Source: Trichococcus alkaliphilus | GTDB lineage: Bacteria; Bacillota; Bacilli; Lactobacillales; Aerococcaceae | Assembly: GCF_003008695.1 (NCBI RefSeq) | Contig: NZ_PXZT01000007.1 | Location: forward strand, 1-64,000 | Reading direction: 5' to 3' | Length of the DNA stretch: 64,000 bases | In this document: positions 1 to 64,000 of the stretch, in pieces | How positions within the stretch are numbered: the stretch's first letter is position 1 | How the letters are laid out: every line of letters begins with the position of its first letter | Position numbers and translations under genes: made by a program | The notes under the pieces: generated by a model | The model's database searches: none | What the model was told of the DNA's origin: nothing | Seen by the model: the letters and a program-made list of their open reading frames with translations, nothing else

Positions 1-158
1 TCTGTAAAACTGTTTAAATATTTCACTGTCCTATTGACGGGTGGCATACCACAAGGAGACGGCCTATCTTAATTCCTATTAAAAATCGTATTTCTCAGCG
101 CCAGCTCCTGTAGGCGTGGTAAGAACTCACGGGTCAGAGCAGTGGAAATTACTCTTTC

Positions 159-1256
159 CTATTCTCCCAAAATTTCTTGTAATCGCTGAACAATTTTCAT
201 CATTTCTGTTTGACTGACCGCGCGAATGTCAAATTCAATGATGCCGTTATTGGCTTGGTATTCACGTGTATAGATCGCTGGACTTTGCGCTTTTAGTTGT
301 TGTATGACTTCTTTTGCGCTGATTGTTCCGGTCACTTTGACGCTGGCGCGATAAATTTCTCTGCCGGCGCTGTCTTGCACAATGGTGGCTTGTAAATCCG
401 GTATTTGATTGATCCCTTCAACAAAAGGGACTAGACGCGCCTGCATCGATTCGCCACTTTCGCTGCCGTTAGTCAAATAATCCTCCACGGCTTGAGCAAG
501 CCCTAAAATGTTGTCTTTGCCGATCTTCATGGCGCGGCCAATTCCTTTGCCTTGGAGTCGCACCCATCCGATTGCTCTTTTTTTCCCGACGACTAATCCG
601 GCACTTGGTCCTTCGATCGCTTTGGCTCCCGAATAAATCACTAAGTCTGCCCCTGCTGCATAATAGTAGAATAAATCTTCTTCCGCCGCGGCATCGACAA
701 TCACTGGCAAATCGTATTTCCGAGCGACGGTCACCATTTCTTCCACTGTCAGCATACTCTTTTGTACGGTGTGGTGACTTTTGATGTAAAGCAGGGCAGC
801 CGTTTCCTCGGTGATCATCATTTCCACGTGTTCCGCGGTGCACATATTTGCATATCCGGCTTCTACGACTTTGCCGCCCCCTTGCTCGACCATGACTTCG
901 ACGGGCGTACCGTAATCAACATTATGGCCTTTGGGTAAAATAATTTCTCGTTGCGTGATTTTTTCTGAATAGGGATGGTAAGCATGAAATAAGCTGCCTT
1001 TCCCGATCACGCCTGCCACGGATTGGGCGATGCCTGCTGAAGCAGAAGAAACAATTTGAACATCTTCGGCTTTGAGCAGTTCAGCCAAATAAGCGCCTAC
1101 TTTCACCGACAGTTCTTCCATCTCGAAAAAATGTTCTCCTCCATATTGCTGGGCAGCCAAAACGGATGGGGATACTTTGGACACTCCTAAAATTGTCATT
1201 CTACCGGAAGCGTTGATCACTTCCTTTAAGCCAAATTTTTCGTAACTAATTGTCAT
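159..1256 (-). CDS. DgaE/SelA-like PLP-dependent ammonia-lyase family protein
   Basis: A 365-residue fold-type I PLP protein. It resembles DgaE (D-glucosaminate-6-phosphate ammonia-lyase) and the wider SelA-like group. The probable PLP lysine is K212 in SGAKAIEGPSAG, and VDAAAEED near 187-194 supplies the cofactor aspartate. The ATG at 1256 follows a good GGAGGG site. In known systems DgaE works with the aldolase DgaF to turn amino-sugar acids into pyruvate and glyceraldehyde-3-phosphate. No DgaF is visible, although the 158 bases to the edge are too short to judge. The upstream co-directional neighbour, 25 bp away, is a TRIC channel gene. The substrate is therefore inferred only from the family; the fold and cofactor are secure. 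Confidence 0.8.
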   Translation of the reverse strand: MTISYEKFGLKEVINASGRMTILGVSKVSPSVLAAQQYGGEHFFEMEELSVKVGAYLAELLKAEDVQIVSSASAGIAQSVAGVIGKGSLFHAYHPYSEKITQREIILPKGHNVDYGTPVEVMVEQGGGKVVEAGYANMCTAEHVEMMITEETAALLYIKSHHTVQKSMLTVEEMVTVARKYDLPVIVDAAAEEDLFYYYAAGADLVIYSGAKAIEGPSAGLVVGKKRAIGWVRLQGKGIGRAMKIGKDNILGLAQAVEDYLTNGSESGESMQARLVPFVEGINQIPDLQATIVQDSAGREIYRASVKVTGTISAKEVIQQLKAQSPAIYTREYQANNGIIEFDIRAVSQTEMMKIVQRLQEILGE

Positions 1257-1281
1257 AAAAATTCCCTCCGATGTGCCGAAC

Positions 1282-1899
1282 TTATTCCATGGTGACTTTT
1301 CCGACTTTCAGCAGGTGCACATCCTTCTCCATGCAGTAGAGCCTGATCAAAGTCGTTGCCAAAAAGCAGCTGTACAGCGCCATTTCGCTTCCTGCCAGCT
1401 TGAATACGGCGATGTACAGAATGGCACCCAGAATGGAGGCCATCGCATAGACTTCTTTGCGGAATACATAAGGAATCTCCCGGGCGAACACATCCCGGAT
1501 AAGTCCGCCACCGGTTCCGGTCAGGACCGCCAACGTCACCACAACATACCACTGCTGGAACCCAGTCCGCACCGCCACCTCTGCTCCGATGGCTGTAAAC
1601 GCCCCGAGACCGATCGCATCAAAATACTGGAGCATCTTCGCCAACTTATTGATGTGCGTATAGAAAAGGATGACAAAGCCTGCGGAAAGCAGGCTGATAA
1701 GTGCATAGACGGGATTTTCCAATGATGCCGGCAAAGGCCGATCGATCAGCAGATCCCTGACGATCCCTCCACCCACCGAAGTCGTGATCGCAAATATCCC
1801 GATTCCGTAATAATCAAGATCCTTCTCGATTGCGGTCAATGCTCCCGACATCGCAAAGGCAATCGTACCGATAATTTCCACAATTGAAATAAATTCCAT
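1282..1899 (-). CDS. TRIC-type (UPF0126/YicG) membrane channel protein
   Basis: A 205-residue integral membrane protein with two homologous three-helix halves plus a last helix, the layout of prokaryotic TRIC/UPF0126 proteins. Each half carries a glycine-rich motif followed by RD (GGGIVRDLL and GTGGGLIRDVF), the family signature. I place the start at the ATG at 1899, just after a strong AGGGGGGA site, and not at an upstream start 21 codons earlier. Bacterial TRIC proteins conduct monovalent cations; related YicG-type proteins have been linked to glycine uptake. The gene ends 25 bp before the DgaE-like gene, so the two are probably co-transcribed. The physiological substrate is unknown here. 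Confidence 0.8.
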   Translation of the reverse strand: MEFISIVEIIGTIAFAMSGALTAIEKDLDYYGIGIFAITTSVGGGIVRDLLIDRPLPASLENPVYALISLLSAGFVILFYTHINKLAKMLQYFDAIGLGAFTAIGAEVAVRTGFQQWYVVVTLAVLTGTGGGLIRDVFAREIPYVFRKEVYAMASILGAILYIAVFKLAGSEMALYSCFLATTLIRLYCMEKDVHLLKVGKVTME

Positions 1900-1964
1900 T
1901 CTATTGTCCCCCCTGATGATAATTTTCTGAAAATAGTATGTTTCGCAAAAAGTATAACGCAAAA

Positions 1965-1993
1965 GAATGCAAAGTCACTATAACTTTGCATTC
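1965..1993. terminator. Bidirectional intrinsic terminator
   Basis: A perfect 11-bp stem (gaatgcaaagt/actttgcattc) around a 7-base loop, with a T run on the plus side and A run on the minus side. On the minus strand it lies 36 bp after the stop of the MFS gene and separates it from the TRIC/DgaE pair. Confidence 0.85.
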
Positions 1994-2028
1994 TTTTTCA
2001 TTCTATTTTTTAGCCTGTTTGCACAAAC

Positions 2029-3420
2029 CTATTCCGTAGCTTCTACTTGCTCAGCCGCTTTCGGAGCCGTCAGCAAAATCGAAGCCAGCGCAATCATGCC
2101 AAAAGCCACATTCAGCAGCAACCCTGCTGAACCGGCCACTTCCATATTGCCTTGCGCTCCCAAAGCATTGAAAAGGCTGGAGGAAAGTGCGACCCCGACC
2201 GCTCCACCAAGAGAGCTGGCCATTTTGTAGATGCCGGATGCGCTGCCGACTTTATCAGCCGGAGCATTCGAAATCGCGGTATCCGTCGAAGGTGTCGCAT
2301 AGATCCCCAAACCGAAGCCATACAGAGCATAGCCGACAAATACCAACAAGTTGTAGATGATTCCCGGTACAAAAGTGAAGGCCATCAAAGTAATACCGAT
2401 CGTTGCGATGAATGATCCGGTCACCATCGGCTTGCGGGAACCGAATTTTTGCAAGGCTTTTTCACCCAAACGGATGGAGCTCAGGACGCAGACCAAGTAG
2501 CCGATCGTCAGCAAGCCGGATTGGAAAGAAGAGAAGCCGCGGCCCATTTGAACATAAGTGTTGGCAACCAACATTGTACCTGCAGAAGCATTCAACAAGA
2601 AGTTAGATAAAGTGGCACCACTGTAAGCTTTGTTTTTGAATAGAGAGAAGTCGATGAAGCTGTTTGTATGTCTTTTTTCGATATTCACAAAAAGGATCAC
2701 TGAAATAACGAATGCCACAGCTAATCCCAAGATAATAGGATTTGTCCATCCCATGGTTCTTCCTTGGCTGATAAAAACATTGAAAGTCAGCATAGCAATC
2801 ACGAAAGTAATCAGTCCGCCGACATCAAAAGGTTTCTTTTCGCCGACTGCTTCAAATTTACTTTCTGGAGTTCCTTTAAGCAAAAGCAGCCCGATAACAG
2901 CAACTACAATCGAAACGATGAAGATTGCACGCCAGCCGAAGTAAGTGGCTACTAAACCACCGAAGAAGGAACAAATTCCTGAGCCGCCCCAAGAACCGAT
3001 TGACCAGAAGCTCAGCGCACGTTGTCTTTCAGCTCCATCGAAGTAAGTCTTCATCAAAGCCAAAGTAGCAGGCATGATGCATGCAGCAGATAGCCCTTGG
3101 ATGATACGACCGATGATCAACAATGCTGGGCCCGTTGCCAATACTAAGCACAGAGAACCGATGATGCTCAGGATCATTCCGATATTCGTAACTTTTACGC
3201 GGCCATGTTTATCCGCAAGCCCACCAGCAACAACCATAAACATACCTGAGAATAAAGATGTCAAACTGATGGCAATGCCCAAGATACCGGATGAAATTCC
3301 CAAGTCTGCTTGGATGGCCGGTACGATGTTCACCATTGTTTGAGCAAACAACCAGAATGTTACAACCCCTGAAACAATCCCCAAAATAAGTCTATTATTT
3401 CCTTTGTATTGCGTTTCCAC
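2029..3420 (-). CDS. MFS drug/proton antiporter (DHA2-like)
   Basis: A 463-residue major facilitator with a long hydrophobic profile that fits the 12-14 helix DHA2 group. GGLADKHGRVK after helix 2 is the conserved MFS loop 2-3 motif. The start codon is GTG, and its G is also the last base of the upstream stop codon (TAGTG overlap), so translation is probably coupled to the M20 amidohydrolase gene before it. Such pairs often take up or export an amino acid conjugate that the hydrolase processes; whether this one imports or exports cannot be told from the sequence. A bidirectional hairpin follows the gene. Confidence 0.85.
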   Translation of the reverse strand: METQYKGNNRLILGIVSGVVTFWLFAQTMVNIVPAIQADLGISSGILGIAISLTSLFSGMFMVVAGGLADKHGRVKVTNIGMILSIIGSLCLVLATGPALLIIGRIIQGLSAACIMPATLALMKTYFDGAERQRALSFWSIGSWGGSGICSFFGGLVATYFGWRAIFIVSIVVAVIGLLLLKGTPESKFEAVGEKKPFDVGGLITFVIAMLTFNVFISQGRTMGWTNPIILGLAVAFVISVILFVNIEKRHTNSFIDFSLFKNKAYSGATLSNFLLNASAGTMLVANTYVQMGRGFSSFQSGLLTIGYLVCVLSSIRLGEKALQKFGSRKPMVTGSFIATIGITLMAFTFVPGIIYNLLVFVGYALYGFGLGIYATPSTDTAISNAPADKVGSASGIYKMASSLGGAVGVALSSSLFNALGAQGNMEVAGSAGLLLNVAFGMIALASILLTAPKAAEQVEATE

Positions 3421-4622
3421 TATTTTTCACTGCTCCCTTTTAAGTAATCGATAACCAATGTCCCCATCGTTTCGGCTGCAATCAGCATACTGTCCTCATT
3501 GATCCTGAATTTCGGATGATGATGCGGATAAGCCTCGCCATCTTCCGGAGCCGCTCCGACATACAAAAAGACGCCCGGGCGTTCCTTCGCATAATAAGCA
3601 AAATCTTCCGAAGGCGGCTGCGCCTCGCAGCGTTCCACAGCCTCTACTCCCGGCAGTTCAGTAGTCTGCAGAGCCGATGCTGCGAAAGCCGTCATTTCCG
3701 GATCGTTGAACAGCACCGGATAGTCATTTTCGTAATCCAGTTCATAGGTCACATCGAACATGGCCGAGATGCCGTCCAGCTTCGCCCGGATTTCCTTTTC
3801 AATCAGCGTACGCGTTTCTTCGGACATTGAACGCACATCGCCCTCCAACACGACCGAATCTTTGATGACGTTGAACGAGCCTTTGCCGTCGAAACTGCCG
3901 ATTGTGATCGAGCCGACATCGAAAGGATTCATACGGCGGCTGACGATGGATTGCACGGCTACGACAAAATAGCTGGCCGCCACGATGGCGTCGTTGGCTT
4001 TATGCGGCGATGAGCCATGCCCGCCGACGCCTTGGATCTTCACGCGGAAATTGGCGCGGCCGGTCTGGACGTTGCCTTCGCGATAGAACACTTTGCCGCT
4101 GTCCATCTGTGACATCACATGGATGCCGAATACCGTGTCGACGCCTTCCAAAGCGCCGTCCTTGATCATGCCGATCGCTCCGCCCGGCGGAACTTCTTCG
4201 GCAGGCTGATGCAGAACAACAATCTTTCCTTCGAGTTGTTCCTTCATCTCTATTAATGTTTCGGCAAGGGTCAGCATGTAGGCTGTATGCGCGTCATGTC
4301 CGCAGGCGTGCATGACTCCCGGCGTTTTTGAGGCAAATGGCAAGCCGGTTTCCTCTTGGATCGGCAACGCATCAAAGTCTGCTCGGATGGCGACTGTTTT
4401 TCCCGGTTTACCGCTGTCTATGGTCACGACGATGCCCAGTCCGCCGACATGGGTGCGGACTTGACACTCTTTCCCTGCATAAAAAGCTTCGATATACTTG
4501 GCCGTGTTCTCCTCCTGGAATGATAATTCCGGATGGGCATGCAAGTAGCGGTAGATTTCGATCATGCGCTCCTGCTTGTCGGCTAACGTGCTGAATAATT
4601 GCTTTTTGGTCGCTTCATTCAT
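3420..4622 (-). CDS. M20-family amidohydrolase (hippurate hydrolase/N-acyl-amino-acid deacylase type)
   Basis: A 400-residue M20D metallopeptidase-fold amidohydrolase. Metal-binding signatures are in place: HACGHDAHTAY in the first third, HQPAEEVPPGG after it, GIHV, and a C-terminal PHHHPKFRINEDSM block. Relatives remove acyl groups from amino acids, hydrolysing hippurate, acetyl-amino acids or IAA conjugates. The start at 4622 has AAGGGAG upstream. It is the first gene of a two-gene unit with the MFS transporter, which it overlaps by one base. The acyl-amino acid substrate is not predictable here. The protein has no signal peptide, so it acts in the cytoplasm. Confidence 0.9.
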   Translation of the reverse strand: MNEATKKQLFSTLADKQERMIEIYRYLHAHPELSFQEENTAKYIEAFYAGKECQVRTHVGGLGIVVTIDSGKPGKTVAIRADFDALPIQEETGLPFASKTPGVMHACGHDAHTAYMLTLAETLIEMKEQLEGKIVVLHQPAEEVPPGGAIGMIKDGALEGVDTVFGIHVMSQMDSGKVFYREGNVQTGRANFRVKIQGVGGHGSSPHKANDAIVAASYFVVAVQSIVSRRMNPFDVGSITIGSFDGKGSFNVIKDSVVLEGDVRSMSEETRTLIEKEIRAKLDGISAMFDVTYELDYENDYPVLFNDPEMTAFAASALQTTELPGVEAVERCEAQPPSEDFAYYAKERPGVFLYVGAAPEDGEAYPHHHPKFRINEDSMLIAAETMGTLVIDYLKGSSEK

Positions 4623-4950
4623 TTTTTTGCGCTCCCTTATTATTGACTGTTTGGAACTATCATATAGGTTTGTTATTGCTACGTTTCTTAATCACTCAGC
4701 TAGTATACCGCCACAAAAAAATAAGAAAAGGCTCGTTATTATGCAAAACATCCTGATTTTTGTCTTCGCATTTCCGGAAATCAGTTGGACAGCAATTTTG
4801 TGCGGATGATTTTTGTCTGAAAACCCTCTCATTTGAAGAGTGGCCCGCAAGCGGGCAGAAAAAAGCAAAGAATCGGACATCGAGAGGGCATTTGTGCTGG
4901 AGATTGTCCGATAACCCGAATGAATCGGACAACCTGACGGCATCCGACAA
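4623..4950. other. Non-coding stretch with clustered TCGGACA/TGTCCGA motifs
   Basis: About 375 bases separate the M20 start from the AraC stop. Short overlapping open frames exist on both strands, but none has a ribosome site or recognisable product. Between about 4880 and 4950 the motif tcggaca or its complement occurs three times, including a perfect inverted pair (ttgtccgat ... atcggacaa), with a fourth related atccgaca. It could be an operator cluster for the M20/MFS unit or a degenerate repeat. Confidence 0.4.
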
Positions 4951-4980
4951 AAAAGGTTGTCTCGTGGGAGACAACCTTTT
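4951..4980. terminator. Intrinsic terminator after the AraC-GH39 gene
   Basis: A perfect 12-bp stem, aaaaggttgtct/agacaacctttt, with a 6-base loop. It lies 18 bp past the stop of the minus-strand AraC gene, and the minus strand continues with a T-rich tail. Confidence 0.85.
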
Positions 4981-4997
4981 CTTCATTATTGTTCTGC

Positions 4998-7349
4998 TCA
5001 GCCGATTGCTCTGCGGAATTCGATGAACAGGATTGCGTTGCTACTCATCGAAGCATAGAAGGACCAATCCTTTTCGATCTGTTCATCCTCCAGCGTCAGA
5101 GTCGGCGTTGAGGATTGGACGATGTACTCCATCACTTCGAGGTCCATGCCGTGTTTGCTGTTCAACTGGCCCCACTTTGTGTAGAGCCCGCCATTTTGCT
5201 GATCGAATCGGTATTTCCGGACTTGGTATTCGCCGGGTTCCATGCCAATCAACCGCACATGCAGTTCATTGCTGCGGTTCCGCATGAACAATTCGTCGAC
5301 TGAATAGCGAGGATTGAAGTGTTTTTCGTTGAAAAGTAGCAGTTGGTAGCCTTCTTCGTTTTCGGTCAGCACATAATGCTCCCCTTGAGCTCGCACTTGC
5401 CCCGTCATCCGTTCCTTGAACATCAGCGTGTAGAAAGCCGGCCGCTTGCCGTTGAAGAAATGGAACAGCTCCAGGCCCGCCACAGTCTTGTTGTGGTTCC
5501 CTCCGTAGCGCTCATGGAGTTCGCTGTTCAGCCAAAACCCGACGCCCGCTACTTCATTCCCCAAATCCAAAATAGTCCTCAGGATCAGCGCGCCCCGGAA
5601 AAAAGTTCCGTTTGTGTAGCGCGTGTTTCCGGTCAGCGTGTTCCAATTTTCCAGGTACAGCGGCTGATGCATCTGATGCTTTTTCAGGAATCGCTTCAGC
5701 TTCTGCGTTTTCCGCAGGATATAGCGTTGGCTGTTCAGGAAGTCTTCATCGCTGATTTCCGAAAAGTCGACGACCTCGTTCTGATCGGCATCATAGGTGA
5801 TGAAGTCGATGCTGCCGGATTGGTGAAGTTGCCAGTGATGCGGCAAAGAAAGACTGTCTTTCTCCTCTTTGAAAGGAAGGAAGGTACCGATTTTCAGCTG
5901 AACGGCATGTTTCCGGATCGCTTCATGCAGTCTTAAATAGACGCGCTCCAATTCCTTGGACAGGACGGCCGTCTCTTTTTCAGCATAGAACACGACTTTC
6001 CATTGGTTGACAAATTTCCTGCCGAATACCTGCAGTGTGTGGATCAGGAACCCTTCAAGTTCTCTGAAATAGTGCTCTTCATTGTGGATGACTTCTTTAT
6101 AAGTGATCCTCAAATATAGGCTAATTTCTTGTTCCTTCATGTACTGGACGGCCAAATCGGCGTTGGCATACTTCGGTGTGGTGGACACGAACTCATCCGT
6201 CTCGACTTCCGGCAATAAAGTGGATCCGCCAATCAGATTGCGCACACCCACAAAATCGACGCGCAGACGCTGCTTGGCAAGAAGCACTTGCTCCTTCACC
6301 TGCTCATTCAGGATTTCCTTCAGTTCCCCGATGAACACAATATGTTTTTCGCGCGCCAATGATCCGGCTCCGCTACTGTCTCCGACAACGATCTTGCATG
6401 CTTCTCCCGGCGTTTCGTCCGGCAATGCGCGCGGATTCAGTGGCTCTTCCAAATATTTCGTCAACTGCATCAGCGCTTCCGGCGAATCCAATTCCTTCCC
6501 CGCTTCCGTATTGGCGGTCACGGCTCCGAAGGCTTCGCTGTTCTCTTGTTTATGCTCCTTCCGGTACTGCACGGGAGTCTGATCGTAGACCGATTTGAAG
6601 GCTTCCGTAAAATTTCTCGCCGTCGAGAAGCCATTCCTCACGGCAATCTGGAACAAATTATCGGACGTATGCAGCAAGTCCTCCACGCAATGCTTCAACC
6701 GCACCATCTTCAGATACTGTAAAAAACCCATTCCGGTCGTCTGCTTGAAGTAGCGGGATAAATAGGTAGATGAGAGGTACTCGCTCTCGGCCATCTCCGC
6801 AAGCGTCAACGGTTCCGCATAGCGGAGCTCAATCGTATGGATTATCCGGGCGATCCGTTCATCGCTCGCTTCGCCCGCTCCTGTCTGCGGCCCCTCCTTT
6901 TTGAAGAAGCGGGTCACCAGCAACATCGTCTGAAAAAGGATACTGCGGGCCTCCAAAACGCTGCCTTCTTCCTGACGGGAATGGACGATGACTAGTTCTG
7001 CCAACAGCCTGCGCAGCTGCGCTACGACATCCCCTCGCCCCGGATCCAAATCTTTCGAGAAACATTCGAAGGAGTAATGGAAGTAATTCGGGTAGTTCAT
7101 CACAAAAAAATGGCTGGGTATGCTCAGGCAAATGAGGATATTGTTTTCGCTGCCCCGGACAGTATAGTGGTCATTCCGGTTGATGAAGAGAATATCCCCT
7201 TCATCCAGAGCATAAATTTCCCCATTGACGGACACGCTTGCCCTTCCTTTGGTCACGAACAAAAGCCGCGTGCCGTAATACCGCTGCGGTGCAGCATAGC
7301 GGATATTCCCTATCGTGATATCATAATCTGCCCCGTGCTCTCTGATCAT
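4998..7349 (-). CDS. AraC-family regulator fused to a GH39-like TIM barrel
   Basis: A 783-residue protein from the ATG at 7349, chosen because AGGAAGAGGG stands directly upstream; a TTG 12 codons earlier is less likely. Domains in order are a cupin-like sensing domain (about 10-100), a helical linker, a two-HTH AraC DNA-binding domain (about 170-270, with the conserved FLQYLKMVRLKHC and FSTARNFTEAFKSVY stretches), then a 450-residue region resembling GH39 beta-xylosidases. Active GH39 enzymes have an acid/base Asn-Glu-Pro triplet; the matching place here reads FYAEKE, so the barrel may bind sugar without cutting it. AraC-GH39 proteins usually regulate sugar use. The neighbouring M20/MFS pair is a possible target, but no operator is proven. 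Confidence 0.85.
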   Translation of the reverse strand: MIREHGADYDITIGNIRYAAPQRYYGTRLLFVTKGRASVSVNGEIYALDEGDILFINRNDHYTVRGSENNILICLSIPSHFFVMNYPNYFHYSFECFSKDLDPGRGDVVAQLRRLLAELVIVHSRQEEGSVLEARSILFQTMLLVTRFFKKEGPQTGAGEASDERIARIIHTIELRYAEPLTLAEMAESEYLSSTYLSRYFKQTTGMGFLQYLKMVRLKHCVEDLLHTSDNLFQIAVRNGFSTARNFTEAFKSVYDQTPVQYRKEHKQENSEAFGAVTANTEAGKELDSPEALMQLTKYLEEPLNPRALPDETPGEACKIVVGDSSGAGSLAREKHIVFIGELKEILNEQVKEQVLLAKQRLRVDFVGVRNLIGGSTLLPEVETDEFVSTTPKYANADLAVQYMKEQEISLYLRITYKEVIHNEEHYFRELEGFLIHTLQVFGRKFVNQWKVVFYAEKETAVLSKELERVYLRLHEAIRKHAVQLKIGTFLPFKEEKDSLSLPHHWQLHQSGSIDFITYDADQNEVVDFSEISDEDFLNSQRYILRKTQKLKRFLKKHQMHQPLYLENWNTLTGNTRYTNGTFFRGALILRTILDLGNEVAGVGFWLNSELHERYGGNHNKTVAGLELFHFFNGKRPAFYTLMFKERMTGQVRAQGEHYVLTENEEGYQLLLFNEKHFNPRYSVDELFMRNRSNELHVRLIGMEPGEYQVRKYRFDQQNGGLYTKWGQLNSKHGMDLEVMEYIVQSSTPTLTLEDEQIEKDWSFYASMSSNAILFIEFRRAIG

Positions 7350-7552
7350 CCGTCCCTCTTCCTTTCCAGCAATTCTGTTGTACAACTCTTGTAGCTAACA
7401 TATCAGAATTCCGGCCCGGATGCGAGCGCAAATGTTACTTTTTCAGATTCCTATTCTGTATCATTCCGTTCATTAGCATCATCACTGTAATTAGGTTAAA
7501 ATAAATATGTAGACAAAAAATGTTATACAGCAAAAGAATAGGAGCTTATATT

Positions 7553-7912
7553 ATGAAAAAGAAAATCTACTTGATCCTTCCTCTCATCATGTTTCTGGCT
7601 GCCTGTTCAAACGATACGAACGAGACTCCCCAAAGCGAAGTCACTCAATCATCAGTCAGCGAAAGCGCAGAAGTCATTAGTACGGAAGTTATCGACGACG
7701 AAACTGCATTTTTGGAACAAATTGCCGATTTTGATGCGGAGCATGAACCTTTCATCGTAGCCTATTACGATTCCCTCGATGCAATAAAGGAAAAGGTATC
7801 TGACGAGACGAATACTTTTGTTGATCCGGAACTTTCCGAAAGGGAACTGCAAATTAAGCTAGTTTTCAAAGGCGACGATGGTTATTACCGCGTGATACTA
7901 AGGCAAGAGTAA
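7553..7912 (+). CDS. Small lipoprotein of unknown function
   Basis: A 119-residue exported lipoprotein. The ATG at 7553 follows AGGAG; the frame opens 11 codons earlier, but those codons have no ribosome site. The N-terminus is MKKK followed by a hydrophobic stretch and the lipobox LAAC, so Cys19 would be lipidated. The mature part begins with a Ser/Thr/Glu-rich linker and then has one small acidic domain (about residues 55-119). I do not recognise the family. Its convergent neighbour is the DUF488 gene. It stands alone on its strand. Confidence 0.7.
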   Translation: MKKKIYLILPLIMFLAACSNDTNETPQSEVTQSSVSESAEVISTEVIDDETAFLEQIADFDAEHEPFIVAYYDSLDAIKEKVSDETNTFVDPELSERELQIKLVFKGDDGYYRVILRQE

Positions 7913-8195
7913 CAATCTCTTCCTAAACCCGATACAAGGCACTCATGTCAGTCGATTGCGGAACACTGTCACCACGAAAGGCGACAGCTTAGTGTTTCGT
8001 TGACCATCCGGCTTACTCTTCCTTTCCAAAAGCCGAGATAAGCAGCTTATGTCGGCTAAATGCGCGTTATATTTACTGTAACAGCCGATGAGTCAACATA
8101 CCCCAATATGAAAAAGACGCCACGATATCAAGAGCGTATTTTTCGTTATCCAACAACGCTAGTGGGACTCTTTCACTCACACCACAAACAAGCGC
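7913..8195. repeat. Intergenic direct repeat of about 35 bp, imperfect
   Basis: No gene is seen here. Two related segments occur, near 7926-7962 and 8031-8067, sharing the pattern cgata-a-gc--ct-atgtc-g-c-a-tgcg. The second forms a nearly perfect hairpin (gccgagataagc/gcttatgtcggc, one mismatch). The meaning is unknown. Confidence 0.35.
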
Positions 8196-8558
8196 CTATT
8201 TCCGCTGTTTTTCCACAAAATCCTTCAGCACAACGACATGATTGATTGCCGGGTCCCGCGCGGCATATACCAATGTGACATCTGTCTCTTCCAACTGTTT
8301 CCGGATTTCCGCTACTGCAGCCGCTGTCTGCGGATTCGTCAACAGTTCTTCTTCATAGCGTTCCTTGAAGGCGGCAAATTTATCGAAATCGTGGTTGAAC
8401 CACTTGCGCAGATCCGGCGACGGCGCGCTGTCCTTCAGCCACGCATCCAGCTGCGCGGCTTCCTTCTTGACTCCCCGCGGCCACAAGCGGTCGACCAGGA
8501 TACGGAATCTATCCGCTTCTTCCGGAGATTCGTAGATACGTTTCATCTTCAACTCCAT
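8196..8558 (-). CDS. DUF488 (YeaO-like) protein
   Basis: A 120-residue DUF488 protein of the YeaO type. The family signature RILVDRLWPRG is at about residues 18-28, and LVYAARDPAINHVVVLKDF sits near the C-terminus. The start at 8558 has GAGGAGAAAGG upstream. No biochemical role is firmly established for the family. The gene begins 25 bp after the end of the SAM-riboswitch-controlled small gene and has no promoter of its own in that gap, so it is very likely the second gene of a SAM-regulated unit. That is the most informative clue to its role. Confidence 0.85.
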   Translation of the reverse strand: MELKMKRIYESPEEADRFRILVDRLWPRGVKKEAAQLDAWLKDSAPSPDLRKWFNHDFDKFAAFKERYEEELLTNPQTAAAVAEIRKQLEETDVTLVYAARDPAINHVVVLKDFVEKQRK

Positions 8559-8583
8559 GTCCTTTCTCCTCTCATTCGCTTCT

Positions 8584-8874
8584 TTAAAACTGGACCATCA
8601 GTTCCAACATCTTATCCACTTGCGTCCGCTCCAGATTAAGGCACTTCTGCAACTTGGCGATTTCTTCCTCAAGCCGATGAACTTCCGCTATTTTGGCCAA
8701 AAGTTCCGTTTGATAGATCTCCTTACCAATCTTCGTCGCTTCCGCAACAGAAGACTTATGTTGCGTGTACTGATGATACAGCATGGCCTCGGCTTGGCTT
8801 TTTGGGCCGCCTGCAGCTTCCATTCTTTCATAACTTCTTTCGCAGCGCTCGAATTGTTCTTTTGTCATTGTCAT
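8584..8874 (-). CDS. SAM-riboswitch-controlled small coiled-coil protein, unknown
   Basis: A 96-residue soluble protein with no recognised domain. The ATG at 8874 follows GGAGGG with 7-base spacing; an in-frame Met 11 codons upstream is less well placed and would sit close to the terminator. The C-terminal half (about 50-90) is strongly helical and heptad-like (AKIAEVHRLEEEIAKLQ), so it probably oligomerises. Two cysteines (CERSYERM region and KCLNL) are present. It is the first gene after a complete S-box leader, so it should be expressed when S-adenosylmethionine is low, alongside methionine/cysteine supply genes. It has no transport or enzyme signature. The function is unknown. Confidence 0.7.
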   Translation of the reverse strand: MTMTKEQFERCERSYERMEAAGGPKSQAEAMLYHQYTQHKSSVAEATKIGKEIYQTELLAKIAEVHRLEEEIAKLQKCLNLERTQVDKMLELMVQF

Positions 8875-8905
8875 CGTCGTTCCCTCCAGATTGCTTTTGG
8901 AAAAC

Positions 8906-8937
8906 AAAAAACCCTTCTTATAACAAGAAGAGTCGGG
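8906..8937 (-). terminator. S-box terminator hairpin (expression platform)
   Basis: On the minus strand CTCTTCTT GTTAT AAGAAGGG is followed by TTTTTT. Its 5-prime arm can pair instead with the 3-prime strand of riboswitch helix P1 (AAGAAGAG near 8951-8958), the usual terminator/antiterminator switch. Confidence 0.85.
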
Positions 8938-8954
8938 AATGTCGCTTTGCTCTT

Positions 8955-9066
8955 CTTATCTCTCAGATTGCTCTGCAGGATTTAGCACCGTGCCCTTGCG
9001 CTCGCGCAGGGGTCGGTTGCTGAGATGTCATCGGGCCAGTCCCTCGATCTCTCGTGATAAAGAAGT
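8955..9066 (-). ncRNA. SAM-I (S-box) riboswitch
   Basis: Read on the minus strand, the leader has the SAM-I core in order. P1 is CTTCTTTATC at 9057-9066, pairing with GATAAGAAG near 8952-8960. Next come the CGAGAGA internal segment, GAGGGACTGGCCCGATGA, the CAGCAACC segment, the AAGGGCACGGTGCTAAATCC block, and closing of P1. A terminator with T run follows, and its stem competes with P1 pairing. This is the classic OFF switch: SAM binding favours termination. The controlled genes are the small coiled-coil protein and DUF488, not a usual methionine gene. Confidence 0.95.
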
Positions 9067-9085
9067 TATTTAGTTTTCATGGATA

Positions 9086-9114
9086 TTATGGCATACTGTT
9101 TCGCAGAATTCAAC
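9086..9114 (-). promoter_or_regulatory. Promoter of the SAM-riboswitch transcript
   Basis: On the minus strand TTGAAT (9114-9109) and CATAAT (9091-9086) are separated by exactly 17 bases. They sit just upstream of the first base of riboswitch helix P1. Confidence 0.7.
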
Positions 9115-9296
9115 TTAGCTAATTTAATTGAATTCATCTATTTTTGTCATCTACATCTGTTCTACATACTTCCTTAGTATACTGAAGAAGGATCAAGCGA
9201 TCCCACGTTGTTGATCATTCCTTTTGTCCGATCAACAACACGGAAACAGTCTCATAAACTATAGCCAGTTTATAAATAGGAAGGAAGAACTTACCC

Positions 9297-9533
9297 ATGA
9301 AGAAAAAATATTTGATGATTGGCCTGATTTCTTTTACTGCATTGACCACCTTCGCTGTCGCAACTCCCGTAGAAGCAGCAATGATGGATACTACGACATT
9401 TGAAAATCACGGTCAGTATGTACGTAGCCATGCCACTCATCTTCGTCATCACGCGGCAGACGACCATCAGATGAACGGCGTAAGTATGCACGCCAGAGAC
9501 AAAGATGAAAATCTTAGTTGTCCCGCTGAATAA
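9297..9533 (+). CDS. Secreted His/Met-rich small protein
   Basis: A 78-residue precursor with a clear signal peptide (MKKK, hydrophobic core, then VEAA near residue 28), leaving about 50 mature residues. The mature part is unusually rich in His (about 8), Met and Asp, for example HATHLRHHAADDHQ, and has one Cys near its end. The start follows AGGAAGGAAG. Composition suggests metal binding or a processed peptide; neither is proven. A 5-prime untranslated hairpin (ttgttgatc/gatcaacaa, 9207-9238) precedes it and a strong terminator follows. I know no named family. Confidence 0.7.
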   Translation: MKKKYLMIGLISFTALTTFAVATPVEAAMMDTTTFENHGQYVRSHATHLRHHAADDHQMNGVSMHARDKDENLSCPAE

Positions 9534-9617
9534 ATGACTCCATGCTATACTAAATGATTTCGTTCATCAGGCAACGAATCTTGGTTGATGAATATTTTTG
9601 AACGATATATTGATGCT

Positions 9618-9663
9618 AAAGATCCCCACAAGTCAGAATTTTTCTGACTTGTGGGGATCTTTT
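9618..9663. terminator. Strong bidirectional terminator
   Basis: A long, near-perfect stem of about 20 bp (gatccccacaagtcagaa and its complement) around a T loop. It lies between the convergent secreted-protein gene and the DUF47 gene and can serve both strands. Confidence 0.9.
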
Positions 9664-9680
9664 GTTTTACAGCTGCCAGG

Positions 9681-10313
9681 CTAGGAGTATTTCAACGCAA
9701 TCTCTTCCACAAATTTGGTAACGTCCTTGAAGGCATCACAGCAATCTTCCAGCGATTTATAAATTTTGCTCAGGATGACGATGCTGACCGCATCTGCATT
9801 GCTCCGATAGAGATTGCGCATCGTTTGGATATACAGCAGATCGCCTTCCTTCTCACAGGCGTTGATCCGGTCAATGACTACGTGTATTTCTTTTTGCGAT
9901 TTCTTGTAGGTTTTCAATAGCCTCACCGCCTCGAGCAGTTGCTTGGCTGACTTTTCGACCAGATCCAGGAATTGGTTGATTTCCGGAGTGATGTCCTGCG
10001 GTTGATAGATTTCAATGTGGATCATGACATCCTCAATCATGTCGATGGCATGATCCAGACTGGTGACCAACGCAATCACATCCTGCCTATCGAAAGGCGG
10101 CAACAGATCGTTATACATATAGCGCATAAGTCTGTATTTCGCGAGGTCGGCATTGTGTTCGATCTCATGCATCTCGTCCAGTTTTTGGCTGAGATCAGCA
10201 ACCGGATACTCTGTCAGCACCTGCTTCAGGAATTCCGCCGATTGGACGCCCCATTCGGCAAGCTTGATGAACTCATCGAAATAATCCAACTTTTCCGTCT
10301 TCTTTTTGAACAT
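9681..10313 (-). CDS. DUF47 (PhoU-like) phosphate transport accessory protein
   Basis: A 210-residue helical protein of the DUF47/PhoU-like family, typically encoded beside PiT transporters and thought to regulate phosphate uptake or contact the transporter. Two conserved acidic helix motifs are visible: EIEHNADLAKYRL (about 50-62) and CEKEGDLLYIQTMRNLY (about 153-169). These match the E-x3-D type metal-binding pattern of PhoU proteins. It starts 12 bp after the PiT stop, so both come from one transcript. The product is cytoplasmic. Confidence 0.9.
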   Translation of the reverse strand: MFKKKTEKLDYFDEFIKLAEWGVQSAEFLKQVLTEYPVADLSQKLDEMHEIEHNADLAKYRLMRYMYNDLLPPFDRQDVIALVTSLDHAIDMIEDVMIHIEIYQPQDITPEINQFLDLVEKSAKQLLEAVRLLKTYKKSQKEIHVVIDRINACEKEGDLLYIQTMRNLYRSNADAVSIVILSKIYKSLEDCCDAFKDVTKFVEEIALKYS

Positions 10314-10325
10314 AGTCGGCTCCCC

Positions 10326-11375
10326 CTAAAATATCCGAATGAACAGCTTTGCCATCAAATACCCGACAAGGCCGCAGCCTGGAAATGTCAACACCCACGT
10401 GAAAACCATTTCCTTGACCGTCAACCAGTTTACGCTCGACAAATGCCTGCCCGCGCCCACTCCCATGATGGCCGTTGTCTTCGTGTGGGTCGTGCTCACT
10501 GGCAGACCCAAGATGGAGGCCGTCAAGAGACTCAATGCCCCGGCAAAATCAGCGCTGAAGCCTTGATAGGTCTCCAGCTTCACCATATTGACCCCTACCG
10601 TCTTAATGATTTTCCCGCCGCCGATCGCTGTTCCCAAGGCCATGACCGTGGAACACAACAGCATCAACCAGATAGGAATCACGAAATCAGTGACAGCGTT
10701 TCCTTGCGACAAAGCGATGCCCAGCAAAAAAATCCCGATGAACTTTTGGCCGTCCTGGGCTCCATGCATGAAGGCCATCGCAGCCGCACCGGCTATTTGG
10801 CTGTTGCGGAAGAAAGTTGTCGTGCTTTGCCGTTCAATATCTTTGAACAGAGTGCCGACGAGTTTCACAACAAGGAACCCCAAAAATAAACCCAAAACGG
10901 TGGAAAGAACCAATCCATACAATACCTTGATCCATTCCGCCCCATTGATTCCACTGATGCCGCCCTGTAACGCGATCGCAGCCCCCGACACCCCCGCGAT
11001 CAAGGCATGGCTTTCGCTTGTCGGGATGCCATAATACCAGGCCGCAGTGGCCCATACCACAATCGCAAAGAGTGCCGCACACAGCGCCACGATCGCATCT
11101 TCCGTATTTCCGCCAAAATCAACCATCTTCGCCATCGTCTGGGCAACTTTCGCATTGACTGCGGTCATCGCAAAGACACCTAAAAAATTGAACACCGCAG
11201 CCATCAGGATGGCATTCCGCGGAGTCATGCTTCTCGTTGAGACGCAGGTAGCGATGGCGTTTGGTGCATCTGTCCACCCATTCACCAAAACGACGCCCAG
11301 AGTCAAGGCCACCGTCACCGCAATAGCCGGGCTCGACAGCAGCAACTGAATGAATTCACCGAATGAAATCGCCAT
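10326..11375 (-). CDS. PiT-family inorganic phosphate transporter
   Basis: A 349-residue membrane protein with 10 or so helices. It carries the duplicated PiT signature: NGWTDAPNAIATCVSTR in the N-terminal half, and TASILGLPVSTTHTKTTAIMG with AFMHGAQDGQ in the C-terminal half. These transporters import metal-phosphate or phosphate with H+ or Na+. GWTDAPNA replaces the commoner GANDVANA form, as in the subgroup of Firmicutes that pairs PiT with DUF47. It lies 42 bp after adenine deaminase on the same strand and 12 bp before DUF47. Confidence 0.9.
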   Translation of the reverse strand: MAISFGEFIQLLLSSPAIAVTVALTLGVVLVNGWTDAPNAIATCVSTRSMTPRNAILMAAVFNFLGVFAMTAVNAKVAQTMAKMVDFGGNTEDAIVALCAALFAIVVWATAAWYYGIPTSESHALIAGVSGAAIALQGGISGINGAEWIKVLYGLVLSTVLGLFLGFLVVKLVGTLFKDIERQSTTTFFRNSQIAGAAAMAFMHGAQDGQKFIGIFLLGIALSQGNAVTDFVIPIWLMLLCSTVMALGTAIGGGKIIKTVGVNMVKLETYQGFSADFAGALSLLTASILGLPVSTTHTKTTAIMGVGAGRHLSSVNWLTVKEMVFTWVLTFPGCGLVGYLMAKLFIRIF

Positions 11376-11417
11376 AAAGAATCCCTGCCTTTCCGGATTA
11401 CAGTGAAATGAATGGTT

Positions 11418-13142
11418 TTACATCGGAATCCCGACTTCGATATGTTGGAAGGAATCCACATCAAACAATCCTTTATCCGTCAGTTTTAGCCGAGGGATGA
11501 CCGGTAGGCAAAGAAACGATAGGATCATGAAAATGTTCTGCCCTTCCTCCGCCAGCGTAGCCAACTGTTCGTGCAGCCTATGCAATTCCTCGATCACTTC
11601 TTCATACGGTTTTTCCGACATGATGCCGCCGACCCGCAACGGTACCGACGCCAGCACTTTGCCGCCATCCACGATGACGAGTCCGCCTTGCATGCGTTCT
11701 GCTTCCTCGATCGCCAGCAGCATGTCTTCATCGTTGGTTCCGGCAACGACCAGATTATGCGAATCATGGGCTACGGTTGAGGCAATCGCGCCCCGTTTCA
11801 GCCCGAGACCGCTGACGATTCCAGCTCCTATGCTGCCGGTTTGGTGATGGCGCTCGCACACAACCATCTTCACTTGATCATTTTCTGTATCCGGAACAAA
11901 AAAGCCGTCTTCCGTCTGCACATCCGCTGCGATTTTCTCCGTAATGATTCGGCCCGGCACAACGCCGATGACCCACGCCTTTTGCCCATTTTGAAGCGGG
12001 ATCTGCAAATCGCCTTTAGTCACTTTCTTCAAATTAAGGGAGGATCGGACAGCCTCCGGGACAGTTGCGCGGACGCTTCTTAAAGCCCCCAGATCCAGCA
12101 AGCGTCCGTCTTTGATGATTGTTTCAGGGCGTAGGGTCTCCAGGCTGTCCGTGATCAGGATATCCGCAAGATAACCGGGTGCGATGGCGCCTTTGTCATC
12201 GATGCCGTGGCACACCGCATTATTGAGCGTAGCCATTTGGATGGCGATCAGCGGGTCCAATCCTTGTTGGATGGCCAACTGAGCGGCATAATTGACGGTT
12301 CCTTCTTCGGCCAGTTCGTCCAGATGCTTATCATCCGTACAGAATGAAAAACGGCGGCTGTTTCTTTCATTGATGGCCGGCAACAGCGCCAACAGATCTT
12401 TTGCAGCCGATCCTTCGCGCACCAACACATGGATGCCCCGGCGTACACGTGCGATTGCTTCTTCTGCCGTCACCGCTTCATGATCGTTGCGGATTCCTGC
12501 CGTGCTGTACACATTCAAAGCGGCATCCGGCAAACCGGCCGCATGGCCATCGACCATCATTCCCGCGTCTATCGTCATGCGGATTTTTTCAAGCATATCC
12601 GGATTTGCATTCAAAACGGATGGATAATCCATCACTTCGGCCAAGCCGATGACGGTCGGATGGGTCAAATAAGGCCGGAGATCATCCGCTGTCAGCGTCG
12701 CGCCGTTCTGCTCGAAAGGCGTTGCCGGCACACACGAAGGCAACTTCATCAAGATATCCATGTCGGCATTGGCGGCGTCCTCCAGCATGAAGTCGATCCC
12801 GATTGTTCCTGCGACATTCGCGATTTCGTGCGGATCGGTCACAACGGTCGTCACGCCGTGCTTGATGAGCGCACGCGAAAATTCCGAAGGCGTCACCATC
12901 GTCGATTCGATGTGGATATGCCCATCGATAAAGCCCGGCATGACATACTTGCCTGAAGCATCCACCACTTGCTTTCCGTTTGGATAGGTTCCGATTCCGA
13001 CGATGCAACCGTCCTTGATCGCAACGTCCGCCTCAAAGGTATCCAGCGAAAACACATCCACTACTGTTCCGTTTTGGATGATAAGGTCCGCTTCCTCCAG
13101 TTGCTGTGCAGCCTGGATCAATCTTTTCAATGCATCTGTCAT
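11418..13142 (-). CDS. ade: Adenine deaminase
   Basis: A 574-residue amidohydrolase-superfamily enzyme that converts adenine to hypoxanthine plus ammonia in purine salvage. Visible signatures are GHIHIESTMVTPSEF (about residues 74-88, metal ligands), VTDPHEIANVAG (about 101-112), the long C-terminal domain with ASTVAHDSHNLVVAGTND, and GGIMSEKPYEEV near the end. The length fits Ade of Bacillus. The start at 13142 follows AGGGGGAA. A small 7-bp hairpin lies in the leader beside the ribosome site (13165-13187). No purine riboswitch is seen. The PiT gene follows 42 bp downstream. Confidence 0.95.
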   Translation of the reverse strand: MTDALKRLIQAAQQLEEADLIIQNGTVVDVFSLDTFEADVAIKDGCIVGIGTYPNGKQVVDASGKYVMPGFIDGHIHIESTMVTPSEFSRALIKHGVTTVVTDPHEIANVAGTIGIDFMLEDAANADMDILMKLPSCVPATPFEQNGATLTADDLRPYLTHPTVIGLAEVMDYPSVLNANPDMLEKIRMTIDAGMMVDGHAAGLPDAALNVYSTAGIRNDHEAVTAEEAIARVRRGIHVLVREGSAAKDLLALLPAINERNSRRFSFCTDDKHLDELAEEGTVNYAAQLAIQQGLDPLIAIQMATLNNAVCHGIDDKGAIAPGYLADILITDSLETLRPETIIKDGRLLDLGALRSVRATVPEAVRSSLNLKKVTKGDLQIPLQNGQKAWVIGVVPGRIITEKIAADVQTEDGFFVPDTENDQVKMVVCERHHQTGSIGAGIVSGLGLKRGAIASTVAHDSHNLVVAGTNDEDMLLAIEEAERMQGGLVIVDGGKVLASVPLRVGGIMSEKPYEEVIEELHRLHEQLATLAEEGQNIFMILSFLCLPVIPRLKLTDKGLFDVDSFQHIEVGIPM

Positions 13143-13201
13143 ACAAATTCCCCCTGGTTCTATTCGCTCTCTTAGTCAGCGAATCTCTCGTTGTTTCCTA
13201 T

Positions 13202-13231
13202 ATTATACACGATTCGCGTGTGGACCGATAA
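13202..13231 (-). promoter_or_regulatory. Probable ade promoter
   Basis: On the minus strand a perfect TATAAT (13207-13202) stands 18 bp after a weak TTATCG, about 60 bp before the ade start codon. Confidence 0.45.
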
Positions 13232-13315
13232 GCTTCTTAATCGTCGTGCAATGTACATCATTCATAAATTCCAGGTGATCGCTTTTTCCTATCAACCTTG
13301 TTCGATTATAACTGT

Positions 13316-13440
13316 TTGCTTCTTACATGCACTGGTGATAAGATTTCCTCATGCCTCGGAACGACAAAAAGTAAGAAAATGTCGATTTGAGGGCCAGCAC
13401 CACAAGCGATAACTGCGTGGGGGAGTTTTTCAGGTCTAAT
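13316..13440 (+). promoter_or_regulatory. Promoter and structured leader of the amino acid ABC importer
   Basis: TTGCTT (13316-13321) and TAAGAT (13339-13344) are 17 bp apart. The transcript would begin near 13351. It then has a 12-bp stem with one mismatch, ctcggaacgaca (13355-13366) with tgtcgatttgag (13380-13391), followed by a GC-rich block and gggggagttttt. I find no match to SAM-I, T-box or lysine-riboswitch core sequences. It may be an unrecognised attenuator. Confidence 0.4.
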
Positions 13441-13486
13441 GACCAGCAGCGTTTCAAATAAAAAAACAAAAACAGGAGTGAATATA

Positions 13487-14332
13487 ATGAGGAAACTATT
13501 ATCAAAAATCTTATTCGTGGGTACAGCAGGCTTGGCTTTGGCGGCATGCGGCGCAACAACAACTGACTCAAGTTCGGACAGTGCATCTACAGCATCCAGC
13601 ACAGCCACAACAGGAAACGTCTTAAAAACGATCGAAGAAAACAAACAATTGCGCATCGGGGTGGAAGGCACTTACCCTCCATTCAGCTACCATGACACAG
13701 AAACAGGCGACTTGGTCGGTTTCGAAGTGGAAATCGCAGAAGTCATCGCAGAAGATTTGGGCGTGGAAGCTGTCTTCGTCGAAACAAAATGGGATTCCCT
13801 GATTGCTGGATTGGATGTCAATAAATACGATATCGTCATCAACAACGTTGGCGTCACTGAAGAACGCCAAGCGGTTTATGACTTCACCGATGCTTATTTC
13901 GAGTCCTATGGCCAATTAGCTGTCAGCGCAGACTCTGATATCCAAACTTTGGAAGACTACAGCGGCAAAAAATCAGCCCAATCCACTACAAGCAATTACG
14001 CACAGAACGCCCGCGACCTTGGCGCTGAAATCGTTCCTGTCGACGGATTCAATCAAGCGGTTGAATTGATCACTTCAGGCCGCGCGGACGGAACAATCAA
14101 TGACTACATCACTTTCTTGACTTACTTTGAAGAATATCCAGATTCCACGTTAAAACTGATTGACGAAAAACTGCCTACAAATGATGAAGTCGGAATCATC
14201 CTGCAAAAAGAAAACACAGACCTGCAGGACAAACTGAACGAAATCATCGCAGCTCGTACGGAAGACGGCACTTTCAAAGCAATCTTCGAAAAATATCTAG
14301 GTGAAGACATCAGTGTCGGAGCCAACGAATAA
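13487..14332 (+). CDS. Polar amino acid ABC transporter, substrate-binding lipoprotein
   Basis: A 281-residue lipoprotein of the SBP family 3 (HisJ/GlnH/TcyA type). The ATG at 13487 follows CAGGAG; an earlier in-frame start lacks one. Lipobox LALAACG lies near residue 20. The mature protein opens with LRIGVEGTYPPFSYHD and GDLVGFEVEIAEVIAEDLG, the standard entry motif of these binding proteins. It delivers an amino acid, plausibly cystine or another polar one, to the permease and ATPase encoded just downstream. A strong hairpin separates it from them, which would allow more binding protein than permease. Confidence 0.85.
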   Translation: MRKLLSKILFVGTAGLALAACGATTTDSSSDSASTASSTATTGNVLKTIEENKQLRIGVEGTYPPFSYHDTETGDLVGFEVEIAEVIAEDLGVEAVFVETKWDSLIAGLDVNKYDIVINNVGVTEERQAVYDFTDAYFESYGQLAVSADSDIQTLEDYSGKKSAQSTTSNYAQNARDLGAEIVPVDGFNQAVELITSGRADGTINDYITFLTYFEEYPDSTLKLIDEKLPTNDEVGIILQKENTDLQDKLNEIIAARTEDGTFKAIFEKYLGEDISVGANE

Positions 14333-14370
14333 CAAAAACTGAACGGGCTCGTTCAGATTCACATTCAGAA

Positions 14371-14412
14371 AATCGTACCGAGTGCGCCCCTTAGAGCGCA
14401 CTCGGTACGATT
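14371..14412 (+). terminator. Hairpin between binding protein and permease genes
   Basis: A 17-bp stem (aatcgtaccgagtgcgc with gcgcactcggtacgatt) with a short loop and a short T tail. It probably attenuates readthrough and/or protects the upstream message. Confidence 0.85.
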
Positions 14413-14564
14413 TGTCTGATTTATGGATGGTTAACCCTTAAAGCTAGCCATCATTGTTGGATGCATGGTACAATTTGGTATCTCGTGAACCACTTGCGGT
14501 GATGCTCTTTTGGACGTTGAATAGTTTTTTTATTTTTAATATAAAAAGGAACGGTGAGTAAATT

Positions 14565-15233
14565 TTGCAACATACATTATCCATAATCGAAAACGCCCTA
14601 TGGCCAATTCTGGAAGCAGGATTTACCGTCACCATCCCCTTGGCGCTGATTTCCTTTGCCTTGTCACTTGTCCTGGCTGTCCTTACTGCAGTCATGCGGA
14701 TTTCGAAAAGCAAAATATTAAAAGGGCTGGCTTGGTTCTATGTTTGGGTATTCCGCGGCACCCCGCTTTTGATCCAATTGTTCATCGTCTTCTTCGGTTT
14801 GCCGAAGCTGAACATCACCTTGGATGCGTGGACCGCTGCTATCCTGACTTTTGCCTTGAACAGCGGCGCCTATTCGGCCGAATCCATCCGTGGCGCGATT
14901 CTGTCCATCCCGAGAGGGCAATGGGAAGCGGCCGATTCCCTGGGCATGACTCACGGACAGGTACTGAAAAGGATCATCTTCCCGCAGACCATCCGGATCG
15001 CCTTGCCGGCTGTCATGAATGACTTCATCTCTTTGGTGAAATCGACCTCGCTGGCCTCCAGCATCACGATCATCGAAATGACGATGGTCGGGCAGCAGTT
15101 TGCTTCCGTTACCTATGAACCGCTGATTCTGTATATGGAAGTGGCTGTGATCTACCTCCTTATCAGTACAGTATTGACTTGGATCCAGGGCAAATTGGAA
15201 ATCAGAACTTCCAAATATCTGAAAAAGGCGTGA
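14565..15233 (+). CDS. Polar amino acid ABC transporter permease
   Basis: A 222-residue inner-membrane permease of the HisMQ/GlnP type with about five helices. It starts with TTG at 14565, after AAGGA and GGTGAG. FRGTPLLIQLFIVFFGLP near residues 63-79 and the EAA-loop GQWEAADSLGMTHGQVLKRII (about 123-143, which contacts the ATPase) are diagnostic. A single permease gene is present, so it probably works as a homodimer. The gene stops four bases before the ATPase start. Its start is about 150 bp from the upstream hairpin, leaving room for a second weak promoter that I cannot confirm. Confidence 0.88.
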   Translation: MQHTLSIIENALWPILEAGFTVTIPLALISFALSLVLAVLTAVMRISKSKILKGLAWFYVWVFRGTPLLIQLFIVFFGLPKLNITLDAWTAAILTFALNSGAYSAESIRGAILSIPRGQWEAADSLGMTHGQVLKRIIFPQTIRIALPAVMNDFISLVKSTSLASSITIIEMTMVGQQFASVTYEPLILYMEVAVIYLLISTVLTWIQGKLEIRTSKYLKKA

Positions 15234-15237
15234 CGAC

Positions 15238-15975
15238 ATGATCGAAATCAAAAATATCCAAAAATCCTACGGTGACTTTCATGCCCTTAAGGACATCTCG
15301 TTGACGTTCAGAACCGGTGAAACGACTGTCATTGTCGGCCCATCCGGTTCGGGCAAGTCCACCCTGCTCCGCACCTTGAACCTTTTGGAAGTGCCCGAGA
15401 GCGGCATCCTGAAGAATGGCAATCTCGAGGTCGATTTCAGCTCCAAAATATCGAAAGAAACGATGATGGCCATCCGCAAAGAAACGGCGATGGTGTTCCA
15501 GAGCTTCAACCTCTTCCCGCATCTGTCAGTATTGGAAAATGTCATCGAAGGCCCTCTCACGGTCCTGAAGCTTTCTAAAACGGAAGCGACGGCCAGAGCC
15601 AAGAACCTGCTGACCAAAGTCGGCTTGGCCGACAAACTAGACCATTACCCGGATCAACTTTCTGGTGGCCAGCAGCAACGCGTAGCAATCGCGCGCGCCT
15701 TGGCCATGGAGCCGGATTTCGTCCTGTTCGATGAACCGACTTCTGCCCTCGATCCCGAATTGGAAGCAGAAGTGCTGCGCGTGCTGAAGGAACTCGCTTC
15801 CGAGAAGCTGTCCATGATTATCGTGACGCATAACCTTGATTTCGCGAGGGAAGCAGCAGACCGCATGCTCTTCCTAGAAGACGGTAAAGTCGGCTTCGAC
15901 GGACCAACGAAGGACTTCTTCGAAAGCACAACCGACCCAAGAATCGCCCGCTTCATCAATAGCATAACGATATGA
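15238..15975 (+). CDS. Polar amino acid ABC transporter ATPase
   Basis: A 245-residue ABC ATPase. Walker A is GPSGSGKST (about 35-43), the Q loop is FQSFNLFPH, the signature is LSGGQQQRVAIARAL (about 140-154), and Walker B plus D loop are FVLFDEPTSALDPE. The H loop is IVTHNLDFARE. It matches GlnQ/TcyC-type subunits that power import of polar amino acids. It is the third gene of the cluster and is followed at once by a terminator shared with the convergent Nmad1 gene. Confidence 0.92.
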   Translation: MIEIKNIQKSYGDFHALKDISLTFRTGETTVIVGPSGSGKSTLLRTLNLLEVPESGILKNGNLEVDFSSKISKETMMAIRKETAMVFQSFNLFPHLSVLENVIEGPLTVLKLSKTEATARAKNLLTKVGLADKLDHYPDQLSGGQQQRVAIARALAMEPDFVLFDEPTSALDPELEAEVLRVLKELASEKLSMIIVTHNLDFAREAADRMLFLEDGKVGFDGPTKDFFESTTDPRIARFINSITI

Positions 15976-15976
15976 G

Positions 15977-16033
15977 AAAGAAGAAAGACTGGCCAAAAGC
16001 ATCTTGGATGCCTGGTCAGTCTTTCTTCTTTTG
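15977..16033. terminator. Bidirectional terminator with inner hairpin
   Basis: An 18-bp outer stem (aaagaagaaagactggcc with ggtcagtctttcttcttt) encloses a smaller gcatc/gatgc stem. It lies between the convergent ATPase and Nmad1 genes. Confidence 0.85.
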
Positions 16034-16083
16034 TTGAGGCAGCAAAAATAACAAAGCAGGAAGTCTGTCACCAAGAGATTCCT

Positions 16084-16362
16084 TTACTCATATTTTGCCT
16101 TGTTCTCGATTTCAATGATCGTCATGATTGCGTAATTCGCCAAATCCATCAGCGTGTCTGTAATACTCTCGTCTTTAACCTCGGCCTCTTGCTTGATCAG
16201 TTGTTTGAAGCGATGCAGTTTATCATCCAATCGGACAGCCGGCATCATCAGTCCATACTCTTGGAAGCTGTCACCAAAACTATCCCCGTAGTCTTTGTTT
16301 TTTGCCGCATACAGCTGATTCAGCCTTTCGCATATTTCCCTGTGCTGCTCGACTTTCGTCAT
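16084..16362 (-). CDS. DUF1599 / nucleotide-modification-associated domain 1 protein
   Basis: A 92-residue helical protein. The start at 16362 follows GGTGGGGAT; the frame opens ten codons earlier without better support. KNKDYGDSFGDSFQEYG (about 19-35) and the downstream DTLMDLANYAIMTIIEIE match the DUF1599/Nmad1 family, which belongs to the MazG-like all-alpha NTP pyrophosphohydrolase fold. Members occur in phages and bacteria and may act on nucleotides. Here the gene follows a CDF metal exporter by 45 bp, a pairing with no clear meaning. Confidence 0.75.
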   Translation of the reverse strand: MTKVEQHREICERLNQLYAAKNKDYGDSFGDSFQEYGLMMPAVRLDDKLHRFKQLIKQEAEVKDESITDTLMDLANYAIMTIIEIENKAKYE

Positions 16363-16407
16363 ATCCCCACCGCTTTCTTTCTGATTCCCCATTGATTCTG
16401 TTTTTGA

Positions 16408-17331
16408 TTATTCTTTATCGAGTACCCTGCCCACATCATCGCAGCAATTATATTCGAACTGGATCGTCAAGTGGGTCACACCGAAGCGCCCTTTCAATAC
16501 CTGTTCCAGCTTCTCATAGACGTCGGACAGTTCACTGACCAAAATATCTTTTTGCAGATTTACGTGGGCTTCGAAAAAGACCGTGTGCTCGTCCAATGCC
16601 CAAATATGGACATGATGGATGTCCTTTATCGCATCCATCTTTTCTAGCTCCTCCGCTATTTCATCGATGTCCACTGTTTCTGGTGTTCCTTGCATCAGGA
16701 TGTTCATCGACTCTTTCAATATTTCATAGCTTTCCTTGAGGATGTATATACCAATCAGCACCGTCAACAAAGGATCGATCCAATAAGCATCTAAGTAATA
16801 AATGACAATGCCGCCGACCATTACCCCGGCTGAGGAAAGGGCATCGCTCAGAAAATGCAGGTATACCGCCCGCATGTTCAAGTCATCTCCTGAGCTCTTA
16901 TGCAGCAAGTATACGGCCACTGCATTGAGGACAATCCCGATGGAGGAGATCACGATGACCAGCAGAGCATTTATTTTCTCAGGCTGAATGAATTTAAAAT
17001 AAGCTTCCCGGAAAAGGAAAAGGGATATGATGATCAGCAAGGTAGCATTGATGACCGCGGCTATGATGGTGGCTCGTCTGTAGCCGAAAGTGTTTTTCTT
17101 ATCGTGTTTTTTTTCTGCCATCTTGACGGCAAACCAACTGATGACGATGGACAATACATCGTTAAGATTGTGGAGTGCATCGGAAAGCAGTGACAAGCTT
17201 CCCGAAAACCAGCCGCCCAAAACTTCGGCAATTGTCAGCAAAAACTTCAAGGCCATGGTTATGAGCAAATTTTTTCCTTTTACGCCATCCAGACCCTCCG
17301 GATGGCTAAGTTCATGGGTATGTTTAGTCAT
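16408..17331 (-). CDS. Cation diffusion facilitator (CzcD-like) metal exporter
   Basis: A 307-residue CDF protein with six transmembrane helices and a C-terminal cytoplasmic metallochaperone-like domain (about 210-290). The zinc-site motifs are SLSLLSDALHNLNDV (helix 2, about 44-58) and HFLSDALSSAG (helix 5, about 158-168). The N-terminus has a short His pair (KHTHELSH). Such exporters expel Zn2+, Co2+ or Cd2+ in exchange for H+ or K+. The extreme C-terminus has a Cys pair (NCCDD), a likely extra metal ligand. No ArsR-type regulator is adjacent. Confidence 0.88.
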   Translation of the reverse strand: MTKHTHELSHPEGLDGVKGKNLLITMALKFLLTIAEVLGGWFSGSLSLLSDALHNLNDVLSIVISWFAVKMAEKKHDKKNTFGYRRATIIAAVINATLLIIISLFLFREAYFKFIQPEKINALLVIVISSIGIVLNAVAVYLLHKSSGDDLNMRAVYLHFLSDALSSAGVMVGGIVIYYLDAYWIDPLLTVLIGIYILKESYEILKESMNILMQGTPETVDIDEIAEELEKMDAIKDIHHVHIWALDEHTVFFEAHVNLQKDILVSELSDVYEKLEQVLKGRFGVTHLTIQFEYNCCDDVGRVLDKE

Positions 17332-17431
17332 CGTTCACCCCTCCTATTGCGCGCAGCAAGCCTTTATCTATGACATAATCATACTCCAAATTTTATGAAA
17401 TGGAAAAATCCACGGGCCGCTTTTCCCAACA

Positions 17432-17477
17432 AAAAAAGAGGCGTTCCTATTTTTGTTAGGAATTCCTCTTCATTTTT
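17432..17477 (-). terminator. Terminator after the four-helix membrane protein gene
   Basis: A stem of about 14 bp with an internal mismatch (aagaggcgttccta with taggaattcctctt). On the minus strand it ends in a seven-base T run. Confidence 0.75.
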
Positions 17478-17567
17478 ACATTATACGCTTTCCTACCTTG
17501 CTGGAATAAAAATTTATGTTCGCAAGGAAACAGCAGCAGCTTATATACTAGATTTACAGAGTAATCG

Positions 17568-18062
17568 CTAATTCGTCATACCCGGCATTACAGACATGCT
17601 ATCGATGATTTCAGGATTCACCATGCCGAAAATCATGGCAATATGGGCAACGACCAGGAAGCCACCCACCAACATAAAGTGGATTTTCATCTTCTCTTCA
17701 TCGGTTTTATTCCGGAACAGGACACCAATTTCCATAAGTGCGATCGGCAAAAGGAACAGGACACCGCTCAAGTAGAAGCCCACTGCCACAACGTCGACCC
17801 ACGTATGCCAACCGTTTGTGGTAGTCAACGGGATCACCGCGTTAAACAACAGGTAGAAGAAAATACCCGTAAAATAGAAGCCGGCAAAGATTCCGACGAC
17901 CTTGTTCAAAGTCCTCAGACCACCTGATCTAACCCTGTCAAAAATAATGAAAAATTCCGAAATCGTCAGCGTCTCCGCGCATATGACAGGGATGGCCATG
18001 AATATAATCAGATTCCAAGGCTGATTCGAAGCCAGTAAAGACATGTAATGAGTCATGCTCAT
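17568..18062 (-). CDS. Uncharacterised four-helix membrane protein (DUF6803-like)
   Basis: A 164-residue integral membrane protein with four to five helices. The start follows a textbook AGGAGG. In-membrane charged residues (CAETLTISEFFIIFDRVR near 29-46) and the Met/His-rich tail (SMSVMPGMTN) stand out. It resembles a family of small membrane proteins annotated as DUF6803, from memory and not certain. No function is known to me. The gene is monocistronic. Confidence 0.6.
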   Translation of the reverse strand: MSMTHYMSLLASNQPWNLIIFMAIPVICAETLTISEFFIIFDRVRSGGLRTLNKVVGIFAGFYFTGIFFYLLFNAVIPLTTTNGWHTWVDVVAVGFYLSGVLFLLPIALMEIGVLFRNKTDEEKMKIHFMLVGGFLVVAHIAMIFGMVNPEIIDSMSVMPGMTN

Positions 18063-18225
18063 TTTTGTTTCCTCCTCAAAGTAAAATAACTAAAAAATTG
18101 ATAGTCTAAATATACCGAACGAATGTGTAGATTTGATGGAGATTAGGCGTCTTCATATGAGCTACATAATGGCCTGATATCCTGTAAATGTAGAAAAAAA
18201 CAATCCGGAAAGAGGGGTCCAAATA

Positions 18226-18402
18226 ATGCTGACAACCCAATTTATTATCTCAATACTGCTGATTTTCGTCTTAGTGATGTTGATTATGAATACAATCCGT
18301 AAACAGGATTCTGTCTTGAGAGCAGATCTGAAACGACTGCGGTCTGAAAATGAAGCTTTGAGGAAAGAACTTCTCAAACGCGGAATCGTTGAATATGTCT
18401 AA
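18226..18402 (+). CDS. 58-residue membrane-anchored coiled-coil protein
   Basis: A short gene with a good site (GAGGGG seven bases before the ATG). The product has one hydrophobic helix at residues 5-22 (ending at VLVMLIMN) followed by a charged heptad-like helix to about residue 52 (RADLKRLRSENEALRKELL). This is the build of small FtsL-like or YneF-like single-pass proteins, but no family is identifiable. A terminator follows about 55 bp downstream, which supports a real transcript. Confidence 0.6.
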   Translation: MLTTQFIISILLIFVLVMLIMNTIRKQDSVLRADLKRLRSENEALRKELLKRGIVEYV

Positions 18403-18455
18403 TATCTAAACACAGATAGCCGAAACAACAGTTATCCAATACGTTCCCTATAAAA

Positions 18456-18515
18456 AAAACCAGCACGAAAACGAAAGTTCGATAGACGAACTCCGTTTTC
18501 GGGCTGGTTTATTTT
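18456..18515. terminator. Bidirectional terminator
   Basis: An interrupted long stem (aaaccagc ... gctggttt with inner cgaaaacg/cgttttcg and agttcg/cgaact pairs), then atttt. It separates the small + gene from the convergent ppnP gene. Confidence 0.75.
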
Positions 18516-18576
18516 GTTAAAATCAGTTGGTTTGATTTCACTGTTGCGCAGTTATTAAAAACCTTACGCTTCAGAT

Positions 18577-18891
18577 TTAGTCGTTTTTGTATGAACAGCA
18601 ATAATCCACGTATTTCTCTACGATCATCTTGAAGGATGAGTTTGCCGGAACGACATAGCTTTGGCCTTTGCTGTAAAGCGTGTATTCCGCTTCGCCCGGC
18701 AACATGACCGACATATCGCCGCCCAGGACTTCCATGATTTCCTCTGCATCGGTGTTGAATTCGTACTCGCCTGCCAACATGAAGCCAAGTGTCTTTTTCT
18801 CTCCGCTTTCGAACAAAACCGTTCTGCTGGTAACTTTCCCATCAAAATACACATTGGCTTCCTTGATTACTGTAACGTTTTTGAATTCCAT
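18577..18891 (-). CDS. ppnP: Pyrimidine/purine nucleoside phosphorylase (DUF1255)
   Basis: A 104-residue single-cupin protein of the PpnP/YaiE family. Members phosphorolyse diverse nucleosides to base plus ribose-1-phosphate. Visible family sequence includes [24 protein letters not shown] split across residues 13-36, and [18 protein letters not shown]. The length is typical. The C-terminus carries CCSYKND. It lies 51 bp after the DUF2200 gene on the same strand and could be co-transcribed with it. Confidence 0.9.
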
Positions 18892-18942
18892 TCTATTTCC
18901 TCCATTTGCTTGATTATTTTATGTTTTTCTTGCACGTATAAC

Positions 18943-19293
18943 CTATTTCCTCAGTATCTTCTCCATGGTCTTCCCCTTGGCCAGCTCATCGACGAGTTTA
19001 TCCAAGTAACGGATTTTCTGCATAAGTTTGTCTTCGATCTCTTCGACGCGGTATCCGCAAATGACCCCTGTGATAAGCGAAACGTTGGGATTCAGCTGTG
19101 GTGCCTGTGCAAAAAAGGTTTCGAAATCAACTTTATTATCCAGTTGTTGCTGCAGAGTTGCCTCATCATATCCGGTCAGCCAGAAAATGATTTCATCGAC
19201 TTCTTCTTTGGTGCGGCCCTTTTTCTCGACCTTCTGTATATACAACGGATAAACGCTGGCAAACGACATTCCAAATATTTTCGTATTTTTCAT
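18943..19293 (-). CDS. DUF2200 family protein
   Basis: A 116-residue protein that starts with ATG at 19293 after AAGGGAG; the frame extends 28 codons further but without a site. The opening [21 protein letters not shown] and the [15 protein letters not shown] motif are characteristic of DUF2200, a small domain of unknown function found across bacteria. The body is helical and soluble. The role is not known. It is probably co-transcribed with ppnP. Confidence 0.8.
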
Positions 19294-19390
19294 GGGTGCT
19301 CCCTTCTGAATCTTCCTGAAGCTATTATTGGTACTTATGATTTTTATTATGCCATAAATCGCAGAAAAGCTCATCATTTATAAACAAGAA

Positions 19391-19434
19391 AAGCCGCATA
19401 AGCACATCATTAAGTGGATGGGCTTATACGGCTT
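19391..19434 (-). terminator. Terminator after the three-helix membrane protein gene
   Basis: A 13-bp stem (aagccgcataagc with gcttatacggctt, one mismatch), followed on the minus strand by TTCTTGTTT. Confidence 0.75.
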
Positions 19435-19463
19435 GCATTCAGCTATAACACTTTTGATTTATT

Positions 19464-19787
19464 TTACGAAATGAAACCCTCACTCATGAACAGCAACATG
19501 AACCCACTAATCAAAAAGCATAATAAGGTGACGATAATGAGCAAAACGGAACGGTCTTTTCTTCTGAACAGCGCAATTACACCCGTCACAAATCCCACGA
19601 AAACAGCAATAATCCCTGCTATCGACAAAGAAAACAGGAGTATATCCGATAATGCTGGCTTACCCGTTCCCGTCATGAATATAGGATAGATGAGAACGAT
19701 GTATACTGTCCAAGTTGCTATGAAAGTGACGAAAGCTCCTACCGAAATTTTGCCCATTTTTGTTTGTGGCAAAAATGTATATTTCAT
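19464..19787 (-). CDS. Small three-helix membrane protein, unknown
   Basis: A 107-residue hydrophobic protein. The ATG at 19787 follows GGAAGGAG. Three predicted helices are at about 14-36, 46-70 and 80-103. A short basic loop (RRKDRS) before the last helix suggests a cytoplasmic side. I recognise no family. It begins 23 bp after the stop of the LysM-RCC1 gene and is likely its transcript partner. Confidence 0.6.
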   Translation of the reverse strand: MKYTFLPQTKMGKISVGAFVTFIATWTVYIVLIYPIFMTGTGKPALSDILLFSLSIAGIIAVFVGFVTGVIALFRRKDRSVLLIIVTLLCFLISGFMLLFMSEGFIS

Positions 19788-19810
19788 TTTCTGCGACTCC
19801 TTCCCCTTAT

Positions 19811-21085
19811 TCAATGATGCCCAATATTCGTCCATCCCAAAACATCATACTGGTTCCAAACGTTTTCGCCTGCCACTGCGACAGTGCCATCTTTCCTCAA
19901 TCCGAATGTATTACCGCCGGCGGTAATGGCTATCATCTCTTCCCATCCGGATACCTCGCATTGCCCTTCTTGATTGTATCCCATTGCAACAACCGTGCCG
20001 TCCGATTTCAAGCCCACCGTATGATGTGCTCCTGCTGCCACAGCGATGACATCCGTCCATCCGGATACATCCCCTTTACCGTAGCTGTTGTCTCCCGCAA
20101 ACACGACGGTCCCGTCCGCCTTCAAACCTACCGCGTGCGAATCGCCTGCGGAAATGGCCACTATATCCGTCCATCCGGAGACAGGAAGTTGGTTCCGATC
20201 ATTTTTCCCCGTGGCGACGACTTTCCCATCCGATTTCAGCCCCAGGGTATAGCCATTGCCCGCAGAAACGGCAACGATGTCTGCCCAATCCTGAACATTG
20301 CATTCTCCATTTTCGTTGTTTCCGGTCACGATCACCGTTCCGTCTGCCTTCAGACCAACCGTATGGCCGATTCCGGCTGATAACGCCAAAATATCTTTCC
20401 AATCCGCAACGGCGCTTTCTCCGCTAAGATTACTCCCGGTTGCCACCACCGTGCCATCCGATTTCAAGCCTACCGTGTGATAGGCTCCCGCTGATACAGA
20501 AACAATCTCTGACCAACTTCCGACATTCCCTTGCCCGGCTTCATTCCATCCTGCAGCAACGACCATGCCATCCTTTTTCAGCCCTACCGCATATCCACCG
20601 CCTGCGGAAAGGATTTCCTGTTGCGTAAAACTTGTGGAAAGCGGAAGCGTCAGCAGCTGGCCGATGTAAATCAGATTGGGATCATTGATTTGATTGTTTT
20701 TTACAAGTTGGTCCACTGTCACACCGTACCGAAGCGCGATTTCGGAGAGCGTATCCCCGGGCACAACCGTATACTTCATCCCGAATGATTGCGAGGAATC
20801 AGCACTAGCTGAGGCTATTACCGGAATAACGATTTTTTGCCCCAGCCTGATCATTCTGGGATGTACGATATCGTTTACCGCCACAAGCTGCCGCACGGTC
20901 ACACCGTATTCGAGGGCAATTCTGTAAAGGGTATCGCCTGCTTTGACAGTATATACGATATTTTCCTGCTCTTCCTTTTGCGAATCAACAGCAAGAATAT
21001 TTAGTGAAACCAGGCTGAAAAGGAACACTACCGAAACAGACACAGTGACAGCCGATTTTCGCATCCATTGCAAAAAATCCCGCAT
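19811..21085 (-). CDS. Secreted LysM-LysM-RCC1 seven-bladed propeller protein
   Basis: A 424-residue exported protein starting at 21085 after GGGAGAGG. A signal or anchor helix is at about 10-32. Two LysM domains follow (YTVKAGDTLYRIA at about 45, YTVVPGDTLSEIA at about 105), which bind peptidoglycan. The rest is seven RCC1-type repeats of about 38 residues, each with a core GLKSDGTVVATG-N and a WxDI-AVSAG spacer, enough to close a seven-bladed propeller. RCC1 domains usually bind proteins. A cell-wall-attached propeller of this kind has no assigned role that I know. A secreted DUF5050 propeller gene lies upstream, and the downstream membrane protein may be its partner. Confidence 0.85.
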   Translation of the reverse strand: MRDFLQWMRKSAVTVSVSVVFLFSLVSLNILAVDSQKEEQENIVYTVKAGDTLYRIALEYGVTVRQLVAVNDIVHPRMIRLGQKIVIPVIASASADSSQSFGMKYTVVPGDTLSEIALRYGVTVDQLVKNNQINDPNLIYIGQLLTLPLSTSFTQQEILSAGGGYAVGLKKDGMVVAAGWNEAGQGNVGSWSEIVSVSAGAYHTVGLKSDGTVVATGSNLSGESAVADWKDILALSAGIGHTVGLKADGTVIVTGNNENGECNVQDWADIVAVSAGNGYTLGLKSDGKVVATGKNDRNQLPVSGWTDIVAISAGDSHAVGLKADGTVVFAGDNSYGKGDVSGWTDVIAVAAGAHHTVGLKSDGTVVAMGYNQEGQCEVSGWEEMIAITAGGNTFGLRKDGTVAVAGENVWNQYDVLGWTNIGHH

Positions 21086-21122
21086 TTTCCTCTCCCTCAT
21101 TTCCGAACCTACAACCAATGAT

Positions 21123-21170
21123 ATTGACTGAGCGGAAAACCCGTGATTATAGGTTTTCCGCTCAGTCAAT
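21123..21170 (-). terminator. Hairpin repeat copy 1; terminator after the DUF5050 gene
   Basis: A perfect 19-bp stem (attgactgagcggaaaacc and complement) with a 10-base loop cgtgattata. It belongs to the window-wide gcggaaa repeat family described in the findings. Confidence 0.85.
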
Positions 21171-21234
21171 CTTCTTTACCTTTTGAGTCATTCCTGTGAA
21201 ATCACCATACTGCCATACTACAGCAGCTACATAT

Positions 21235-22113
21235 CTATTCAAGCTGCTTCTTGTTGCTGCCGTCCAGGTTGATCCTGTATGCAGCACCTGAATACTCTCC
21301 GTAGTAAATGTATTCACCGTAAATGCCTAAGATATTCCACATTTCTACTTTATTCATTTTTGCTGCTGCAGTCCCGTCCAGATTAGCCCTATAGAGACCG
21401 CCGTCTTTACTGTAATAGAGCGAGTCCCCGTCTATAGCCGTAAAAACACCCTCCGCAAGTTTTGTTTGCTCAGTACCATCTGTTTTCAGCCTGTGTACGT
21501 TCTCATATTCACCATTTTCAGTTTTATCGCCGTAATAGATCCAGTCCCCTTCTACTGCGTGTAGGACTGCGTTGTCTGACAGTTTGATAGCCCCAGTGCC
21601 GTCAGTCTTCATTTTGATTAAACTTGTTCCATCCGCATAATAGATGCTGTCACCTGATACCTTCATATCTCCCTCAAAAGAGCTGATGTCAGCTATCTTG
21701 GTCTTCTCGCTGCCATCCGTTTTTGTCTTATAGATGCTTCCCGGTTTAGTGCTGTAGTAGATCCAGTCTCCCGACACTTCGAAACCGAACGAGCTTTCTT
21801 TGCCAACATCCACAACGTTGGCCGCTCCTGAACCATCCGTTTGAATCTTGCTGACACCACCAGCCATGTCTGAGTAATAGATGGTGTCCCCCTGAATTAC
21901 CATATAGCCGCTCGCAAAATTGTCAGCAAGCCTGGTCTTTCCGGTCCAGTCAGTTTTCATTTTATAAAGGGCTTCTTCTTCAGTGTCTGTATAGTATATC
22001 CAGTCCCCGCTCTGTTTGATCATACCTATAGACGCGGTTTCTGATGAGCCGCAGCCAGTCAGCAGAGCCACGCCCAAAATGATCATCATAAGTAAACCAA
22101 TATTCTTTTTCAT
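21235..22113 (-). CDS. DUF5050 beta-propeller lipoprotein
   Basis: A 292-residue lipoprotein with lipobox LLTGC near residue 21. The mature part is built of about six repeats of the form GDWIYYTD--E--LYKMKTDGTGKTKLA, the DUF5050 (prolow-density-lipoprotein-receptor-like) propeller pattern. The repeated sequence is WIYY or TIYYSD followed by K-K-TDGS. It is anchored outside the membrane. Such proteins probably bind partners or ligands; none is known. It lies between the FtsH-type protease gene upstream and the LysM-RCC1 gene downstream, all on one strand. Confidence 0.85.
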   Translation of the reverse strand: MKKNIGLLMMIILGVALLTGCGSSETASIGMIKQSGDWIYYTDTEEEALYKMKTDWTGKTRLADNFASGYMVIQGDTIYYSDMAGGVSKIQTDGSGAANVVDVGKESSFGFEVSGDWIYYSTKPGSIYKTKTDGSEKTKIADISSFEGDMKVSGDSIYYADGTSLIKMKTDGTGAIKLSDNAVLHAVEGDWIYYGDKTENGEYENVHRLKTDGTEQTKLAEGVFTAIDGDSLYYSKDGGLYRANLDGTAAAKMNKVEMWNILGIYGEYIYYGEYSGAAYRINLDGSNKKQLE

Positions 22114-22186
22114 GAGAGTTCCCCTTATCTACACCGACCCACAGCCATGCGTTTGCCAGACTAAATCCTGAACACCTCGAAATCCC

Positions 22187-24025
22187 TCATTCTTCTTTCA
22201 TCAGCATTTCCATGAATTCCTCTCCGGTCATGGTTTCTTTTTCGAGAAGATATTTTGCAAGTTCATGCATTTTCGGTAAGTTTTCCTTGATGATTTCCTT
22301 GGCTTTTTCATGGGCAAATTTGATGATACGCAAAACCTCATCATCTATTTTTGCAGAGGTTTCATTCGATACAAGTGAGGTCACATCGGTGCCAAGATAG
22401 GGGTTATTGATCGTTTCCAGGGCCATCATGTCAAATTTTTCACTCATGCCGTAGCGCGTGACCATGGCCCGTGCAATAGCCGTTGCTGCCTCTATGTCAT
22501 TTTCAGCCCCGGACGTGACCGTATTCAAAATGACCTCCTCGGCAGAACGACCGCCCATGTAGGTGACGATTTTATTCAGGAATTTTTCCCTGCTCATCAG
22601 AATCTGGTCTGTCTCTTCCGACTGCATCGTATAGCCGAGGACTCCGGATGTCCTTGGGATGATGCTGATTTTATTGACTGGTGCGGAATCGGTCTGTTTT
22701 GCGGCAACAATCGCATGGCCGATTTCATGGTACGCGATTGCCAGTTTGTCTTCTTTCGAAAGGATCGCATTTTTCCGTTGGTATCCGGCCAATATGATTT
22801 CCAGCGCATACTCCAGATCGGATTGATTAATCTTGCTGCGTCCTTCCTTCACGGCGTGTAAAGCGCCTTCATTTATCAGATTGGCAAGATCGGCTCCAGA
22901 GCTGCCGGGAGTATCCCTGGCAATCTCCTTCAAATCGACATCTTCATCCATTTTTACGGATTTTACATGAACCTCCAGAATCGCTTGCCTCCCGGCGATA
23001 TCCGGCAGCTCAAGCGGGATGCGCCGGTCAAACCGTCCAGGTCGCAGCAGCGCTTTGTCGAGAACTTCAGGTTTATTCGTTGCCGCTAGGATCACCACAC
23101 CTTTTTCCGAGGAGAAACCATCCATTTCATTCAATAGCTGGTTGAGCGTCTGGTCCCGCTCATCATTTCCAGTTATCCCTGACAGGTTACGGCTCTTGCC
23201 GATCGTATCGATTTCATCGATGAAGACGATGCAGGGGGCTTTTGCCTGCGCTTGATTGAACAAATCCCGCACCCTGGCTGCACCAACACCGACGAACATC
23301 TCCATGAATTCTGATCCCGAAATAGAGAAGAAGGGAACCCCGGCTTCTCCCGCGACTGCTTTTGCAAGAAGCGTTTTACCGGTCCCCGGAGGTCCAACAA
23401 GCAGAATCCCTTTTGGCATCTTCGCCCCGATTTCCCGGTACTTTTGGGGATTATGCAGAAAATCGATCACTTCCCAAAGCGCTTCTTTCGCTTCGTCCTG
23501 GCCGGCTACGTCCGCAAATGTTTTTCCTGTTTCAGATGCAGCATAAATCATGACGTTGCTTTTGCCGAATTTCATTTCGCTGCCGCCGCCGAGTCCCCCG
23601 ACTCTTCCCTGCAGCCTGCGCATCATGAAGCCCCAGAAGACATACAATAACGCCAACGGCAGCATCCAGATCAGGAAAAAATCAACAAGAGGAGAACTTT
23701 CTTCGACAATCTCTTTCTCAAACTTCGCTTCAGTCAGCAGCAGTCGTTCAGTAAGCTGTGGATCCTCCATTCTGCCCGTAATGAAGCTACTCTCCTTCCC
23801 ATCATCGTCCAGCGCCGTGAACTCTATCCGGTTTTCATCCACCAGAACCGACTCGACACTGCCTTCTTCAAGCATCATTACGAACGTTTTGTAATCCACT
23901 TCCGTTACCACATTTTCCTCTACACCAGGAAAAATGAAAAAATTCAGCAAAATCAGAAAAATCGCAGTTGTCACAGCAAAATTCAACCATTGTCTATTGA
24001 CCTTAGGGGGCATTTTAGATTCCAT
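22187..24025 (-). CDS. ftsH: FtsH-type ATP-dependent zinc metalloprotease
   Basis: A 612-residue membrane protease with transmembrane helices at about 14-33 and 114-133, and a small extracytoplasmic domain between. Walker A is GPPGTGKT (211-218), Walker B is CIVFIDEID (about 265-273), the SRH is near LRPGRFDRR, and the zinc motif is HEIGH (433-437, usually HEAGH). It degrades membrane proteins as a hexamer. It is shorter than the usual 650-700 residue housekeeping FtsH of Firmicutes and lacks a long C-terminal tail. It is not beside tilS/hpt, so it may be a second, specialised copy; the genome would settle this. Confidence 0.9.
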
Positions 24026-24125
24026 CAGCTTATTCCTCCCCTTCTTAAAAAGAACTTTCCGTCATCCTTATTATCCCAGAAAAATAGGATATTACAAAAA
24101 TTAGGCAGCTTTTGAATATAAGAAA

Positions 24126-24156
24126 AGACCAAGATTCCATTCAGGATCTTGGTCAT
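24126..24156. other. Hairpin in a divergent promoter region
   Basis: An 11-base stem, gaccaagattcc/ggatcttggtc, between the FtsH-like gene and the divergent 101-residue gene. It looks like a terminator, but neither adjacent gene ends here. It may be a relic or end an antisense transcript. Confidence 0.45.
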
Positions 24157-24218
24157 TCTGCTATTCTGATTTTTCACACTTATAACTCCCATGTTCTCCA
24201 GAAGTAAAATTCAGTTTA

Positions 24219-24232
24219 TTGATTTAGGTCAA
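24219..24232 (+). promoter_or_regulatory. FNR/Crp-family operator
   Basis: TTGATTTAGGTCAA matches the FNR consensus TTGATNNNNATCAA with one mismatch. Its centre is about 40 bases before a start site predicted from the TAATAC at 24252-24257, the normal place for class II activation. Confidence 0.5.
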
Positions 24233-24293
24233 GTCTATTTTTATTCATTAGTAATACACTTAGATTATCAAAACTCAGAAAGAAGGACTTCAT

Positions 24294-24599
24294 ATGTCAA
24301 AACACTCACCATTCAATGAAGTAAAGGAAACCATTTTCCCAACATTGGAGCAATACGTTCCGATTGTAGCACGCGTTCACGGAAAGAATCACCCGGAATT
24401 CCATGAGGTTCATCAGATATTCAATGCCATCATCGATAAGACAAAAGCAGCAGGCATAGTAAATCCTGATTTGAACGAGGAATTCATCAAATTACGTGAG
24501 ATTTCAAATAACTATACAGTTCCGGACGATGTATGCGAAAGTTATGAAGCTGTCTACAAGATGTTAGCTGAAGTGGATGAAGCCTATCAAGCTGATTAA
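24294..24599 (+). CDS. Small helical protein resembling short Ric (iron-sulfur repair) proteins
   Basis: A 101-residue soluble helical protein that starts after AGAAGGA. The HGKNHPEFHEVHQIF segment (about 30-44) has three spaced histidines plus Glu, and NYTVPDDVCESYEAVYKMLAEVDEAY closes the protein. It resembles the short proteins annotated as di-iron iron-sulfur repair protein Ric, but the assignment is from memory. An FNR-like site upstream fits a role under low oxygen or nitrosative stress. Only part of a four-helix di-iron site is visible, so partner subunits or dimerisation would be needed. Confidence 0.6.
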   Translation: MSKHSPFNEVKETIFPTLEQYVPIVARVHGKNHPEFHEVHQIFNAIIDKTKAAGIVNPDLNEEFIKLREISNNYTVPDDVCESYEAVYKMLAEVDEAYQAD

Positions 24600-24612
24600 T
24601 GATTAAGAAGGG

Positions 24613-24650
24613 AAAGAAATCTCTTATTCTTCCAAATACGAGATTTCTTT
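24613..24650 (+). terminator. Terminator overlapping the 3-prime end of the MetQ-like gene
   Basis: An 11-bp stem (aaagaaatctc with gagatttcttt) and a T run. It ends the + transcript inside the last codons of the convergent MetQ-like gene. Confidence 0.75.
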
Positions 24651-25499
24651 TTGGACGGCTACTTTTGTTCCACCAAATTCTTCCGCGATATAATCCTGTA
24701 CTTCTTGACTGTGGTACAGCTCAGCCAATTTCAAAATATCAGGATCTTCAGCATTTTCTTTTTGCGTCACCAGAATATTGATGTTATTTTTGGTGTCCTC
24801 ACTGACTTCCTCGTAATATAATGAATTTTCCAAAACGTTCAGCCCTCCTTCGAGAGCAACGGAATTACTGATTAAAGCAAGATCGACATCCGCCAAAATA
24901 CGTGGTCCGGTGGTGTCATCAATTTCCACAAATTTAAGATTTTTCGGATTTCCCACAATATCAGCGGTGGTCCCCAAAGCGTCAAAGTCGTCCTCCAGCG
25001 TCAGCAACCCGGCTGCTTGCAATAACAACAGACCCCGTGAGGCATTCGAAGGATTGTCGGCAATAGCAACAACGGCGCCATCGGGAATTTCTTCAAGAGT
25101 TGTGTATTTTTCGGAATAGACGCCCATCGGTTCGAGATAAGTAGTCGCAAATGCCGTCAATTCTGCTCCAGTCTGCTCGTTAAAGGATTGCAGATACGCC
25201 CATGATTGAAAAGCATTCACAGCTACTTCCTCTTCGGCGGTTGCTGTGTTCAGTTGGGGACCTCCATCAATATCCTTTATTTCAAGTGAAAGCCCTGCTT
25301 TTTGGGCGGCTTCAGACTCCGCGATATATTCCCATATTTGCGCATCTGATGACTGCGACCCGATTGTGATGGTCTTGGAATCAGATGAAACGGCAGCCTC
25401 CGTTGAAGCTTCAGTAGCGGAACCCTCCGTATTTGCGCATCCCGCCAATACGGTCAACAGCGTCGCAGCTGTCAGTAAAATTTTCCGTTTATTGTTCAA
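24624..25499 (-). CDS. MetQ/NlpA-family substrate-binding lipoprotein
   Basis: A 291-residue lipoprotein that starts with TTG at 25499, right after AGGGGAG. The much longer open frame would run back into the SDR gene and is rejected. The lipobox is VLAGC (about 21). The MetQ/NlpA fold is clear: AVNAFQSWAYLQSFNEQTG matches the NAFQH-type motif, and DNPSNASRGLLLLQAAGLL matches the ligand-binding block. Family members bind D/L-methionine for MetNI. No MetN or MetI is nearby, so it is an orphan that must share a transporter. It is the last gene of the luxS unit, which supports a methionine-related ligand. Confidence 0.85.
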   Translation of the reverse strand: MNNKRKILLTAATLLTVLAGCANTEGSATEASTEAAVSSDSKTITIGSQSSDAQIWEYIAESEAAQKAGLSLEIKDIDGGPQLNTATAEEEVAVNAFQSWAYLQSFNEQTGAELTAFATTYLEPMGVYSEKYTTLEEIPDGAVVAIADNPSNASRGLLLLQAAGLLTLEDDFDALGTTADIVGNPKNLKFVEIDDTTGPRILADVDLALISNSVALEGGLNVLENSLYYEEVSEDTKNNINILVTQKENAEDPDILKLAELYHSQEVQDYIAEEFGGTKVAVQKEISYLEE

Positions 25500-25519
25500 A
25501 TTAAACTCCCCTTTTCTTT

Positions 25520-26290
25520 TCAATTCATCGTCATGCCGCCCGTAACGTTGATCGCCTGGCCAGTCATATAGCTGGCTAAGGGACTCGCAAGGAACAAAAC
25601 GACATTGGCTACATCTTCCGGCTGTGCTGTCCGCCCGAGCGGCACTTGCGAGCAATCTTCAGCATATATCTCATCGGCCGTCATGCCCCTGATTAATCCA
25701 CCTTCGACCCTTTCGCGGTGCTTCATATCCGTTTCAACGATTCCCGGACAGATGGCATTCACAAGAATATGGTCTTTCGCCAGTTCTTTAGCCATTGTTT
25801 TCGTTAATCCAAGGACAGCATGTTTTGAAGCTACGTAGGCACCCATTGCCGTGTAGCCATTTTTGCCTGCTTGGGAAGAAATTTGAATGATACGCCCACC
25901 TTTTTTGGCTTGTTGCATGATTTTCCCTACTCGTCTGGAAGTGAGGAATACCCCTTTTGCATTGACAGCCATCACTTTCTCCCAGTCGGAAACAGAGCTG
26001 TCCACAATATAATCCATCGTGGAAGTTCCGGCACAATTCACCAAGATATCAACACCTGAAAAGTGTTCCAGACTATTATTGATCCAACGGTCGACAGATA
26101 CCTCATCCGCTACATCCAACTGCGCAACTGACAGGTTTTCAGACACGTGCTCAAATTCCTTTTCGTACCCTAAATCGCCTGAAACAACGCTAGCTCCAGA
26201 CTTCAACAAGAGCGCCACGATTCCTTCACCGATTCCGGTTTTCCCTCCCGTAACCAGCGCCACTTTCCCTGACAAATCTATCGAAATCAC
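25520..26290 (-). CDS. Short-chain dehydrogenase/reductase
   Basis: A 256-residue classical SDR. The TGGKTGIG nucleotide-binding motif is at about 15-22, NCAG at about 84-87, and the catalytic Ser-Tyr-Lys is formed by ISSQAG (Ser about 138), YVASK (Tyr about 153) and K157. The C-terminus YMTGQAINVTGGMTMN is typical. An acidic residue follows the second strand (SGDLGYE), which suggests NAD over NADP. Substrate unknown; relatives act on sugars, polyols or 3-oxoacyl compounds. It sits between luxS (41 bp away) and the MetQ-like gene (20 bp), an unusual trio. Confidence 0.88.
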   Translation of the reverse strand: MISIDLSGKVALVTGGKTGIGEGIVALLLKSGASVVSGDLGYEKEFEHVSENLSVAQLDVADEVSVDRWINNSLEHFSGVDILVNCAGTSTMDYIVDSSVSDWEKVMAVNAKGVFLTSRRVGKIMQQAKKGGRIIQISSQAGKNGYTAMGAYVASKHAVLGLTKTMAKELAKDHILVNAICPGIVETDMKHRERVEGGLIRGMTADEIYAEDCSQVPLGRTAQPEDVANVVLFLASPLASYMTGQAINVTGGMTMN

Positions 26291-26331
26291 ACGAAATCCC
26301 CCTCAAAACCCATTCGCTCTCTCAGTATTTC

Positions 26332-26817
26332 TTACTGCTGTAAAGCAAACTCAGCTATCCCTATACGTTGGAATGGGTCTCGGCTGATGCCTTTCTCCAA
26401 AACGATTTTCGCATATTCTTTCGCGGAAAATAACGAATGATCTTTATAATTGCCGCAGGAGACAGGGGTTACTGCCGGCACTTCCTCAGTTTCAAGAACG
26501 CGCTGCAAAGTTTTCTCCAATGATGCCGCTACTTTTTCAGGTTCATGCTCATCCCATAGGATCATGTAAAATCCGGTACGGCAGCCCATCGGTGAAATGT
26601 CGATGATGCCTTCAATCTCATCGCGCAAGTACGTTGCCAATAAATGTTCCAACGTATGCAAAGCTGCTGTCGGAAATGCATCTTCATTCGGCTGCAGGAA
26701 ACGTAAATCATATTTTTGTACCGTGCTGCCTTTCTCGTTATGCTCAACCCCTGCTGGCCTTACATACGGCGCCTTCACTAGATTGTGATCCAATTCAAAA
26801 CTTTCTACTTTTGCCAT
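26332..26817 (-). CDS. luxS: S-ribosylhomocysteine lyase
   Basis: A 161-residue LuxS that cleaves S-ribosylhomocysteine to homocysteine plus DPD, the autoinducer-2 precursor, within the activated methyl cycle. Zinc ligands H54 and H58 are in HTLEH, and C121 is in CGNYKDHS; the catalytic cysteine C79 is in [10 protein letters not shown]. The length is normal. The start follows GGAGGAAATG. It is first in a probable three-gene unit with an SDR and a MetQ-like binding protein. Confidence 0.95.
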
Positions 26818-26839
26818 TTTTCATTTCCTCCAAACGCTT

Positions 26840-27200
26840 ATTATTGAAACTATCTTTATCCAGATAATTTGAAATTTTATATATCTTTTTTTACATAAAA
26901 ATAGTTTAACATTTGGATTGTTCCGCTGGATAATACGTAAAACCGAACACGTTTGATAGCAAAATCCGAATACTTATCCAGTATTCAGGAAAATGAAAGA
27001 GAACGTTTGTGGGTCGCCACCTTAGCTGTTATTGGGAAATTTGAGCATTAACGCTTTTGACCGCTTTCTCCGGTCAACAACCCTTTGGTCAGAAGTCCAA
27101 GCCGTATTTTAACCATCCGCTCCGGCGGGAAACGCTCGGCCGTAGTTGACTGACTTGTTTAGGGCGGTTACTCCGGCCACCCCGACTTCTCCGGAGAACA
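26840..27200. other. Intergenic region with repeated CTCCGG motifs
   Basis: About 450 bases without a convincing gene. The luxS promoter region lies at its left. Between 27066 and 27198 the hexamer ctccgg recurs four times in similar surroundings, once inside a perfect 12-base palindrome (ttctccggagaa, 27187-27198). Its nature is unknown. Confidence 0.35.
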
Positions 27201-27202
27201 GC

Positions 27203-27234
27203 AAAGGCCGCCTCGAATGAGACGGCCTTTTTGT
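27203..27234. terminator. Terminator at the 3-prime side of rtcB
   Basis: A 12-bp stem with one mismatch (aaaggccgcctc with gagacggccttt), a gaat loop and flanking T/A runs. It lies about 35 bp beyond the rtcB stop on the minus strand. Confidence 0.75.
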
Positions 27235-27268
27235 CAGGTTTGGTCTTTTATTGCTTTACGATCAACTG

Positions 27269-28516
27269 TTATCCTTTCACGACCCCCAGCGTTTCCAGCT
27301 TGCGGATAGGCTCAATCAAGTCCAGTTCATTAGCGATGACAAAATCGATGTCTTTATAGGCAAAACGAGCTTCTTCCCCTATGTCGCGTTTCCTTGTCTT
27401 CCCCAGAAAAATACCCTCCGATTCAAGATCGAGGAGCGTGTCCTCCACACTGAACGTTTCCATCGCCTCTTTCCTGCTCATCTGGCGGCCGGCCCCGTGC
27501 GAGCACGAGTGAAAACTCTCCGGATTCCCTTTCCCCTTGACCAAATAGGAACTCGTCCCCATTGCGCCCGGGATGATTCCCCATTCACCTTCCCTGACCC
27601 GGATGGCCCCTTTCCGATGCACCCAAACCATCTTCCCTGCATGTTCTTCATAAGCGGCATAATTATGGTGGCAGTCGATTGGTTCGGACAGTTCAATCTC
27701 AGTAAAATCTACATGTTCGGCAACAAGGCGACGAATGATTTCGATGACGATCCCCGTAATTTTTGCCCTGTTTTCTTTGGCGAACGCCATAGCAAACTCC
27801 ATCCATCGGATATATTCCTTTCCGAGGTCGCTTTCCATCGGCAGGTAAGCCAAATTCCACTCCGGAGGAACGGGCGAATGCTGCTGTTTGTTCAGTTGCT
27901 TTGCCTTATCATCAAAATAATGACAGACAGCACCCCCGACATTCCGCGAACCGGTATGGACCATCACACCCAAGAACCCTTCTTCATCCGTTTGCAATTC
28001 GATGAAGTGATTCCCGCCGCCGAGCGTCCCTGCTTGAAAATAGGCCTCATCCAATACATAGGCAAGTTCCTTGGTTGGTCCAGTCTTTTCCTGTTCTTCC
28101 AGATACCAAGAAAACTGCCGGACAGCTTCGCTAGCTTGTTTACGTTTGTGCTTCTCATAGCCGTTCGGAATGCTCCGCAGAATAGTGTTGACGATGGTTT
28201 GCGCTAATTTCCCATCGGGCGTTTCTTCCGCAATAAGTATATCCACGGGAATATTGGTTTGCACAAAAGTCATTCCACAGCCGATATCGGCCCCGACTGC
28301 ATTCGGGATGATCATTCCTTCAGCAGCTAAGATGCCTCCGATGGGCATGCCGTACCCCGCGTGGGCATCCGGCATGAGGGCGATGTGTTGGTAAGCAAAT
28401 GGCAAATTAGCCAGATTTTTGGCTTGTTCCAGACAAATCCTATCCAGTTGGCTTGCATCCTCAAGCCAAATTTTGATCGGTACTTTCTGTTCAGATGGTT
28501 CGTACAGCGTGAACAT
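27269..28516 (-). CDS. rtcB: RtcB-family RNA ligase
   Basis: A 415-residue RtcB, the GTP- and Mn2+-dependent ligase that joins 2-prime,3-prime-cyclic phosphate or 3-prime-phosphate RNA ends to 5-prime-OH ends. GADIGCGM holds metal ligands D77 and C80, GGGNHFIEL follows, and HSCSHGAGR contains the catalytic His-guanylate region. The length fits bacterial RtcB of Firmicutes. The usual partners RtcA, archease and RtcR are not nearby. The start at 28516 is preceded by GGGAGATG. Confidence 0.92.
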   Translation of the reverse strand: MFTLYEPSEQKVPIKIWLEDASQLDRICLEQAKNLANLPFAYQHIALMPDAHAGYGMPIGGILAAEGMIIPNAVGADIGCGMTFVQTNIPVDILIAEETPDGKLAQTIVNTILRSIPNGYEKHKRKQASEAVRQFSWYLEEQEKTGPTKELAYVLDEAYFQAGTLGGGNHFIELQTDEEGFLGVMVHTGSRNVGGAVCHYFDDKAKQLNKQQHSPVPPEWNLAYLPMESDLGKEYIRWMEFAMAFAKENRAKITGIVIEIIRRLVAEHVDFTEIELSEPIDCHHNYAAYEEHAGKMVWVHRKGAIRVREGEWGIIPGAMGTSSYLVKGKGNPESFHSCSHGAGRQMSRKEAMETFSVEDTLLDLESEGIFLGKTRKRDIGEEARFAYKDIDFVIANELDLIEPIRKLETLGVVKG

Positions 28517-28617
28517 ATTTCATCTCCCATGCGTCGAAATTTGAATAACCATTAGCGTACTCGTTGAATCGGCTGATTCTGCCAAGCCTTAGCGAGTATC
28601 GTTTTTTCGAACACAAA

Positions 28618-29250
28618 TTATTTCAGTTCCATCATATTTACGAAGGCAGCCGGCACCGTTATGGTTTCTCCAAGAGAAGAATCATAGCTTATCGTTCCAG
28701 CAGCCATTCCATAAATTCTGATAAAATCATTTTCTAAAATCCCGGATTCGATGATGTTCGATGGGTATTCCAGAAAAATAACAGCACCATCCATATCATC
28801 AACCGCCATCAGCAATTGCGAAGAAGCCTCACCCTGCATCACTTGGAGGACTCGCCCGGACATGGCAATCATTTCAGAATAATAGGTATCAGGTGCCTGT
28901 GCCAATTGATCATAGGTAATATCCGTCCGGTAATTTGCAGGATCTTTGAGTTTGGCCTCCGCTTCAGCCTGAGCTTCAGCGTTAGCCTTTTCTTCAGCCG
29001 CTTGGACGGCCGCTTCTACCCTCTTATCCGCCTCAGCTTGTTCTATGCTTGCTGCAGCCGCCATCTCTTCAAAGTTAGCTATTGCAGTTTGCGCTGCTGT
29101 TCCGGATGCGTTTGTTTCCACCGTTTCAGTTCCCCCGCCGAACACAGCCATCATCCCGACTGCCACAACAAAAATCAGCCAAAACCACCATTTTTTGAAT
29201 AATAGTATTCCGTTTGCATCATTGCCTGTCTTCTTAACCAAGAAATCCAC
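28618..29250 (-). CDS. Membrane-anchored protein with extracytoplasmic OB-fold-like domain
   Basis: A 210-residue protein. A transmembrane helix (WWFWLIFVVAVGMMAVFGG, about 21-39) anchors it, and an Ala/Glu-rich coiled-coil stalk follows (about 55-103, many EEKANAEAQAEAEAK-like heptads). The C-terminal domain (about 110-210) has the alternating strands and the SGRVLQVMQ start of OB-fold tRNA_anti-like extracellular domains seen in many Firmicute surface proteins. The ligand is unknown. It lies 100 bp upstream of rtcB on the same strand without an obvious functional tie. Confidence 0.65.
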   Translation of the reverse strand: MDFLVKKTGNDANGILLFKKWWFWLIFVVAVGMMAVFGGGTETVETNASGTAAQTAIANFEEMAAAASIEQAEADKRVEAAVQAAEEKANAEAQAEAEAKLKDPANYRTDITYDQLAQAPDTYYSEMIAMSGRVLQVMQGEASSQLLMAVDDMDGAVIFLEYPSNIIESGILENDFIRIYGMAAGTISYDSSLGETITVPAAFVNMMELK

Positions 29251-29426
29251 CTCCCGGATTCTGTTCCCTACAAATCTGCTCGTTCCTAATCCCTCTCCCG
29301 CCTCTTATTCCTGCGGCAGAAAGTCCCGATTTCTTCTTTTAAATTTAACTTCATTATACCGCCAAAGGTCATGTAAGCGGTATTGATATGGTATCTGGAA
29401 TTTGTCCACCTATTTTGCGAAATCGA

Positions 29427-29472
29427 AAAAGAAGCACTTGTTAGAATTAAACCTCTAACAAGTGCTTCTTTT
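29427..29472 (-). terminator. Terminator after the amt-PII gene
   Basis: A 19-bp perfect stem (aaaagaagcacttgttaga and complement) with an 8-base loop, about 60 bp past the stop, ending in T5 on the minus strand. Confidence 0.88.
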
Positions 29473-29532
29473 CAATTTGGATGGACCTGAGATAAAACTT
29501 TCAACCTCGCAGCCCTTAATACTTCATTTCAA

Positions 29533-31299
29533 TCAGGAAGTCGCACGCAATAACTCTGCATCGCCATTGTACGTCAATGCTTGCGCGCCTTCTTCGCCGG
29601 TGCTTACGCGGATGACATTTTCAACATCATAGACAAATATCTTGCCGTCGCCGATATTTCCTGTATACAACGCTTTTCTGGCAGTTTCGATGACTTGCTG
29701 AAGCGGCACGTTGCTGATCACGACTTCTACCCGGACTTTAGGCAGCAAATCAGCATCTGTTTCCACCCCACGGTAATAAGTCGTATGCCCTTTTTGCACG
29801 CCGTACCCGAACACATTCACGACCGTCATGCCGGTGATGCCGATGCCGTTCAAAGCTTTTTTCAAATGATCGAATTTGCTCTCATTGATCAAGATTTCTA
29901 CTTTGGTCATTTTTTTCGTTTTATGTGCCTTGCTGCCCGGGATCGCTGTCGCGTGGTTTTCCACCACAACTGCTTCGTCCATAGCAACAATTTCTGTACC
30001 GAACTGCTTTTTCGGAGAAATGGCTGGAGTGGCCGGAATGGCAACAGGTTCATGCGCACCAACAGCAAGGCCTGCAGCGCTGACCGAACCATAAGCCGTT
30101 TCTCCATGCAAGGAATAGTCCAATCCGTCTTCCTCTTCCTCCTCGGATGCCCTTACCGGCATAACGAGGCTGATAAGTTTCAGGATGACAAAGGAAACGA
30201 TGGCTGAGTACGCAGTGACCGCAAGAATGCTGATGATTTCAGCGATCAGCAGGCCAGCATTTCCGTCCACCAATCCACCTGTAATATCTGGATTGATTGA
30301 GGATGTCGCGAAAATACCTGCTGAGATTCCGCCCCAAATTCCGCCGACACCATGACAGCCGAAAGCATCAAGTGCATCATCATAGCCGATTCTCTTTTTC
30401 AATTCAGTGACAGCGAAGAAACAAAGTATCCCGCCGACGAAACCGATGAGCAGAGCTGAGAATGGACTGACGTAACCGGCACTTTGCGTAATGGAGCCAA
30501 GTCCGGCGATGATCCCGCTGACCAAGCCTAAAGCAGTCGGTCTTTTGTGCAGGACCCATTCGCACATGAGCCAGCTGAATCCAGCAGCAGCTCCCGATAC
30601 GGTCGTTGTGATGAACGCATTCATTGCAATGCCGTTGATGCTGAGCGCGCTGCCAGCATTGAAGCCGAACCATCCGAACAGCAACAGACCGGCACCGATC
30701 ATCGTCATCGGGATGTTATGCGGTCGGACAGAGTCTTTGTTGGTTCTTTTACCGACAAAGATCGCAGCCACAAGCGCTGAAATGCCGGCGCTGACGTGTA
30801 TGACCGTTCCGCCTGCGAAATCGAGGGCACCCATTTCACGGATCCAACCGCCGTTGCCCCATACCCAATGCGCGATCGGGTCATAGACCAAGGTTGTCCA
30901 AAGCAATACGAATGCCAGATACGCCGGGAATTTCATTCTTTCCGCAACGCTTCCGGAAATGATTGCAGGTGTAATGATCGCAAAAGCCAATTGAAACATC
31001 ATGAATAACTGATGCGGGATTGTCGGAGCATAATCGACAGGGGCAAAACCAACATTTTTAAGAAAAGCAAATGAAAAGTCGCCGATGATTGCGTTGTCTC
31101 CTCCGAATGACAAGGAATAACCTAAAAGTATCCATTGTATAACCACAACTACAATAGCTGCATAACTATGCATGGTTGTGCTCAGAACATTTTTTGCTCT
31201 GACCATCCCTCCGTAAAATAAAGATAAAGCTGGGGTCATCAGCAGGACCATTACCGTTGCGAGGAACATGAAAGTCGTGTCCGCCATGTTGATATCCAT
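29533..31299 (-). CDS. Ammonium transporter fused to a PII signalling domain (Amt-GlnK)
   Basis: A 588-residue fusion. Residues 1-400 form an 11-helix Amt channel (FYGGMVRAKNVLSTTMHS near 30, the DFAGGTVIHVSAG filter region, FGCHGVGGIWGG near 310). A charged linker of about 60 residues follows. Residues 464-575 are a complete PII domain with GITGMTVVNVFGYG, the QKGHTTYYRG T-loop and the TGNIGDGKIFV C-loop. In E. coli, GlnK blocks AmtB by inserting its T-loop; a covalent PII would do so in cis. The residue at the uridylylation position (Tyr51) is Thr here, so control is probably by ATP/ADP/2-oxoglutarate only. No separate glnK is nearby. Confidence 0.93.
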   Translation of the reverse strand: MDINMADTTFMFLATVMVLLMTPALSLFYGGMVRAKNVLSTTMHSYAAIVVVVIQWILLGYSLSFGGDNAIIGDFSFAFLKNVGFAPVDYAPTIPHQLFMMFQLAFAIITPAIISGSVAERMKFPAYLAFVLLWTTLVYDPIAHWVWGNGGWIREMGALDFAGGTVIHVSAGISALVAAIFVGKRTNKDSVRPHNIPMTMIGAGLLLFGWFGFNAGSALSINGIAMNAFITTTVSGAAAGFSWLMCEWVLHKRPTALGLVSGIIAGLGSITQSAGYVSPFSALLIGFVGGILCFFAVTELKKRIGYDDALDAFGCHGVGGIWGGISAGIFATSSINPDITGGLVDGNAGLLIAEIISILAVTAYSAIVSFVILKLISLVMPVRASEEEEEDGLDYSLHGETAYGSVSAAGLAVGAHEPVAIPATPAISPKKQFGTEIVAMDEAVVVENHATAIPGSKAHKTKKMTKVEILINESKFDHLKKALNGIGITGMTVVNVFGYGVQKGHTTYYRGVETDADLLPKVRVEVVISNVPLQQVIETARKALYTGNIGDGKIFVYDVENVIRVSTGEEGAQALTYNGDAELLRATS

Positions 31300-31355
31300 T
31301 TAATTAATCTCCTTTGTTTTGAAAATATATAATTTGTTCAAACACTCTGGAGCAA

Positions 31356-31384
31356 ATTATATAGCCAAAAAAGAAGATAGTCAT
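31356..31384 (-). promoter_or_regulatory. amt-PII promoter
   Basis: On the minus strand ATGACT (31384-31379), 17 bp spacing, then TATAAT (31361-31356), about 57 bases before the ATG. An imperfect TGTGA/TGACT pair upstream is not a convincing GlnR/TnrA site. Confidence 0.65.
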
Positions 31385-32020
31385 TTCGATTCTCACAACT
31401 TATGGGACTATATGTAACACGGGGTTGGTACTACACGTAAAAACATGATAGCGCTCGCAAATATGCACGGTTTTAAAAGTTGCCTGGTGGTGTACATGTT
31501 TCTGTTCGTTCGCAAAAAACATACGCTACGTTTCGTTCGGAATAATCCGCCTCATCTCCCCTTCCGTCACGAGTAAGGAAGACAAGCCGAAAAGCCCATC
31601 AATTCAAGCTCCGACGCCTTTTTCATAGCGGAATTGATCCAAAAATATAAGCTTGTTCGTTACTTTTGTGCCCGAAAAAACAGGTACTCTGGGTGCAGAA
31701 CATACATGTAATCTGTGGTTTCTTTTCATAATACATCCTCCGCCAAGCTACCTTCACTGTGTGAATAACCTCACATTAACTGCCACTGCCAAATAAAATA
31801 ATCAGGAGTAAAAAACTTGTCCCATAAGGTTTTCTGATGGTTTCTATCAATAAAATGGGTAATTTCAGAAAAGTGAGTATTTGGTGATTGGATGACATAA
31901 TGTAGGAATTCCGGTTTTAGCGATTTGTCCGTTTTTTCTGTTTTTTCCCAAAAATTGACTTCAGCATGAGAGTATTATTGCCTATTGACGTCAACTTTTC
32001 AGGTAATTGAGCCTGAAACA
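31385..32020. other. Long intergenic region, no convincing gene
   Basis: About 640 bases. The best open frame is 41 codons on the minus strand (about 31729 to 31604), with GAGGA upstream but no recognised product. Other pieces look like decayed coding sequence. One short hairpin (cccataagg) lies near 31820. Nothing else is supportable. Confidence 0.4.
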
Positions 32021-32025
32021 AAAAA

Positions 32026-32079
32026 AAACGAAAAGCCCATTGTTATAAGCTTTCCGCTTTGTCAATTCTATTCTCTTTT
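32026..32079 (-). terminator. Hairpin repeat copy 2; terminator
   Basis: Stem cgaaaagcc/agctttccg-type with loop cattgttata; the minus strand ends in a nine-base T run. The flank gtcaattctattctctttttt is shared with other copies. It lies about 40 bp past the stop of the membrane protein gene. Confidence 0.8.
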
Positions 32080-32119
32080 TTAAATATTTATGCATTTGAC
32101 ATTGCAATTAAGTTTCTCT

Positions 32120-32848
32120 TCATTGTTTATGGTTGCGGGCACGTTTAAAGATTATGCTCCATAGTATCCCAAATATAGTAAGTGAAATATAAACAATCGT
32201 TATAACCGCAACTTCGAACCTGTATTCTCTCTCAACCCCATATATGTAAGAAATCACAACAAAAGAGATTACTGTCAAAAGAAAGCTCAGAATAGCAGTC
32301 CAGCGTAAAGCGGTCATTATTCTACCTGCGCTATTCAGTGAAGGGGCTAATAGCACCAAGGACATTGTGATTAGGATATACCCGGCTTCTTCCAAAGCGA
32401 TAAATACCCCATGCGGATTATATTGTGTAAGAAGTGCGATGCCATCCGCCTCTCCATTTATTATGCTTGGTTGAATAACCGATATTTGAACGAAATAATC
32501 TATGAATATTACTCCGGCTCCGATAACACTGAGAAGCAATGCGATGCGCTTGAATATATTTCCAGACTTACCCGCATATACCTCGACGCATGCCATAAAA
32601 ACAATGTAGATCAACATGAGCAACATAGCAGGGTACATCCAATAATAATCTCTCGGAAAACGCGAAAGAATATCCGTATAAGGATAGCTGATGACTGTTC
32701 CTGTAGCTAAGGGTCCCGTCATCGGCGGAGTAAATCCTGCGATCAGAAGGGTACTCATTGCCACAACCGCTAAGGATAATGAACTAATAAAACCAACTGC
32801 ATTTATCATATGCTCTTCTTTTTGCTGATTTAAAAGTGGTGTGCTCAT
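32120..32848 (-). CDS. Uncharacterised multi-pass membrane protein
   Basis: A 242-residue protein with six or seven predicted helices and short loops. It starts after AAGGAG. The layout (helices at about 15-37, 70-92, 100-125, 145-167, 180-205, 212-235) resembles DUF4386/DUF998-like seven-helix proteins, but I see no secure signature. No catalytic motif is visible. A 50-residue ORF lies 74 bp upstream on the same strand and may be part of the same unit. The gene ends with a copy of the hairpin repeat family. Confidence 0.65.
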   Translation of the reverse strand: MSTPLLNQQKEEHMINAVGFISSLSLAVVAMSTLLIAGFTPPMTGPLATGTVISYPYTDILSRFPRDYYWMYPAMLLMLIYIVFMACVEVYAGKSGNIFKRIALLLSVIGAGVIFIDYFVQISVIQPSIINGEADGIALLTQYNPHGVFIALEEAGYILITMSLVLLAPSLNSAGRIMTALRWTAILSFLLTVISFVVISYIYGVEREYRFEVAVITIVYISLTIFGILWSIIFKRARNHKQ

Positions 32849-32922
32849 TTATCTTCAACTCCTTGACAACAAATACTCCTAACTCCAATTAGCATTTGTT
32901 GAGTATTTTGTAATATTTTCAG

Positions 32923-33075
32923 TTAGATTTCACACCCATATACTCCATCAAATGCATTAATCCAGTTTGTATATACTATTTCGTTCATAATAGAATCGTC
33001 CATGCTCCACACGTTCATTATACGGCGCACATTTTCTTTTTTTAAAATATCAACCTCTTCAGTAACACTATACAT
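32923..33075 (-). CDS. Putative 50-residue protein, has a decayed copy at 42.1 kb
   Basis: A short ORF with GAGGA eight bases before its ATG. It reads MYSVTEEVDILKKENVRRIM and goes on through a Trp- and Asn-containing segment to CEI. It has no known domain. The interest is that about 90 bases of it recur in decayed form at 42005-42115 on the same strand, including the KENVRRIMN and TNWIN codons, so this was once a mobile or duplicated gene. It may be a degraded remnant itself. Confidence 0.4.
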   Translation of the reverse strand: MYSVTEEVDILKKENVRRIMNVWSMDDSIMNEIVYTNWINAFDGVYGCEI

Positions 33076-33088
33076 GTATTAATTCCTC

Positions 33089-33236
33089 AGATGAGCCGGA
33101 CGGCAAAAACAAAGCGGAATACCTATCGTGATGGGCTTTCCGCTTTATCGATTCTATTCTCTCATTTCTTAGTTCTATCTGTCTTTATAATTAGCATACC
33201 GTCATACCAATATTTCCCTCAAAGAAATTTGGTAGA
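33089..33236 (-). repeat. Hairpin repeat copy 3; terminator
   Basis: Stem aaagcggaatacc with gggctttccgcttt (imperfect), immediately downstream of the lmo0937-like gene. It shares roughly 145 bp of alignable sequence with the copy at 51448-51590, well beyond the hairpin. Confidence 0.75.
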
Positions 33237-33238
33237 AC

Positions 33239-33382
33239 TTACACTCTCTTTCCGCTGATCAGTTGAACTATGACCAGAATGAGCGCAATGACCAAAAGAA
33301 CGTGTATCAAAGCTCCTCCGGTAGCAGTAAAAAATCCAAGTGCCCATAAAACAAAGATGATCGCTGCAATTGTCCATAACAA
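33239..33382 (-). CDS. lmo0937-family small membrane protein
   Basis: A 47-residue very hydrophobic protein, starting with TTG at 33382 preceded by GGGTGA; a GTG three codons earlier is an alternative. It opens MLWTIAAIIFVLWALGFF and continues to GGALIHVLLVIALILVIVQL and a basic tail. This is the lmo0937 (DUF5670) pattern of two helices around a conserved Gly-rich/His turn. The family is common in Firmicutes, often near stress genes, with no known function. It is probably transcribed with the lipoprotein gene 88 bp upstream. Confidence 0.8.
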   Translation of the reverse strand: MLWTIAAIIFVLWALGFFTATGGALIHVLLVIALILVIVQLISGKRV

Positions 33383-33470
33383 ATGAATCACCCTATTCCT
33401 TTTATTTTTTAAGATTACTCCTTGGAGATATGTTACACCTCTACATTGTCAAAGCCTGCTATCAACCAAT

Positions 33471-33872
33471 CTACGGTTTTGTTTTGCTGTCGACATAGGT
33501 AAAATCCTCTGTGCCGGATTCGACACCCACGATATAGCTAGTCTCTTCCATTGTTTCTCTGTCATCAGAGAATTCTATTTTTTTATCCTCTTCTCCGCCC
33601 TTAGAATCCGTCGTCCGGATGGTTATCGTGTTATCTTCTTCATTGGACTCTACGACCACATAGGTCATTTCGGTTTTCGTACCCTCATCATCCATTTCGA
33701 TCAGTTCGTTTTCAGTGAAGTAATAATCCGGGGATCCCATGGTATTAACCCAGTGTCCTACCAATGCTTCCTCAACTGTTTCTGGTTCTCTCTCAACGGT
33801 TACGGTGCAGCCTCCCAGCAAAATGAGGCCGAATAGCACAAGCATGTACATAAATACTTTGTTCCTTCTCAT
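33471..33872 (-). CDS. Small lipoprotein, unknown
   Basis: A 133-residue lipoprotein. The ATG at 33872 follows GGGAG. The lipobox is LLGGC (Cys at about 22). The mature domain is strongly acidic and starts EEALVGHWVNTMGSPDYYF, like small lipocalin-type or YdeI-like beta proteins that begin with a GxW motif (here GHW). A lipocalin-like beta barrel is a plausible guess, not more. Upstream of the lmo0937-family gene on the same strand. Confidence 0.65.
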   Translation of the reverse strand: MRRNKVFMYMLVLFGLILLGGCTVTVEREPETVEEALVGHWVNTMGSPDYYFTENELIEMDDEGTKTEMTYVVVESNEEDNTITIRTTDSKGGEEDKKIEFSDDRETMEETSYIVGVESGTEDFTYVDSKTKP

Positions 33873-34275
33873 TTCAAACGCTCCCTTTTCTGTGTCATCC
33901 AAAGAAATAAAGTGACCATGAAACGATTTGACTGCAACCTGCTTCTAATATTTTACTATTGACGTGGCACCTGGCATGCTGTATTCCACGATATAGAAAT
34001 GCTGATAATTCCGAAGCTCAATTGACTTTTCCGATAGCACCACTTCGTACTTGAACCTTTTTCCCATCACCCAACAGCGTCTTTTGCGTCATATTCGCAT
34101 CCGAAGAGGAAGCGCTTTCATTCACAGCCTCATTTTACCACAAAAGCTACACTTCTGCGTATGAATAACACCTTGCTGCAATACCTCGATATACGCCGAT
34201 TATTTCGTATTTAATAAACGTATCAGTGTCCGTTTCGGCAGGTCCGCGACTATCAAATAGGATATTCTGATGTAA
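33873..34275. other. Intergenic region, possibly gene debris
   Basis: About 400 bases without a supported gene. On the minus strand between about 34124 and 34020 there is a 36-codon open stretch (starting GTG, includes MTQKTLLGDGKKVQVRSG) that reads like coding sequence but has no proper start or family. Confidence 0.35.
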
Positions 34276-34280
34276 AAAAA

Positions 34281-34336
34281 AAGCGGAAAGCCTGTCAATA
34301 TAGGCTTTCCACTGAATAGATTCTGTTCTTTTTTCA
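34281..34336 (-). terminator. Hairpin repeat copy 4; terminator of the OYE gene
   Basis: Stem agcggaaagcc/ggctttccact with loop tgtcaatata; the minus strand continues into a nine-base T run. The shared flank ttctgttcttttttcag follows on the plus strand. Confidence 0.85.
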
Positions 34337-34378
34337 GTAATTTCTGGTGAGGATGGTGTTGCTACTGCTATTTATATT

Positions 34379-35563
34379 TTATTTCTTATAGCCTTCCATT
34401 GGGGCAGCGCTTGCCAAGAACGCATCCGATGATGGCTTAGGATCCGTTGAGAGGTGAATCTGCCCTTTGTAGACACTGGTCAGATAGGTTTCCATTGCTC
34501 TCGGAATCGCTAGTTCTTCAAAGTCTGAAGGCGCAATAGTATAACGAATACTTTCCTCATCATTCACCATGACTTTTTGAACCCATTGTGGTTCCCGGAT
34601 AAGCTCGCGGCCAAGAGCAACCAGTTCTAATCCATCATTCATAGCTTTTTGAACGTCGGCTGGAGTTTCCATGGAGCCCACACCAATCAACGGCAATTCA
34701 CTATTTAAAACAGCCAGTATTTGTTCAACGATGGGAACCAAATTGGTTTTGTCGTTCATTGACGTCCGCGAAATATGACCGATTGATATATGAAGATAGT
34801 CAATCTGAGCTTTTTTTAGTTTTTCGATTAAAGCGAAAGTGTCTTCCAAACGTATTCCCGGAGTTTCGAATTCTTCCGGCGACACACGATAGCCAAGAAG
34901 AAACGGTTTCGACCCATGCTCTTTGATTACTTCTTGAACTCTTTTGACGACTGCTAAAGGAAAGCGACTGCGATTTTCAAAGCTACCGCCCCATTGGTCT
35001 GTTCTTCTGTTTGAATGAGGAGAAACAAATTGTTGCAGTAAATACGTATTGGCTCCGTGAAGTTCAACACCATCAAAACCAGCTTTGATTGCTCTTAACG
35101 TCGCTTCACCAAAATCCTCAATAATTTGTTCTATCTCAGGTTCCGTTAAGGCTCTGGGCGTTTCTGCTCCCTGTCTTTCAGCAGCTATTGCGCTGGCACT
35201 AACCGTTTGTTTCCCTCGCAAAACTCTTGAATTGCTCATTCGACCAGCATGGAATATTTGCAAGATTGCTTTTGTCCCATCCTGTTTAATTGCCGTTGCA
35301 ATCTTGGCTAAATCAGGGATAAAACGATCATCTGTTGCGCTGAATGCTCCTTCAAATCCTTTACCGTCCTCTGATACATTGGCAACCGCAGTGATGATCA
35401 TGCCTGGGCCGCCACCGCGACGATGATAATAATTCACCTCATCGGTTGTCACATGGCCATCATGAAAGCTTGACATGGTTGTCATAGGTGCCATCACGAT
35501 TCTGTTTTTAAGTTCTAGACCATTCGAAAAACGATATGAATCCAAAAAATTGTATTTTGTCAC
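34379..35563 (-). CDS. NADH:flavin oxidoreductase, Old Yellow Enzyme family
   Basis: A 394-residue FMN-dependent TIM-barrel enzyme of the OYE family (NamA/YqiG-like). It opens with FSNGLELKNRIVMAPMTT. The catalytic His pair sits in FDGVELHGANTYLLQQFVSP, followed by DQWGGSFENRSRF and IGVGSMETPADV. These enzymes reduce electrophilic alkenes such as N-ethylmaleimide, quinones and nitro compounds. It is the last gene of the DsbA-MBL-OYE unit, which diverges from an HxlR regulator. That arrangement suggests electrophile or quinone stress response. Confidence 0.9.
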   Translation of the reverse strand: MTKYNFLDSYRFSNGLELKNRIVMAPMTTMSSFHDGHVTTDEVNYYHRRGGGPGMIITAVANVSEDGKGFEGAFSATDDRFIPDLAKIATAIKQDGTKAILQIFHAGRMSNSRVLRGKQTVSASAIAAERQGAETPRALTEPEIEQIIEDFGEATLRAIKAGFDGVELHGANTYLLQQFVSPHSNRRTDQWGGSFENRSRFPLAVVKRVQEVIKEHGSKPFLLGYRVSPEEFETPGIRLEDTFALIEKLKKAQIDYLHISIGHISRTSMNDKTNLVPIVEQILAVLNSELPLIGVGSMETPADVQKAMNDGLELVALGRELIREPQWVQKVMVNDEESIRYTIAPSDFEELAIPRAMETYLTSVYKGQIHLSTDPKPSSDAFLASAAPMEGYKK

Positions 35564-35641
35564 TTTATATACTCTCCTATCTCAAGCGGATAACTTTTAA
35601 TCTATTTGCAATTCCCGGGCTGTAGCCAATTGGCCTTCCCG

Positions 35642-36280
35642 TTACTCGACCATGTTCCTGTAGATTCGAGTTCTTTCACTTCCTACTGTTGTAGGTCCGC
35701 TGTGGCCGGAATAAAGGACAGTGTCTTCTGGTAAAGTTAAGATTTTTGTGATCACCTCTGTAAACAACTGAACTTCATCTCCTCCATAAAAATCGCTGAT
35801 TCCTAAGCTTCCTTTAAAAATACTGTCTCCCACAAAGGCAGCCTGCTCCTCTTTGATGTAAAACACTACACCGTCTGTTGTGTGCCCGGGAACATGCATT
35901 ACCTGAACCCTTATGTCAGGATTTGATTCTAAAGCAATCACGTCTCCATGCTTTATGTACTGCACATCTTTCAAAACTACTTCTAATCCATTTTCTTCCG
36001 ACAAATTCCATTTAGGGTCCGTTATGTAGCGCTCCCCTTTTTCATGGATATAAATCGGTGCCTGCAGTTTTTGACTGACTTCTTCGGCAGCACCGATATG
36101 ATCAAAATGCCCATGCGTGATCAGTATTTTTTCTATTTGAAAGCCATATCTTTCAATTACCTGTAGAATCAAATCTGCATTTGCTCCTGGGTCGATTAAA
36201 AATCCGTGTTTCGTTTCTTTATCAATCAAAAAATAGGCATTTGTTGTAAAAACACCTGTAACCGGCAGTGTATATATCAT
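35642..36280 (-). CDS. Metallo-beta-lactamase-fold hydrolase (glyoxalase II-like)
   Basis: A 212-residue MBL-fold protein with the metal motif THGHFDHIG (about 55-63), H at HVPGHT (about 133), D in FVGDSIFKG (about 151-159) and a final SGHSGPTTVG (about 190). This is the YcbL/YqgX form of glyoxalase II-like thioester hydrolases, shorter than full GloB. It may hydrolyse thiol adducts. The gene lies 36 bp after the DsbA-like gene and 78 bp before the OYE gene. Confidence 0.88.
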   Translation of the reverse strand: MIYTLPVTGVFTTNAYFLIDKETKHGFLIDPGANADLILQVIERYGFQIEKILITHGHFDHIGAAEEVSQKLQAPIYIHEKGERYITDPKWNLSEENGLEVVLKDVQYIKHGDVIALESNPDIRVQVMHVPGHTTDGVVFYIKEEQAAFVGDSIFKGSLGISDFYGGDEVQLFTEVITKILTLPEDTVLYSGHSGPTTVGSERTRIYRNMVE

Positions 36281-36316
36281 TAAATCCCTCTATTCTACTC
36301 AATGTAAAATGCTTGT

Positions 36317-37012
36317 TTATATACTACAGCCATCTATTCCGCAAGCCATTCCATCATTTAATAATTCCAGTTGTTGCTTTTCTTCATCCAGAATGTTCAA
36401 TAAAGTCTCTTTGATAAAAACAGTGGGCTGTGCTCCTGATATTGCGTATTTTCGATTGATCAAAAAGTAAGGCACGGAACGTATCCCGAAAGAGGCAGCA
36501 GCCTTCTCATCTTGGCGCACTTCTGATGCGTAAAGGTCTGATTCAATCACTCTCCTTACTTCAAATTCCGAGATGCCCACTTCAGATGCAATTCCTATCA
36601 ATACTTTTGGATCACTTAATTCTTTATTTTCATTAAAATATGCATGAAACAACTTCTCGGTAATTTCAAGGCCCTTTCCGCGTCCTTCTGCATGTTTTGT
36701 CAACCTGTGTGCATCCAGCATATTTGTGTACCGGGTTGTCTCGTAATGGAAAACCAGCCCAACATTTTTGGCTGCTTCGTTAACATTTTCTATCATCTGC
36801 ATGGCTTGTTGACTATTATATCCATACTTTCGGGCGATACGCTCCGGAGTTGTACTTGTTACCTGAGCACTGGCTGTCACATCCAACTCGAAACTCTTCA
36901 TTATAACTTCAATGGACTCGCTGTCTGGGATTCCCTTCATAGCCAACTCCAGATTTCTTTTACCTATATAGCAAAAAGGACATGCATAATCTGACCAAAT
37001 CTCTATCTTCAC
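36317..37012 (-). CDS. DsbA-family (FrnE-like) thiol oxidoreductase
   Basis: A 231-residue thioredoxin-fold protein with no signal peptide, so cytoplasmic. The CPFC motif is at residues 11-14 (DYACPFCYIGKRN), the form found in FrnE-type proteins that act as thiol isomerases or glutathione-S-transferase-like enzymes in stress. The cis-Pro loop is SVPYF near 180, and the DsbA helical insert lies between. A C-terminal Cys pair (CGIDGC) is an unusual extra. It is the first gene after the divergent HxlR regulator. Confidence 0.88.
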   Translation of the reverse strand: MKIEIWSDYACPFCYIGKRNLELAMKGIPDSESIEVIMKSFELDVTASAQVTSTTPERIARKYGYNSQQAMQMIENVNEAAKNVGLVFHYETTRYTNMLDAHRLTKHAEGRGKGLEITEKLFHAYFNENKELSDPKVLIGIASEVGISEFEVRRVIESDLYASEVRQDEKAAASFGIRSVPYFLINRKYAISGAQPTVFIKETLLNILDEEKQQLELLNDGMACGIDGCSI

Positions 37013-37056
37013 AATTTACCTCCTTCTAAAATAATTACTTTCTTTTTTGTGAATAT

Positions 37057-37083
37057 GCTATTATTATATTTGAAAATAATAGC
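37057..37083. promoter_or_regulatory. Candidate HxlR operator in the divergent promoter
   Basis: A perfect inverted repeat, gctattatt - 9 bases - aataatagc, lies midway between the DsbA-like and HxlR genes and overlaps AT-rich promoter sequence. Confidence 0.5.
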
Positions 37084-37189
37084 GGAACAAGTACGCAAAA
37101 ATAACAGAGTAACTATACAAAAAGATAGAATTGTGTACGATACAGGCTTACGCCCATAAAATTTTTTTTAGAAATGTGTGGTTAATACA

Positions 37190-37510
37190 ATGCAGCATGA
37201 TAACCCAGCTTTTTCCGATTGCCCTCTTGAATATGCCATCAGTATCCTCGGGGGAAAGTGGAAATCACGCGTACTCTGGACCATTTATACATCCAAGTCC
37301 ATACGTTTCAACCAATTGAAACGGGAACTTAACGGTATCACTGATATGATGCTGACTAAAATCCTAAAAGAATTTGTTGCCCAAAACATTGTCATTCGTC
37401 TCCAATATAATGAGGTTCCGCCACGCGTTGAATACTCTTTATCCGAGAATGGTTTGAAATTAGTGGAATCCTTGAGTGAAATCCGAAAGTGGTCCCGCGA
37501 AGTTCACTGA
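37190..37510 (+). CDS. HxlR-family (YodB/HypR-like) transcriptional regulator
   Basis: A 106-residue winged-helix protein. I use the ATG at 37190; a GTG four codons earlier is possible, and neither has a strong ribosome site. The conserved Cys is in DCPLEYAISILGGKWK (Cys at residue 11 or so), the redox-sensing position of YodB/HypR-type HxlR proteins that respond to quinones, diamide or hypochlorite. RFNQLKRELNGITDMMLTKIL is the recognition helix area. The gene diverges from the DsbA-MBL-OYE genes and probably controls them and itself. Confidence 0.85.
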   Translation: MQHDNPAFSDCPLEYAISILGGKWKSRVLWTIYTSKSIRFNQLKRELNGITDMMLTKILKEFVAQNIVIRLQYNEVPPRVEYSLSENGLKLVESLSEIRKWSREVH

Positions 37511-37603
37511 TATAGATAAGAACAGTAGCTGCGCTGGTAGAGTTGGTTAAGGTCTTTCGGACCCCAACATGCCGGCTTTTTGGTTTCTCCTGGATGGACT
37601 GGA

Positions 37604-37672
37604 CCGCAAAAGAAAAGCGGAAAGCCTGTGGTTATAGGCTTTCCGCTCAATCTATATATTCTCTTTTTTAAG
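37604..37672 (-). terminator. Hairpin repeat copy 5; terminator of the malate/lactate dehydrogenase gene
   Basis: Perfect 11-bp stem agcggaaagcc/ggctttccgct, loop tgtggttata, with the shared ttctcttttttaagtcatttctga flank in part. Confidence 0.85.
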
Positions 37673-37706
37673 TCATTTCTGAAGCCAGCTCAGAAGGTAT
37701 GCTATC

Positions 37707-38774
37707 TCAGTTAGCAAAGGCGCTTAACCCTTCATAACTATTGTTGTGGATCACATCGGATTTCAGGTAATCGATGATCGATTCCGGAATTTCCACGCCT
37801 TGAGACTTGTTTCTCTCATAGCGCTCGTTGGATCCTTGTCCAGGGTAACGGACGCTTGAATAGCCTGCAGCTGGTTTGATGGCGTTCAATTCCTCCATCG
37901 TTTGGCTGATATGCTGCTTGAAGGTATCGGCATCCCCGAAGCGCGCTGGATCCAGGATAATGTAGAGTTGACCCAGGTTGCGGCCAGTATGCAAGTCATT
38001 ATACATGGAGCTGACGTGTTTCCCGAATGGCAAATTCATCAGGACACCGGAAAAGACGTCGACCATCATCATCAGGCCATAACCTTTAGGGCCGGCGATA
38101 GGCACTAACCCTCTCACTGCGTGCGGATCTGTTGTGGGTTGTCCTTCATCATCGACAGCCCAATCTGCCGGAATTTCACGACCTTTTGAGCGGGCATCCA
38201 AGATTTTCCCCCACGCCTGCACAGTGGTCGCCATATCAAATATCAGCGGCGTCTCGGTCGCACTCGGGGCACCGAAACCGAGCGGGTTGGTCCCGTAATA
38301 CACTTCTGCGCCGCCAAAAGGCACAGCCATCGGGTCTGACTGCGTCATTGCCATACCGGCTAAACCCGCTTCGACAATTTTGCGCAAATAGTAGGACAAT
38401 GTTCCCGTATGCCCACATTTGGACACGCCGACAACCGCCACACCGGATTCTTTCGCCATTTCGATGGCTGGTTCCAAGGCTAAATTCGCTACATACTGTC
38501 CTTGCGCATTGTCCCCATGGAAAACGCCTGAGCTTTCCCCGGTTTTTTCAAATTTGATTTCCGGCTCTAAAGTGATGCCGCCTTTATTGATCCGTTCCGA
38601 ATAGTATTCCACTCGAACCGCGCCATGCGAATGCACACCACATAAGTCTGCATACACCAAGTGATTCGCTGTTTCGACTGCTTGGACTTCCGGCAAACCA
38701 GCTGCCTGGAGTTTATTTTGGATCAATCTGTGCAACTCATCCGGAGTCACTTTGATTAATTTTTCTTCCGACAT
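37707..38774 (-). CDS. Ldh2-type malate/lactate/ureidoglycolate dehydrogenase
   Basis: A 355-residue NAD(P)-dependent dehydrogenase of the YlbC/YjmC/AllD (Ldh2) family, which is unrelated to classical LDH. The ATG at 38774 follows AGGAGG. The active-site HSHGAVRVEYY motif is at about 47-57. TGTLSYYLRKIVEAGL and the GGAEVYYGTNPLGFGAP block complete the family pattern, with GPKGYGLMMMVDVFSG at about 225. Substrates in the family include malate, sulfolactate, ureidoglycolate and 2,3-diketogulonate; none can be singled out here. It is monocistronic. Confidence 0.88.
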   Translation of the reverse strand: MSEEKLIKVTPDELHRLIQNKLQAAGLPEVQAVETANHLVYADLCGVHSHGAVRVEYYSERINKGGITLEPEIKFEKTGESSGVFHGDNAQGQYVANLALEPAIEMAKESGVAVVGVSKCGHTGTLSYYLRKIVEAGLAGMAMTQSDPMAVPFGGAEVYYGTNPLGFGAPSATETPLIFDMATTVQAWGKILDARSKGREIPADWAVDDEGQPTTDPHAVRGLVPIAGPKGYGLMMMVDVFSGVLMNLPFGKHVSSMYNDLHTGRNLGQLYIILDPARFGDADTFKQHISQTMEELNAIKPAAGYSSVRYPGQGSNERYERNKSQGVEIPESIIDYLKSDVIHNNSYEGLSAFAN

Positions 38775-39094
38775 GAACGATTCCTCCTTCATTTTCCCAT
38801 GATGATGGCTAGACTGAATACGTGATGGGAGTCACCGAACAAACTGATTCCACCAACTCATAAAGCGCTACCATTTTATATATTCACATTATCATAAGAA
38901 AATTCGGATGGATTTAGCTAAAGTGTATAAACCGAATAAGGTTCCTTGGTCAAATCGAACAAAAAAAAGAAAGCGGAATGACAGTTGTTTATTAAAATTC
39001 TGCGAAAACACGCCAAACCGGCATAATATCCGTTATAATACAGGAGTACACGGCATGCAACGATGCCCAGAATCCGATATTTAAGGGAGATAAA
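38775..39094. other. Intergenic region upstream of truA
   Basis: 320 bases between divergent genes. A TATAAT at 39034-39039 is likely the truA promoter -10. A partial hairpin-repeat arm (aaagcgga near 38950) is present without its partner. No gene is seen. Confidence 0.4.
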
Positions 39095-39835
39095 ATGAGA
39101 AATATAAAAATGACAATCGAGTATGATGGCGGCAGATACCTGGGCTGGCAAAGGCTCGGGGATTCGGACAAAACCATTCAAGGTAAAATAGAGAATATCC
39201 TGTCAGCAATGACAGGAGAAGGGATCGAAATCATCGGCTCGGGCCGGACCGATGCCGGCACCCACGCACGGGGGCAAGTCGCCAATTTCAAGACGACATC
39301 CAAAATGGATTTGAAGGCGATGCAGGACCATCTGATCCGTTACCTTCCGCGCGATATTGTCGTCAAGGAGCTGGAGGAGGTTCCGGAAAGGTTCCATGCC
39401 CGCTATCATGCAGTCGGAAAGACATACAGCTATCATGTCTGGAATAATGTCGTGCCTTCCGCATTTGAGCGCCATTACAGCTATCATTACCCTGGACACC
39501 TTGATGTCGACAGGATGAACGAGGCTTGCCAAAAGCTTGTCGGGAAGCATGACTTTATCGGTTTCTCTTCACTCAAAAAATCGAAAAAATCGACCGTCAG
39601 GACCATCAATGAAATCACGCTCCATCAGGAAGGCAATCTGCTGCACTTTGCGTTCACAGGGGAAGGCTTCCTCTACAATATGGTCCGGATCATGATGGGG
39701 ACGATCCTGGAAATTGGGGCCGGGACGATGGAACCGGACTACATCGACGCCATCTTCAAGAGCGGGATCAGAAGCGAGGCCGGGATGACCGTGCCTTCTC
39801 ACGGACTGTTTCTGGATGAAGTTTACTACGATTGA
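39095..39835 (+). CDS. truA: tRNA pseudouridine(38-40) synthase TruA
   Basis: A 246-residue TruA, which isomerises U38-U40 in the anticodon stem of many tRNAs. The catalytic aspartate lies in GSGRTDAGTHARGQV (Asp about 53). FIGFSSLKKSKKSTVRTI and GEGFLYNMVRIMMGTILEIG are family blocks. It opens with KMTIEYDGGRYLGWQRLG. The start follows AGGGAG. Carnobacteria often have more than one TruA; this copy lies away from the ecf/rplM cluster, so it may be a second copy. It is followed by a terminator and then by another pseudouridine synthase. Confidence 0.93.
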   Translation: MRNIKMTIEYDGGRYLGWQRLGDSDKTIQGKIENILSAMTGEGIEIIGSGRTDAGTHARGQVANFKTTSKMDLKAMQDHLIRYLPRDIVVKELEEVPERFHARYHAVGKTYSYHVWNNVVPSAFERHYSYHYPGHLDVDRMNEACQKLVGKHDFIGFSSLKKSKKSTVRTINEITLHQEGNLLHFAFTGEGFLYNMVRIMMGTILEIGAGTMEPDYIDAIFKSGIRSEAGMTVPSHGLFLDEVYYD

Positions 39836-39854
39836 TGGTAAGCGCAAAATATAA

Positions 39855-39904
39855 AAAAATAGACGAATACGCTGCGGTTTTTCGCAAGTATTCGGCTATT
39901 TTTC
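39855..39904 (+). terminator. truA terminator
   Basis: Stem aaaatagacgaatac with gtattcggctatttt (one mismatch) plus inner pairing, ending in T4. Confidence 0.8.
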
Positions 39905-39987
39905 ATTGGTTATCACAAACGCTGCTCTTATATTTTTTCTTGTGAAATTTGTAATAAAAATAAAATTTGGATGAAGGAAGTGTCCAC

Positions 39988-40695
39988 ATGCGTATTAATA
40001 AATTTATTAGTGAAGCAGGCCAAGCCTCCAGACGAGGCGCCGACAAGCTGATTACTGAGGGGCGCGTAACGATCAATGGAAAGCGGGCAACGATCGGCAG
40101 CCAAGTGGAGCCGGGGGATGATGTTCGCGTAAACGGAAACCAGCTTTTCGTAGCCCGTAACAATGTCTACATTGCCTTGAACAAACCTGTCGGCATCACG
40201 AGCACGACCGAAAAAGGCGTCAAGGGGAATATTGTCGATTTGGTCAACCATCCCTTCCGGGTTTTCCATATCGGGCGCCTCGATAAAGATTCCGAGGGCT
40301 TGATCCTGCTCACAAATGACGGCGATATCGTCAATGAAATCTTGCGTTCTGAGAACCAGCACGAGAAGGAATACATTGTTTCCGTAGACCGCCCGATCAC
40401 GCCTGAATTCTTGAAGCAGATGTCAGAAGGGGTCAAAATATTGGATACGGTCACCCTGCCTTGCAAAGTGGAACAACTATCAAAATATGATTTTAAAATC
40501 ATCTTAACCCAAGGGCTCAACCGTCAAATCCGCCGCATGTGCGAGGAATTGGGATACAACGTTTACCGATTGCAAAGAATCCGCATCATGAATATCCAAT
40601 TGGACAATCTTCCTGTGGGACAATGGCGCTACCTGTCCAAGAAGGAAAAGGCGCAGTTATTCCAAGAATTGAACTACGAGCCTAAAGAATGGTAA
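39988..40695 (+). CDS. rluF: RsuA/RluF-family rRNA pseudouridine synthase
   Basis: A 235-residue protein. The ATG at 39988 follows AAGGAAG; seven earlier in-frame codons are unsupported. An S4 RNA-binding domain ([20 protein letters not shown]) comes first, then the catalytic domain with [18 protein letters not shown] (Asp near 103) and [20 protein letters not shown]. The [18 protein letters not shown] segment and overall pattern fit RluF, which makes pseudouridine 2604 in 23S rRNA, better than RluB or RsuA. The target site is inferred. Confidence 0.85.
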
Positions 40696-40760
40696 AACTA
40701 GAGGATCAGAGTGGCCTCTAACCATCACCACCTCATTCATTTTCATATTCCGCAAAAATA

Positions 40761-40800
40761 AAGGCCAGAATCCGTTTAGGGAATCTTGGCCTTCTTTTTT
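40761..40800. terminator. Terminator between rluF and the cupredoxin gene
   Basis: A stem of about 13 bp with bulge (aaggccagaatcc, ggaatcttggcctt) followed by a T-rich tail on the plus strand; convergent genes share it. Confidence 0.8.
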
Positions 40801-40875
40801 GTAAGATAGTTCAAAAAGGAGCTATTCCTTTTTTAAGATTTCAGCAGGCGTTCATTCTCTTCTCCCTTTGAAAAA

Positions 40876-41238
40876 TCAATAAGTCGATTTATTTTCAACT
40901 ACTACGATTTTCCCTTTCATTGTGGGGTGTATTCCGCAAGAATAATCATAAGTTCCCGCTGTTGTAAACGTAAATTCAAATGTTTCTCCTTTTTCCAAAT
41001 CAGGAGAGTTGAAGGCAGATGCTTTGATGTTGTGAACAGTAGCCTCGTTATTAGTCCATTCCACTACAGCGCCTTTTCGTACAGTTAGATTCGAGGGTTT
41101 AAAAGAAGAATTTTCGATGCTTACTGCAGGTGTTTGACTGTTTGTGGCATCAGTTGAATTTCCCGTGTTTGATGAGCAAGAAGTAAACACAACGGCAAAA
41201 AATAGCATCAGGAATACGCTAAACACTTTTTTCTTCAT
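40876..41238 (-). CDS. Cupredoxin-domain lipoprotein
   Basis: A 120-residue exported blue-copper-type protein. The lipobox is FTSC (Cys about 21), then a Ser/Thr/Asn linker and a plastocyanin-like domain (about 38-117). Copper ligands are His69 (ATVHNIK), Cys101 (YSCGIHPTMKG), His104 and Met107, spaced C-x2-H-x2-M as in short-loop cupredoxins. It is tethered to the outer face of the membrane and may pass electrons or bind copper. The neighbour on the same strand, 136 bp upstream, encodes a truncated haemoglobin. Confidence 0.88.
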   Translation of the reverse strand: MKKKVFSVFLMLFFAVVFTSCSSNTGNSTDATNSQTPAVSIENSSFKPSNLTVRKGAVVEWTNNEATVHNIKASAFNSPDLEKGETFEFTFTTAGTYDYSCGIHPTMKGKIVVVENKSTY

Positions 41239-41374
41239 GATAATTCCTTCCCCTTTCCTTAAAAAAAGCCTATCAGAATAACATATACTCTAATGTGCTT
41301 TGAATACTCTTATTAAGTTTCATTTATTCTGCCAAAAGCAGTCAAAGCATCGGTGGCTCCGCCAATTATCACCA

Positions 41375-41812
41375 CTACTGCTTGGATGCTTCATAGTATC
41401 CGGTAGTTACTTCGTCTTTATGTGCAGAAAAGGCACCTAACACTTCATTCTTTTCCTTTTCGGGCACGTGGAAGTAATCAAGCGTTTCGGCAAGTATATT
41501 AGCAACCGCGGCAAATTCATCAGGGGAAATATGCAGGTCAAAATGTGCTTTCTCCATTCCCATCTGTGTTTGCCCTGGCTTTGTGCCGATATAATTAAAT
41601 GGTCCACCTGCAGCTGCGCTTACCCAAAGTGTCCTCATAAACTTCAGACCTGGCAATCTACCCAACTGCTTAGTGTGCCATTCCCTCAAATCTGGATTTT
41701 GCGACCCTTGCCCAGCAATCGGATCTTTGATGATTTCATCACTAAAACGGTCTACAACTGCGGCGATTGCAAATACTCCACCAAGGCGTTCGTACAAAGT
41801 CTTCTCTTCCAT
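41375..41812 (-). CDS. Group 1 truncated haemoglobin
   Basis: A 145-residue globin of the trHbN group. LYERLGGVFAIAAVVDRF is the conserved opening (helices A-B). LREWHTKQLGRLPGLKFMRTLW holds distal residues, and His90 in MEKAHFDLHIS is the likely proximal haem ligand. It is slightly longer than typical (120-130) because of a C-terminal extension. Such globins handle NO or O2. With the cupredoxin gene beside it, a redox/NO defence pair is possible. Confidence 0.85.
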   Translation of the reverse strand: MEEKTLYERLGGVFAIAAVVDRFSDEIIKDPIAGQGSQNPDLREWHTKQLGRLPGLKFMRTLWVSAAAGGPFNYIGTKPGQTQMGMEKAHFDLHISPDEFAAVANILAETLDYFHVPEKEKNEVLGAFSAHKDEVTTGYYEASKQ

Positions 41813-42229
41813 AATCTTATGCCTCCCTTATTAAATTAGTATTTTTGTAAATTTATCATACCGTTGATGCATTATTAATTCAGAATTACACCTTAATTGC
41901 ATCTTCAGTTTTGGATAACATAATGGCTTGCTTCCATTTCTAGAGTTTTAAGCAAGCGCACTCTATGTGTCCGTTTACATTTCCGAACAACTCTTAAATG
42001 CACTCCTTTATTTCCTCAAATTATTAATCCGGTTTATTTTCCCCATTTTCCTTATAAAAAAATCGTGAGTTGCTTTGCATATTCATTATACAGCGCATAT
42101 TTTCCTTTGTAAAAAAAATGCCGTATTGGCAGTCAATCAACCTTACTGTCATCACAGATTGGCTTCAGATGGTTTATAATACTTCAATGATGCCCCTTTA
42201 CTACGGCAATCAGCTTTCGAGGTGAATTA
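41813..42229. other. Intergenic region with a decayed copy of the 50-residue ORF
   Basis: No intact gene. On the minus strand, about 42115 to 42005, the sequence aligns with the ORF at 32923-33075 (shared KEN-R-IMN and AAACYGGATTAAT stretches) but is broken by stops. Confidence 0.45.
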
Positions 42230-42919
42230 TCAGTTATACCTTATCCTATCTTTATCTGTGGGAATGCCATTAACTACTTTATTCCATTCCCCATCTTGGA
42301 ATACATCATATTTTTCAAAAGCACAAGGCAATCCATTTGCAGTAAGTATGTCACTGCTATCCATAAGCTGAAAATGGAGATGGGGAGCAAAGGAATTGCC
42401 TGAATGACCCACTCTGCCAATAATCTCCCCTTTTTTTACGCTCTGACCAGTTGAAACCTGAATAGACCCTGTTTGAAGATGAACTAACGCAGCATATATA
42501 TTTTCGCCACATGCCATTATGATGTAGTTGCCGGCAACCGATTGTATGTCGTCTTTTCTCGGATCAAAAAAATGAGCATTTTTATAAGCGTTAATCATAT
42601 CTGACCACAAATTCGTCCGTGTTCGCTCTTTATAGCCATCCTTGGCTTGGATAATGATTCCATCGCAAGGTGCGTATACATCTTGTCCCCAACAATAATA
42701 TTCATTCAACGGAACCCCAAAAAGAAGATATTGCGCCAAACTAACGCGATAAGCTGGTAAGCCCTTTCTTTTCCAGTCAACTTGTATAAAGTCATAAGCA
42801 TATCTTGTTCCTAATCGGTTTGTGCCATGACTAGGAATTTTTGTCCCTGGAGTGTTTGGAGAAAGCCATTCTCCCCTCAAAGGAAATTCAACAATTATCG
42901 GCTCAAGTGTATTAATCAT
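42230..42919 (-). CDS. M23-family (LytM-like) peptidase without signal peptide
   Basis: A 229-residue protein with an M23 metallopeptidase domain in its C-terminal half. ALVHLQTGSIQVSTGQSVKKGEII leads to VGHSGNSFAPHLHFQL, whose HLH is the third metal motif. The first zinc His is in the region KIPSHGTNRLGTRYAYDF (H-x(n)-D). Most M23 enzymes cut peptidoglycan cross-bridges outside the cell, but this one has no signal peptide or transmembrane helix. It could be cytoplasmic, use a non-classical route, or act on another substrate, as do some relatives. Confidence 0.8.
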   Translation of the reverse strand: MINTLEPIIVEFPLRGEWLSPNTPGTKIPSHGTNRLGTRYAYDFIQVDWKRKGLPAYRVSLAQYLLFGVPLNEYYCWGQDVYAPCDGIIIQAKDGYKERTRTNLWSDMINAYKNAHFFDPRKDDIQSVAGNYIIMACGENIYAALVHLQTGSIQVSTGQSVKKGEIIGRVGHSGNSFAPHLHFQLMDSSDILTANGLPCAFEKYDVFQDGEWNKVVNGIPTDKDRIRYN

Positions 42920-43139
42920 CTCATTTCTCCTCCCTGTACGATAATGATATAGGCAGACTTGGTATTTCCCTCAAAAATAGATTTCGTATTACAAAACCCC
43001 TTATTCATTACATAAGGGTAGAATACAATACTGAAACACCTGTGGCTAACTTAAACTCGAAATTTTTGCAGATAATTATTCTTGAGAAGCATTTTCTGGT
43101 ATTATATTCTTATGACATTTTAATGGAGGAAAATCAAAC

Positions 43140-44336
43140 ATGTTGGAATTTAAACAAAATATACGGGGAAATGTGGCCCTTGGTGTAAACCCGCTTGGAT
43201 GCAAGCAGGAAGTATTGAATGAAATCGAATATGTAAAAAACAAAGGAACTTTTGTAGGTCCGAAAAAGGTACTGATCATCGGTGCATCATCAAGCTATGG
43301 TTTAGCTACCCGGATCAGCCTGGCTTTCGGCGCGGGCGCGGACACGATCGGCGTTTCTTTTGAAAAGGGACCGAAGAACGAAAGGAATCTCGGCACAGCC
43401 GGTTGGTATAATAACATCGCTTTCCGTGAAGCCGCTGAAAAAGAAGGCCTGATCGCCAAAAATTTTGTGCAGGACGCCTTCAGCCACGAAAGCAAGCAAG
43501 AAGTCATCGAGTACATCAAGAACGAGTTTGGCGGCAAAGTAGACTTGATCGTTTACAGTCTGGCAAGCGGCAGAAGAACAGATCCCGATACCGGAGAGAC
43601 ATACACTTCCGCAATCAAAGCGCTTGGGGAGCCAGTGGTTGGCCCTAATATCAATATGCAAAATCAGGATTTCTATACCGAAACGTTGGAACCAGCAACT
43701 GACCAAGAAATCGCTGGCACGCTCAAAGTTATGGGTGGAGAAGACTGGCAATTATGGATGGAAGCGTTGAAAGAAGCCGATGTATTGGCCGATGGGGTCC
43801 TCACGACAAATTACTCTTATTTGGGAACAGAGCTGAACCGTCCTTACTACGGTGGCGGCACCCTTGGTCTTGCTAAAGCAGACTGTGATGAAAAGGCGAA
43901 GACTATCAATGCGTTGTTGGCTGACATCAACGGAAAAGCCCAGATTGTGGTGGCTACTGCCGTGACCACTAAAGCAAGCTCCGTGATTCCGTTCTTCCCT
44001 GTTTATTGCATCGGTCTTTACAAAGTCATGACGGAAAAAGGCACCCACGAAACACCGATCATGCACATCGACCGCATCTATCGCGACATGGTTTATGGTA
44101 CTAAGGCTGAGTATGACGAAGCTGGCCGCCTGAGACCGGATAGCTGGGAACTTGACAGCGACACGCAAGCTAAAACGAAGGCACTGATCCAACAATTGAA
44201 CAAAGAGAATTTCAATACTGATAAAGCAGCGTATGACATCCTTTACAAAGAGTTCTCAATTTTAAGTGGGTTCATGGTTGATGGCTATGTTGAGCAAGAA
44301 GTTACGATTGAAGATTTGAAAGCATTGGAATATTAA
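43140..44336 (+). CDS. fabV: Trans-2-enoyl-ACP/CoA reductase FabV
   Basis: A 398-residue FabV, the triclosan-resistant NADH-dependent enoyl reductase. The catalytic Tyr-x8-Lys is PYYGGGTLGLAK (YGGGTLGLAK). The N-terminal IIGASSSYGLATRISLAFGAGA is the NAD-binding motif with the family-specific long loop. The start follows TGGAGGA. It completes the last step of fatty acid elongation or reduces crotonyl-CoA. The gene stands alone, away from the fab cluster, and its terminator follows, so it is probably an auxiliary reductase. Confidence 0.93.
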   Translation: MLEFKQNIRGNVALGVNPLGCKQEVLNEIEYVKNKGTFVGPKKVLIIGASSSYGLATRISLAFGAGADTIGVSFEKGPKNERNLGTAGWYNNIAFREAAEKEGLIAKNFVQDAFSHESKQEVIEYIKNEFGGKVDLIVYSLASGRRTDPDTGETYTSAIKALGEPVVGPNINMQNQDFYTETLEPATDQEIAGTLKVMGGEDWQLWMEALKEADVLADGVLTTNYSYLGTELNRPYYGGGTLGLAKADCDEKAKTINALLADINGKAQIVVATAVTTKASSVIPFFPVYCIGLYKVMTEKGTHETPIMHIDRIYRDMVYGTKAEYDEAGRLRPDSWELDSDTQAKTKALIQQLNKENFNTDKAAYDILYKEFSILSGFMVDGYVEQEVTIEDLKALEY

Positions 44337-44381
44337 GCTATTTTGGTGACACCAATCACCCTCTATCCGCAATAATGAATG

Positions 44382-44414
44382 AAAGTCTTGGCTCTGAGAG
44401 TCAAGACTTTTCTG
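44382..44414 (+). terminator. fabV terminator
   Basis: A 14-bp stem (aaagtcttggctct with agagtcaagacttt, one G-U pair) followed by tttctgc. Confidence 0.75.
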
Positions 44415-44475
44415 CTTCTACGGATAGCAACATAAGCGTTCCTCTTCAATTAATTTATCAGCATCCGTCTAGATA

Positions 44476-44504
44476 TTGGGAGCAAATCAAAATAGTGTTA
44501 TAAT
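44476..44504 (+). promoter_or_regulatory. Promoter of the AIM24 gene
   Basis: TTGGGA, 17 bp, then TATAAT, about 85 bases before the start codon. Confidence 0.65.
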
Positions 44505-44590
44505 AATAGACAATGATACAGCACAATTGAATAAGCCTTTATTGATCAGAAACAACTATTGATTCTGTAAAAGAAAGAAGGAAAACGAAT

Positions 44591-45352
44591 ATGTTTAAAG
44601 TAAGAAATTTTGAAGATAACAATGATGTTAAGATTGTGGAAGAACTGGGAGCTTTTAAAGTAGTGGAATATTTGAAAGATTTGAGTGTCGATCATTTAAC
44701 AGCTCAAGCCGCTTACTACGCTTCTGAAATGAATGTCAGAAGAAGGCAGCTGGTATGCGATGTCAGTCTTTCCGACATCACTGTTCAATCAGGAGCTATG
44801 CAATGGATGGTGGGTGATGTCAGTGCTACAACAGGGCTTAAAGGAGTGGGCGATCTCATTGGAAAAGCTTTCCGAGGAAAGGTTACTAATGAATCTGCAA
44901 TTAAGCCTGAATACACCGGAACCGGCAAACTGGTATTAGAACCTACCTATAAGCATATTTTACTTATTGATGTTGATGACTGGAATGGCTCAATAGTGAT
45001 TGAAGATGGGTTGTTTTTAGCTTGTGATTCAGAATTGAACCACAAAGCCGTTATGAAGTCTAACCTTTCTTCTATTGCAATGGGTGGAGAAGGTCTTTTC
45101 AACCTGGGTCTTTCTGGTGGGGGAATTGTCGCCCTTGAATCGTATGTACCGAGAGAAGAACTGATAGAAATAGAGTTGGAAAATGATGAATTAAAGATTG
45201 ATGGAAATATGGCGATTGCTTGGTCTGGCAGCCTAGAATTTTCAGTGACACGATCAGGCAAGACACTCCTGGGTTCGGCCGCATCCGGCGAAGGTTTGGT
45301 TAACGTTTATCGCGGAACAGGCAAAGTTTTGATGGCGCCCGTTCTTCGATAA
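44591..45352 (+). CDS. AIM24-family protein
   Basis: A 253-residue all-beta protein of the AIM24 (TIGR00266-like) family. The diagnostic GGEGLFNLGLSGGGIVALES stretch sits at about 155-174, with the LVLEPTYKHILLIDVDDW segment before it. AIM24 proteins form beta-prism trimers; in mitochondria one affects cristae, and bacterial roles are unknown. It is cytoplasmic, with no signal peptide. The gene is monocistronic with its own promoter and a shared terminator. Confidence 0.85.
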   Translation: MFKVRNFEDNNDVKIVEELGAFKVVEYLKDLSVDHLTAQAAYYASEMNVRRRQLVCDVSLSDITVQSGAMQWMVGDVSATTGLKGVGDLIGKAFRGKVTNESAIKPEYTGTGKLVLEPTYKHILLIDVDDWNGSIVIEDGLFLACDSELNHKAVMKSNLSSIAMGGEGLFNLGLSGGGIVALESYVPREELIEIELENDELKIDGNMAIAWSGSLEFSVTRSGKTLLGSAASGEGLVNVYRGTGKVLMAPVLR

Positions 45353-45395
45353 AAGAAAGTCGCTTTCGAATCCAGCAATAATTGAGTTCATTCAA

Positions 45396-45446
45396 AAAAG
45401 GATCGGAACAAAGTGTATCAAAAACACTTTGTTCCGATCCTTTTTC
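45396..45446. terminator. Bidirectional terminator
   Basis: A perfect stem of about 19 bp (ggatcggaacaaagtgt and complement) between the convergent AIM24 and MIP18-type genes. Confidence 0.9.
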
Positions 45447-45791
45447 TTATCTGCCTGGATTGATTCCAAGCGAAATGCGGCCGAAGCGCGTGATGCGATC
45501 CAACACCCAGGCAGGACTCCACACGATCTTAATTTTGACCGCATTGATGAAATCCAGCGGCTCAAGCTGTTCATGGACGCCCTTTAAAATATGCTCCGAG
45601 CAAGAGCAGCCGGCACCTGTGAAGGTTAATCGGACAGTGCAAAGCCCGTCATCCTCCAGGTCGATGCCATAGATTAATCCGAGATTGACGATATCGAGAC
45701 CGATTTCCGTATCCATGACGTTCATCAGTTGTTCTTCCAGTTCTTCAATGTGCTGGCCCGCTTGACCAGTATAAGCGATGGCTTGTTCCAC
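45447..45791 (-). CDS. MIP18/DUF59 (SufT/PaaD-like) iron-sulfur assembly protein
   Basis: A 114-residue MIP18-family protein. TEIGLDIVNLGLIYGIDL (about 28-45) and TFTGAGCSCSEHI (about 57-69) match DUF59; the Cys pair there is the reactive part. Such proteins help mature Fe-S proteins. It starts 17 bp after the end of ilvD on the same strand. Because IlvD is an iron-sulfur enzyme, a dedicated maturation role is an attractive inference. The C-terminus (WVLDRITRFGRISLGI) is longer than in SufT. Confidence 0.85.
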   Translation of the reverse strand: MEQAIAYTGQAGQHIEELEEQLMNVMDTEIGLDIVNLGLIYGIDLEDDGLCTVRLTFTGAGCSCSEHILKGVHEQLEPLDFINAVKIKIVWSPAWVLDRITRFGRISLGINPGR

Positions 45792-45808
45792 TATGCAGCA
45801 CGCCTCCT

Positions 45809-47521
45809 TTATTTGTCCTCAAATGGATTGCGGTTGAAAAAGTCGGTAACGGCGCCTTTTGATGCCGATGACACGATGTGTGCATATTTGCCCAGGACAC
45901 CCCTTGATTTCAAAGGCGGCAACACCAGTTTTTCGCGGCGCTTAGCCAACTCTTCATCAGATACTTGCATCGTCAACTCACGCGTATCCTGGTCAATGAT
46001 GATCGTATCATTCGTTTCCAGCAAGGCAATCGGGCCACCATCTTGTGCCTCCGGTGCGACATGCCCAACCACGAATCCGTGTGAACCGCCTGAAAAACGG
46101 CCATCTGTGATCAGACACACTTTGATGCCTTTTCCGGAAATGATGCTCGATAAGGACAACATTTCTGGCATACCTGGCCCACCTTTCGGCCCGACAAAGC
46201 GCACAACCACCACATCACCTTCAATAATCTCTCCGTTCAAGGTCGCTTCGATCGCCGCTTCTTCGGTGTTGAAAACCTTCGCCGGCCCTTCATGGCGTCG
46301 TTCCTTCAGTCCGGAAACTTTTACGACAGCGCCATCAGGAGCAAGATTGCCTTTCAAGACAATCAACGGGCCATCTTTGCGTTTCGGATTCTCAAGCGTC
46401 ATAACCACATCTTGACCTTCTGCTAAAGGCGCCACGTTTTCCAAGTTTTCCGCCAGTGTCTTTCCAGTTACGGTCAAACAGTCGCCGTGCAACAAGCCGT
46501 TATCAAGCAAGTATTTTTGAACGGCGGGCACCCCTCCGACATTGTATAGATCTTGGAAGACATATTTTCCTGAAGGTTTCAGATTTGCCAAATGCGGTAC
46601 CCGTTTTTGGATATCATTGAAGTCCTCAATCGCAAAGTCCACCTCAGCGGCATGGGCAATCGCCAATATATGCAAGATGGCGTTGGTCGATCCACCCAAT
46701 GCCATCGTGATCACCACGGCATTCTCCAAAGATTTACGCGTGATGATGTCGCGCGGACGGATATTTTTTTCGATCAAGCCGATGATTGCTTCGCCTGCTT
46801 CGAAAACATCTTTCAATTTATCACCCGTTGCCGCAGGATTTGACGATGACCCCGGCAAGCCCAGCCCCATCGTTTCAATCGCCGATGCCATTGTGTTGGC
46901 CGTATACATACCGCCGCAAGCTCCTGGTCCAGGACAGGCGTTGCATTCGATCGCCCGTACTTCTTCTTCCGTCATTTCGCCGTTGTTCCACTTTCCGATG
47001 GCTTCAAAAACGGATACGAGATCGATGTCGTTGCCATCCTCATCTTGCCCCGGAGCAATCGTGCCCCCATAAACAAAAATGGATGGAATGTTCGCATTGG
47101 CCATCGCAATGACAGAGCCCGGCATGTTCTTGTCGCAGCCGCCGATGCTGATGAATGCGTCCAGATTTTGGCCGCCGACCGCAATTTCGATCGAATCCGC
47201 AATCAGATCGCGCGAAGGCAATGAATAGCTCATCCCCGGTGTCCCCATGGCGATGCCGTCTGAAACGGTCACTGTCGTAAACTGGATCGGCCAACCGCGC
47301 TGCTTTTTGATGCCGTCTTTTGCGATTGCAGCCAAGTCGTTCAAGTGGATATTGCAAGGTGTGTTCTCAGCCCAAGTGCTGATCACTCCGACCATAGGCT
47401 TTTTAAAGTCTTCGTCATGCATGCCTGTCGCGCGCAACATCGCACGGTTCGGCGACTTCACAACCCCATCATAGACGAAGCTGTTGATGCGTAAATCTTT
47501 TTTATTTTTTGCGTTATCCAT
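45809..47521 (-). CDS. ilvD: Dihydroxy-acid dehydratase
   Basis: A 570-residue IlvD, which converts 2,3-dihydroxy-3-methyl acids to 2-oxo acids in branched-chain amino acid synthesis. Cluster ligands are in [10 protein letters not shown] (about 122) and [16 protein letters not shown] (about 195-210). The start is the ATG at 47521, eight bases past GGGAGGGG; a TTG two codons upstream is also open. The other ilv genes are not in the window. It is followed directly by a MIP18-type gene. No T-box is seen in the 166-base leader. Confidence 0.93.
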
Positions 47522-47687
47522 TCCCAAACCCCTCCCGTAATTTCATGCACAAACACTTACTATTAATCGAATTTTAACATTTTTGTACATAAAAAACTAA
47601 CGGGGTCCCTTGGGCGATTTAGGATATAACAGAGAGTGTTGCTTGAAAAACTAAATTCATGAATTCAGGCGCCACCATGTTGCGTCC

Positions 47688-48437
47688 TCAATTAATAATT
47701 TCGCCTTTATTATTGGCCAATTTTTCACGCCACTGCCGAAGTTCCTCCGGCGTTTGTCGCAACCAATCGGTTACTTCGCCAACAATTTTTAAAGGTGCTT
47801 GCGAGCGATAGGAACGTGTCAGATTTCCCGGGAATTTCTTGTCTGTAACATTTGGGTCATTCTCAAATTCCCCTGTCGGTTCCACAATATAAATACGTTC
47901 CCTTCCATTTCCTTTTGCTAATGCGGCTGCAAGTCCTGCTCCACTGACCAAGGCGGTGAAATAAATGTGGTTCATTTTAAGTTCGGATTTGTAATTCGAT
48001 TCCCCTTTTGCTGTCAGTAGATCGCCAACCTGCAAGTCTGCTTTTGTCCCATGAAAAAAGGGGCCTGGGTCAGAAGTCGCAAGCTTATACGAATTTGACA
48101 AGTCAACGTTCTTTTTTGCCTTTTCAGAATCGGATAACGCCTCATAGCATTTAGCAATGTTCAAATATAACGATGGAAAAGCACTCTTAACTCCAGCATC
48201 ATTCAGTTTTAACGCAAACTGCAAAGATGTTTCGAACCATTTTAATTTGTCTGAACTATTTTTTTTATCTCGGGCTACATAATAAGCTGCAATGAATTTT
48301 TCGAAATCGTCTGTTGCTTCACTCCAGGCTTCAAGAAATAGCAAGCTCGCCTCTTCAGGTTTGCCGCTGTCTTCCATGCCCATACCCCGAAGAAGCAGTT
48401 GAATGATTTTGTTGTTGGGATCGAATTGATTATCCAT
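47688..48437 (-). CDS. arr: Rifampin ADP-ribosyltransferase (Arr) with extra N-terminal domain
   Basis: A 249-residue protein. The C-terminal 135 residues (about 115-249) are a complete Arr: FHGTKADLQVGDLL, MNHIYFTALVSGAGLAAALA, RIYIVEPTGEFENDPNVTDK and KFPGNLTRSYRS. Arr inactivates rifamycins by ADP-ribosylation of the C23 hydroxyl. Typical Arr enzymes are about 140 residues; here an N-terminal helical region (about 1-114) with a TPR-like pattern (YLNIAKCYEALSDSEKAKK) is fused on. Whether resistance is conferred is untested. The gene lies in an accessory stretch with alkD-, SRPBCC- and dehydrogenase-like genes. Confidence 0.88.
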   Translation of the reverse strand: MDNQFDPNNKIIQLLLRGMGMEDSGKPEEASLLFLEAWSEATDDFEKFIAAYYVARDKKNSSDKLKWFETSLQFALKLNDAGVKSAFPSLYLNIAKCYEALSDSEKAKKNVDLSNSYKLATSDPGPFFHGTKADLQVGDLLTAKGESNYKSELKMNHIYFTALVSGAGLAAALAKGNGRERIYIVEPTGEFENDPNVTDKKFPGNLTRSYRSQAPLKIVGEVTDWLRQTPEELRQWREKLANNKGEIIN

Positions 48438-48569
48438 CTTCTTTCACCTCTTAATTATTGAACCGCCAACTGAACTATACTGATGCCCTGCTCCTCAAAA
48501 AGCCACTGCATTTTGTAACGTATAAATGCAGCTTACAAAAGCTACGAAAGTGAGAATGCTGACTCTTAC

Positions 48570-49289
48570 TCACTTTTTCTTCTCTGTTTTCATGGCCTCT
48601 TGCTTCATTGGCTTTGGCATTTTTTCAATAGCATACCTTAATGCAGTTCTAGGCATTGTGTCCCGCTTGCTTAATACATACTGGTATACCTCATCTTCAT
48701 ACTTTGTGCATAAAGACTTCAGCATCCAGCCATACCCTTTTTGCACTAAATCCTCAGTATCCAATAATAAACTGTCGGCAATTTCGAATATATCGTCCTT
48801 AAATAGACCCTTTTTGGCTGGTATGATAAGCGATACAGCTGACGCCCGCCTAACCCATCTGTTTTGGGATTTTGTCCAATCTTTTAATTTTTCTATATAC
48901 CCTGGATACATTTCCAAGAATGTTCCAACAGTGTGGTTACAGAAAGTATCACAAGTTGCCCAGTTGGTCACATATTCATTTACCCATCTTTCGAACAGAG
49001 GAAAATCATCTTCAGTGTACTGTTTCTTGATCGCATATGTCCAATTGCAGGCAATGAAAGCTTCCTCCATCATTCCGGAAATCCACAGTTGTTCGCATAA
49101 ATCAAATATTTCTTTTTTTGAAAGCTTCTTGATGCTTTTAAATGCCTCTCTGGAAATTTTCGAGACTGTCATCGTTTTTACGCCATAGAACCTTACTTCT
49201 TCTTTAAAAAATCTTTTGCCGCTTTCCTTTGTCGTTTCGTCTGAATTATTGATTAGTTCCTGCCTTATCTGTTCGATTATGTTAGACAT
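48570..49289 (-). CDS. DNA alkylation repair protein (AlkD-like)
   Basis: A 239-residue HEAT-repeat DNA glycosylase of the AlkD family, which removes bulky or positively charged alkyl bases without base flipping. The ATG at 49289 follows GAGAGGGTGG. Visible family sequence includes RFYGVKTMTVSKISRE (about 28), WATCDTFCNHTVG (about 115), NRWVRRASAVSLIIPAKKG and KGYGWMLKSLCTKYEDEVYQYV. It stands alone. Codon use is more AT-rich than in the core genes to the left, as for its neighbours. Confidence 0.88.
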   Translation of the reverse strand: MSNIIEQIRQELINNSDETTKESGKRFFKEEVRFYGVKTMTVSKISREAFKSIKKLSKKEIFDLCEQLWISGMMEEAFIACNWTYAIKKQYTEDDFPLFERWVNEYVTNWATCDTFCNHTVGTFLEMYPGYIEKLKDWTKSQNRWVRRASAVSLIIPAKKGLFKDDIFEIADSLLLDTEDLVQKGYGWMLKSLCTKYEDEVYQYVLSKRDTMPRTALRYAIEKMPKPMKQEAMKTEKKK

Positions 49290-49426
49290 AGCCCACCACC
49301 CTCTCAAACTTTTACCCAATCTTTTTTATCAGTACGTTGAAGTAAGATCATTTCGCTTCATTATCTCAACACCGGTGATTTTAATCAACTTGTTGGGATT
49401 GTCCTTTTTTAAGTTTTCAAAAAAAA

Positions 49427-49474
49427 TAACGAAAAGCATTTACTTAAGCTTTTCGTTATTCCCGTTCTGTTTTT
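49427..49474 (-). terminator. Hairpin repeat copy 6; terminator of the SRPBCC gene region
   Basis: Perfect stem aataacgaaaagc/gcttttcgttatt with a 9-base loop; a diverged member of the family with the ttctgttttttc flank. It lies 99 bp past the SRPBCC stop. Confidence 0.75.
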
Positions 49475-49572
49475 TCCCGCATTGATGGTGGTTCAGAACT
49501 TTTAACCATCAATGCCATACGGCCAATCATAAAACACACTGCCTATAGAACAACAAATTTCCTCAATCGCGA

Positions 49573-50088
49573 CTAAGTTGACTGTTTTTCCAACAATTTA
49601 TCTAAACGCTCCCATGTCTCAGTGATACCACCTATCATGCCCGTATCGAGCAAACTTTTCAGCGCCTCAGCATCTTCGAGCTCCGTTTTACTGATAAGTT
49701 TCGTTTGATTGCCTAAATCCATGAAGTCCATCGTGATTTTACTGGCTGGCATATCAGGATCTACCCTTCCCGTCTTGTCAGAGAAGTAATCCATATATGC
49801 AATGCGTTCCGGTTCGACAATTTCTGTGTAGTTGGCTTTACCCCAATATACCATTCCGAATGTCTCTTGGCTGGGATCGGCTGACTGCATGCCATAATGC
49901 CATTCGCCACCTTCGCGAAAGTCCATCTTTGAATGCGGCAATTCAAAGCCGTGCGGGCCCCAAAATTCTTTTAGATATTCCGTGTCTGTAAACATCTTGA
50001 ATACTTTTTCCCTTGGAGCATCAAAAAGCCGTTCCATTATCAGTATCCGTTCATTTTCTATGTGCCAAATAAGCTGATTCTGTGACAT
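49573..50088 (-). CDS. SRPBCC (AHSA1-like) domain protein
   Basis: A 171-residue START-like protein. The ATG at 50088 follows GAGGAGG. LIMERLFDAPREKVFKMFTDTEYLKEFWGPHGF at the N-terminus (described in two parts: the RLFDAPREKVF strand and the WGPHGF turn) and GGITETWERLDKLLEK at the C-terminus are typical of AHSA1/YndB-type proteins, which bind hydrophobic ligands. The ligand is unknown. It is divergent from the sugar dehydrogenase gene. Confidence 0.85.
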   Translation of the reverse strand: MSQNQLIWHIENERILIMERLFDAPREKVFKMFTDTEYLKEFWGPHGFELPHSKMDFREGGEWHYGMQSADPSQETFGMVYWGKANYTEIVEPERIAYMDYFSDKTGRVDPDMPASKITMDFMDLGNQTKLISKTELEDAEALKSLLDTGMIGGITETWERLDKLLEKQST

Positions 50089-50296
50089 TGTCTTTCCTCC
50101 TCTATCAAAATGAAGCAATCAAAATGCAAAGGTGCTATCATTACTACACACCTATTGTAGAAGAAACAAAAAAAGAGTGTCAAATATTTAGGATTATTAT
50201 GGCAGGTAACATAAGTTCCACCGAATTATTTCATCTCGTCCTACCCTCGCAGTATAATGACCTTAAAGAGGCTTATTCGCGAAGGAGCGGAAAAAA

Positions 50297-51364
50297 ATGA
50301 AGAAAATCTTTTTTCTGGGGTTATCTGTGTCACTTCTATTAGCAGGTTGCTCGTCGCTAAAACAATCGCCAGCATCGGATAGCACTGAAGCAAGCAATCA
50401 GCATCGTGATGGAGCTGTGGAGTTAGCTGGAAATTTAGACGTGCCATGGTCAATTCAGAAGCATGAAGATGTTTTTTATATTAGTGAAAGACCGGGAAAT
50501 ATTGTAAGAATTGCAGGAAGTGAGTTAGAACGGCAAACAGTTCATTTAAGCGAAGACTTATCTGGTGGATCAGAGGCGGGATTACTTGGTTTTATCTTAG
50601 ACCCAAACTTTGAAGAAAATAATGAAGCTTTTGCCTATTATACTTATTTGAACGCAAAAGGAGCCTTTAATAGAATCGTCAAATTGCGTTTGAAAAATAA
50701 TGAATGGGCAGAAGTTGAAATATTGCTCGATCCACTTCCAGGAGGAAACTTTCATGACGGTGGCCGATTAGCCATCGGACCAGATAATAAATTGTATGTG
50801 ACCGTAGGAGATGCCCATAACCTCAATGAGGTTCAGGAATTAGATTCATTGAATGGGAAAATTTTAAGATTAAATCTCGATGGGACAATACCTGAAGACA
50901 ATCCATATGAAAGTAGCTATATTTTTAGCTATGGACACCGAAATCCACAAGGGCTAGTTTGGACTGCTGATGGGACAATGTACGCAAGTGAACATGGAAA
51001 TAATGCCAACGATGAAATTAATATAATCGAAGCAGGCAAAAATTATGGCTGGCCGCTTATTGAAGGAACAGAAGAACAGGACGGTATGGAGGGTCCGTTA
51101 TTTACCTCTGGTTCTGATGAAACTTGGGCTCCTTCTGGCATGGATGAGTGGAATAATCACTTATACGTAGCTGCATTGAGAGGGAGTGCTATTCTAGAGT
51201 TTGATTTAGAAAATCAAACTGTTCATTCTTTTATCGAAGACTATGGAAGAATAAGAGACGTTTTAATTGTTGGCGATGACCTATTTTTTATAACAAATAA
51301 CCTTGATGGTAGAGGTAATGGATCTTCCGATGATGATAAATTATATCGAATAGAATTAAAATAA
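50297..51364 (+). CDS. PQQ-dependent sugar dehydrogenase-like lipoprotein
   Basis: A 355-residue exported protein with lipobox LLAGC (Cys about 19). The domain (about 45-350) is the soluble aldose dehydrogenase (YliI/Asd, GSDH) six-bladed propeller. DVPWSIQKHEDVFYISERPGNI (start of the fold), NFHDGGRLAIGPDNKLYVTVGD, YGHRNPQGLVW and ASEHGNNANDEINII are hallmarks, and the His in FHDGG and GHRNPQG are active-site residues. These enzymes need PQQ, which this organism probably does not make, so it may use environmental PQQ or have another role. Confidence 0.88.
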   Translation: MKKIFFLGLSVSLLLAGCSSLKQSPASDSTEASNQHRDGAVELAGNLDVPWSIQKHEDVFYISERPGNIVRIAGSELERQTVHLSEDLSGGSEAGLLGFILDPNFEENNEAFAYYTYLNAKGAFNRIVKLRLKNNEWAEVEILLDPLPGGNFHDGGRLAIGPDNKLYVTVGDAHNLNEVQELDSLNGKILRLNLDGTIPEDNPYESSYIFSYGHRNPQGLVWTADGTMYASEHGNNANDEINIIEAGKNYGWPLIEGTEEQDGMEGPLFTSGSDETWAPSGMDEWNNHLYVAALRGSAILEFDLENQTVHSFIEDYGRIRDVLIVGDDLFFITNNLDGRGNGSSDDDKLYRIELK

Positions 51365-51447
51365 ATATGAATAATAGGAATTCCATATGAGAGTATTTAT
51401 TGTAGCTGCTCTCAACAAGTGGCACAGTTCTCAAGTAATTTCTTTGC

Positions 51448-51590
51448 ACGATGATCCGTAAAGCAAAAACAAAGCGGGAAGCCCGTCATTATGGGATTTC
51501 CGCTTTATCGGTTCTATTCTCTTTTCAAGCCATTTCTACAAACCGCTCAGTAATACCTTCATACCGGCATTTTCCTCAAAAAAATGCCCC
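51448..51590 (-). repeat. Hairpin repeat copy 7
   Basis: Stem aaagcgggaagccc/gggatttccgcttt around gtcattat. About 143 bases align with the copy at 33089-33236, including gca-aaaacaaagcgg before the hairpin and tatcg-ttctattctct after it, and a distal ATACC-TCATACC block. No intact minus-strand gene ends here, so it may mark a lost gene. Confidence 0.75.
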
Positions 51591-51713
51591 CTAAAAACGT
51601 GTTCTGATTCGCAAAATGTTCCGCCTAAGCTGCCAATCCCACACGGTCAAGAACAGGCCGTTTAGTGATTGTCCTCTTGGTACTCACCTTCTGGACGCGA
51701 ATCATCACACTCT

Positions 51714-51729
51714 CTTATTTATGATAAGC
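51714..51729 (-). other. Candidate SCC-type attachment core (rlmH-tail sequence)
   Basis: The minus strand reads GCTTATCATAAATAAG. In one frame this is Ala-Tyr-His-Lys-stop, the C-terminal tail of staphylococcal RlmH (OrfX), which is where SCC elements insert. The ten bases TATCATAAAT equal the staphylococcal att core as I recall it. Upstream on the minus strand the sequence does not encode RlmH, so this is an element end, not the gene. CTTAT and ATAAG also make it quasi-palindromic, as recombinase sites are. The orientation places the element at higher coordinates. Confidence 0.6.
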
Positions 51730-51817
51730 ATGTGCGTAACATTTTAAAAGGATATTTTCTCGGAACAGCCTTAACACGAAATTGTACCGTATTTTTTCAT
51801 TTTGAAATTTTATAGGC

Positions 51818-52513
51818 TCATTTTGGTTTATTTAAAAGTACTCCCACTTCTTCCGCAACAAATTCTGCCTCCACAAGATTAGTCATTACTTTTATGTATT
51901 TTTTAATGTCATCAACACCATATTCAGGATGTTTTTGCACCATATGAGTTTGGTCGTTTCCCAGCCATGATGATGCCTTAGAAATACTTTGAAGTAAGGG
52001 ATTTTCTAATCTTTTGATTGTTTCTCCTAATGGTTCACTTAATATTGAGTCTTTTTCTGTTCCATTATCCAGGTTTTTTGTAACATACTCTTTTACAAAA
52101 AACTCTAAAGCTTTTCTGTATCCCATACCAGCAAGTTCATTTAAATCAGATTCCTCTGCTTTTTGAGATTGAATTAGTATTCTTAAAAAATCAGGATACT
52201 CTTGCTGAACCTTTTCTGGAATATTTATATCATTAGAAAAATTGGGATAAGTATTTTGATAATGAGTATCAAATGAGCCACTATAATTATCCACACAAAA
52301 ATATATATGCATAGATAAATTGTTACAATTAAGACATTCTGTTGTAATAGATAAAACATTCTGTCTTGTATTCATTGATCCAGTTAAAGGTTCTTGCCTA
52401 CCTGTCTGATTACAATATGGACATTTAGTCATTACATCGACAGTACAGGTATCTTCAAATATATTTTTATTGTCATTTGGATCAATACGAAAATATTGCA
52501 CGCTCATTTCCAT
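51818..52513 (-). CDS. DUF4145 domain protein with zinc ribbon
   Basis: A 231-residue protein. The N-terminal quarter has a zinc ribbon (CPYCNQTGR, then CLNCNN; Cys near 31, 34, 60 and 63). The C-terminal part (about 115-230) is the helical DUF4145 domain with GYRKALEFFVKEYVTK as its core, ending in TNLVEAEFVAEEVG. DUF4145 occurs alone or attached to restriction endonuclease and helicase modules and is common near restriction-modification loci. It follows hsdS by 116 bp on the same strand and is AT-rich like hsdS. A defence-linked role is likely but unproven. Confidence 0.8.
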   Translation of the reverse strand: MEMSVQYFRIDPNDNKNIFEDTCTVDVMTKCPYCNQTGRQEPLTGSMNTRQNVLSITTECLNCNNLSMHIYFCVDNYSGSFDTHYQNTYPNFSNDINIPEKVQQEYPDFLRILIQSQKAEESDLNELAGMGYRKALEFFVKEYVTKNLDNGTEKDSILSEPLGETIKRLENPLLQSISKASSWLGNDQTHMVQKHPEYGVDDIKKYIKVMTNLVEAEFVAEEVGVLLNKPK

Positions 52514-52629
52514 GTAAAGGAATACCTCTTTTCGTTTAATTTTATAATTAAGAAAATATAGACCCCTGAATAATTTGTGTAGGTCCGGGCAAAATATCCC
52601 CTAACTACTTTCTATCACGTCATTTTTTA

Positions 52630-53781
52630 TTACACAAACATCTGTTGCATAAGTCCTTTTTTCTGTTGCTTCAATGCTTCTATTTTTCGTATTGATATTT
52701 CAATCTTTATATCTAGAGCAGAAAGAACATCAGCAATCTTTTTTTGCTCATCTTCACAAGGTAATCTAATATTTTCCTTTTTATAATCTTTGAAATATAT
52801 GTGCGGTATAGTACTCCCTGACACATATGACAAAAAATTAATAATTTGAAGCCTAAAATACAGAAATTTAATATCCACTGTATCTGTAGGAAGCAAATAC
52901 CCCATCGTTCCTAAGACAGAAGATTTACCTTTGCAGTACCTAATTCTACCTACACCTGCTCCATCTTTTATAATAGAGACATACTCATTTTCCTGATCGT
53001 ATTTGTCAATATTAAGTACCAAAGAATTAGCATCATACAAAGGGTATATTTCTTCACCGTTATATTCTTTGAAAGAATCCAAACTAATGTTAGATGATTT
53101 ATATAAACATATCTCCTCTAACGTAATCTCTCTCCAGTCTGGATAATCGTTTCCATCATCGTCTTTGAACCGCAATTCTTGATTGAAGATTTTTTGTAAC
53201 ATGGCCTTCTTTAGTTCTTTGTAGTTATATAATTGTCGCTGATGAAGAGCGATAGTAATGTCTAACTGATTGAAGAAAGTACCTAGTTTAGTTTGCTCTT
53301 CCAATGGTGGAAGATTTATACCTGTTGAAAGAATGTTGCTGTTGTAAAGTCTCTTAATCGTGCTCCCTTCCAAGCCAGACCATTTAACAACTTGATAAAA
53401 TTGCTTTAAGAACGAATTATCAATTAAGGACTTATCTGTTTTTAGCCAAACAATATTTGAATCCTGATAATAGGCTTTTTCACCTTCATAAACAACGGTT
53501 CTACCAATTGTTCCAGAAGCAGACATCAGAATATCTCCAATTTCGGGATATGGATAATTTTTTTTATATTCTTCGAATAATTCATTTGGAATAAAAGAAT
53601 CCGGGCTGCCTCCAAAAGTTCCAATTTTATAAAAAGGAATATCACCAAATGCAGTTGTCTGATCTTTAAAAATCCTCTTGCACATAACAACTGAACCAAC
53701 CTCACCTAACTTACGCTGTTCCCAAGTGTCAGCAAAGCCTTTAAAGCGAATGGTAGGAGTTTTGTGTTTTTTACTACTCAT
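52630..53781 (-). CDS. hsdS: Type I restriction-modification specificity subunit HsdS
   Basis: A 383-residue HsdS that gives the type I complex its DNA sequence specificity. The frame is open to 53796, but I prefer the ATG at 53781, whose ATGAGTAG overlaps the hsdM stop. Two target recognition domains (about 10-170 and 205-355) alternate with conserved helices (LPPLEEQTKLGTFFNQLD at about 165 and LPCEDEQKKIADVLSALD at about 345). The opening RFKGFADTWEQRKLGEV is typical of Lactobacillales HsdS. It is intact and more AT-rich than hsdM and hsdR, as is common for exchanged specificity genes. No inverted repeats for phase variation are seen. Confidence 0.92.
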   Translation of the reverse strand: MSSKKHKTPTIRFKGFADTWEQRKLGEVGSVVMCKRIFKDQTTAFGDIPFYKIGTFGGSPDSFIPNELFEEYKKNYPYPEIGDILMSASGTIGRTVVYEGEKAYYQDSNIVWLKTDKSLIDNSFLKQFYQVVKWSGLEGSTIKRLYNSNILSTGINLPPLEEQTKLGTFFNQLDITIALHQRQLYNYKELKKAMLQKIFNQELRFKDDDGNDYPDWREITLEEICLYKSSNISLDSFKEYNGEEIYPLYDANSLVLNIDKYDQENEYVSIIKDGAGVGRIRYCKGKSSVLGTMGYLLPTDTVDIKFLYFRLQIINFLSYVSGSTIPHIYFKDYKKENIRLPCEDEQKKIADVLSALDIKIEISIRKIEALKQQKKGLMQQMFV

Positions 53782-55402
53782 TCCCATCACCAACATTCAT
53801 CAATTTCGCTAGTGCATTCTGCAATTCTCGGTCTACTTTTTCATTCGTTCCATGCAATTCTCCAAACATCGCAAACAGTTCTTTCTCCGCCTGCAGGATT
53901 TCTTTTTGGGTCTGTTGGATTGCGGTTGCAACTTCATCAAGCGAGATTTGTTCTTCTTCTTCAAACGTATCCACGTAACGAGGGATGTTCAGGTTAAAGT
54001 CATTCTCTTTGATTTCATCCAGAGTCGCTACATAGCTGTATTTGTCGACCGTTTCTCTTTTTTCGTAGGCAGAAACAATCTTTTCCACGTGTTCGTCCGT
54101 CAAGTTGTTTTGGTTCTTGGCTTTTTCGAAGTCATTTGAAGCATCGATGAAGAGAACCGTGTTGTCGTTTTGACGGCACTTCTTGAAGACTAGGATACAG
54201 GTTGGGATGCTGGTTCCGTAGAACACGTTAGCCGGTAATCCGATGACGGCATCCAAATAGTTCTTTTCTTCAATCAGGTACTGACGGATGGTCCCTTCAG
54301 CTGCGCCACGGAATAGGACACCATGCGGTAGGACAACTGCCATCGTACCATTGTCATCCAAGTGATAGATCATATGTTGCACAAAAGCAAAGTCCGCCTT
54401 CGATTTCGGAGCTAGTTTGCCGTAGCTACTGAAGCGTTCATCATCCAAAAACTTCGCATCGGCACTCCAGTTGGCGCTGTAGGGTGGATTGGCAACTACG
54501 GCCTCAAAGCGCATGTCCTCAAAATGTGGATGCTCCAACGTATCACCCAATTCTATGTCAAAGTCCTGAAAGGATACTTCATGCAGCAACATGTTCATGC
54601 GGGCTAAGTTGTAAGTGGTACTGTTAAGCTCTTGACCATAGTAGTGACGAACCTTTGCTTCATCCCCTATCCGAAGCAACAACGAACCAGAGCCGCACGT
54701 TGGGTCAAAGACATTTTTCAGGTCTGTTTTGTTGAGTGTAACGATTTTCGCTAAAATTTTGGACACTTGTTGAGGTGTGTAGAACTCGCCAGCTTTTTTA
54801 CCTGCATTGGCCGCAAACTGTCCAATCAGATACTCATAGGCATCCCCCAGCACATCAATTTCCGCATCTTCATGCATGAAGTCGATCCCATTCAGGTGAA
54901 TCATGACTTTTGCGATGAGGCTAGAACGGGCTTTTACCGAATTACCCAATCTGGATGAAGATAGATCCATGTCATCAAACAGGTGATTGAAATCCTCTTG
55001 GCTGTCATGCCCTAAAGTGGATTCTTCGATTTTGCTGATGGCTTTCTCCAACACTTCCACGTCAAAATTTCCTTGTTCGCCCTTTTCGATTTCTGCCACC
55101 ATAGCCGAGAAGAGGTCCTGCGGTTCGATGACATAGCCGATTTGATCTATCAATTCCGCCTTCAACCCTTCACGTAGTTCTTCATCTTCAAAAGCTTTTT
55201 GATAAGAGATTTTGTCTACTGCGAGAAAATCATCAACCACTATTTTCTCTGTCTTTTCGGACAGGTAACGGTAAAAGATGAGTCCCAGAATGTAGTTACG
55301 GAATTCACTGGCATCCATCGTGCCTCTTAGATCATTGGCGATGGCCCATAGTTTCTTGTGTAGTTCTGCTTGCTGTGTTTTTTGCTTTTCAGTAATGCTC
55401 AT
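53774..55402 (-). CDS. hsdM: Type I restriction-modification methyltransferase HsdM
   Basis: A 542-residue N6-adenine methyltransferase. An N-terminal HsdM helical domain is at about 5-160. The catalytic domain has the SAM motif FDPTCGSGSLLLRIG (about 217-231) and the catalytic motif VVANPPYSANW (about 286-296). Full length, no frameshift. It follows hsdR by 27 bp and overlaps hsdS by eight bases, the normal coupling for such operons. Confidence 0.95.
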   Translation of the reverse strand: MSITEKQKTQQAELHKKLWAIANDLRGTMDASEFRNYILGLIFYRYLSEKTEKIVVDDFLAVDKISYQKAFEDEELREGLKAELIDQIGYVIEPQDLFSAMVAEIEKGEQGNFDVEVLEKAISKIEESTLGHDSQEDFNHLFDDMDLSSSRLGNSVKARSSLIAKVMIHLNGIDFMHEDAEIDVLGDAYEYLIGQFAANAGKKAGEFYTPQQVSKILAKIVTLNKTDLKNVFDPTCGSGSLLLRIGDEAKVRHYYGQELNSTTYNLARMNMLLHEVSFQDFDIELGDTLEHPHFEDMRFEAVVANPPYSANWSADAKFLDDERFSSYGKLAPKSKADFAFVQHMIYHLDDNGTMAVVLPHGVLFRGAAEGTIRQYLIEEKNYLDAVIGLPANVFYGTSIPTCILVFKKCRQNDNTVLFIDASNDFEKAKNQNNLTDEHVEKIVSAYEKRETVDKYSYVATLDEIKENDFNLNIPRYVDTFEEEEQISLDEVATAIQQTQKEILQAEKELFAMFGELHGTNEKVDRELQNALAKLMNVGDGNE

Positions 55403-55429
55403 GTGAGTCTCCCTTTTTCGTTTTCTTTC

Positions 55430-58204
55430 TTATACTGACATAAATTTCCGGGTATTTTCTAGGACAAATTCAAAAATACGATTGATTTTCTTACGTTTTT
55501 TCATGAAACTGTCGCTGATTTGATTTGAAACGCGTTCTCGATTTAGACTGCCACTGTATTCGTATTCCGCCAGAAATTCATTGACAATAGCCGGCTCCAG
55601 TTCCACATCTTGCGCAAAGTCGTAGATTTCCCCTTCACGTTCCTCTTCTTCGAAGGCGTTGTAAGCTTCGTCAACGTTGCTGTCCTTTTCAAGCGCTGGC
55701 AAAACGGTATCCAGGAACTTGCGAATCAGATCTGCTTTCAAGCGCAAGTCTTCATTGTCTGCCTGGTTCAATAGGCGGTGGATGGTTGCCACGTCCTTCT
55801 CGCGTTCGGCATCGTCCGCCAGATTGATGTTGCGGATGAGGTTCAGGATGTAGCTGACATTGATGGTGTCCGTTTGGATGACTTCGATCGCAAAGTCGAT
55901 GTTGTCGAGGATGGAAACTTCCTCACCCTTCTTTTTCTTTTTCACCTTATCATAGATGGCGAAATACTTACTCTTAAAGTCCTGGTAGTTCTGTTCGACT
56001 ATCCCGAGGGTATCTTCCAAAAATTCAAATTCATCGAATGTCCGCATCTTCAAAAGCAATTTCGACAGCTCCCTAAAGAGTACCACAAATTGATACTGGT
56101 CTTCTTCAGATTCCAATTGATCGACCGATTCGGGTGTCGGGGAAAGTTGCAGTAAGGACGCCAATGCTGAACGGAATTCGGCTAGGTATTCCCCATAGCT
56201 CGCCATCAGGACGATGTTGGTGTCGTTCGTTTTTGAATACAGTTTGATGGCTTCATCCGTTTGGTACTTCAGGTTGCGGTAGCACACGATGTTTCCATAG
56301 GGTTTGGTTTCTTTTTCGATCCGGTTGGTCCGTGAGTATGCTTGCAGCAAGGTGTGGTATTTCAGATTCCGATCCACGTACAATGTGTTGAGAGGCTTGC
56401 TGTCGAAACCCGTCAGAAACATGTCCACCACGATGAGGATGTCCAGTTTTTCGCCAGACACACCTTTCTTGATGCGTTTGGACACATCCGCAAAGTAGCC
56501 GCTGAAATTATCCGTTGCGAAATTCGTGTTGAAGGCTTCATTGTAGTCTTTCATGATTCGTTCTAGGCTGTCCCTTGAGTGCTCCGTTGTGATGTCTTCA
56601 TTGCCGGGCTCGTTCGCGCCATAGGTGAAGATGCTGGACACAGTGACGCCTTTTGCGTGTTTCTTGAACAGGTCATAGTATTTGATCGCCATCTTGATGC
56701 TTTGGACAGTGAAGATAGCGGTGTATTGCTGGTCTTTGGTCTTCTTGCGGTGATTCTTCAGGATATGCTGAGTGATGTCCTCCAGACGTTCATCTGCCAT
56801 CCACACTTCATTCGTGTTGATGCCTGCAACTCGTTCCTGATCCTCTTCGTCGAACTGGCCCCGGAAGGTGCTGATGTATTCCACCGAGAAACCCAATACA
56901 TTCTCATCCCGGATGGCATCCTTGATCAGATAGCTATGCAGACATCTTTGGAAAATGTCCGCTGTCACCCGGCCGTCTTGACTAGGGTTCTCCGGAAAAC
57001 GAGGGGTTCCCGTGAAGCCGAAATACTGGGCATTCTTGAAGTGCTTATGGATCAACTTGTGCATCTCACCAAATTGGGTCCGGTGGCATTCGTCAATGAT
57101 GAACACAACCCGATCTTCCCGGTAGCTATCGATTACCTTACGGCCAGATTTGATGGCATTAGCCATCTTTTGGATGGTCGTCAGAATCAACGGTTTGGTC
57201 TTGTCCCCCATCTGTTTCAACAGTGTGTATGTGTTGTCGGTCATGTCCACCGAATCTGCTTCAAATTTGTTGAACTCCGCGAGTGTCTGAGAATCTAGGT
57301 CTCTTCTGTCCACTAGGAAGAACACTTTTTCGATGCCTTCCTCCTGAGCGATGATCTGACTAGCCTTAAATGAGGTCAGTGTTTTACCACTGCCTGTCGT
57401 ATGCCAGATGTATCCGTTGTTCCGCGTTTCCAATGCTTGCCGAACCAATGCTTCCACTGCATAGACTTGATAGGGACGCATCACCATGAGGATCTTGTCC
57501 GTTTCGTTCAGTACCATGTAGCGGGCTATCATCTTCGCCAAATGGCATTTCTCCATGAAGCTGTCCGCAAATTCATTCAATAGGTTGATCCGGTTGTTGT
57601 CCACATCGGACCAGTAGAACATCTGGCTTTTCAGGATTTCTCCGTCGCTGTTGGAGAAATAGCGGGTTTCTTGGCTGTTGCTGATGATGAAGACTTGGAT
57701 GTAGCGGAACAGTCCTGTGTAGGTATGTTTCCGATAGCGCATGATTTGGTTGAATGCTTCCGTCATGTCTACGCCACTTCGTTTCAGTTCCACTTGCACG
57801 AGCGGCAGACCATTGATCAGGATGGTCACGTCGTACCGATTGGCGTACTTGCCCTCCATGCTGATCTGATTGGTTACCTGGAAAGTGTTTTTGCACCATT
57901 CTTTGGTGTTGAATAGCTCTAAGTAGAGGTTCTTGCCGTTGTCGCGTTTTAGCAGCACCTTGTCCCGCAGGATCTTGGCACTGTCGAAGATGCTCTTGCC
58001 GTTGATCTGTGTCATCAGACGGTCAAATTCTTTATCTGTTAAGGGCTCATCCCCTATGTTGGCGCTGTTTCGTGTTTCCAGAATGGTACGGAAGTTCGCA
58101 ATCATCGTTGCTTCGCTTTTCACTTCCGGAACCCATTGGTAGCCCTTTGAGACTAGTTGTTCGATTAGTTTGTTCTCTAATGCTGATTCACTCTGATAGC
58201 CCAT
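55430..58204 (-). CDS. hsdR: Type I restriction enzyme HsdR
   Basis: A 924-residue endonuclease/translocase subunit. The ATG at 58204 follows GGAGGAGAAGGG; the frame runs 17 codons further up without support. The PD-(D/E)xK nuclease (about 1-200) has Asp in [10 protein letters not shown] and Glu/Lys in VQVELKR. The helicase has Walker A TTGSGKT (269-275), the DECH box ([14 protein letters not shown]), FGFTGTPRF and QAYSRTNRI (motif VI). The C-terminal assembly domain is complete. First gene of the hsdR-hsdM-hsdS operon, the only order on one strand here. Expected to cut unmodified DNA. Confidence 0.95.
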
Positions 58205-58580
58205 TCTATCCCTTCTCCTCCGGTACGCAATGTCGCTTGATTGCCTTTTTTTCATTATCTCAATATTCCGTCAGTTATTCAATGTTATTCTGGCTATTAG
58301 GCGTGTCCTGATGCCGAATCTACTGGAACGAAAAAAAAAATAGGGTTCTTCAGATTGATTGATTACTTTTTGTCTCAGATCAACTGCCCTTTTCCGTCCC
58401 CTGTGCCCGGCCTCCTAGCCCGCACGTTTTTCTTATCTTTATTGAATTTCCCCGTTTTCCCGTTAATTTTAGCGGTTAGAGCTGCTTTTTTCATTTACCT
58501 TGGCGGTATGCTCTTTTGTAAAACTAACATTATTTTTATGGGAAAACGGGATTATTATAGTTTATATGTGTTAGTTACTT
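58205..58580. other. Spacer between hsdR and the ccr-like genes, left part
   Basis: AT-rich sequence upstream of hsdR, which must include its promoter. A 78-codon plus-strand frame with TTG start and no ribosome site is judged chance. Nothing else is seen. Confidence 0.4.
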
Positions 58581-58589
58581 ATCTATATT

Positions 58590-58726
58590 GAATCTTGTCA
58601 TCCCCGTTTGCTTCCCGCACGCTTGGGGGCGGCTGGGAAGCTAAGGGATTTCCTCATTCGGGAGAGGGTGAAGAGCTAGGGTTTCCTCACCACCATCTGG
58701 GTACCACCTGCAACTAAGACAAGTGG
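58590..58726. other. Possible structured RNA or recombination region downstream of the ccrB-like gene
   Basis: GC-rich block. An outer inverted pair (cttgtc 58596-58601 with gacaag near 58718-58723), a 7-bp hairpin gcttccc/gggaagc (58610-58642), and two direct repeats agggatttcctca and agggtttcctcac are present. No known ncRNA core is recognised. See findings. Confidence 0.4.
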
Positions 58727-58806
58727 GAAAGCAAAGTCCTACGGCTAGCCAGATCGGAAAGACTAGACATTCAGCAACTCCCGATTGTTGTAGGTTCTCC
58801 ATTCCT

Positions 58807-60468
58807 TCACAGTATCAGACAAAACTCCTGAGTCAAAACAAAAGAGCCATCACCCTCGGTAGGTGATGACTCTTTTTCAGTGGCGTGATTCAGTTTTCTG
58901 ACGAAGTCCTGGCTAAACACCAGATGGAGCGTCACTTCTTTACTCTTCTTATCGAACGTAATCTTTTCGATGAACACTTTGTAGATTTCTTTCAAATCTT
59001 TGTTTTGTTTGCCGTCAATGCTTCTACCGAGATGCTCAAGTGTTCTTTTCGCTTCTTCAAAGGAGACACTTTGGGCATCCCTACTTAGCTCCCTGTGCAG
59101 TTGCCGTTCCTTTTGCACAAGTTTCTGCTTCTCTTGTTCCAGTTGTTTGATCCGCTTATTCAGATCCGTAGCTATTTCAGGCGCTTCAAGCATCAAATCC
59201 AAAAGCTTCTCGGTACTACTTCCTTTTTGTTCGATCTCCACCTTGATCAGTTCCAACTCTCTTTTGACAGGTTTTTCTCGATCCTGCAGTTGTTGGTTCA
59301 TTCGTTCCACTACTCTTTCCAATACTTCGGGTTGTGCCACAACTTCCTTTAGATTTTCGGCGACCTTGCTTTCGGCTAGCTCAGCCTGAATGCTATTAGC
59401 GTGGCACACAGAGGCTCCCTTATTTCGGAATTGGCTGCAGCTGTAGTACCGGATCTTTTTCTTTGTTCCATCCTTCAATTTGTTGTAGACATTGTTTATC
59501 ACCATCGAAGATCCGCATTCAGGGCATCGAATCAGCCCTGTCAGAACGCTGGTGCCAGTTTTGTTCCAAGAGGGATGCTTACTGCTGGCCTTCAACTTCA
59601 GCTGAACCTTTTGCCACAGCGCCTCATCCACAATGGCTTCATGCTGTCCCTCGACAACGAAAGCATTCTCACTGAGTCCCTTCCTACGTTTGTCCGCCCA
59701 CTTTTCGTATTTATTATATTGGATTTTGCCTATGTATGTCTGGTTGTAAAGAATGTCTTTGACCGCAATCGTACTAAACGGGTTCCCTTGTTTGGTCTTG
59801 TACCCGGACCGATTGAAGCTGTTTGCTATTGCCCGGTATCCCTTTCCAGTAGCCGCCTCTTGAAAAATCATGTGAATCAGTTTAGCTTCTTCTTTGTTGA
59901 CTTGCAGAACTTTTTTGCCGTTTTCGTTTTCTACATTATCGTAACCAAGGATTCTGCCGCCATTCCAACCGCCATCAAAGGCTCTTTTAGTCATACCGAG
60001 TTTCACGTTTTCTGCGATTTGGTTTCGTTCCAATTCGTTGACCGATGCCATTATCTGCAACATGAAGCGTCCGGTGGTGGTATCTACCTGAAACTTCTCG
60101 CTGATGCTGTAAAAAGCAATGTCTTGTTTCTGTAAGACGTTTACGATTTCCAGCAGGTTCATCAGGTTTCTGGCAACCCGACTGATTTTCCAAACGACTA
60201 CGGCATCGAACTGACCGCTTTCCGCATCCTGAAGTAGTTGCTGCATCTCAGGACGCCCTTTAATGTTCTTCCCGCTCTTGCCTCGATCGACGTACACTCC
60301 AACGCATTCCATGTTCTCCCGCTGGCAGTACTCTTGGATCGTTTGGATTTGTGCATCAATGGAGTAGCCTTCTTCCGCTTGCTCCTGCGTACTAACACGC
60401 ACGTACCCTACACAGCGCTTCTTACGGAACGTTTGTGAAGGTGTGCTGTTCATCAGTAGTTGTTCCAT
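58807..60468 (-). CDS. CcrB-like large serine recombinase
   Basis: A 553-residue large serine recombinase, from the ATG at 60468 after AAAGGAG. The catalytic domain opens with CVGYVRVSTQEQAEEGYSI (Ser26), like staphylococcal CcrB. The recombinase domain follows (RAFDGGWNGGRILGY at about 162, NPFSTIAVKDILYNQTYIG at about 220), then the zinc ribbon (IRCPECGSSM with YYSCSQFRNKGASVC) and a coiled coil (about 380-480). CcrB of SCC is 542 residues. Its last 25 or so codons run through a terminator-like hairpin. Gene order ccrA-ccrB on one strand matches SCC. Confidence 0.9.
   Translation of the reverse strand: MEQLLMNSTPSQTFRKKRCVGYVRVSTQEQAEEGYSIDAQIQTIQEYCQRENMECVGVYVDRGKSGKNIKGRPEMQQLLQDAESGQFDAVVVWKISRVARNLMNLLEIVNVLQKQDIAFYSISEKFQVDTTTGRFMLQIMASVNELERNQIAENVKLGMTKRAFDGGWNGGRILGYDNVENENGKKVLQVNKEEAKLIHMIFQEAATGKGYRAIANSFNRSGYKTKQGNPFSTIAVKDILYNQTYIGKIQYNKYEKWADKRRKGLSENAFVVEGQHEAIVDEALWQKVQLKLKASSKHPSWNKTGTSVLTGLIRCPECGSSMVINNVYNKLKDGTKKKIRYYSCSQFRNKGASVCHANSIQAELAESKVAENLKEVVAQPEVLERVVERMNQQLQDREKPVKRELELIKVEIEQKGSSTEKLLDLMLEAPEIATDLNKRIKQLEQEKQKLVQKERQLHRELSRDAQSVSFEEAKRTLEHLGRSIDGKQNKDLKEIYKVFIEKITFDKKSKEVTLHLVFSQDFVRKLNHATEKESSPTEGDGSFVLTQEFCLIL
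58841..58876 (-). terminator. Terminator-like hairpin inside the ccrB-like 3-prime end
   Basis: On the minus strand, GAGTCATCACC and GGTGATGGCTC form an 11-bp stem followed by TTTTGTTTT, about 34 bases before the stop codon. Confidence 0.7.
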
Positions 60469-60485
60469 GCCCTCACTCCTTTTTC

Positions 60486-61898
60486 TTACAAAATGTTTGT
60501 CTTCCATCCTTTTAGGTAAATGCCAAGTACTCTCTTTTGGTTATCTATTTCAATCCGATCAATGACTTCCTGAAAAAACTGGTATTGTTGCACAGTCGGC
60601 ATCTGTTGTACAATTCCAATGTTTACTATTCGTTCAGTCAATTCTTTCAAATGGACCGTATCAGGAACCTCATCTTTCGGCTGGACAGCTTCATCCTCTG
60701 ATTTGTACTGATTTAACCGCTTCAACTCATCCGCTAGTTGTTTAGCTGAAAACGTGCCTCTTTCAAAAGCCTCCAATGCTGTCTGTTTTCGGCTCTCGAT
60801 ACTTCCTATTTTTTTGGCGTGTTTTTCTTTTTTTTCTGTGAATTTTTGTTGTAGCTTACTTTGAATCCGCTCTAATCGTTCTTTATCGTTTAAAAAGGCC
60901 GCTACTGCAGTCACTACCTGTATTTCTGTCTTCTCAGCTCTCAGATGGATTCCCTCACAGCCAATTTTTCCGTTTGAGCTATTTGAGGAGCAGCCGTAGT
61001 AGTACAACTTTTTGTATCCCCTACTTTTTTGGTTGGGGCTCACGATGTGGATGGAAAGGTTGTTACCGCAATAGGGGCATTTAATTTTCTTTTGTAGCAG
61101 ATTCCGCCTAAAATCTTTCTTCACCACATGCCTAGATTTCTGAATTTGTTGAACAGCAGCCTGCATCTCCGGCGTTACAATCGGTGAATGGCTTCCCTGC
61201 ACTCGACCAAATTCATTTTCGATGTAACCAGAGTAGAACGGATTCGTGAGGATATTCCTTACGTTGTGCACCTTGAATGGGTTACCACGAAACAATACTC
61301 CTTTTGAAGAGAGACGGGAGCAAATTTTTTTATAGCCGCTGCCATTTATGTACAGATTGTAGACCGTTCTAACCGTTTCAGCTTCATCATCTAGGATTAT
61401 TATCTTATCCTTCGTATAGTATCGGTAGCCAAAAGGAACACGCGCTGACAAATGGAAACCCATTTCATGTTTTTTTCGGAGCCCAATTCGCTGATTCTCC
61501 GAAATCAATTCCCTTTGAAGTTGCGCGACACTGCCCACCACAGAAATCTGAAATCTGGCCATGGAATCACCTGTTGCAGTAATCGGATCGGAAATGCTGA
61601 TGATGGTTACATCGTACTGGATGCAGAAATCGTACAGGTCCAGCAAATCAGAAACGTTTCGACTGATTCGGTCTAGACGCCACACGTACAAAAAATCAAC
61701 CGCTTTGGTTGCGATGCTTTCTTTCATTAAAGAAAAGCCCATACGCTCACTATTCCCCCCACTCGCCTTATCGTAAAAAATACGTTCCAATCGGTGGCTT
61801 CGTTTGTCGGCTTCACTGCGGATGATGTCTTCCTGCCAAGCAAGACTAGCTTGTTTCGTGGTTGATTGCCTTACATATCCGATTGCTTTACTTTTCAT
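60486..61898 (-). CDS. CcrA-like large serine recombinase
   Basis: A 470-residue large serine recombinase with the opening MKSKAIGYVRQSTTKQASL (Ser11). The GYxRQSTTKQxSL pattern is the CcrA signature as I recall it; CcrA of SCC is 449 residues. The catalytic domain has LYVWRLDRISRNVSDLLDL (about 71) and VAQLQRELISENQRIGLRK. The recombinase domain runs about 165-275. The zinc ribbon is KCPYCGNNLS and YYGCSSN with a later Cys. The gene ends 17 bp before the CcrB-like start. With that partner it would excise and integrate the element. Confidence 0.9.
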   Translation of the reverse strand: MKSKAIGYVRQSTTKQASLAWQEDIIRSEADKRSHRLERIFYDKASGGNSERMGFSLMKESIATKAVDFLYVWRLDRISRNVSDLLDLYDFCIQYDVTIISISDPITATGDSMARFQISVVGSVAQLQRELISENQRIGLRKKHEMGFHLSARVPFGYRYYTKDKIIILDDEAETVRTVYNLYINGSGYKKICSRLSSKGVLFRGNPFKVHNVRNILTNPFYSGYIENEFGRVQGSHSPIVTPEMQAAVQQIQKSRHVVKKDFRRNLLQKKIKCPYCGNNLSIHIVSPNQKSRGYKKLYYYGCSSNSSNGKIGCEGIHLRAEKTEIQVVTAVAAFLNDKERLERIQSKLQQKFTEKKEKHAKKIGSIESRKQTALEAFERGTFSAKQLADELKRLNQYKSEDEAVQPKDEVPDTVHLKELTERIVNIGIVQQMPTVQQYQFFQEVIDRIEIDNQKRVLGIYLKGWKTNIL

Positions 61899-61972
61899 AG
61901 TATAAGATGCCCTCGCTACTTACTAGCGGGGCATCCATCACTCTCCTTCAACTGAAATCAAACCATTAGCTG
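61899..61972 (-). promoter_or_regulatory. ccrA-like leader: palindrome and 16-codon peptide frame
   Basis: An inverted repeat, gatgccctcgcta (61906-61918) with tagcggggcatc (61924-61935), one-base bulge, sits right before the ccrA-like ATG. On the minus strand a 16-codon frame (MDAPLVSSEGILYYEK) begins after AAGGAG and overlaps the ccrA-like start, which suggests coupled translation or a recombinase binding site. Confidence 0.45.
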
Positions 61973-62068
61973 CTACATCTTAATTTCTTCTACATGGTCC
62001 AAATGATGCCAAAGAGCAAGCAATTGCTCCGCTACGACATCAACAAACACATCCACGTCTTCAGTCAT
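61973..62068 (-). CDS. 31-residue protein between cch2-like and ccrA-like genes
   Basis: A short ORF with GGAGAAG before its ATG, 25 bp after the DUF927 gene. The product is acidic and helical (MTEDVDVFVDVVAEQLLALW, then HHLDHVEEIKM). In staphylococcal SCC a small protein of about 100 residues lies at this spot; this is much shorter and not recognisably the same. It may be a remnant or an independent small protein. Confidence 0.45.
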   Translation of the reverse strand: MTEDVDVFVDVVAEQLLALWHHLDHVEEIKM

Positions 62069-62093
62069 TGTTCTCTTCTCCTTCATTACGTAT

Positions 62094-63899
62094 TTATTCG
62101 ATCTCATCGGCGGGATTGCCTACACAGTGTTCTTCCTCGGAAAAATCATCTGGCCTAAAGGAGTAAGATGTTCCCGTCGATGGAAGCATCAGAGATGGGG
62201 GTTCTACGAAAAGATGATGGTACTCTCGAGGAACGACTATGCTGTACAGCGGGGTTTTCTTCCTACCGATCCCTTCAACATCCAAATTTTTTCTCACCGT
62301 TTGCCTTCCTGACTCGGTAACGAGCAGACCCTTTTTTGCCCAATCTTTCAGAATTACTTTAGCATCCTGGTATTTAAGCTCTGTCATCATGGGCTCGAAG
62401 TGTAATTTCAGTATGGAAACAACGATTTCAGTTTCAAAATTAGCTGATCGCTTCGTCGAAATTAGCCCTATCACTTCGTAAGGTATACGTCCCTGATTAT
62501 CCCGGACAAGTTTCGCCTGATGCTCAACGAGATATTGCAACACATCATCGAACGCTTTTGTACCATGATCGCGATCATCGAAATTGTCCTTATCGTTTTC
62601 AAGTAACATCGCTCGGAGAGCATCGACGTTTATCTCAATTCCGGTATGAGCCGCCAACAAAGCTGCAGTGGCCATTATAGCTGCAAGTTTTATCGAAACC
62701 CGACGCGTCGTATCTGAAGCAGGCATTTGTTCGAGCAACAACTTCCGTTGACGTTCAAACTCTTCATCAATTGAATGAAGCCCTACTTCGAACAGGCGAG
62801 TAACAAAATGGGGCAGTAGATTCCCGTAATGGTTTGAAATAGCGCTTTTGATGTTCTCCGATTGTGCTGCATCTCTGGTCCATTGAACATGGGAGAACTC
62901 TAAGATCCTTACTCGGAGTCCGAGGTTATTTGCCAGCCTATTGAAGATCGACAACTCGCCTGTTGATAGAATGACCGTTGACCAATGTGCACTTTCGCGT
63001 AAACCACCATCTTTTGTGGATCGATCCTTCTGCTTGCCTTCTGCTAAAGAATACAACAACGCCGTTAAGTCAACAGTCCGCGACTGAGAAAGCTCGTCGA
63101 AGCAGATCGGGATGCCGTTTACGCCATCCAAAGCGCTCATCATGGAGTTGATAGTCGCATTCCAAGATTTGAGCAACCCCTTATTCGTGGAGGTCGGTGC
63201 ACCCGCCACACTTAATGCCAACATGGCCGCCGTCGTTTTGCCGCTTGATGATTGTCCATTCAAGGCAACGAAGAGGGTCTTTAAGTCAGTGTGCTTCGAC
63301 TCAAGATATGCGACAATGGGTGCTGTACACCCAAGCACAACTGCCAATTCCAACGGAATGTGTCCTTGAATATGTGTGCGGTACATGTTCAGCCACGCTT
63401 TCAGAGACCCTTTTGGAAATACATTTAACTTTGCACTTTCTGACAAAGAGTAACCTCTTTCTGGGATTGCTTTTGCATGGAAGAAAACCGGCTCGTCGCC
63501 AGTTTCCCCCCACCCAAACTGATTAAAAACGTTTTCCACCTGAGCATGCGCTCTACTTGCCAACAGAGCTTCCGTAACTTGACGCTTATTGGCCATTGTT
63601 ATATCGAGACCATACTGTATAAGTTGTTCGCTTCTCTGGCTTGTTAGCTGATCACTAGAAATCCACTGCGTTTCAGTTTTCTGCGTACTAACTCTTCGGT
63701 ATTCCAGCTCGAGGGATTCAACCCCAGTAGTTCGGTCAACCCGAATGCTTTTTACCCGTGCAAAATCGGCTATTTTCATGTATTTATCGGTTTCTTTACC
63801 GCGAACCAAGATTCCTTCTTCTCTGTCGATGCAAAATCGTCCGAACAACAGCCTTGAAGAATTATGCGTAGGTGTAGGCGTCAACTCATCTCTATCCAT
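62094..63899 (-). CDS. DUF927-domain ATPase/helicase (Cch2-like)
   Basis: A 601-residue protein of the DUF927 family. The ATG at 63899 follows GGGGAA and overlaps the stop of an upstream frame; earlier in-frame starts are weaker. The P-loop is GQSSSGKT (215-222), Walker B-like ICFDELSQ follows, and STGELSIFNR fits sensor 1. SCC elements carry Cch2 (about 590 residues, DUF927) beside ccrAB; it is an MCM-like, self-loading helicase that may replicate the excised circle. Size, order and strand agree here. The extended N-terminus and C-terminus resemble Cch2 in length only, by memory. Confidence 0.85.
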   Translation of the reverse strand: MDRDELTPTPTHNSSRLLFGRFCIDREEGILVRGKETDKYMKIADFARVKSIRVDRTTGVESLELEYRRVSTQKTETQWISSDQLTSQRSEQLIQYGLDITMANKRQVTEALLASRAHAQVENVFNQFGWGETGDEPVFFHAKAIPERGYSLSESAKLNVFPKGSLKAWLNMYRTHIQGHIPLELAVVLGCTAPIVAYLESKHTDLKTLFVALNGQSSSGKTTAAMLALSVAGAPTSTNKGLLKSWNATINSMMSALDGVNGIPICFDELSQSRTVDLTALLYSLAEGKQKDRSTKDGGLRESAHWSTVILSTGELSIFNRLANNLGLRVRILEFSHVQWTRDAAQSENIKSAISNHYGNLLPHFVTRLFEVGLHSIDEEFERQRKLLLEQMPASDTTRRVSIKLAAIMATAALLAAHTGIEINVDALRAMLLENDKDNFDDRDHGTKAFDDVLQYLVEHQAKLVRDNQGRIPYEVIGLISTKRSANFETEIVVSILKLHFEPMMTELKYQDAKVILKDWAKKGLLVTESGRQTVRKNLDVEGIGRKKTPLYSIVVPREYHHLFVEPPSLMLPSTGTSYSFRPDDFSEEEHCVGNPADEIE

Positions 63900-63999
63900 T
63901 AAAAGATTCCCCATACCCCATATCCGGCAGCTCAAATTCTTCGCGTTCAGTGTGTGGCTCTAAGTGGTATAAGGACTCATCAAAATTAACGCCACCATC
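63892..63999 (-). CDS. C-terminal part of a gene cut by the window edge
   Basis: An open frame runs in from the right edge and ends at TAG 63894-63892, overlapping the start of the DUF927 gene in ATGGATAG. The visible 35 residues are acidic (NFDESLYHLEPHTEREEF, then ELPDMGYGESFNG). The stop/start overlap suggests a coupled upstream gene, possibly a replication or primase-type protein as in SCC. Identity cannot be told. Confidence 0.5.
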   Translation of the reverse strand, partial: DGGVNFDESLYHLEPHTEREEFELPDMGYGESFNG

Positions 64000-64000
64000 A

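Follow-up and report, generated by a model that had tools for sequence, protein, structure and literature searches.

Methicillin resistance is carried among staphylococci by the staphylococcal cassette chromosome (SCC), and restriction-modification genes belong to its known cargo. The Enterococcus cassette chromosome (ECC), described in 2018, has been reported to circularise and to be transferred; the same report gives ccrAB, the 3' end of rlmH as site, att sites with the core TATCATAA, a dyad at one end, variable cargo and a lactic acid bacterial host (PMC6222049). PolA-SSB islands were described across the Bacillota in 2023, mostly downstream of rlmH, with large serine recombinases, a helicase and restriction-modification genes, and Table 1 of that report lists Trichococcus pasteurii DSM 2381 (PMC10061031).

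In Trichococcus alkaliphilus, the window (the whole stretch of 64,000 nucleotides analysed here, from the start of the contig) ends inside an element of 17.3 kb extending from position 51714 to position 69022 of the contig (Table 1). We consider, with a probability of about 0.9, that this is a complete cassette-chromosome element of the SCC/ECC kind which is probably still able to move, a reading founded on directly established features: the genes, the paired att sites, the insertion at rlmH, the empty sites in congeners and the phylogeny. The preliminary description had proposed an SCC-like element from a gene block on one strand. Every gene that it named was recovered, on the minus strand, and the proposal is upheld by the position of rlmH, by a second att copy and by the clustering of the recombinases with Ccr, to which empty sites in congeners are now added. 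The element contains ccrAB and an adjoining Cch-type helicase, is inserted at the 3' end of rlmH and is flanked by att direct repeats with the TATCATAA core and an inverted repeat. Its G+C content is 41.3%, against 44.9% and 48.5% in the adjoining flanks, that of ccrAB-cch alone being 44.8%.

Table 1. Features of the T. alkaliphilus element and of its insertion site, in contig positions.
Feature	Position	Strand	Remarks
Distal att site CATGCTTATCATAAATAAG	51714-51732	-	preceded by element-side arm GTTACGCA (imperfect dyad)
231-aa protein, cargo	51818-52513	-	PHROG 1305 'DNA binding protein', 2.7e-28
HsdS, type I specificity subunit	52630-53796	-	PF01420, 1.6e-43; PADLOC Specificity_I, 4.6e-84
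HsdM, type I methyltransferase	53774-55402	-	TIGR00497, 469 bits, above cut-off
HsdR, type I restriction endonuclease	55430-58255	-	TIGR00348, 474 bits, above cut-off; PADLOC REase_I, 1053 bits
CcrB, large serine recombinase	58807-60507	-	intact; 566 aa from first ATG
CcrA, large serine recombinase	60486-61898	-	intact; 470 aa
44-aa ORF between cch and ccrA	61973-62107	-	ORF call; no family assignment
Cch, DUF927 helicase (Cch1 type)	62094-63935	-	intact; 613 aa with TTG start
175-aa possible OB-fold ORF	63892-64419	-	just upstream of cch
354-aa ORF	64864-65928	-	no assignment
DUF1643 gene	66028-66549	-	
95-aa ORF	66730-67017	-	
RadC gene	67129-67629	-	
DUF960 gene	67646-67951	-	
56- and 106-aa ORFs	68099-68586	-	
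Terminator block	68870-69008	-	
Second att copy	69004-69022	-	rlmH 3' end
rlmH	69005-69484	-	only match of the genome; second att copy at its 3' end

The best NCBIfam profile for CcrB is CcrB itself (485 bits, against 296 for CcrC and 127 for CcrA; equivalog cut-off 900 bits) and that for CcrA is CcrA (261 bits, against 115 for CcrB and 93 for CcrC; cut-off 700 bits). The motifs RVSTQEQ in CcrB and RQSTTKQ in CcrA start at residues 37 and 10, respectively. CcrA has the announced length, whereas CcrB has the 553 residues announced for it only from a later ATG. The tiny ORF expected beside ccrA is present, and in T. ilyis and T. palustris a 28-residue match to it lies at the corresponding position. 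The helicase contains the domains PF06048 (DUF927, 3.6e-40) and HTH_56 (3.3e-17), bears the Walker A motif GQSSSGKT and matches the solved structure 5dgk (4.9e-68). It is the DUF927 protein that had been foreseen, but of the Cch1 type (NF047345, 316 bits for a cut-off of 700) and not of the Cch2 type to which its size had been likened. The scores of CcrA, CcrB and Cch are all far under the NCBIfam equivalog cut-offs, which counts against the SCC reading.

The gene rlmH was found where it had been predicted, on the minus strand to the right of 64 kb. The candidate att core at the left end is also present: the distal att site has one mismatch to a Trichococcus rlmH 3' end and is the sole match with at most 3 mismatches in the 64-kb window (0.01 expected), just as the copy at rlmH is the sole such match in 20 kb of L002 (0.01 expected). 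These near-copies are the only ones in the 80 kb scanned and form direct repeats 17.3 kb apart; TATGATAA alone, tried as a query, was uninformative (6 matches in the window, 2.6 expected). The second core predicted at the rlmH end exists, but reads TACCACAA in place of TATCATAA. The 19-bp repeats show four differences between copies, and the central CA is common to both cores; as these differ at two positions, recombination between the present att sites may be inefficient or no longer possible. The distal att site is 97% identical over 36 bp to that of the T. palustris ccr element. Its dyad is imperfect (GTTACGC-ACAT-GCTTATC), that of G005 being clear (TATGATACGC-ACAT-GCGTATCATA). The terminator block downstream of rlmH is copied at both ends of the element with 82% identity, which a simple insertion does not give.

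Two congeners (G001 and G008) are without the whole 19.5 kb that separate rlmH from the left flank. In both, rlmH runs almost straight into this flank, which is reached within about 55 bases and matches the sequence leftward of 49475 with 91-92% identity across more than 4 kb; this continuity indicates that the 19.5 kb are extra in T. alkaliphilus. No CcrB match at E <= 1e-60 was found in either genome. A further genome (G010) is 93.7% identical across 45000-51586 and meets an att-like site there. The rlmH end is a variable island site of the genus Trichococcus.

The type I restriction-modification operon announced after the ccr genes was identified by profile in its three subunits, and the cargo is a type I restriction-modification system that is presumably active. 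HsdS is only 31% identical to that of T. ilyis, whereas HsdR is 91% identical. The 231-aa protein matches no Pfam family above cut-off. PADLOC gives no match for the 354-, 175-, 106- and 95-aa ORFs, and the sole Pfam match of the 106-aa ORF is ScpA, under its cut-off. No polymerase family was found upstream of cch, only the possible OB-fold protein and the 354-aa ORF. The OB fold is only a suggestion, from a structure model of the T. palustris homologue of the 175-aa ORF (five strands, mean pLDDT 59.6). With this model, Foldseek found nothing at E <= 0.001; its best match is a ribosomal protein (E 0.012, probability 0.20), and the OB-like matches PrgE, Cdc13 OB4 and SSBs come below it (E 0.015-0.11).

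By analogy with SCC and ECC, CcrA and CcrB would pair the two att sites and cut at the common central CA of TA(T/C)CA(T/C)AA, the putative position of crossover. Excision would yield a circle and re-form the rlmH 3' end; integration would be the reverse reaction and, since its junction supplies the final codons anew (HAYHK-stop), would not alter the RlmH protein. Cch, possibly assisted by the small protein with the putative OB fold, may replicate or convert the circle, and the cassette could then be transferred.

The divergence of the att pair is also what would be expected of a decayed or immobilised cassette, in which ccr and cch are intact and a fixed island is kept for its restriction system. 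Such a decay would account for the core TACCACAA at rlmH, when 8 of the 12 Trichococcus rlmH ends read TATCATAA, and is consistent with the composite left side, where an extra 2.2-kb block (49476-51713) is missing from G001 and G008, and with the cassette remnant still carried by a Trichococcus genome that has no ccrB match (G009). We nevertheless hold it to be doubtful, since the core ORFs are full length with their catalytic motifs and the central CA is kept in both cores. Moreover, among close ccrAB relatives the HsdS of T. ilyis is a different one and the stretch of T. palustris examined contains no hsd match, and this differing content suggests recent exchange.

A phage-like or ICE-like island, brought to rlmH by chance by generic large serine integrases, is scarcely credible: PHROG 95 'integrase' matches both recombinases, and the helicase also matches the pathogenicity-island protein 8tch and the phage primase/helicase PHROG 8841, but no structural, packaging or conjugation family was assigned to any ORF of the 17.3 kb (several of which have no assignment at all), CcrA and CcrB stand in tandem within their own clades, and 53 of 80 related loci are linked to rlmH. 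There is only a slight chance that the insertion used, in place of rlmH itself, a secondary TATCATAA site (68728-68735) lying some 270 bp downstream of it and past an rlmH terminator. The core octamer has the right orientation there and the terminator block lies between it and rlmH; against this, the flanks have no in-register att match beyond the octamer, chance alone would give 1.3 copies of TATSATAA per 20 kb, matches to the 19-bp att occur at 51714 and 69004 only, and T. palustris has the same att-then-terminator order at an internal att.

The reading as a cassette-chromosome element agrees with the trees, from which ORFs of less than 420 aa were left out. The two recombinases fall into the CcrA and the CcrB clade, together with Ccr proteins of staphylococci and enterococci, as the preliminary description had supposed. 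The CcrB clade, which unites staphylococci and Lactobacillales, has a support of 100/100 in the careful tree, built from 44 chosen rows and in which the outgroup does not form one side of any branch (one row is misplaced). The CcrA clade has an SH-aLRT of 100, the tree program having issued a long-branch warning that includes the place where the CcrA groups meet. The Lactobacillales sampled are Trichococcus (two separate lineages), Carnobacterium, Vagococcus, Enterococcus, Levilactobacillus, Lentilactobacillus and two more genera of the host family. Within Trichococcus, the window type is distinct from an ECC-like sub-branch (T. paludicola, T. pasteurii), and it is with T. paludicola, T. pasteurii and Vagococcus that the enterococcal ccrAB pairs fall. 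A nesting of staphylococcal CcrB inside the Lactobacillales received supports of 90 and 85 in the quick tree, but the base of the clade is not resolved in the careful tree and the nesting is therefore kept only as a speculative case.

With staphylococcal SCC (ccrAB and DUF927 Cch), the element has in common the rlmH 3'-end site and the TATCATAA core, both also reported for ECC (PMC6222049), as well as ccrAB plus Cch, the DUF960 and DUF1643 genes and, in part, RadC. The gene order was compared in 5 of 10 staphylococcal and mammaliicoccal loci: DUF960 and DUF1643 genes follow ccrB in all five and RadC in two, whereas here the three genes are upstream of cch, a difference in order that weighs against the SCC reading. 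These genes are not named in the main text of PMC7581432, and their link with SCC comes from the inspected loci alone. The host is not a staphylococcus and the identity to staphylococcal Ccr is low (39-41% for CcrB, 28-30% for CcrA), which sets the element apart from strict SCC. It is likewise distinct from ECC (ccrAB_Ent), its ccrAB being on a separate branch and its CcrB 44% identical to that of E. mundtii. As for the PolA-SSB islands, the T. pasteurii contig (L052) carries the other of the two Trichococcus ccrAB lineages, with a helicase given as COG3378 (PMC10061031) where the present one is a DUF927 Cch. The nearest kin outside Trichococcus among the loci retrieved is the Carnobacterium jeotgali MS3 cassette (L050/L136; CcrB 60%), which has the same order DUF960, RadC, 95-aa ORF, DUF1643, 354-aa ORF, possible OB-fold ORF, Cch, CcrA and CcrB, with rlmH 12.8 kb off in the same orientation; it differs by a second RadC before DUF960 and by having no hsd match in the stretch examined.

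A widening of the host range beyond staphylococci had been put forward, but ECC (PMC6222049) and the Bacillota rlmH islands, T. pasteurii included (PMC10061031), precede this element, and the kind is already known. The suggested route of exchange with staphylococci finds no support in the low Ccr identities to staphylococcal proteins, the nearest kin outside the genus among the loci retrieved being C. jeotgali. What is new is this lineage, its common ancestry with the Carnobacterium cassette, the two ccrAB lineages in one genus and the count of rlmH linkage. The site, the recombinase pair and the helicase type of SCC recur in a cassette of an environmental lactic acid bacterium, which provides harmless hosts for the study of Ccr chemistry and extra branches for rooting the SCC recombinases.

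We tentatively propose a ccrAB cassette family, itself set within a Bacillota-wide family of rlmH-linked recombinases, in which staphylococcal SCC forms a single long-stemmed branch and every other member sampled is from the Lactobacillales, and we propose that the window-type lineage brings its own copy of the host rlmH terminator. If so, the ccrAB machinery of SCC would be older than staphylococci, perhaps acquired from lactic acid bacteria, and the terminator copy at the entry side would let insertion leave rlmH expression undisturbed. The ccr genes read here in the same direction as rlmH and are convergent with it in the 5 staphylococcal loci for which its position was established; a clean split of orientation between staphylococci and Lactobacillales was ruled out by the convergent loci of G048 and G067, which belong to the same family.

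The window, which covers the first 64,000 of the 132,467 bases of the contig (genome of 2.96 Mb), carries on its minus strand the block announced by the preliminary description, namely a helicase, a tiny ORF, CcrA-like and CcrB-like recombinases and a type I restriction-modification system. In the direction of transcription (5' to 3'), the order is Cch, a 44-aa ORF, CcrA, CcrB, HsdR, HsdM, HsdS and a 231-aa protein. Among solved structures, the helicase matches best 5dgk ("Active helicase", E 4.9e-68), which we take to be the Cch of SCCmec. The assignment of this DUF927 protein to Cch2 is not retained, NCBIfam placing Cch1 first, under its cut-off. Related cassettes in T. ilyis and T. palustris contain between cch and ccrA an ORF of 142-154 aa (L048 8054-8482 and L049 7993-8457 in the respective extracted loci) that is missing from the window, where only the 44-aa ORF is present. 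The cargo of T. ilyis is otherwise much like that of the window (HsdR 91% and HsdM 89% identical), with HsdS only 31% identical (L048 17392-18615 against 52630-53796), as expected from an exchange of target-recognition domains.

Features of the cassette and of its ends (contig positions)
Feature	Position	Strand	Characteristics
Cch	62094-63935	minus	DUF927 and Cch helix-turn-helix domains (Pfam); Cch1 ranked first (NCBIfam), under equivalog cut-off
CcrA	60486-61898	minus	Resolvase, Recombinase and zinc-ribbon domains (Pfam); CcrA top NCBIfam, under equivalog cut-off
CcrB	58807-60507	minus	Resolvase, Recombinase and zinc-ribbon domains (Pfam); CcrB top NCBIfam, under equivalog cut-off
Distal att	51714-51732	minus	1 mismatch; sole match with ≤3 mismatches in the window
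rlmH-end att	69004-69022	minus	3 mismatches; the rlmH end itself; sole match with ≤3 mismatches in contig 60001-80000 (L002)

The gene rlmH, predicted on the minus strand to the right of 64 kb, was found there as the single match of the whole genome (69005-69484, 5 kb beyond the window). The attachment sites were searched with a 19-base pattern derived from Trichococcus rlmH ends, allowing up to 3 mismatches (0.01 match expected in the window and 0.01 in L002). The second att copy anticipated at the 3' end of rlmH is present, and the two copies are direct repeats spanning 17.3 kb. Their cores are unequal (TATCATAA versus TACCACAA), and in the rlmH copy the changes are synonymous, at the third positions of Tyr and His codons. 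Altered forms of the inner arm found at 51714, GTTACGCACATGC, are seen at the sites of T. palustris (97% over 36 bp), T. paludicola and two other relatives (G010 and G012), and the form at an internal site of the relative G005 gives the clear dyad TATGATACGC-ACAT-GCGTATCATA. The Enterococcus cassette chromosome (ECC) has in common with the Trichococcus sites both the core TATCATAA and a comparable dyad, reported for attR and attECC in PMC6222049.

Matches to rlmH are present in 12 of the 13 genomes of the genus. In two congeners without cassette (G001 and G008), rlmH gives way after no more than about 55 bases to sequence 91-92% identical to the host genome from 49475 leftward. Since these genomes run from rlmH almost directly into this flank, the host genome has 19.5 kb extra, composed of the 17.3-kb element and of a 2.2-kb block (49476-51713) with a gene of the glucose/sorbosone dehydrogenase family and a 181-aa ORF. 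This block is found whole in G010 and in large part in G004, past an att-like site; it may be an older insertion in the host genome or may have been lost from G001 and G008. In G012, rlmH abuts the sequence following the far att of the host (89% over 168 bases); this genome is composite in its own right, having three att-like sites, and G001 and G008 are therefore the cleaner empty-site evidence. G008 also displays an extra 25-codon rlmH 3' fragment with a terminator block (L030 9638-9712; G008:C19:287637-287711), not on the contig of rlmH, possibly an old cassette end or a secondary site.

As proposed, the recombinases cluster with Ccr proteins. In a quick tree of 115 sequences, for which the program warned of long branches, the CcrA of the window is included in a clade of 21 CcrA and its CcrB in a clade of 21 staphylococcal and Lactobacillales CcrB (SH-aLRT 100 for both). 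The CcrB clade was kept in a careful tree of 44 chosen sequences (23 sequences, 100/100), where the CcrB of the window, T. ilyis, T. palustris and Carnobacterium jeotgali form one group (100/100), and those of T. paludicola and T. pasteurii branch with Vagococcus and Enterococcus (100/99). These two sets represent two ccrAB lineages within the single genus Trichococcus. The careful tree gives no settled basal order and therefore no settled place for the staphylococci.

Between cch and rlmH, beyond the window, are encoded a 175-aa ORF, a 354-aa ORF, DUF1643, a 95-aa ORF, RadC, DUF960 and two small ORFs. The gene order is the same in the C. jeotgali locus. In contrast, in the five of ten staphylococcal and mammaliicoccal loci inspected for gene order (L058, L060, L062, L064 and L071), DUF960 and DUF1643 always lie downstream of ccrB, as does RadC in two (L058 and L064), and not upstream of cch. 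The T. palustris homologue of the 175-aa ORF is predicted with five strands in a low-confidence model, whose similarity to OB-fold ssDNA-binding proteins is weak and below significance. As OB-fold partners adjoin SCC-type helicases according to PMC10061031, a putative single-strand-binding role is a reasonable guess. The relative G009 possesses downstream of rlmH a ccr-less DUF960-RadC-95-aa block (L031 14263-15544) that is 89% identical to the element and is a cassette remnant.

Directly after rlmH lies a terminator-like 139-base block (L002 8870-9008) containing a hairpin, AAAGCGGAAAGCC...GGCTTTCCGCTTT with flanks, and a T run (-23.5 kcal/mol, z -5.3). One further copy occurs at 51456-51589 (82%) and four partial ones between 32020 and 37693, the rest of the genome yielding none at E ≤ 0.001; all six are localized downstream of rlmH, at 37 kb or less from it. 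Behind rlmH, the block is present in G000, G003, G005 and G009, which have the window-type lineage or its remnant, and absent in G004 and G006, carriers of the other ccrAB lineage. In G005, an island lacking ccr comes first after rlmH, and the block appears again at the internal att preceding the ccr island. From its distribution in these few genomes, we take the block to be carried by the window-type lineage and probably captured from a host; it would keep a terminator behind rlmH after insertion.

The host had been presented as an extension of the range of SCC. However, SCC-like elements beyond staphylococci are already in print: circularisation and transfer were demonstrated for ECC (PMC6222049), and rlmH islands are described across many Bacillota, T. 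pasteurii DSM 2381 appearing in Table 1 (PMC10061031). No description of this Trichococcus lineage or of the Carnobacterium cassette was found in titles and abstract beginnings of the open-access papers listed (subscription journals and preprints being outside this scope). The kind of cassette is thus known, the Trichococcus one being a new member.

Genome contigs were scanned with five aligned CcrB proteins and the best 80 of 542 loci were taken. Among these 80, rlmH lies within the extracted flank in 33; for L077 and L082 the match is partial, at the end of a contig or locus. For 22 further loci the genomes were searched, and in 17 rlmH was no more than about 31 kb away on the contig of ccrB, whose identity was confirmed by its length; this linkage was not found for L056, L058, L061, L063 and L122. 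Three Trichococcus contigs (L048, L049 and L051) add linked loci, and in T. pasteurii (L052) rlmH and ccrB are on different contigs. In total, 53 of these best 80 loci are linked, six have no linkage found and 21 were outside the check. In the family of the host, 9 of 76 genomes have CcrB matches (E ≤ 1e-60), five of them Trichococcus; each of the four others has rlmH 0.4-10.5 kb away. In the order of the host, Lactobacillales, CcrA matches (E ≤ 1e-25) occur in 26 of 395 genomes, 15 of which have an adjacent CcrA-CcrB pair (rows read by eye), representing 8 genera and 5 families. The CcrB-like protein of G062, one of these four family members outside Trichococcus, falls outside the CcrAB clade in the careful tree. 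In this genome, 67 kb separate two near-complete rlmH genes (C1 745437 and 812387), the nearer one 8 kb from a ccr-like gene. Finally, a weak 48-residue rlmH match lies beyond ccrB in Levilactobacillus huananensis (L057 15593-15733).
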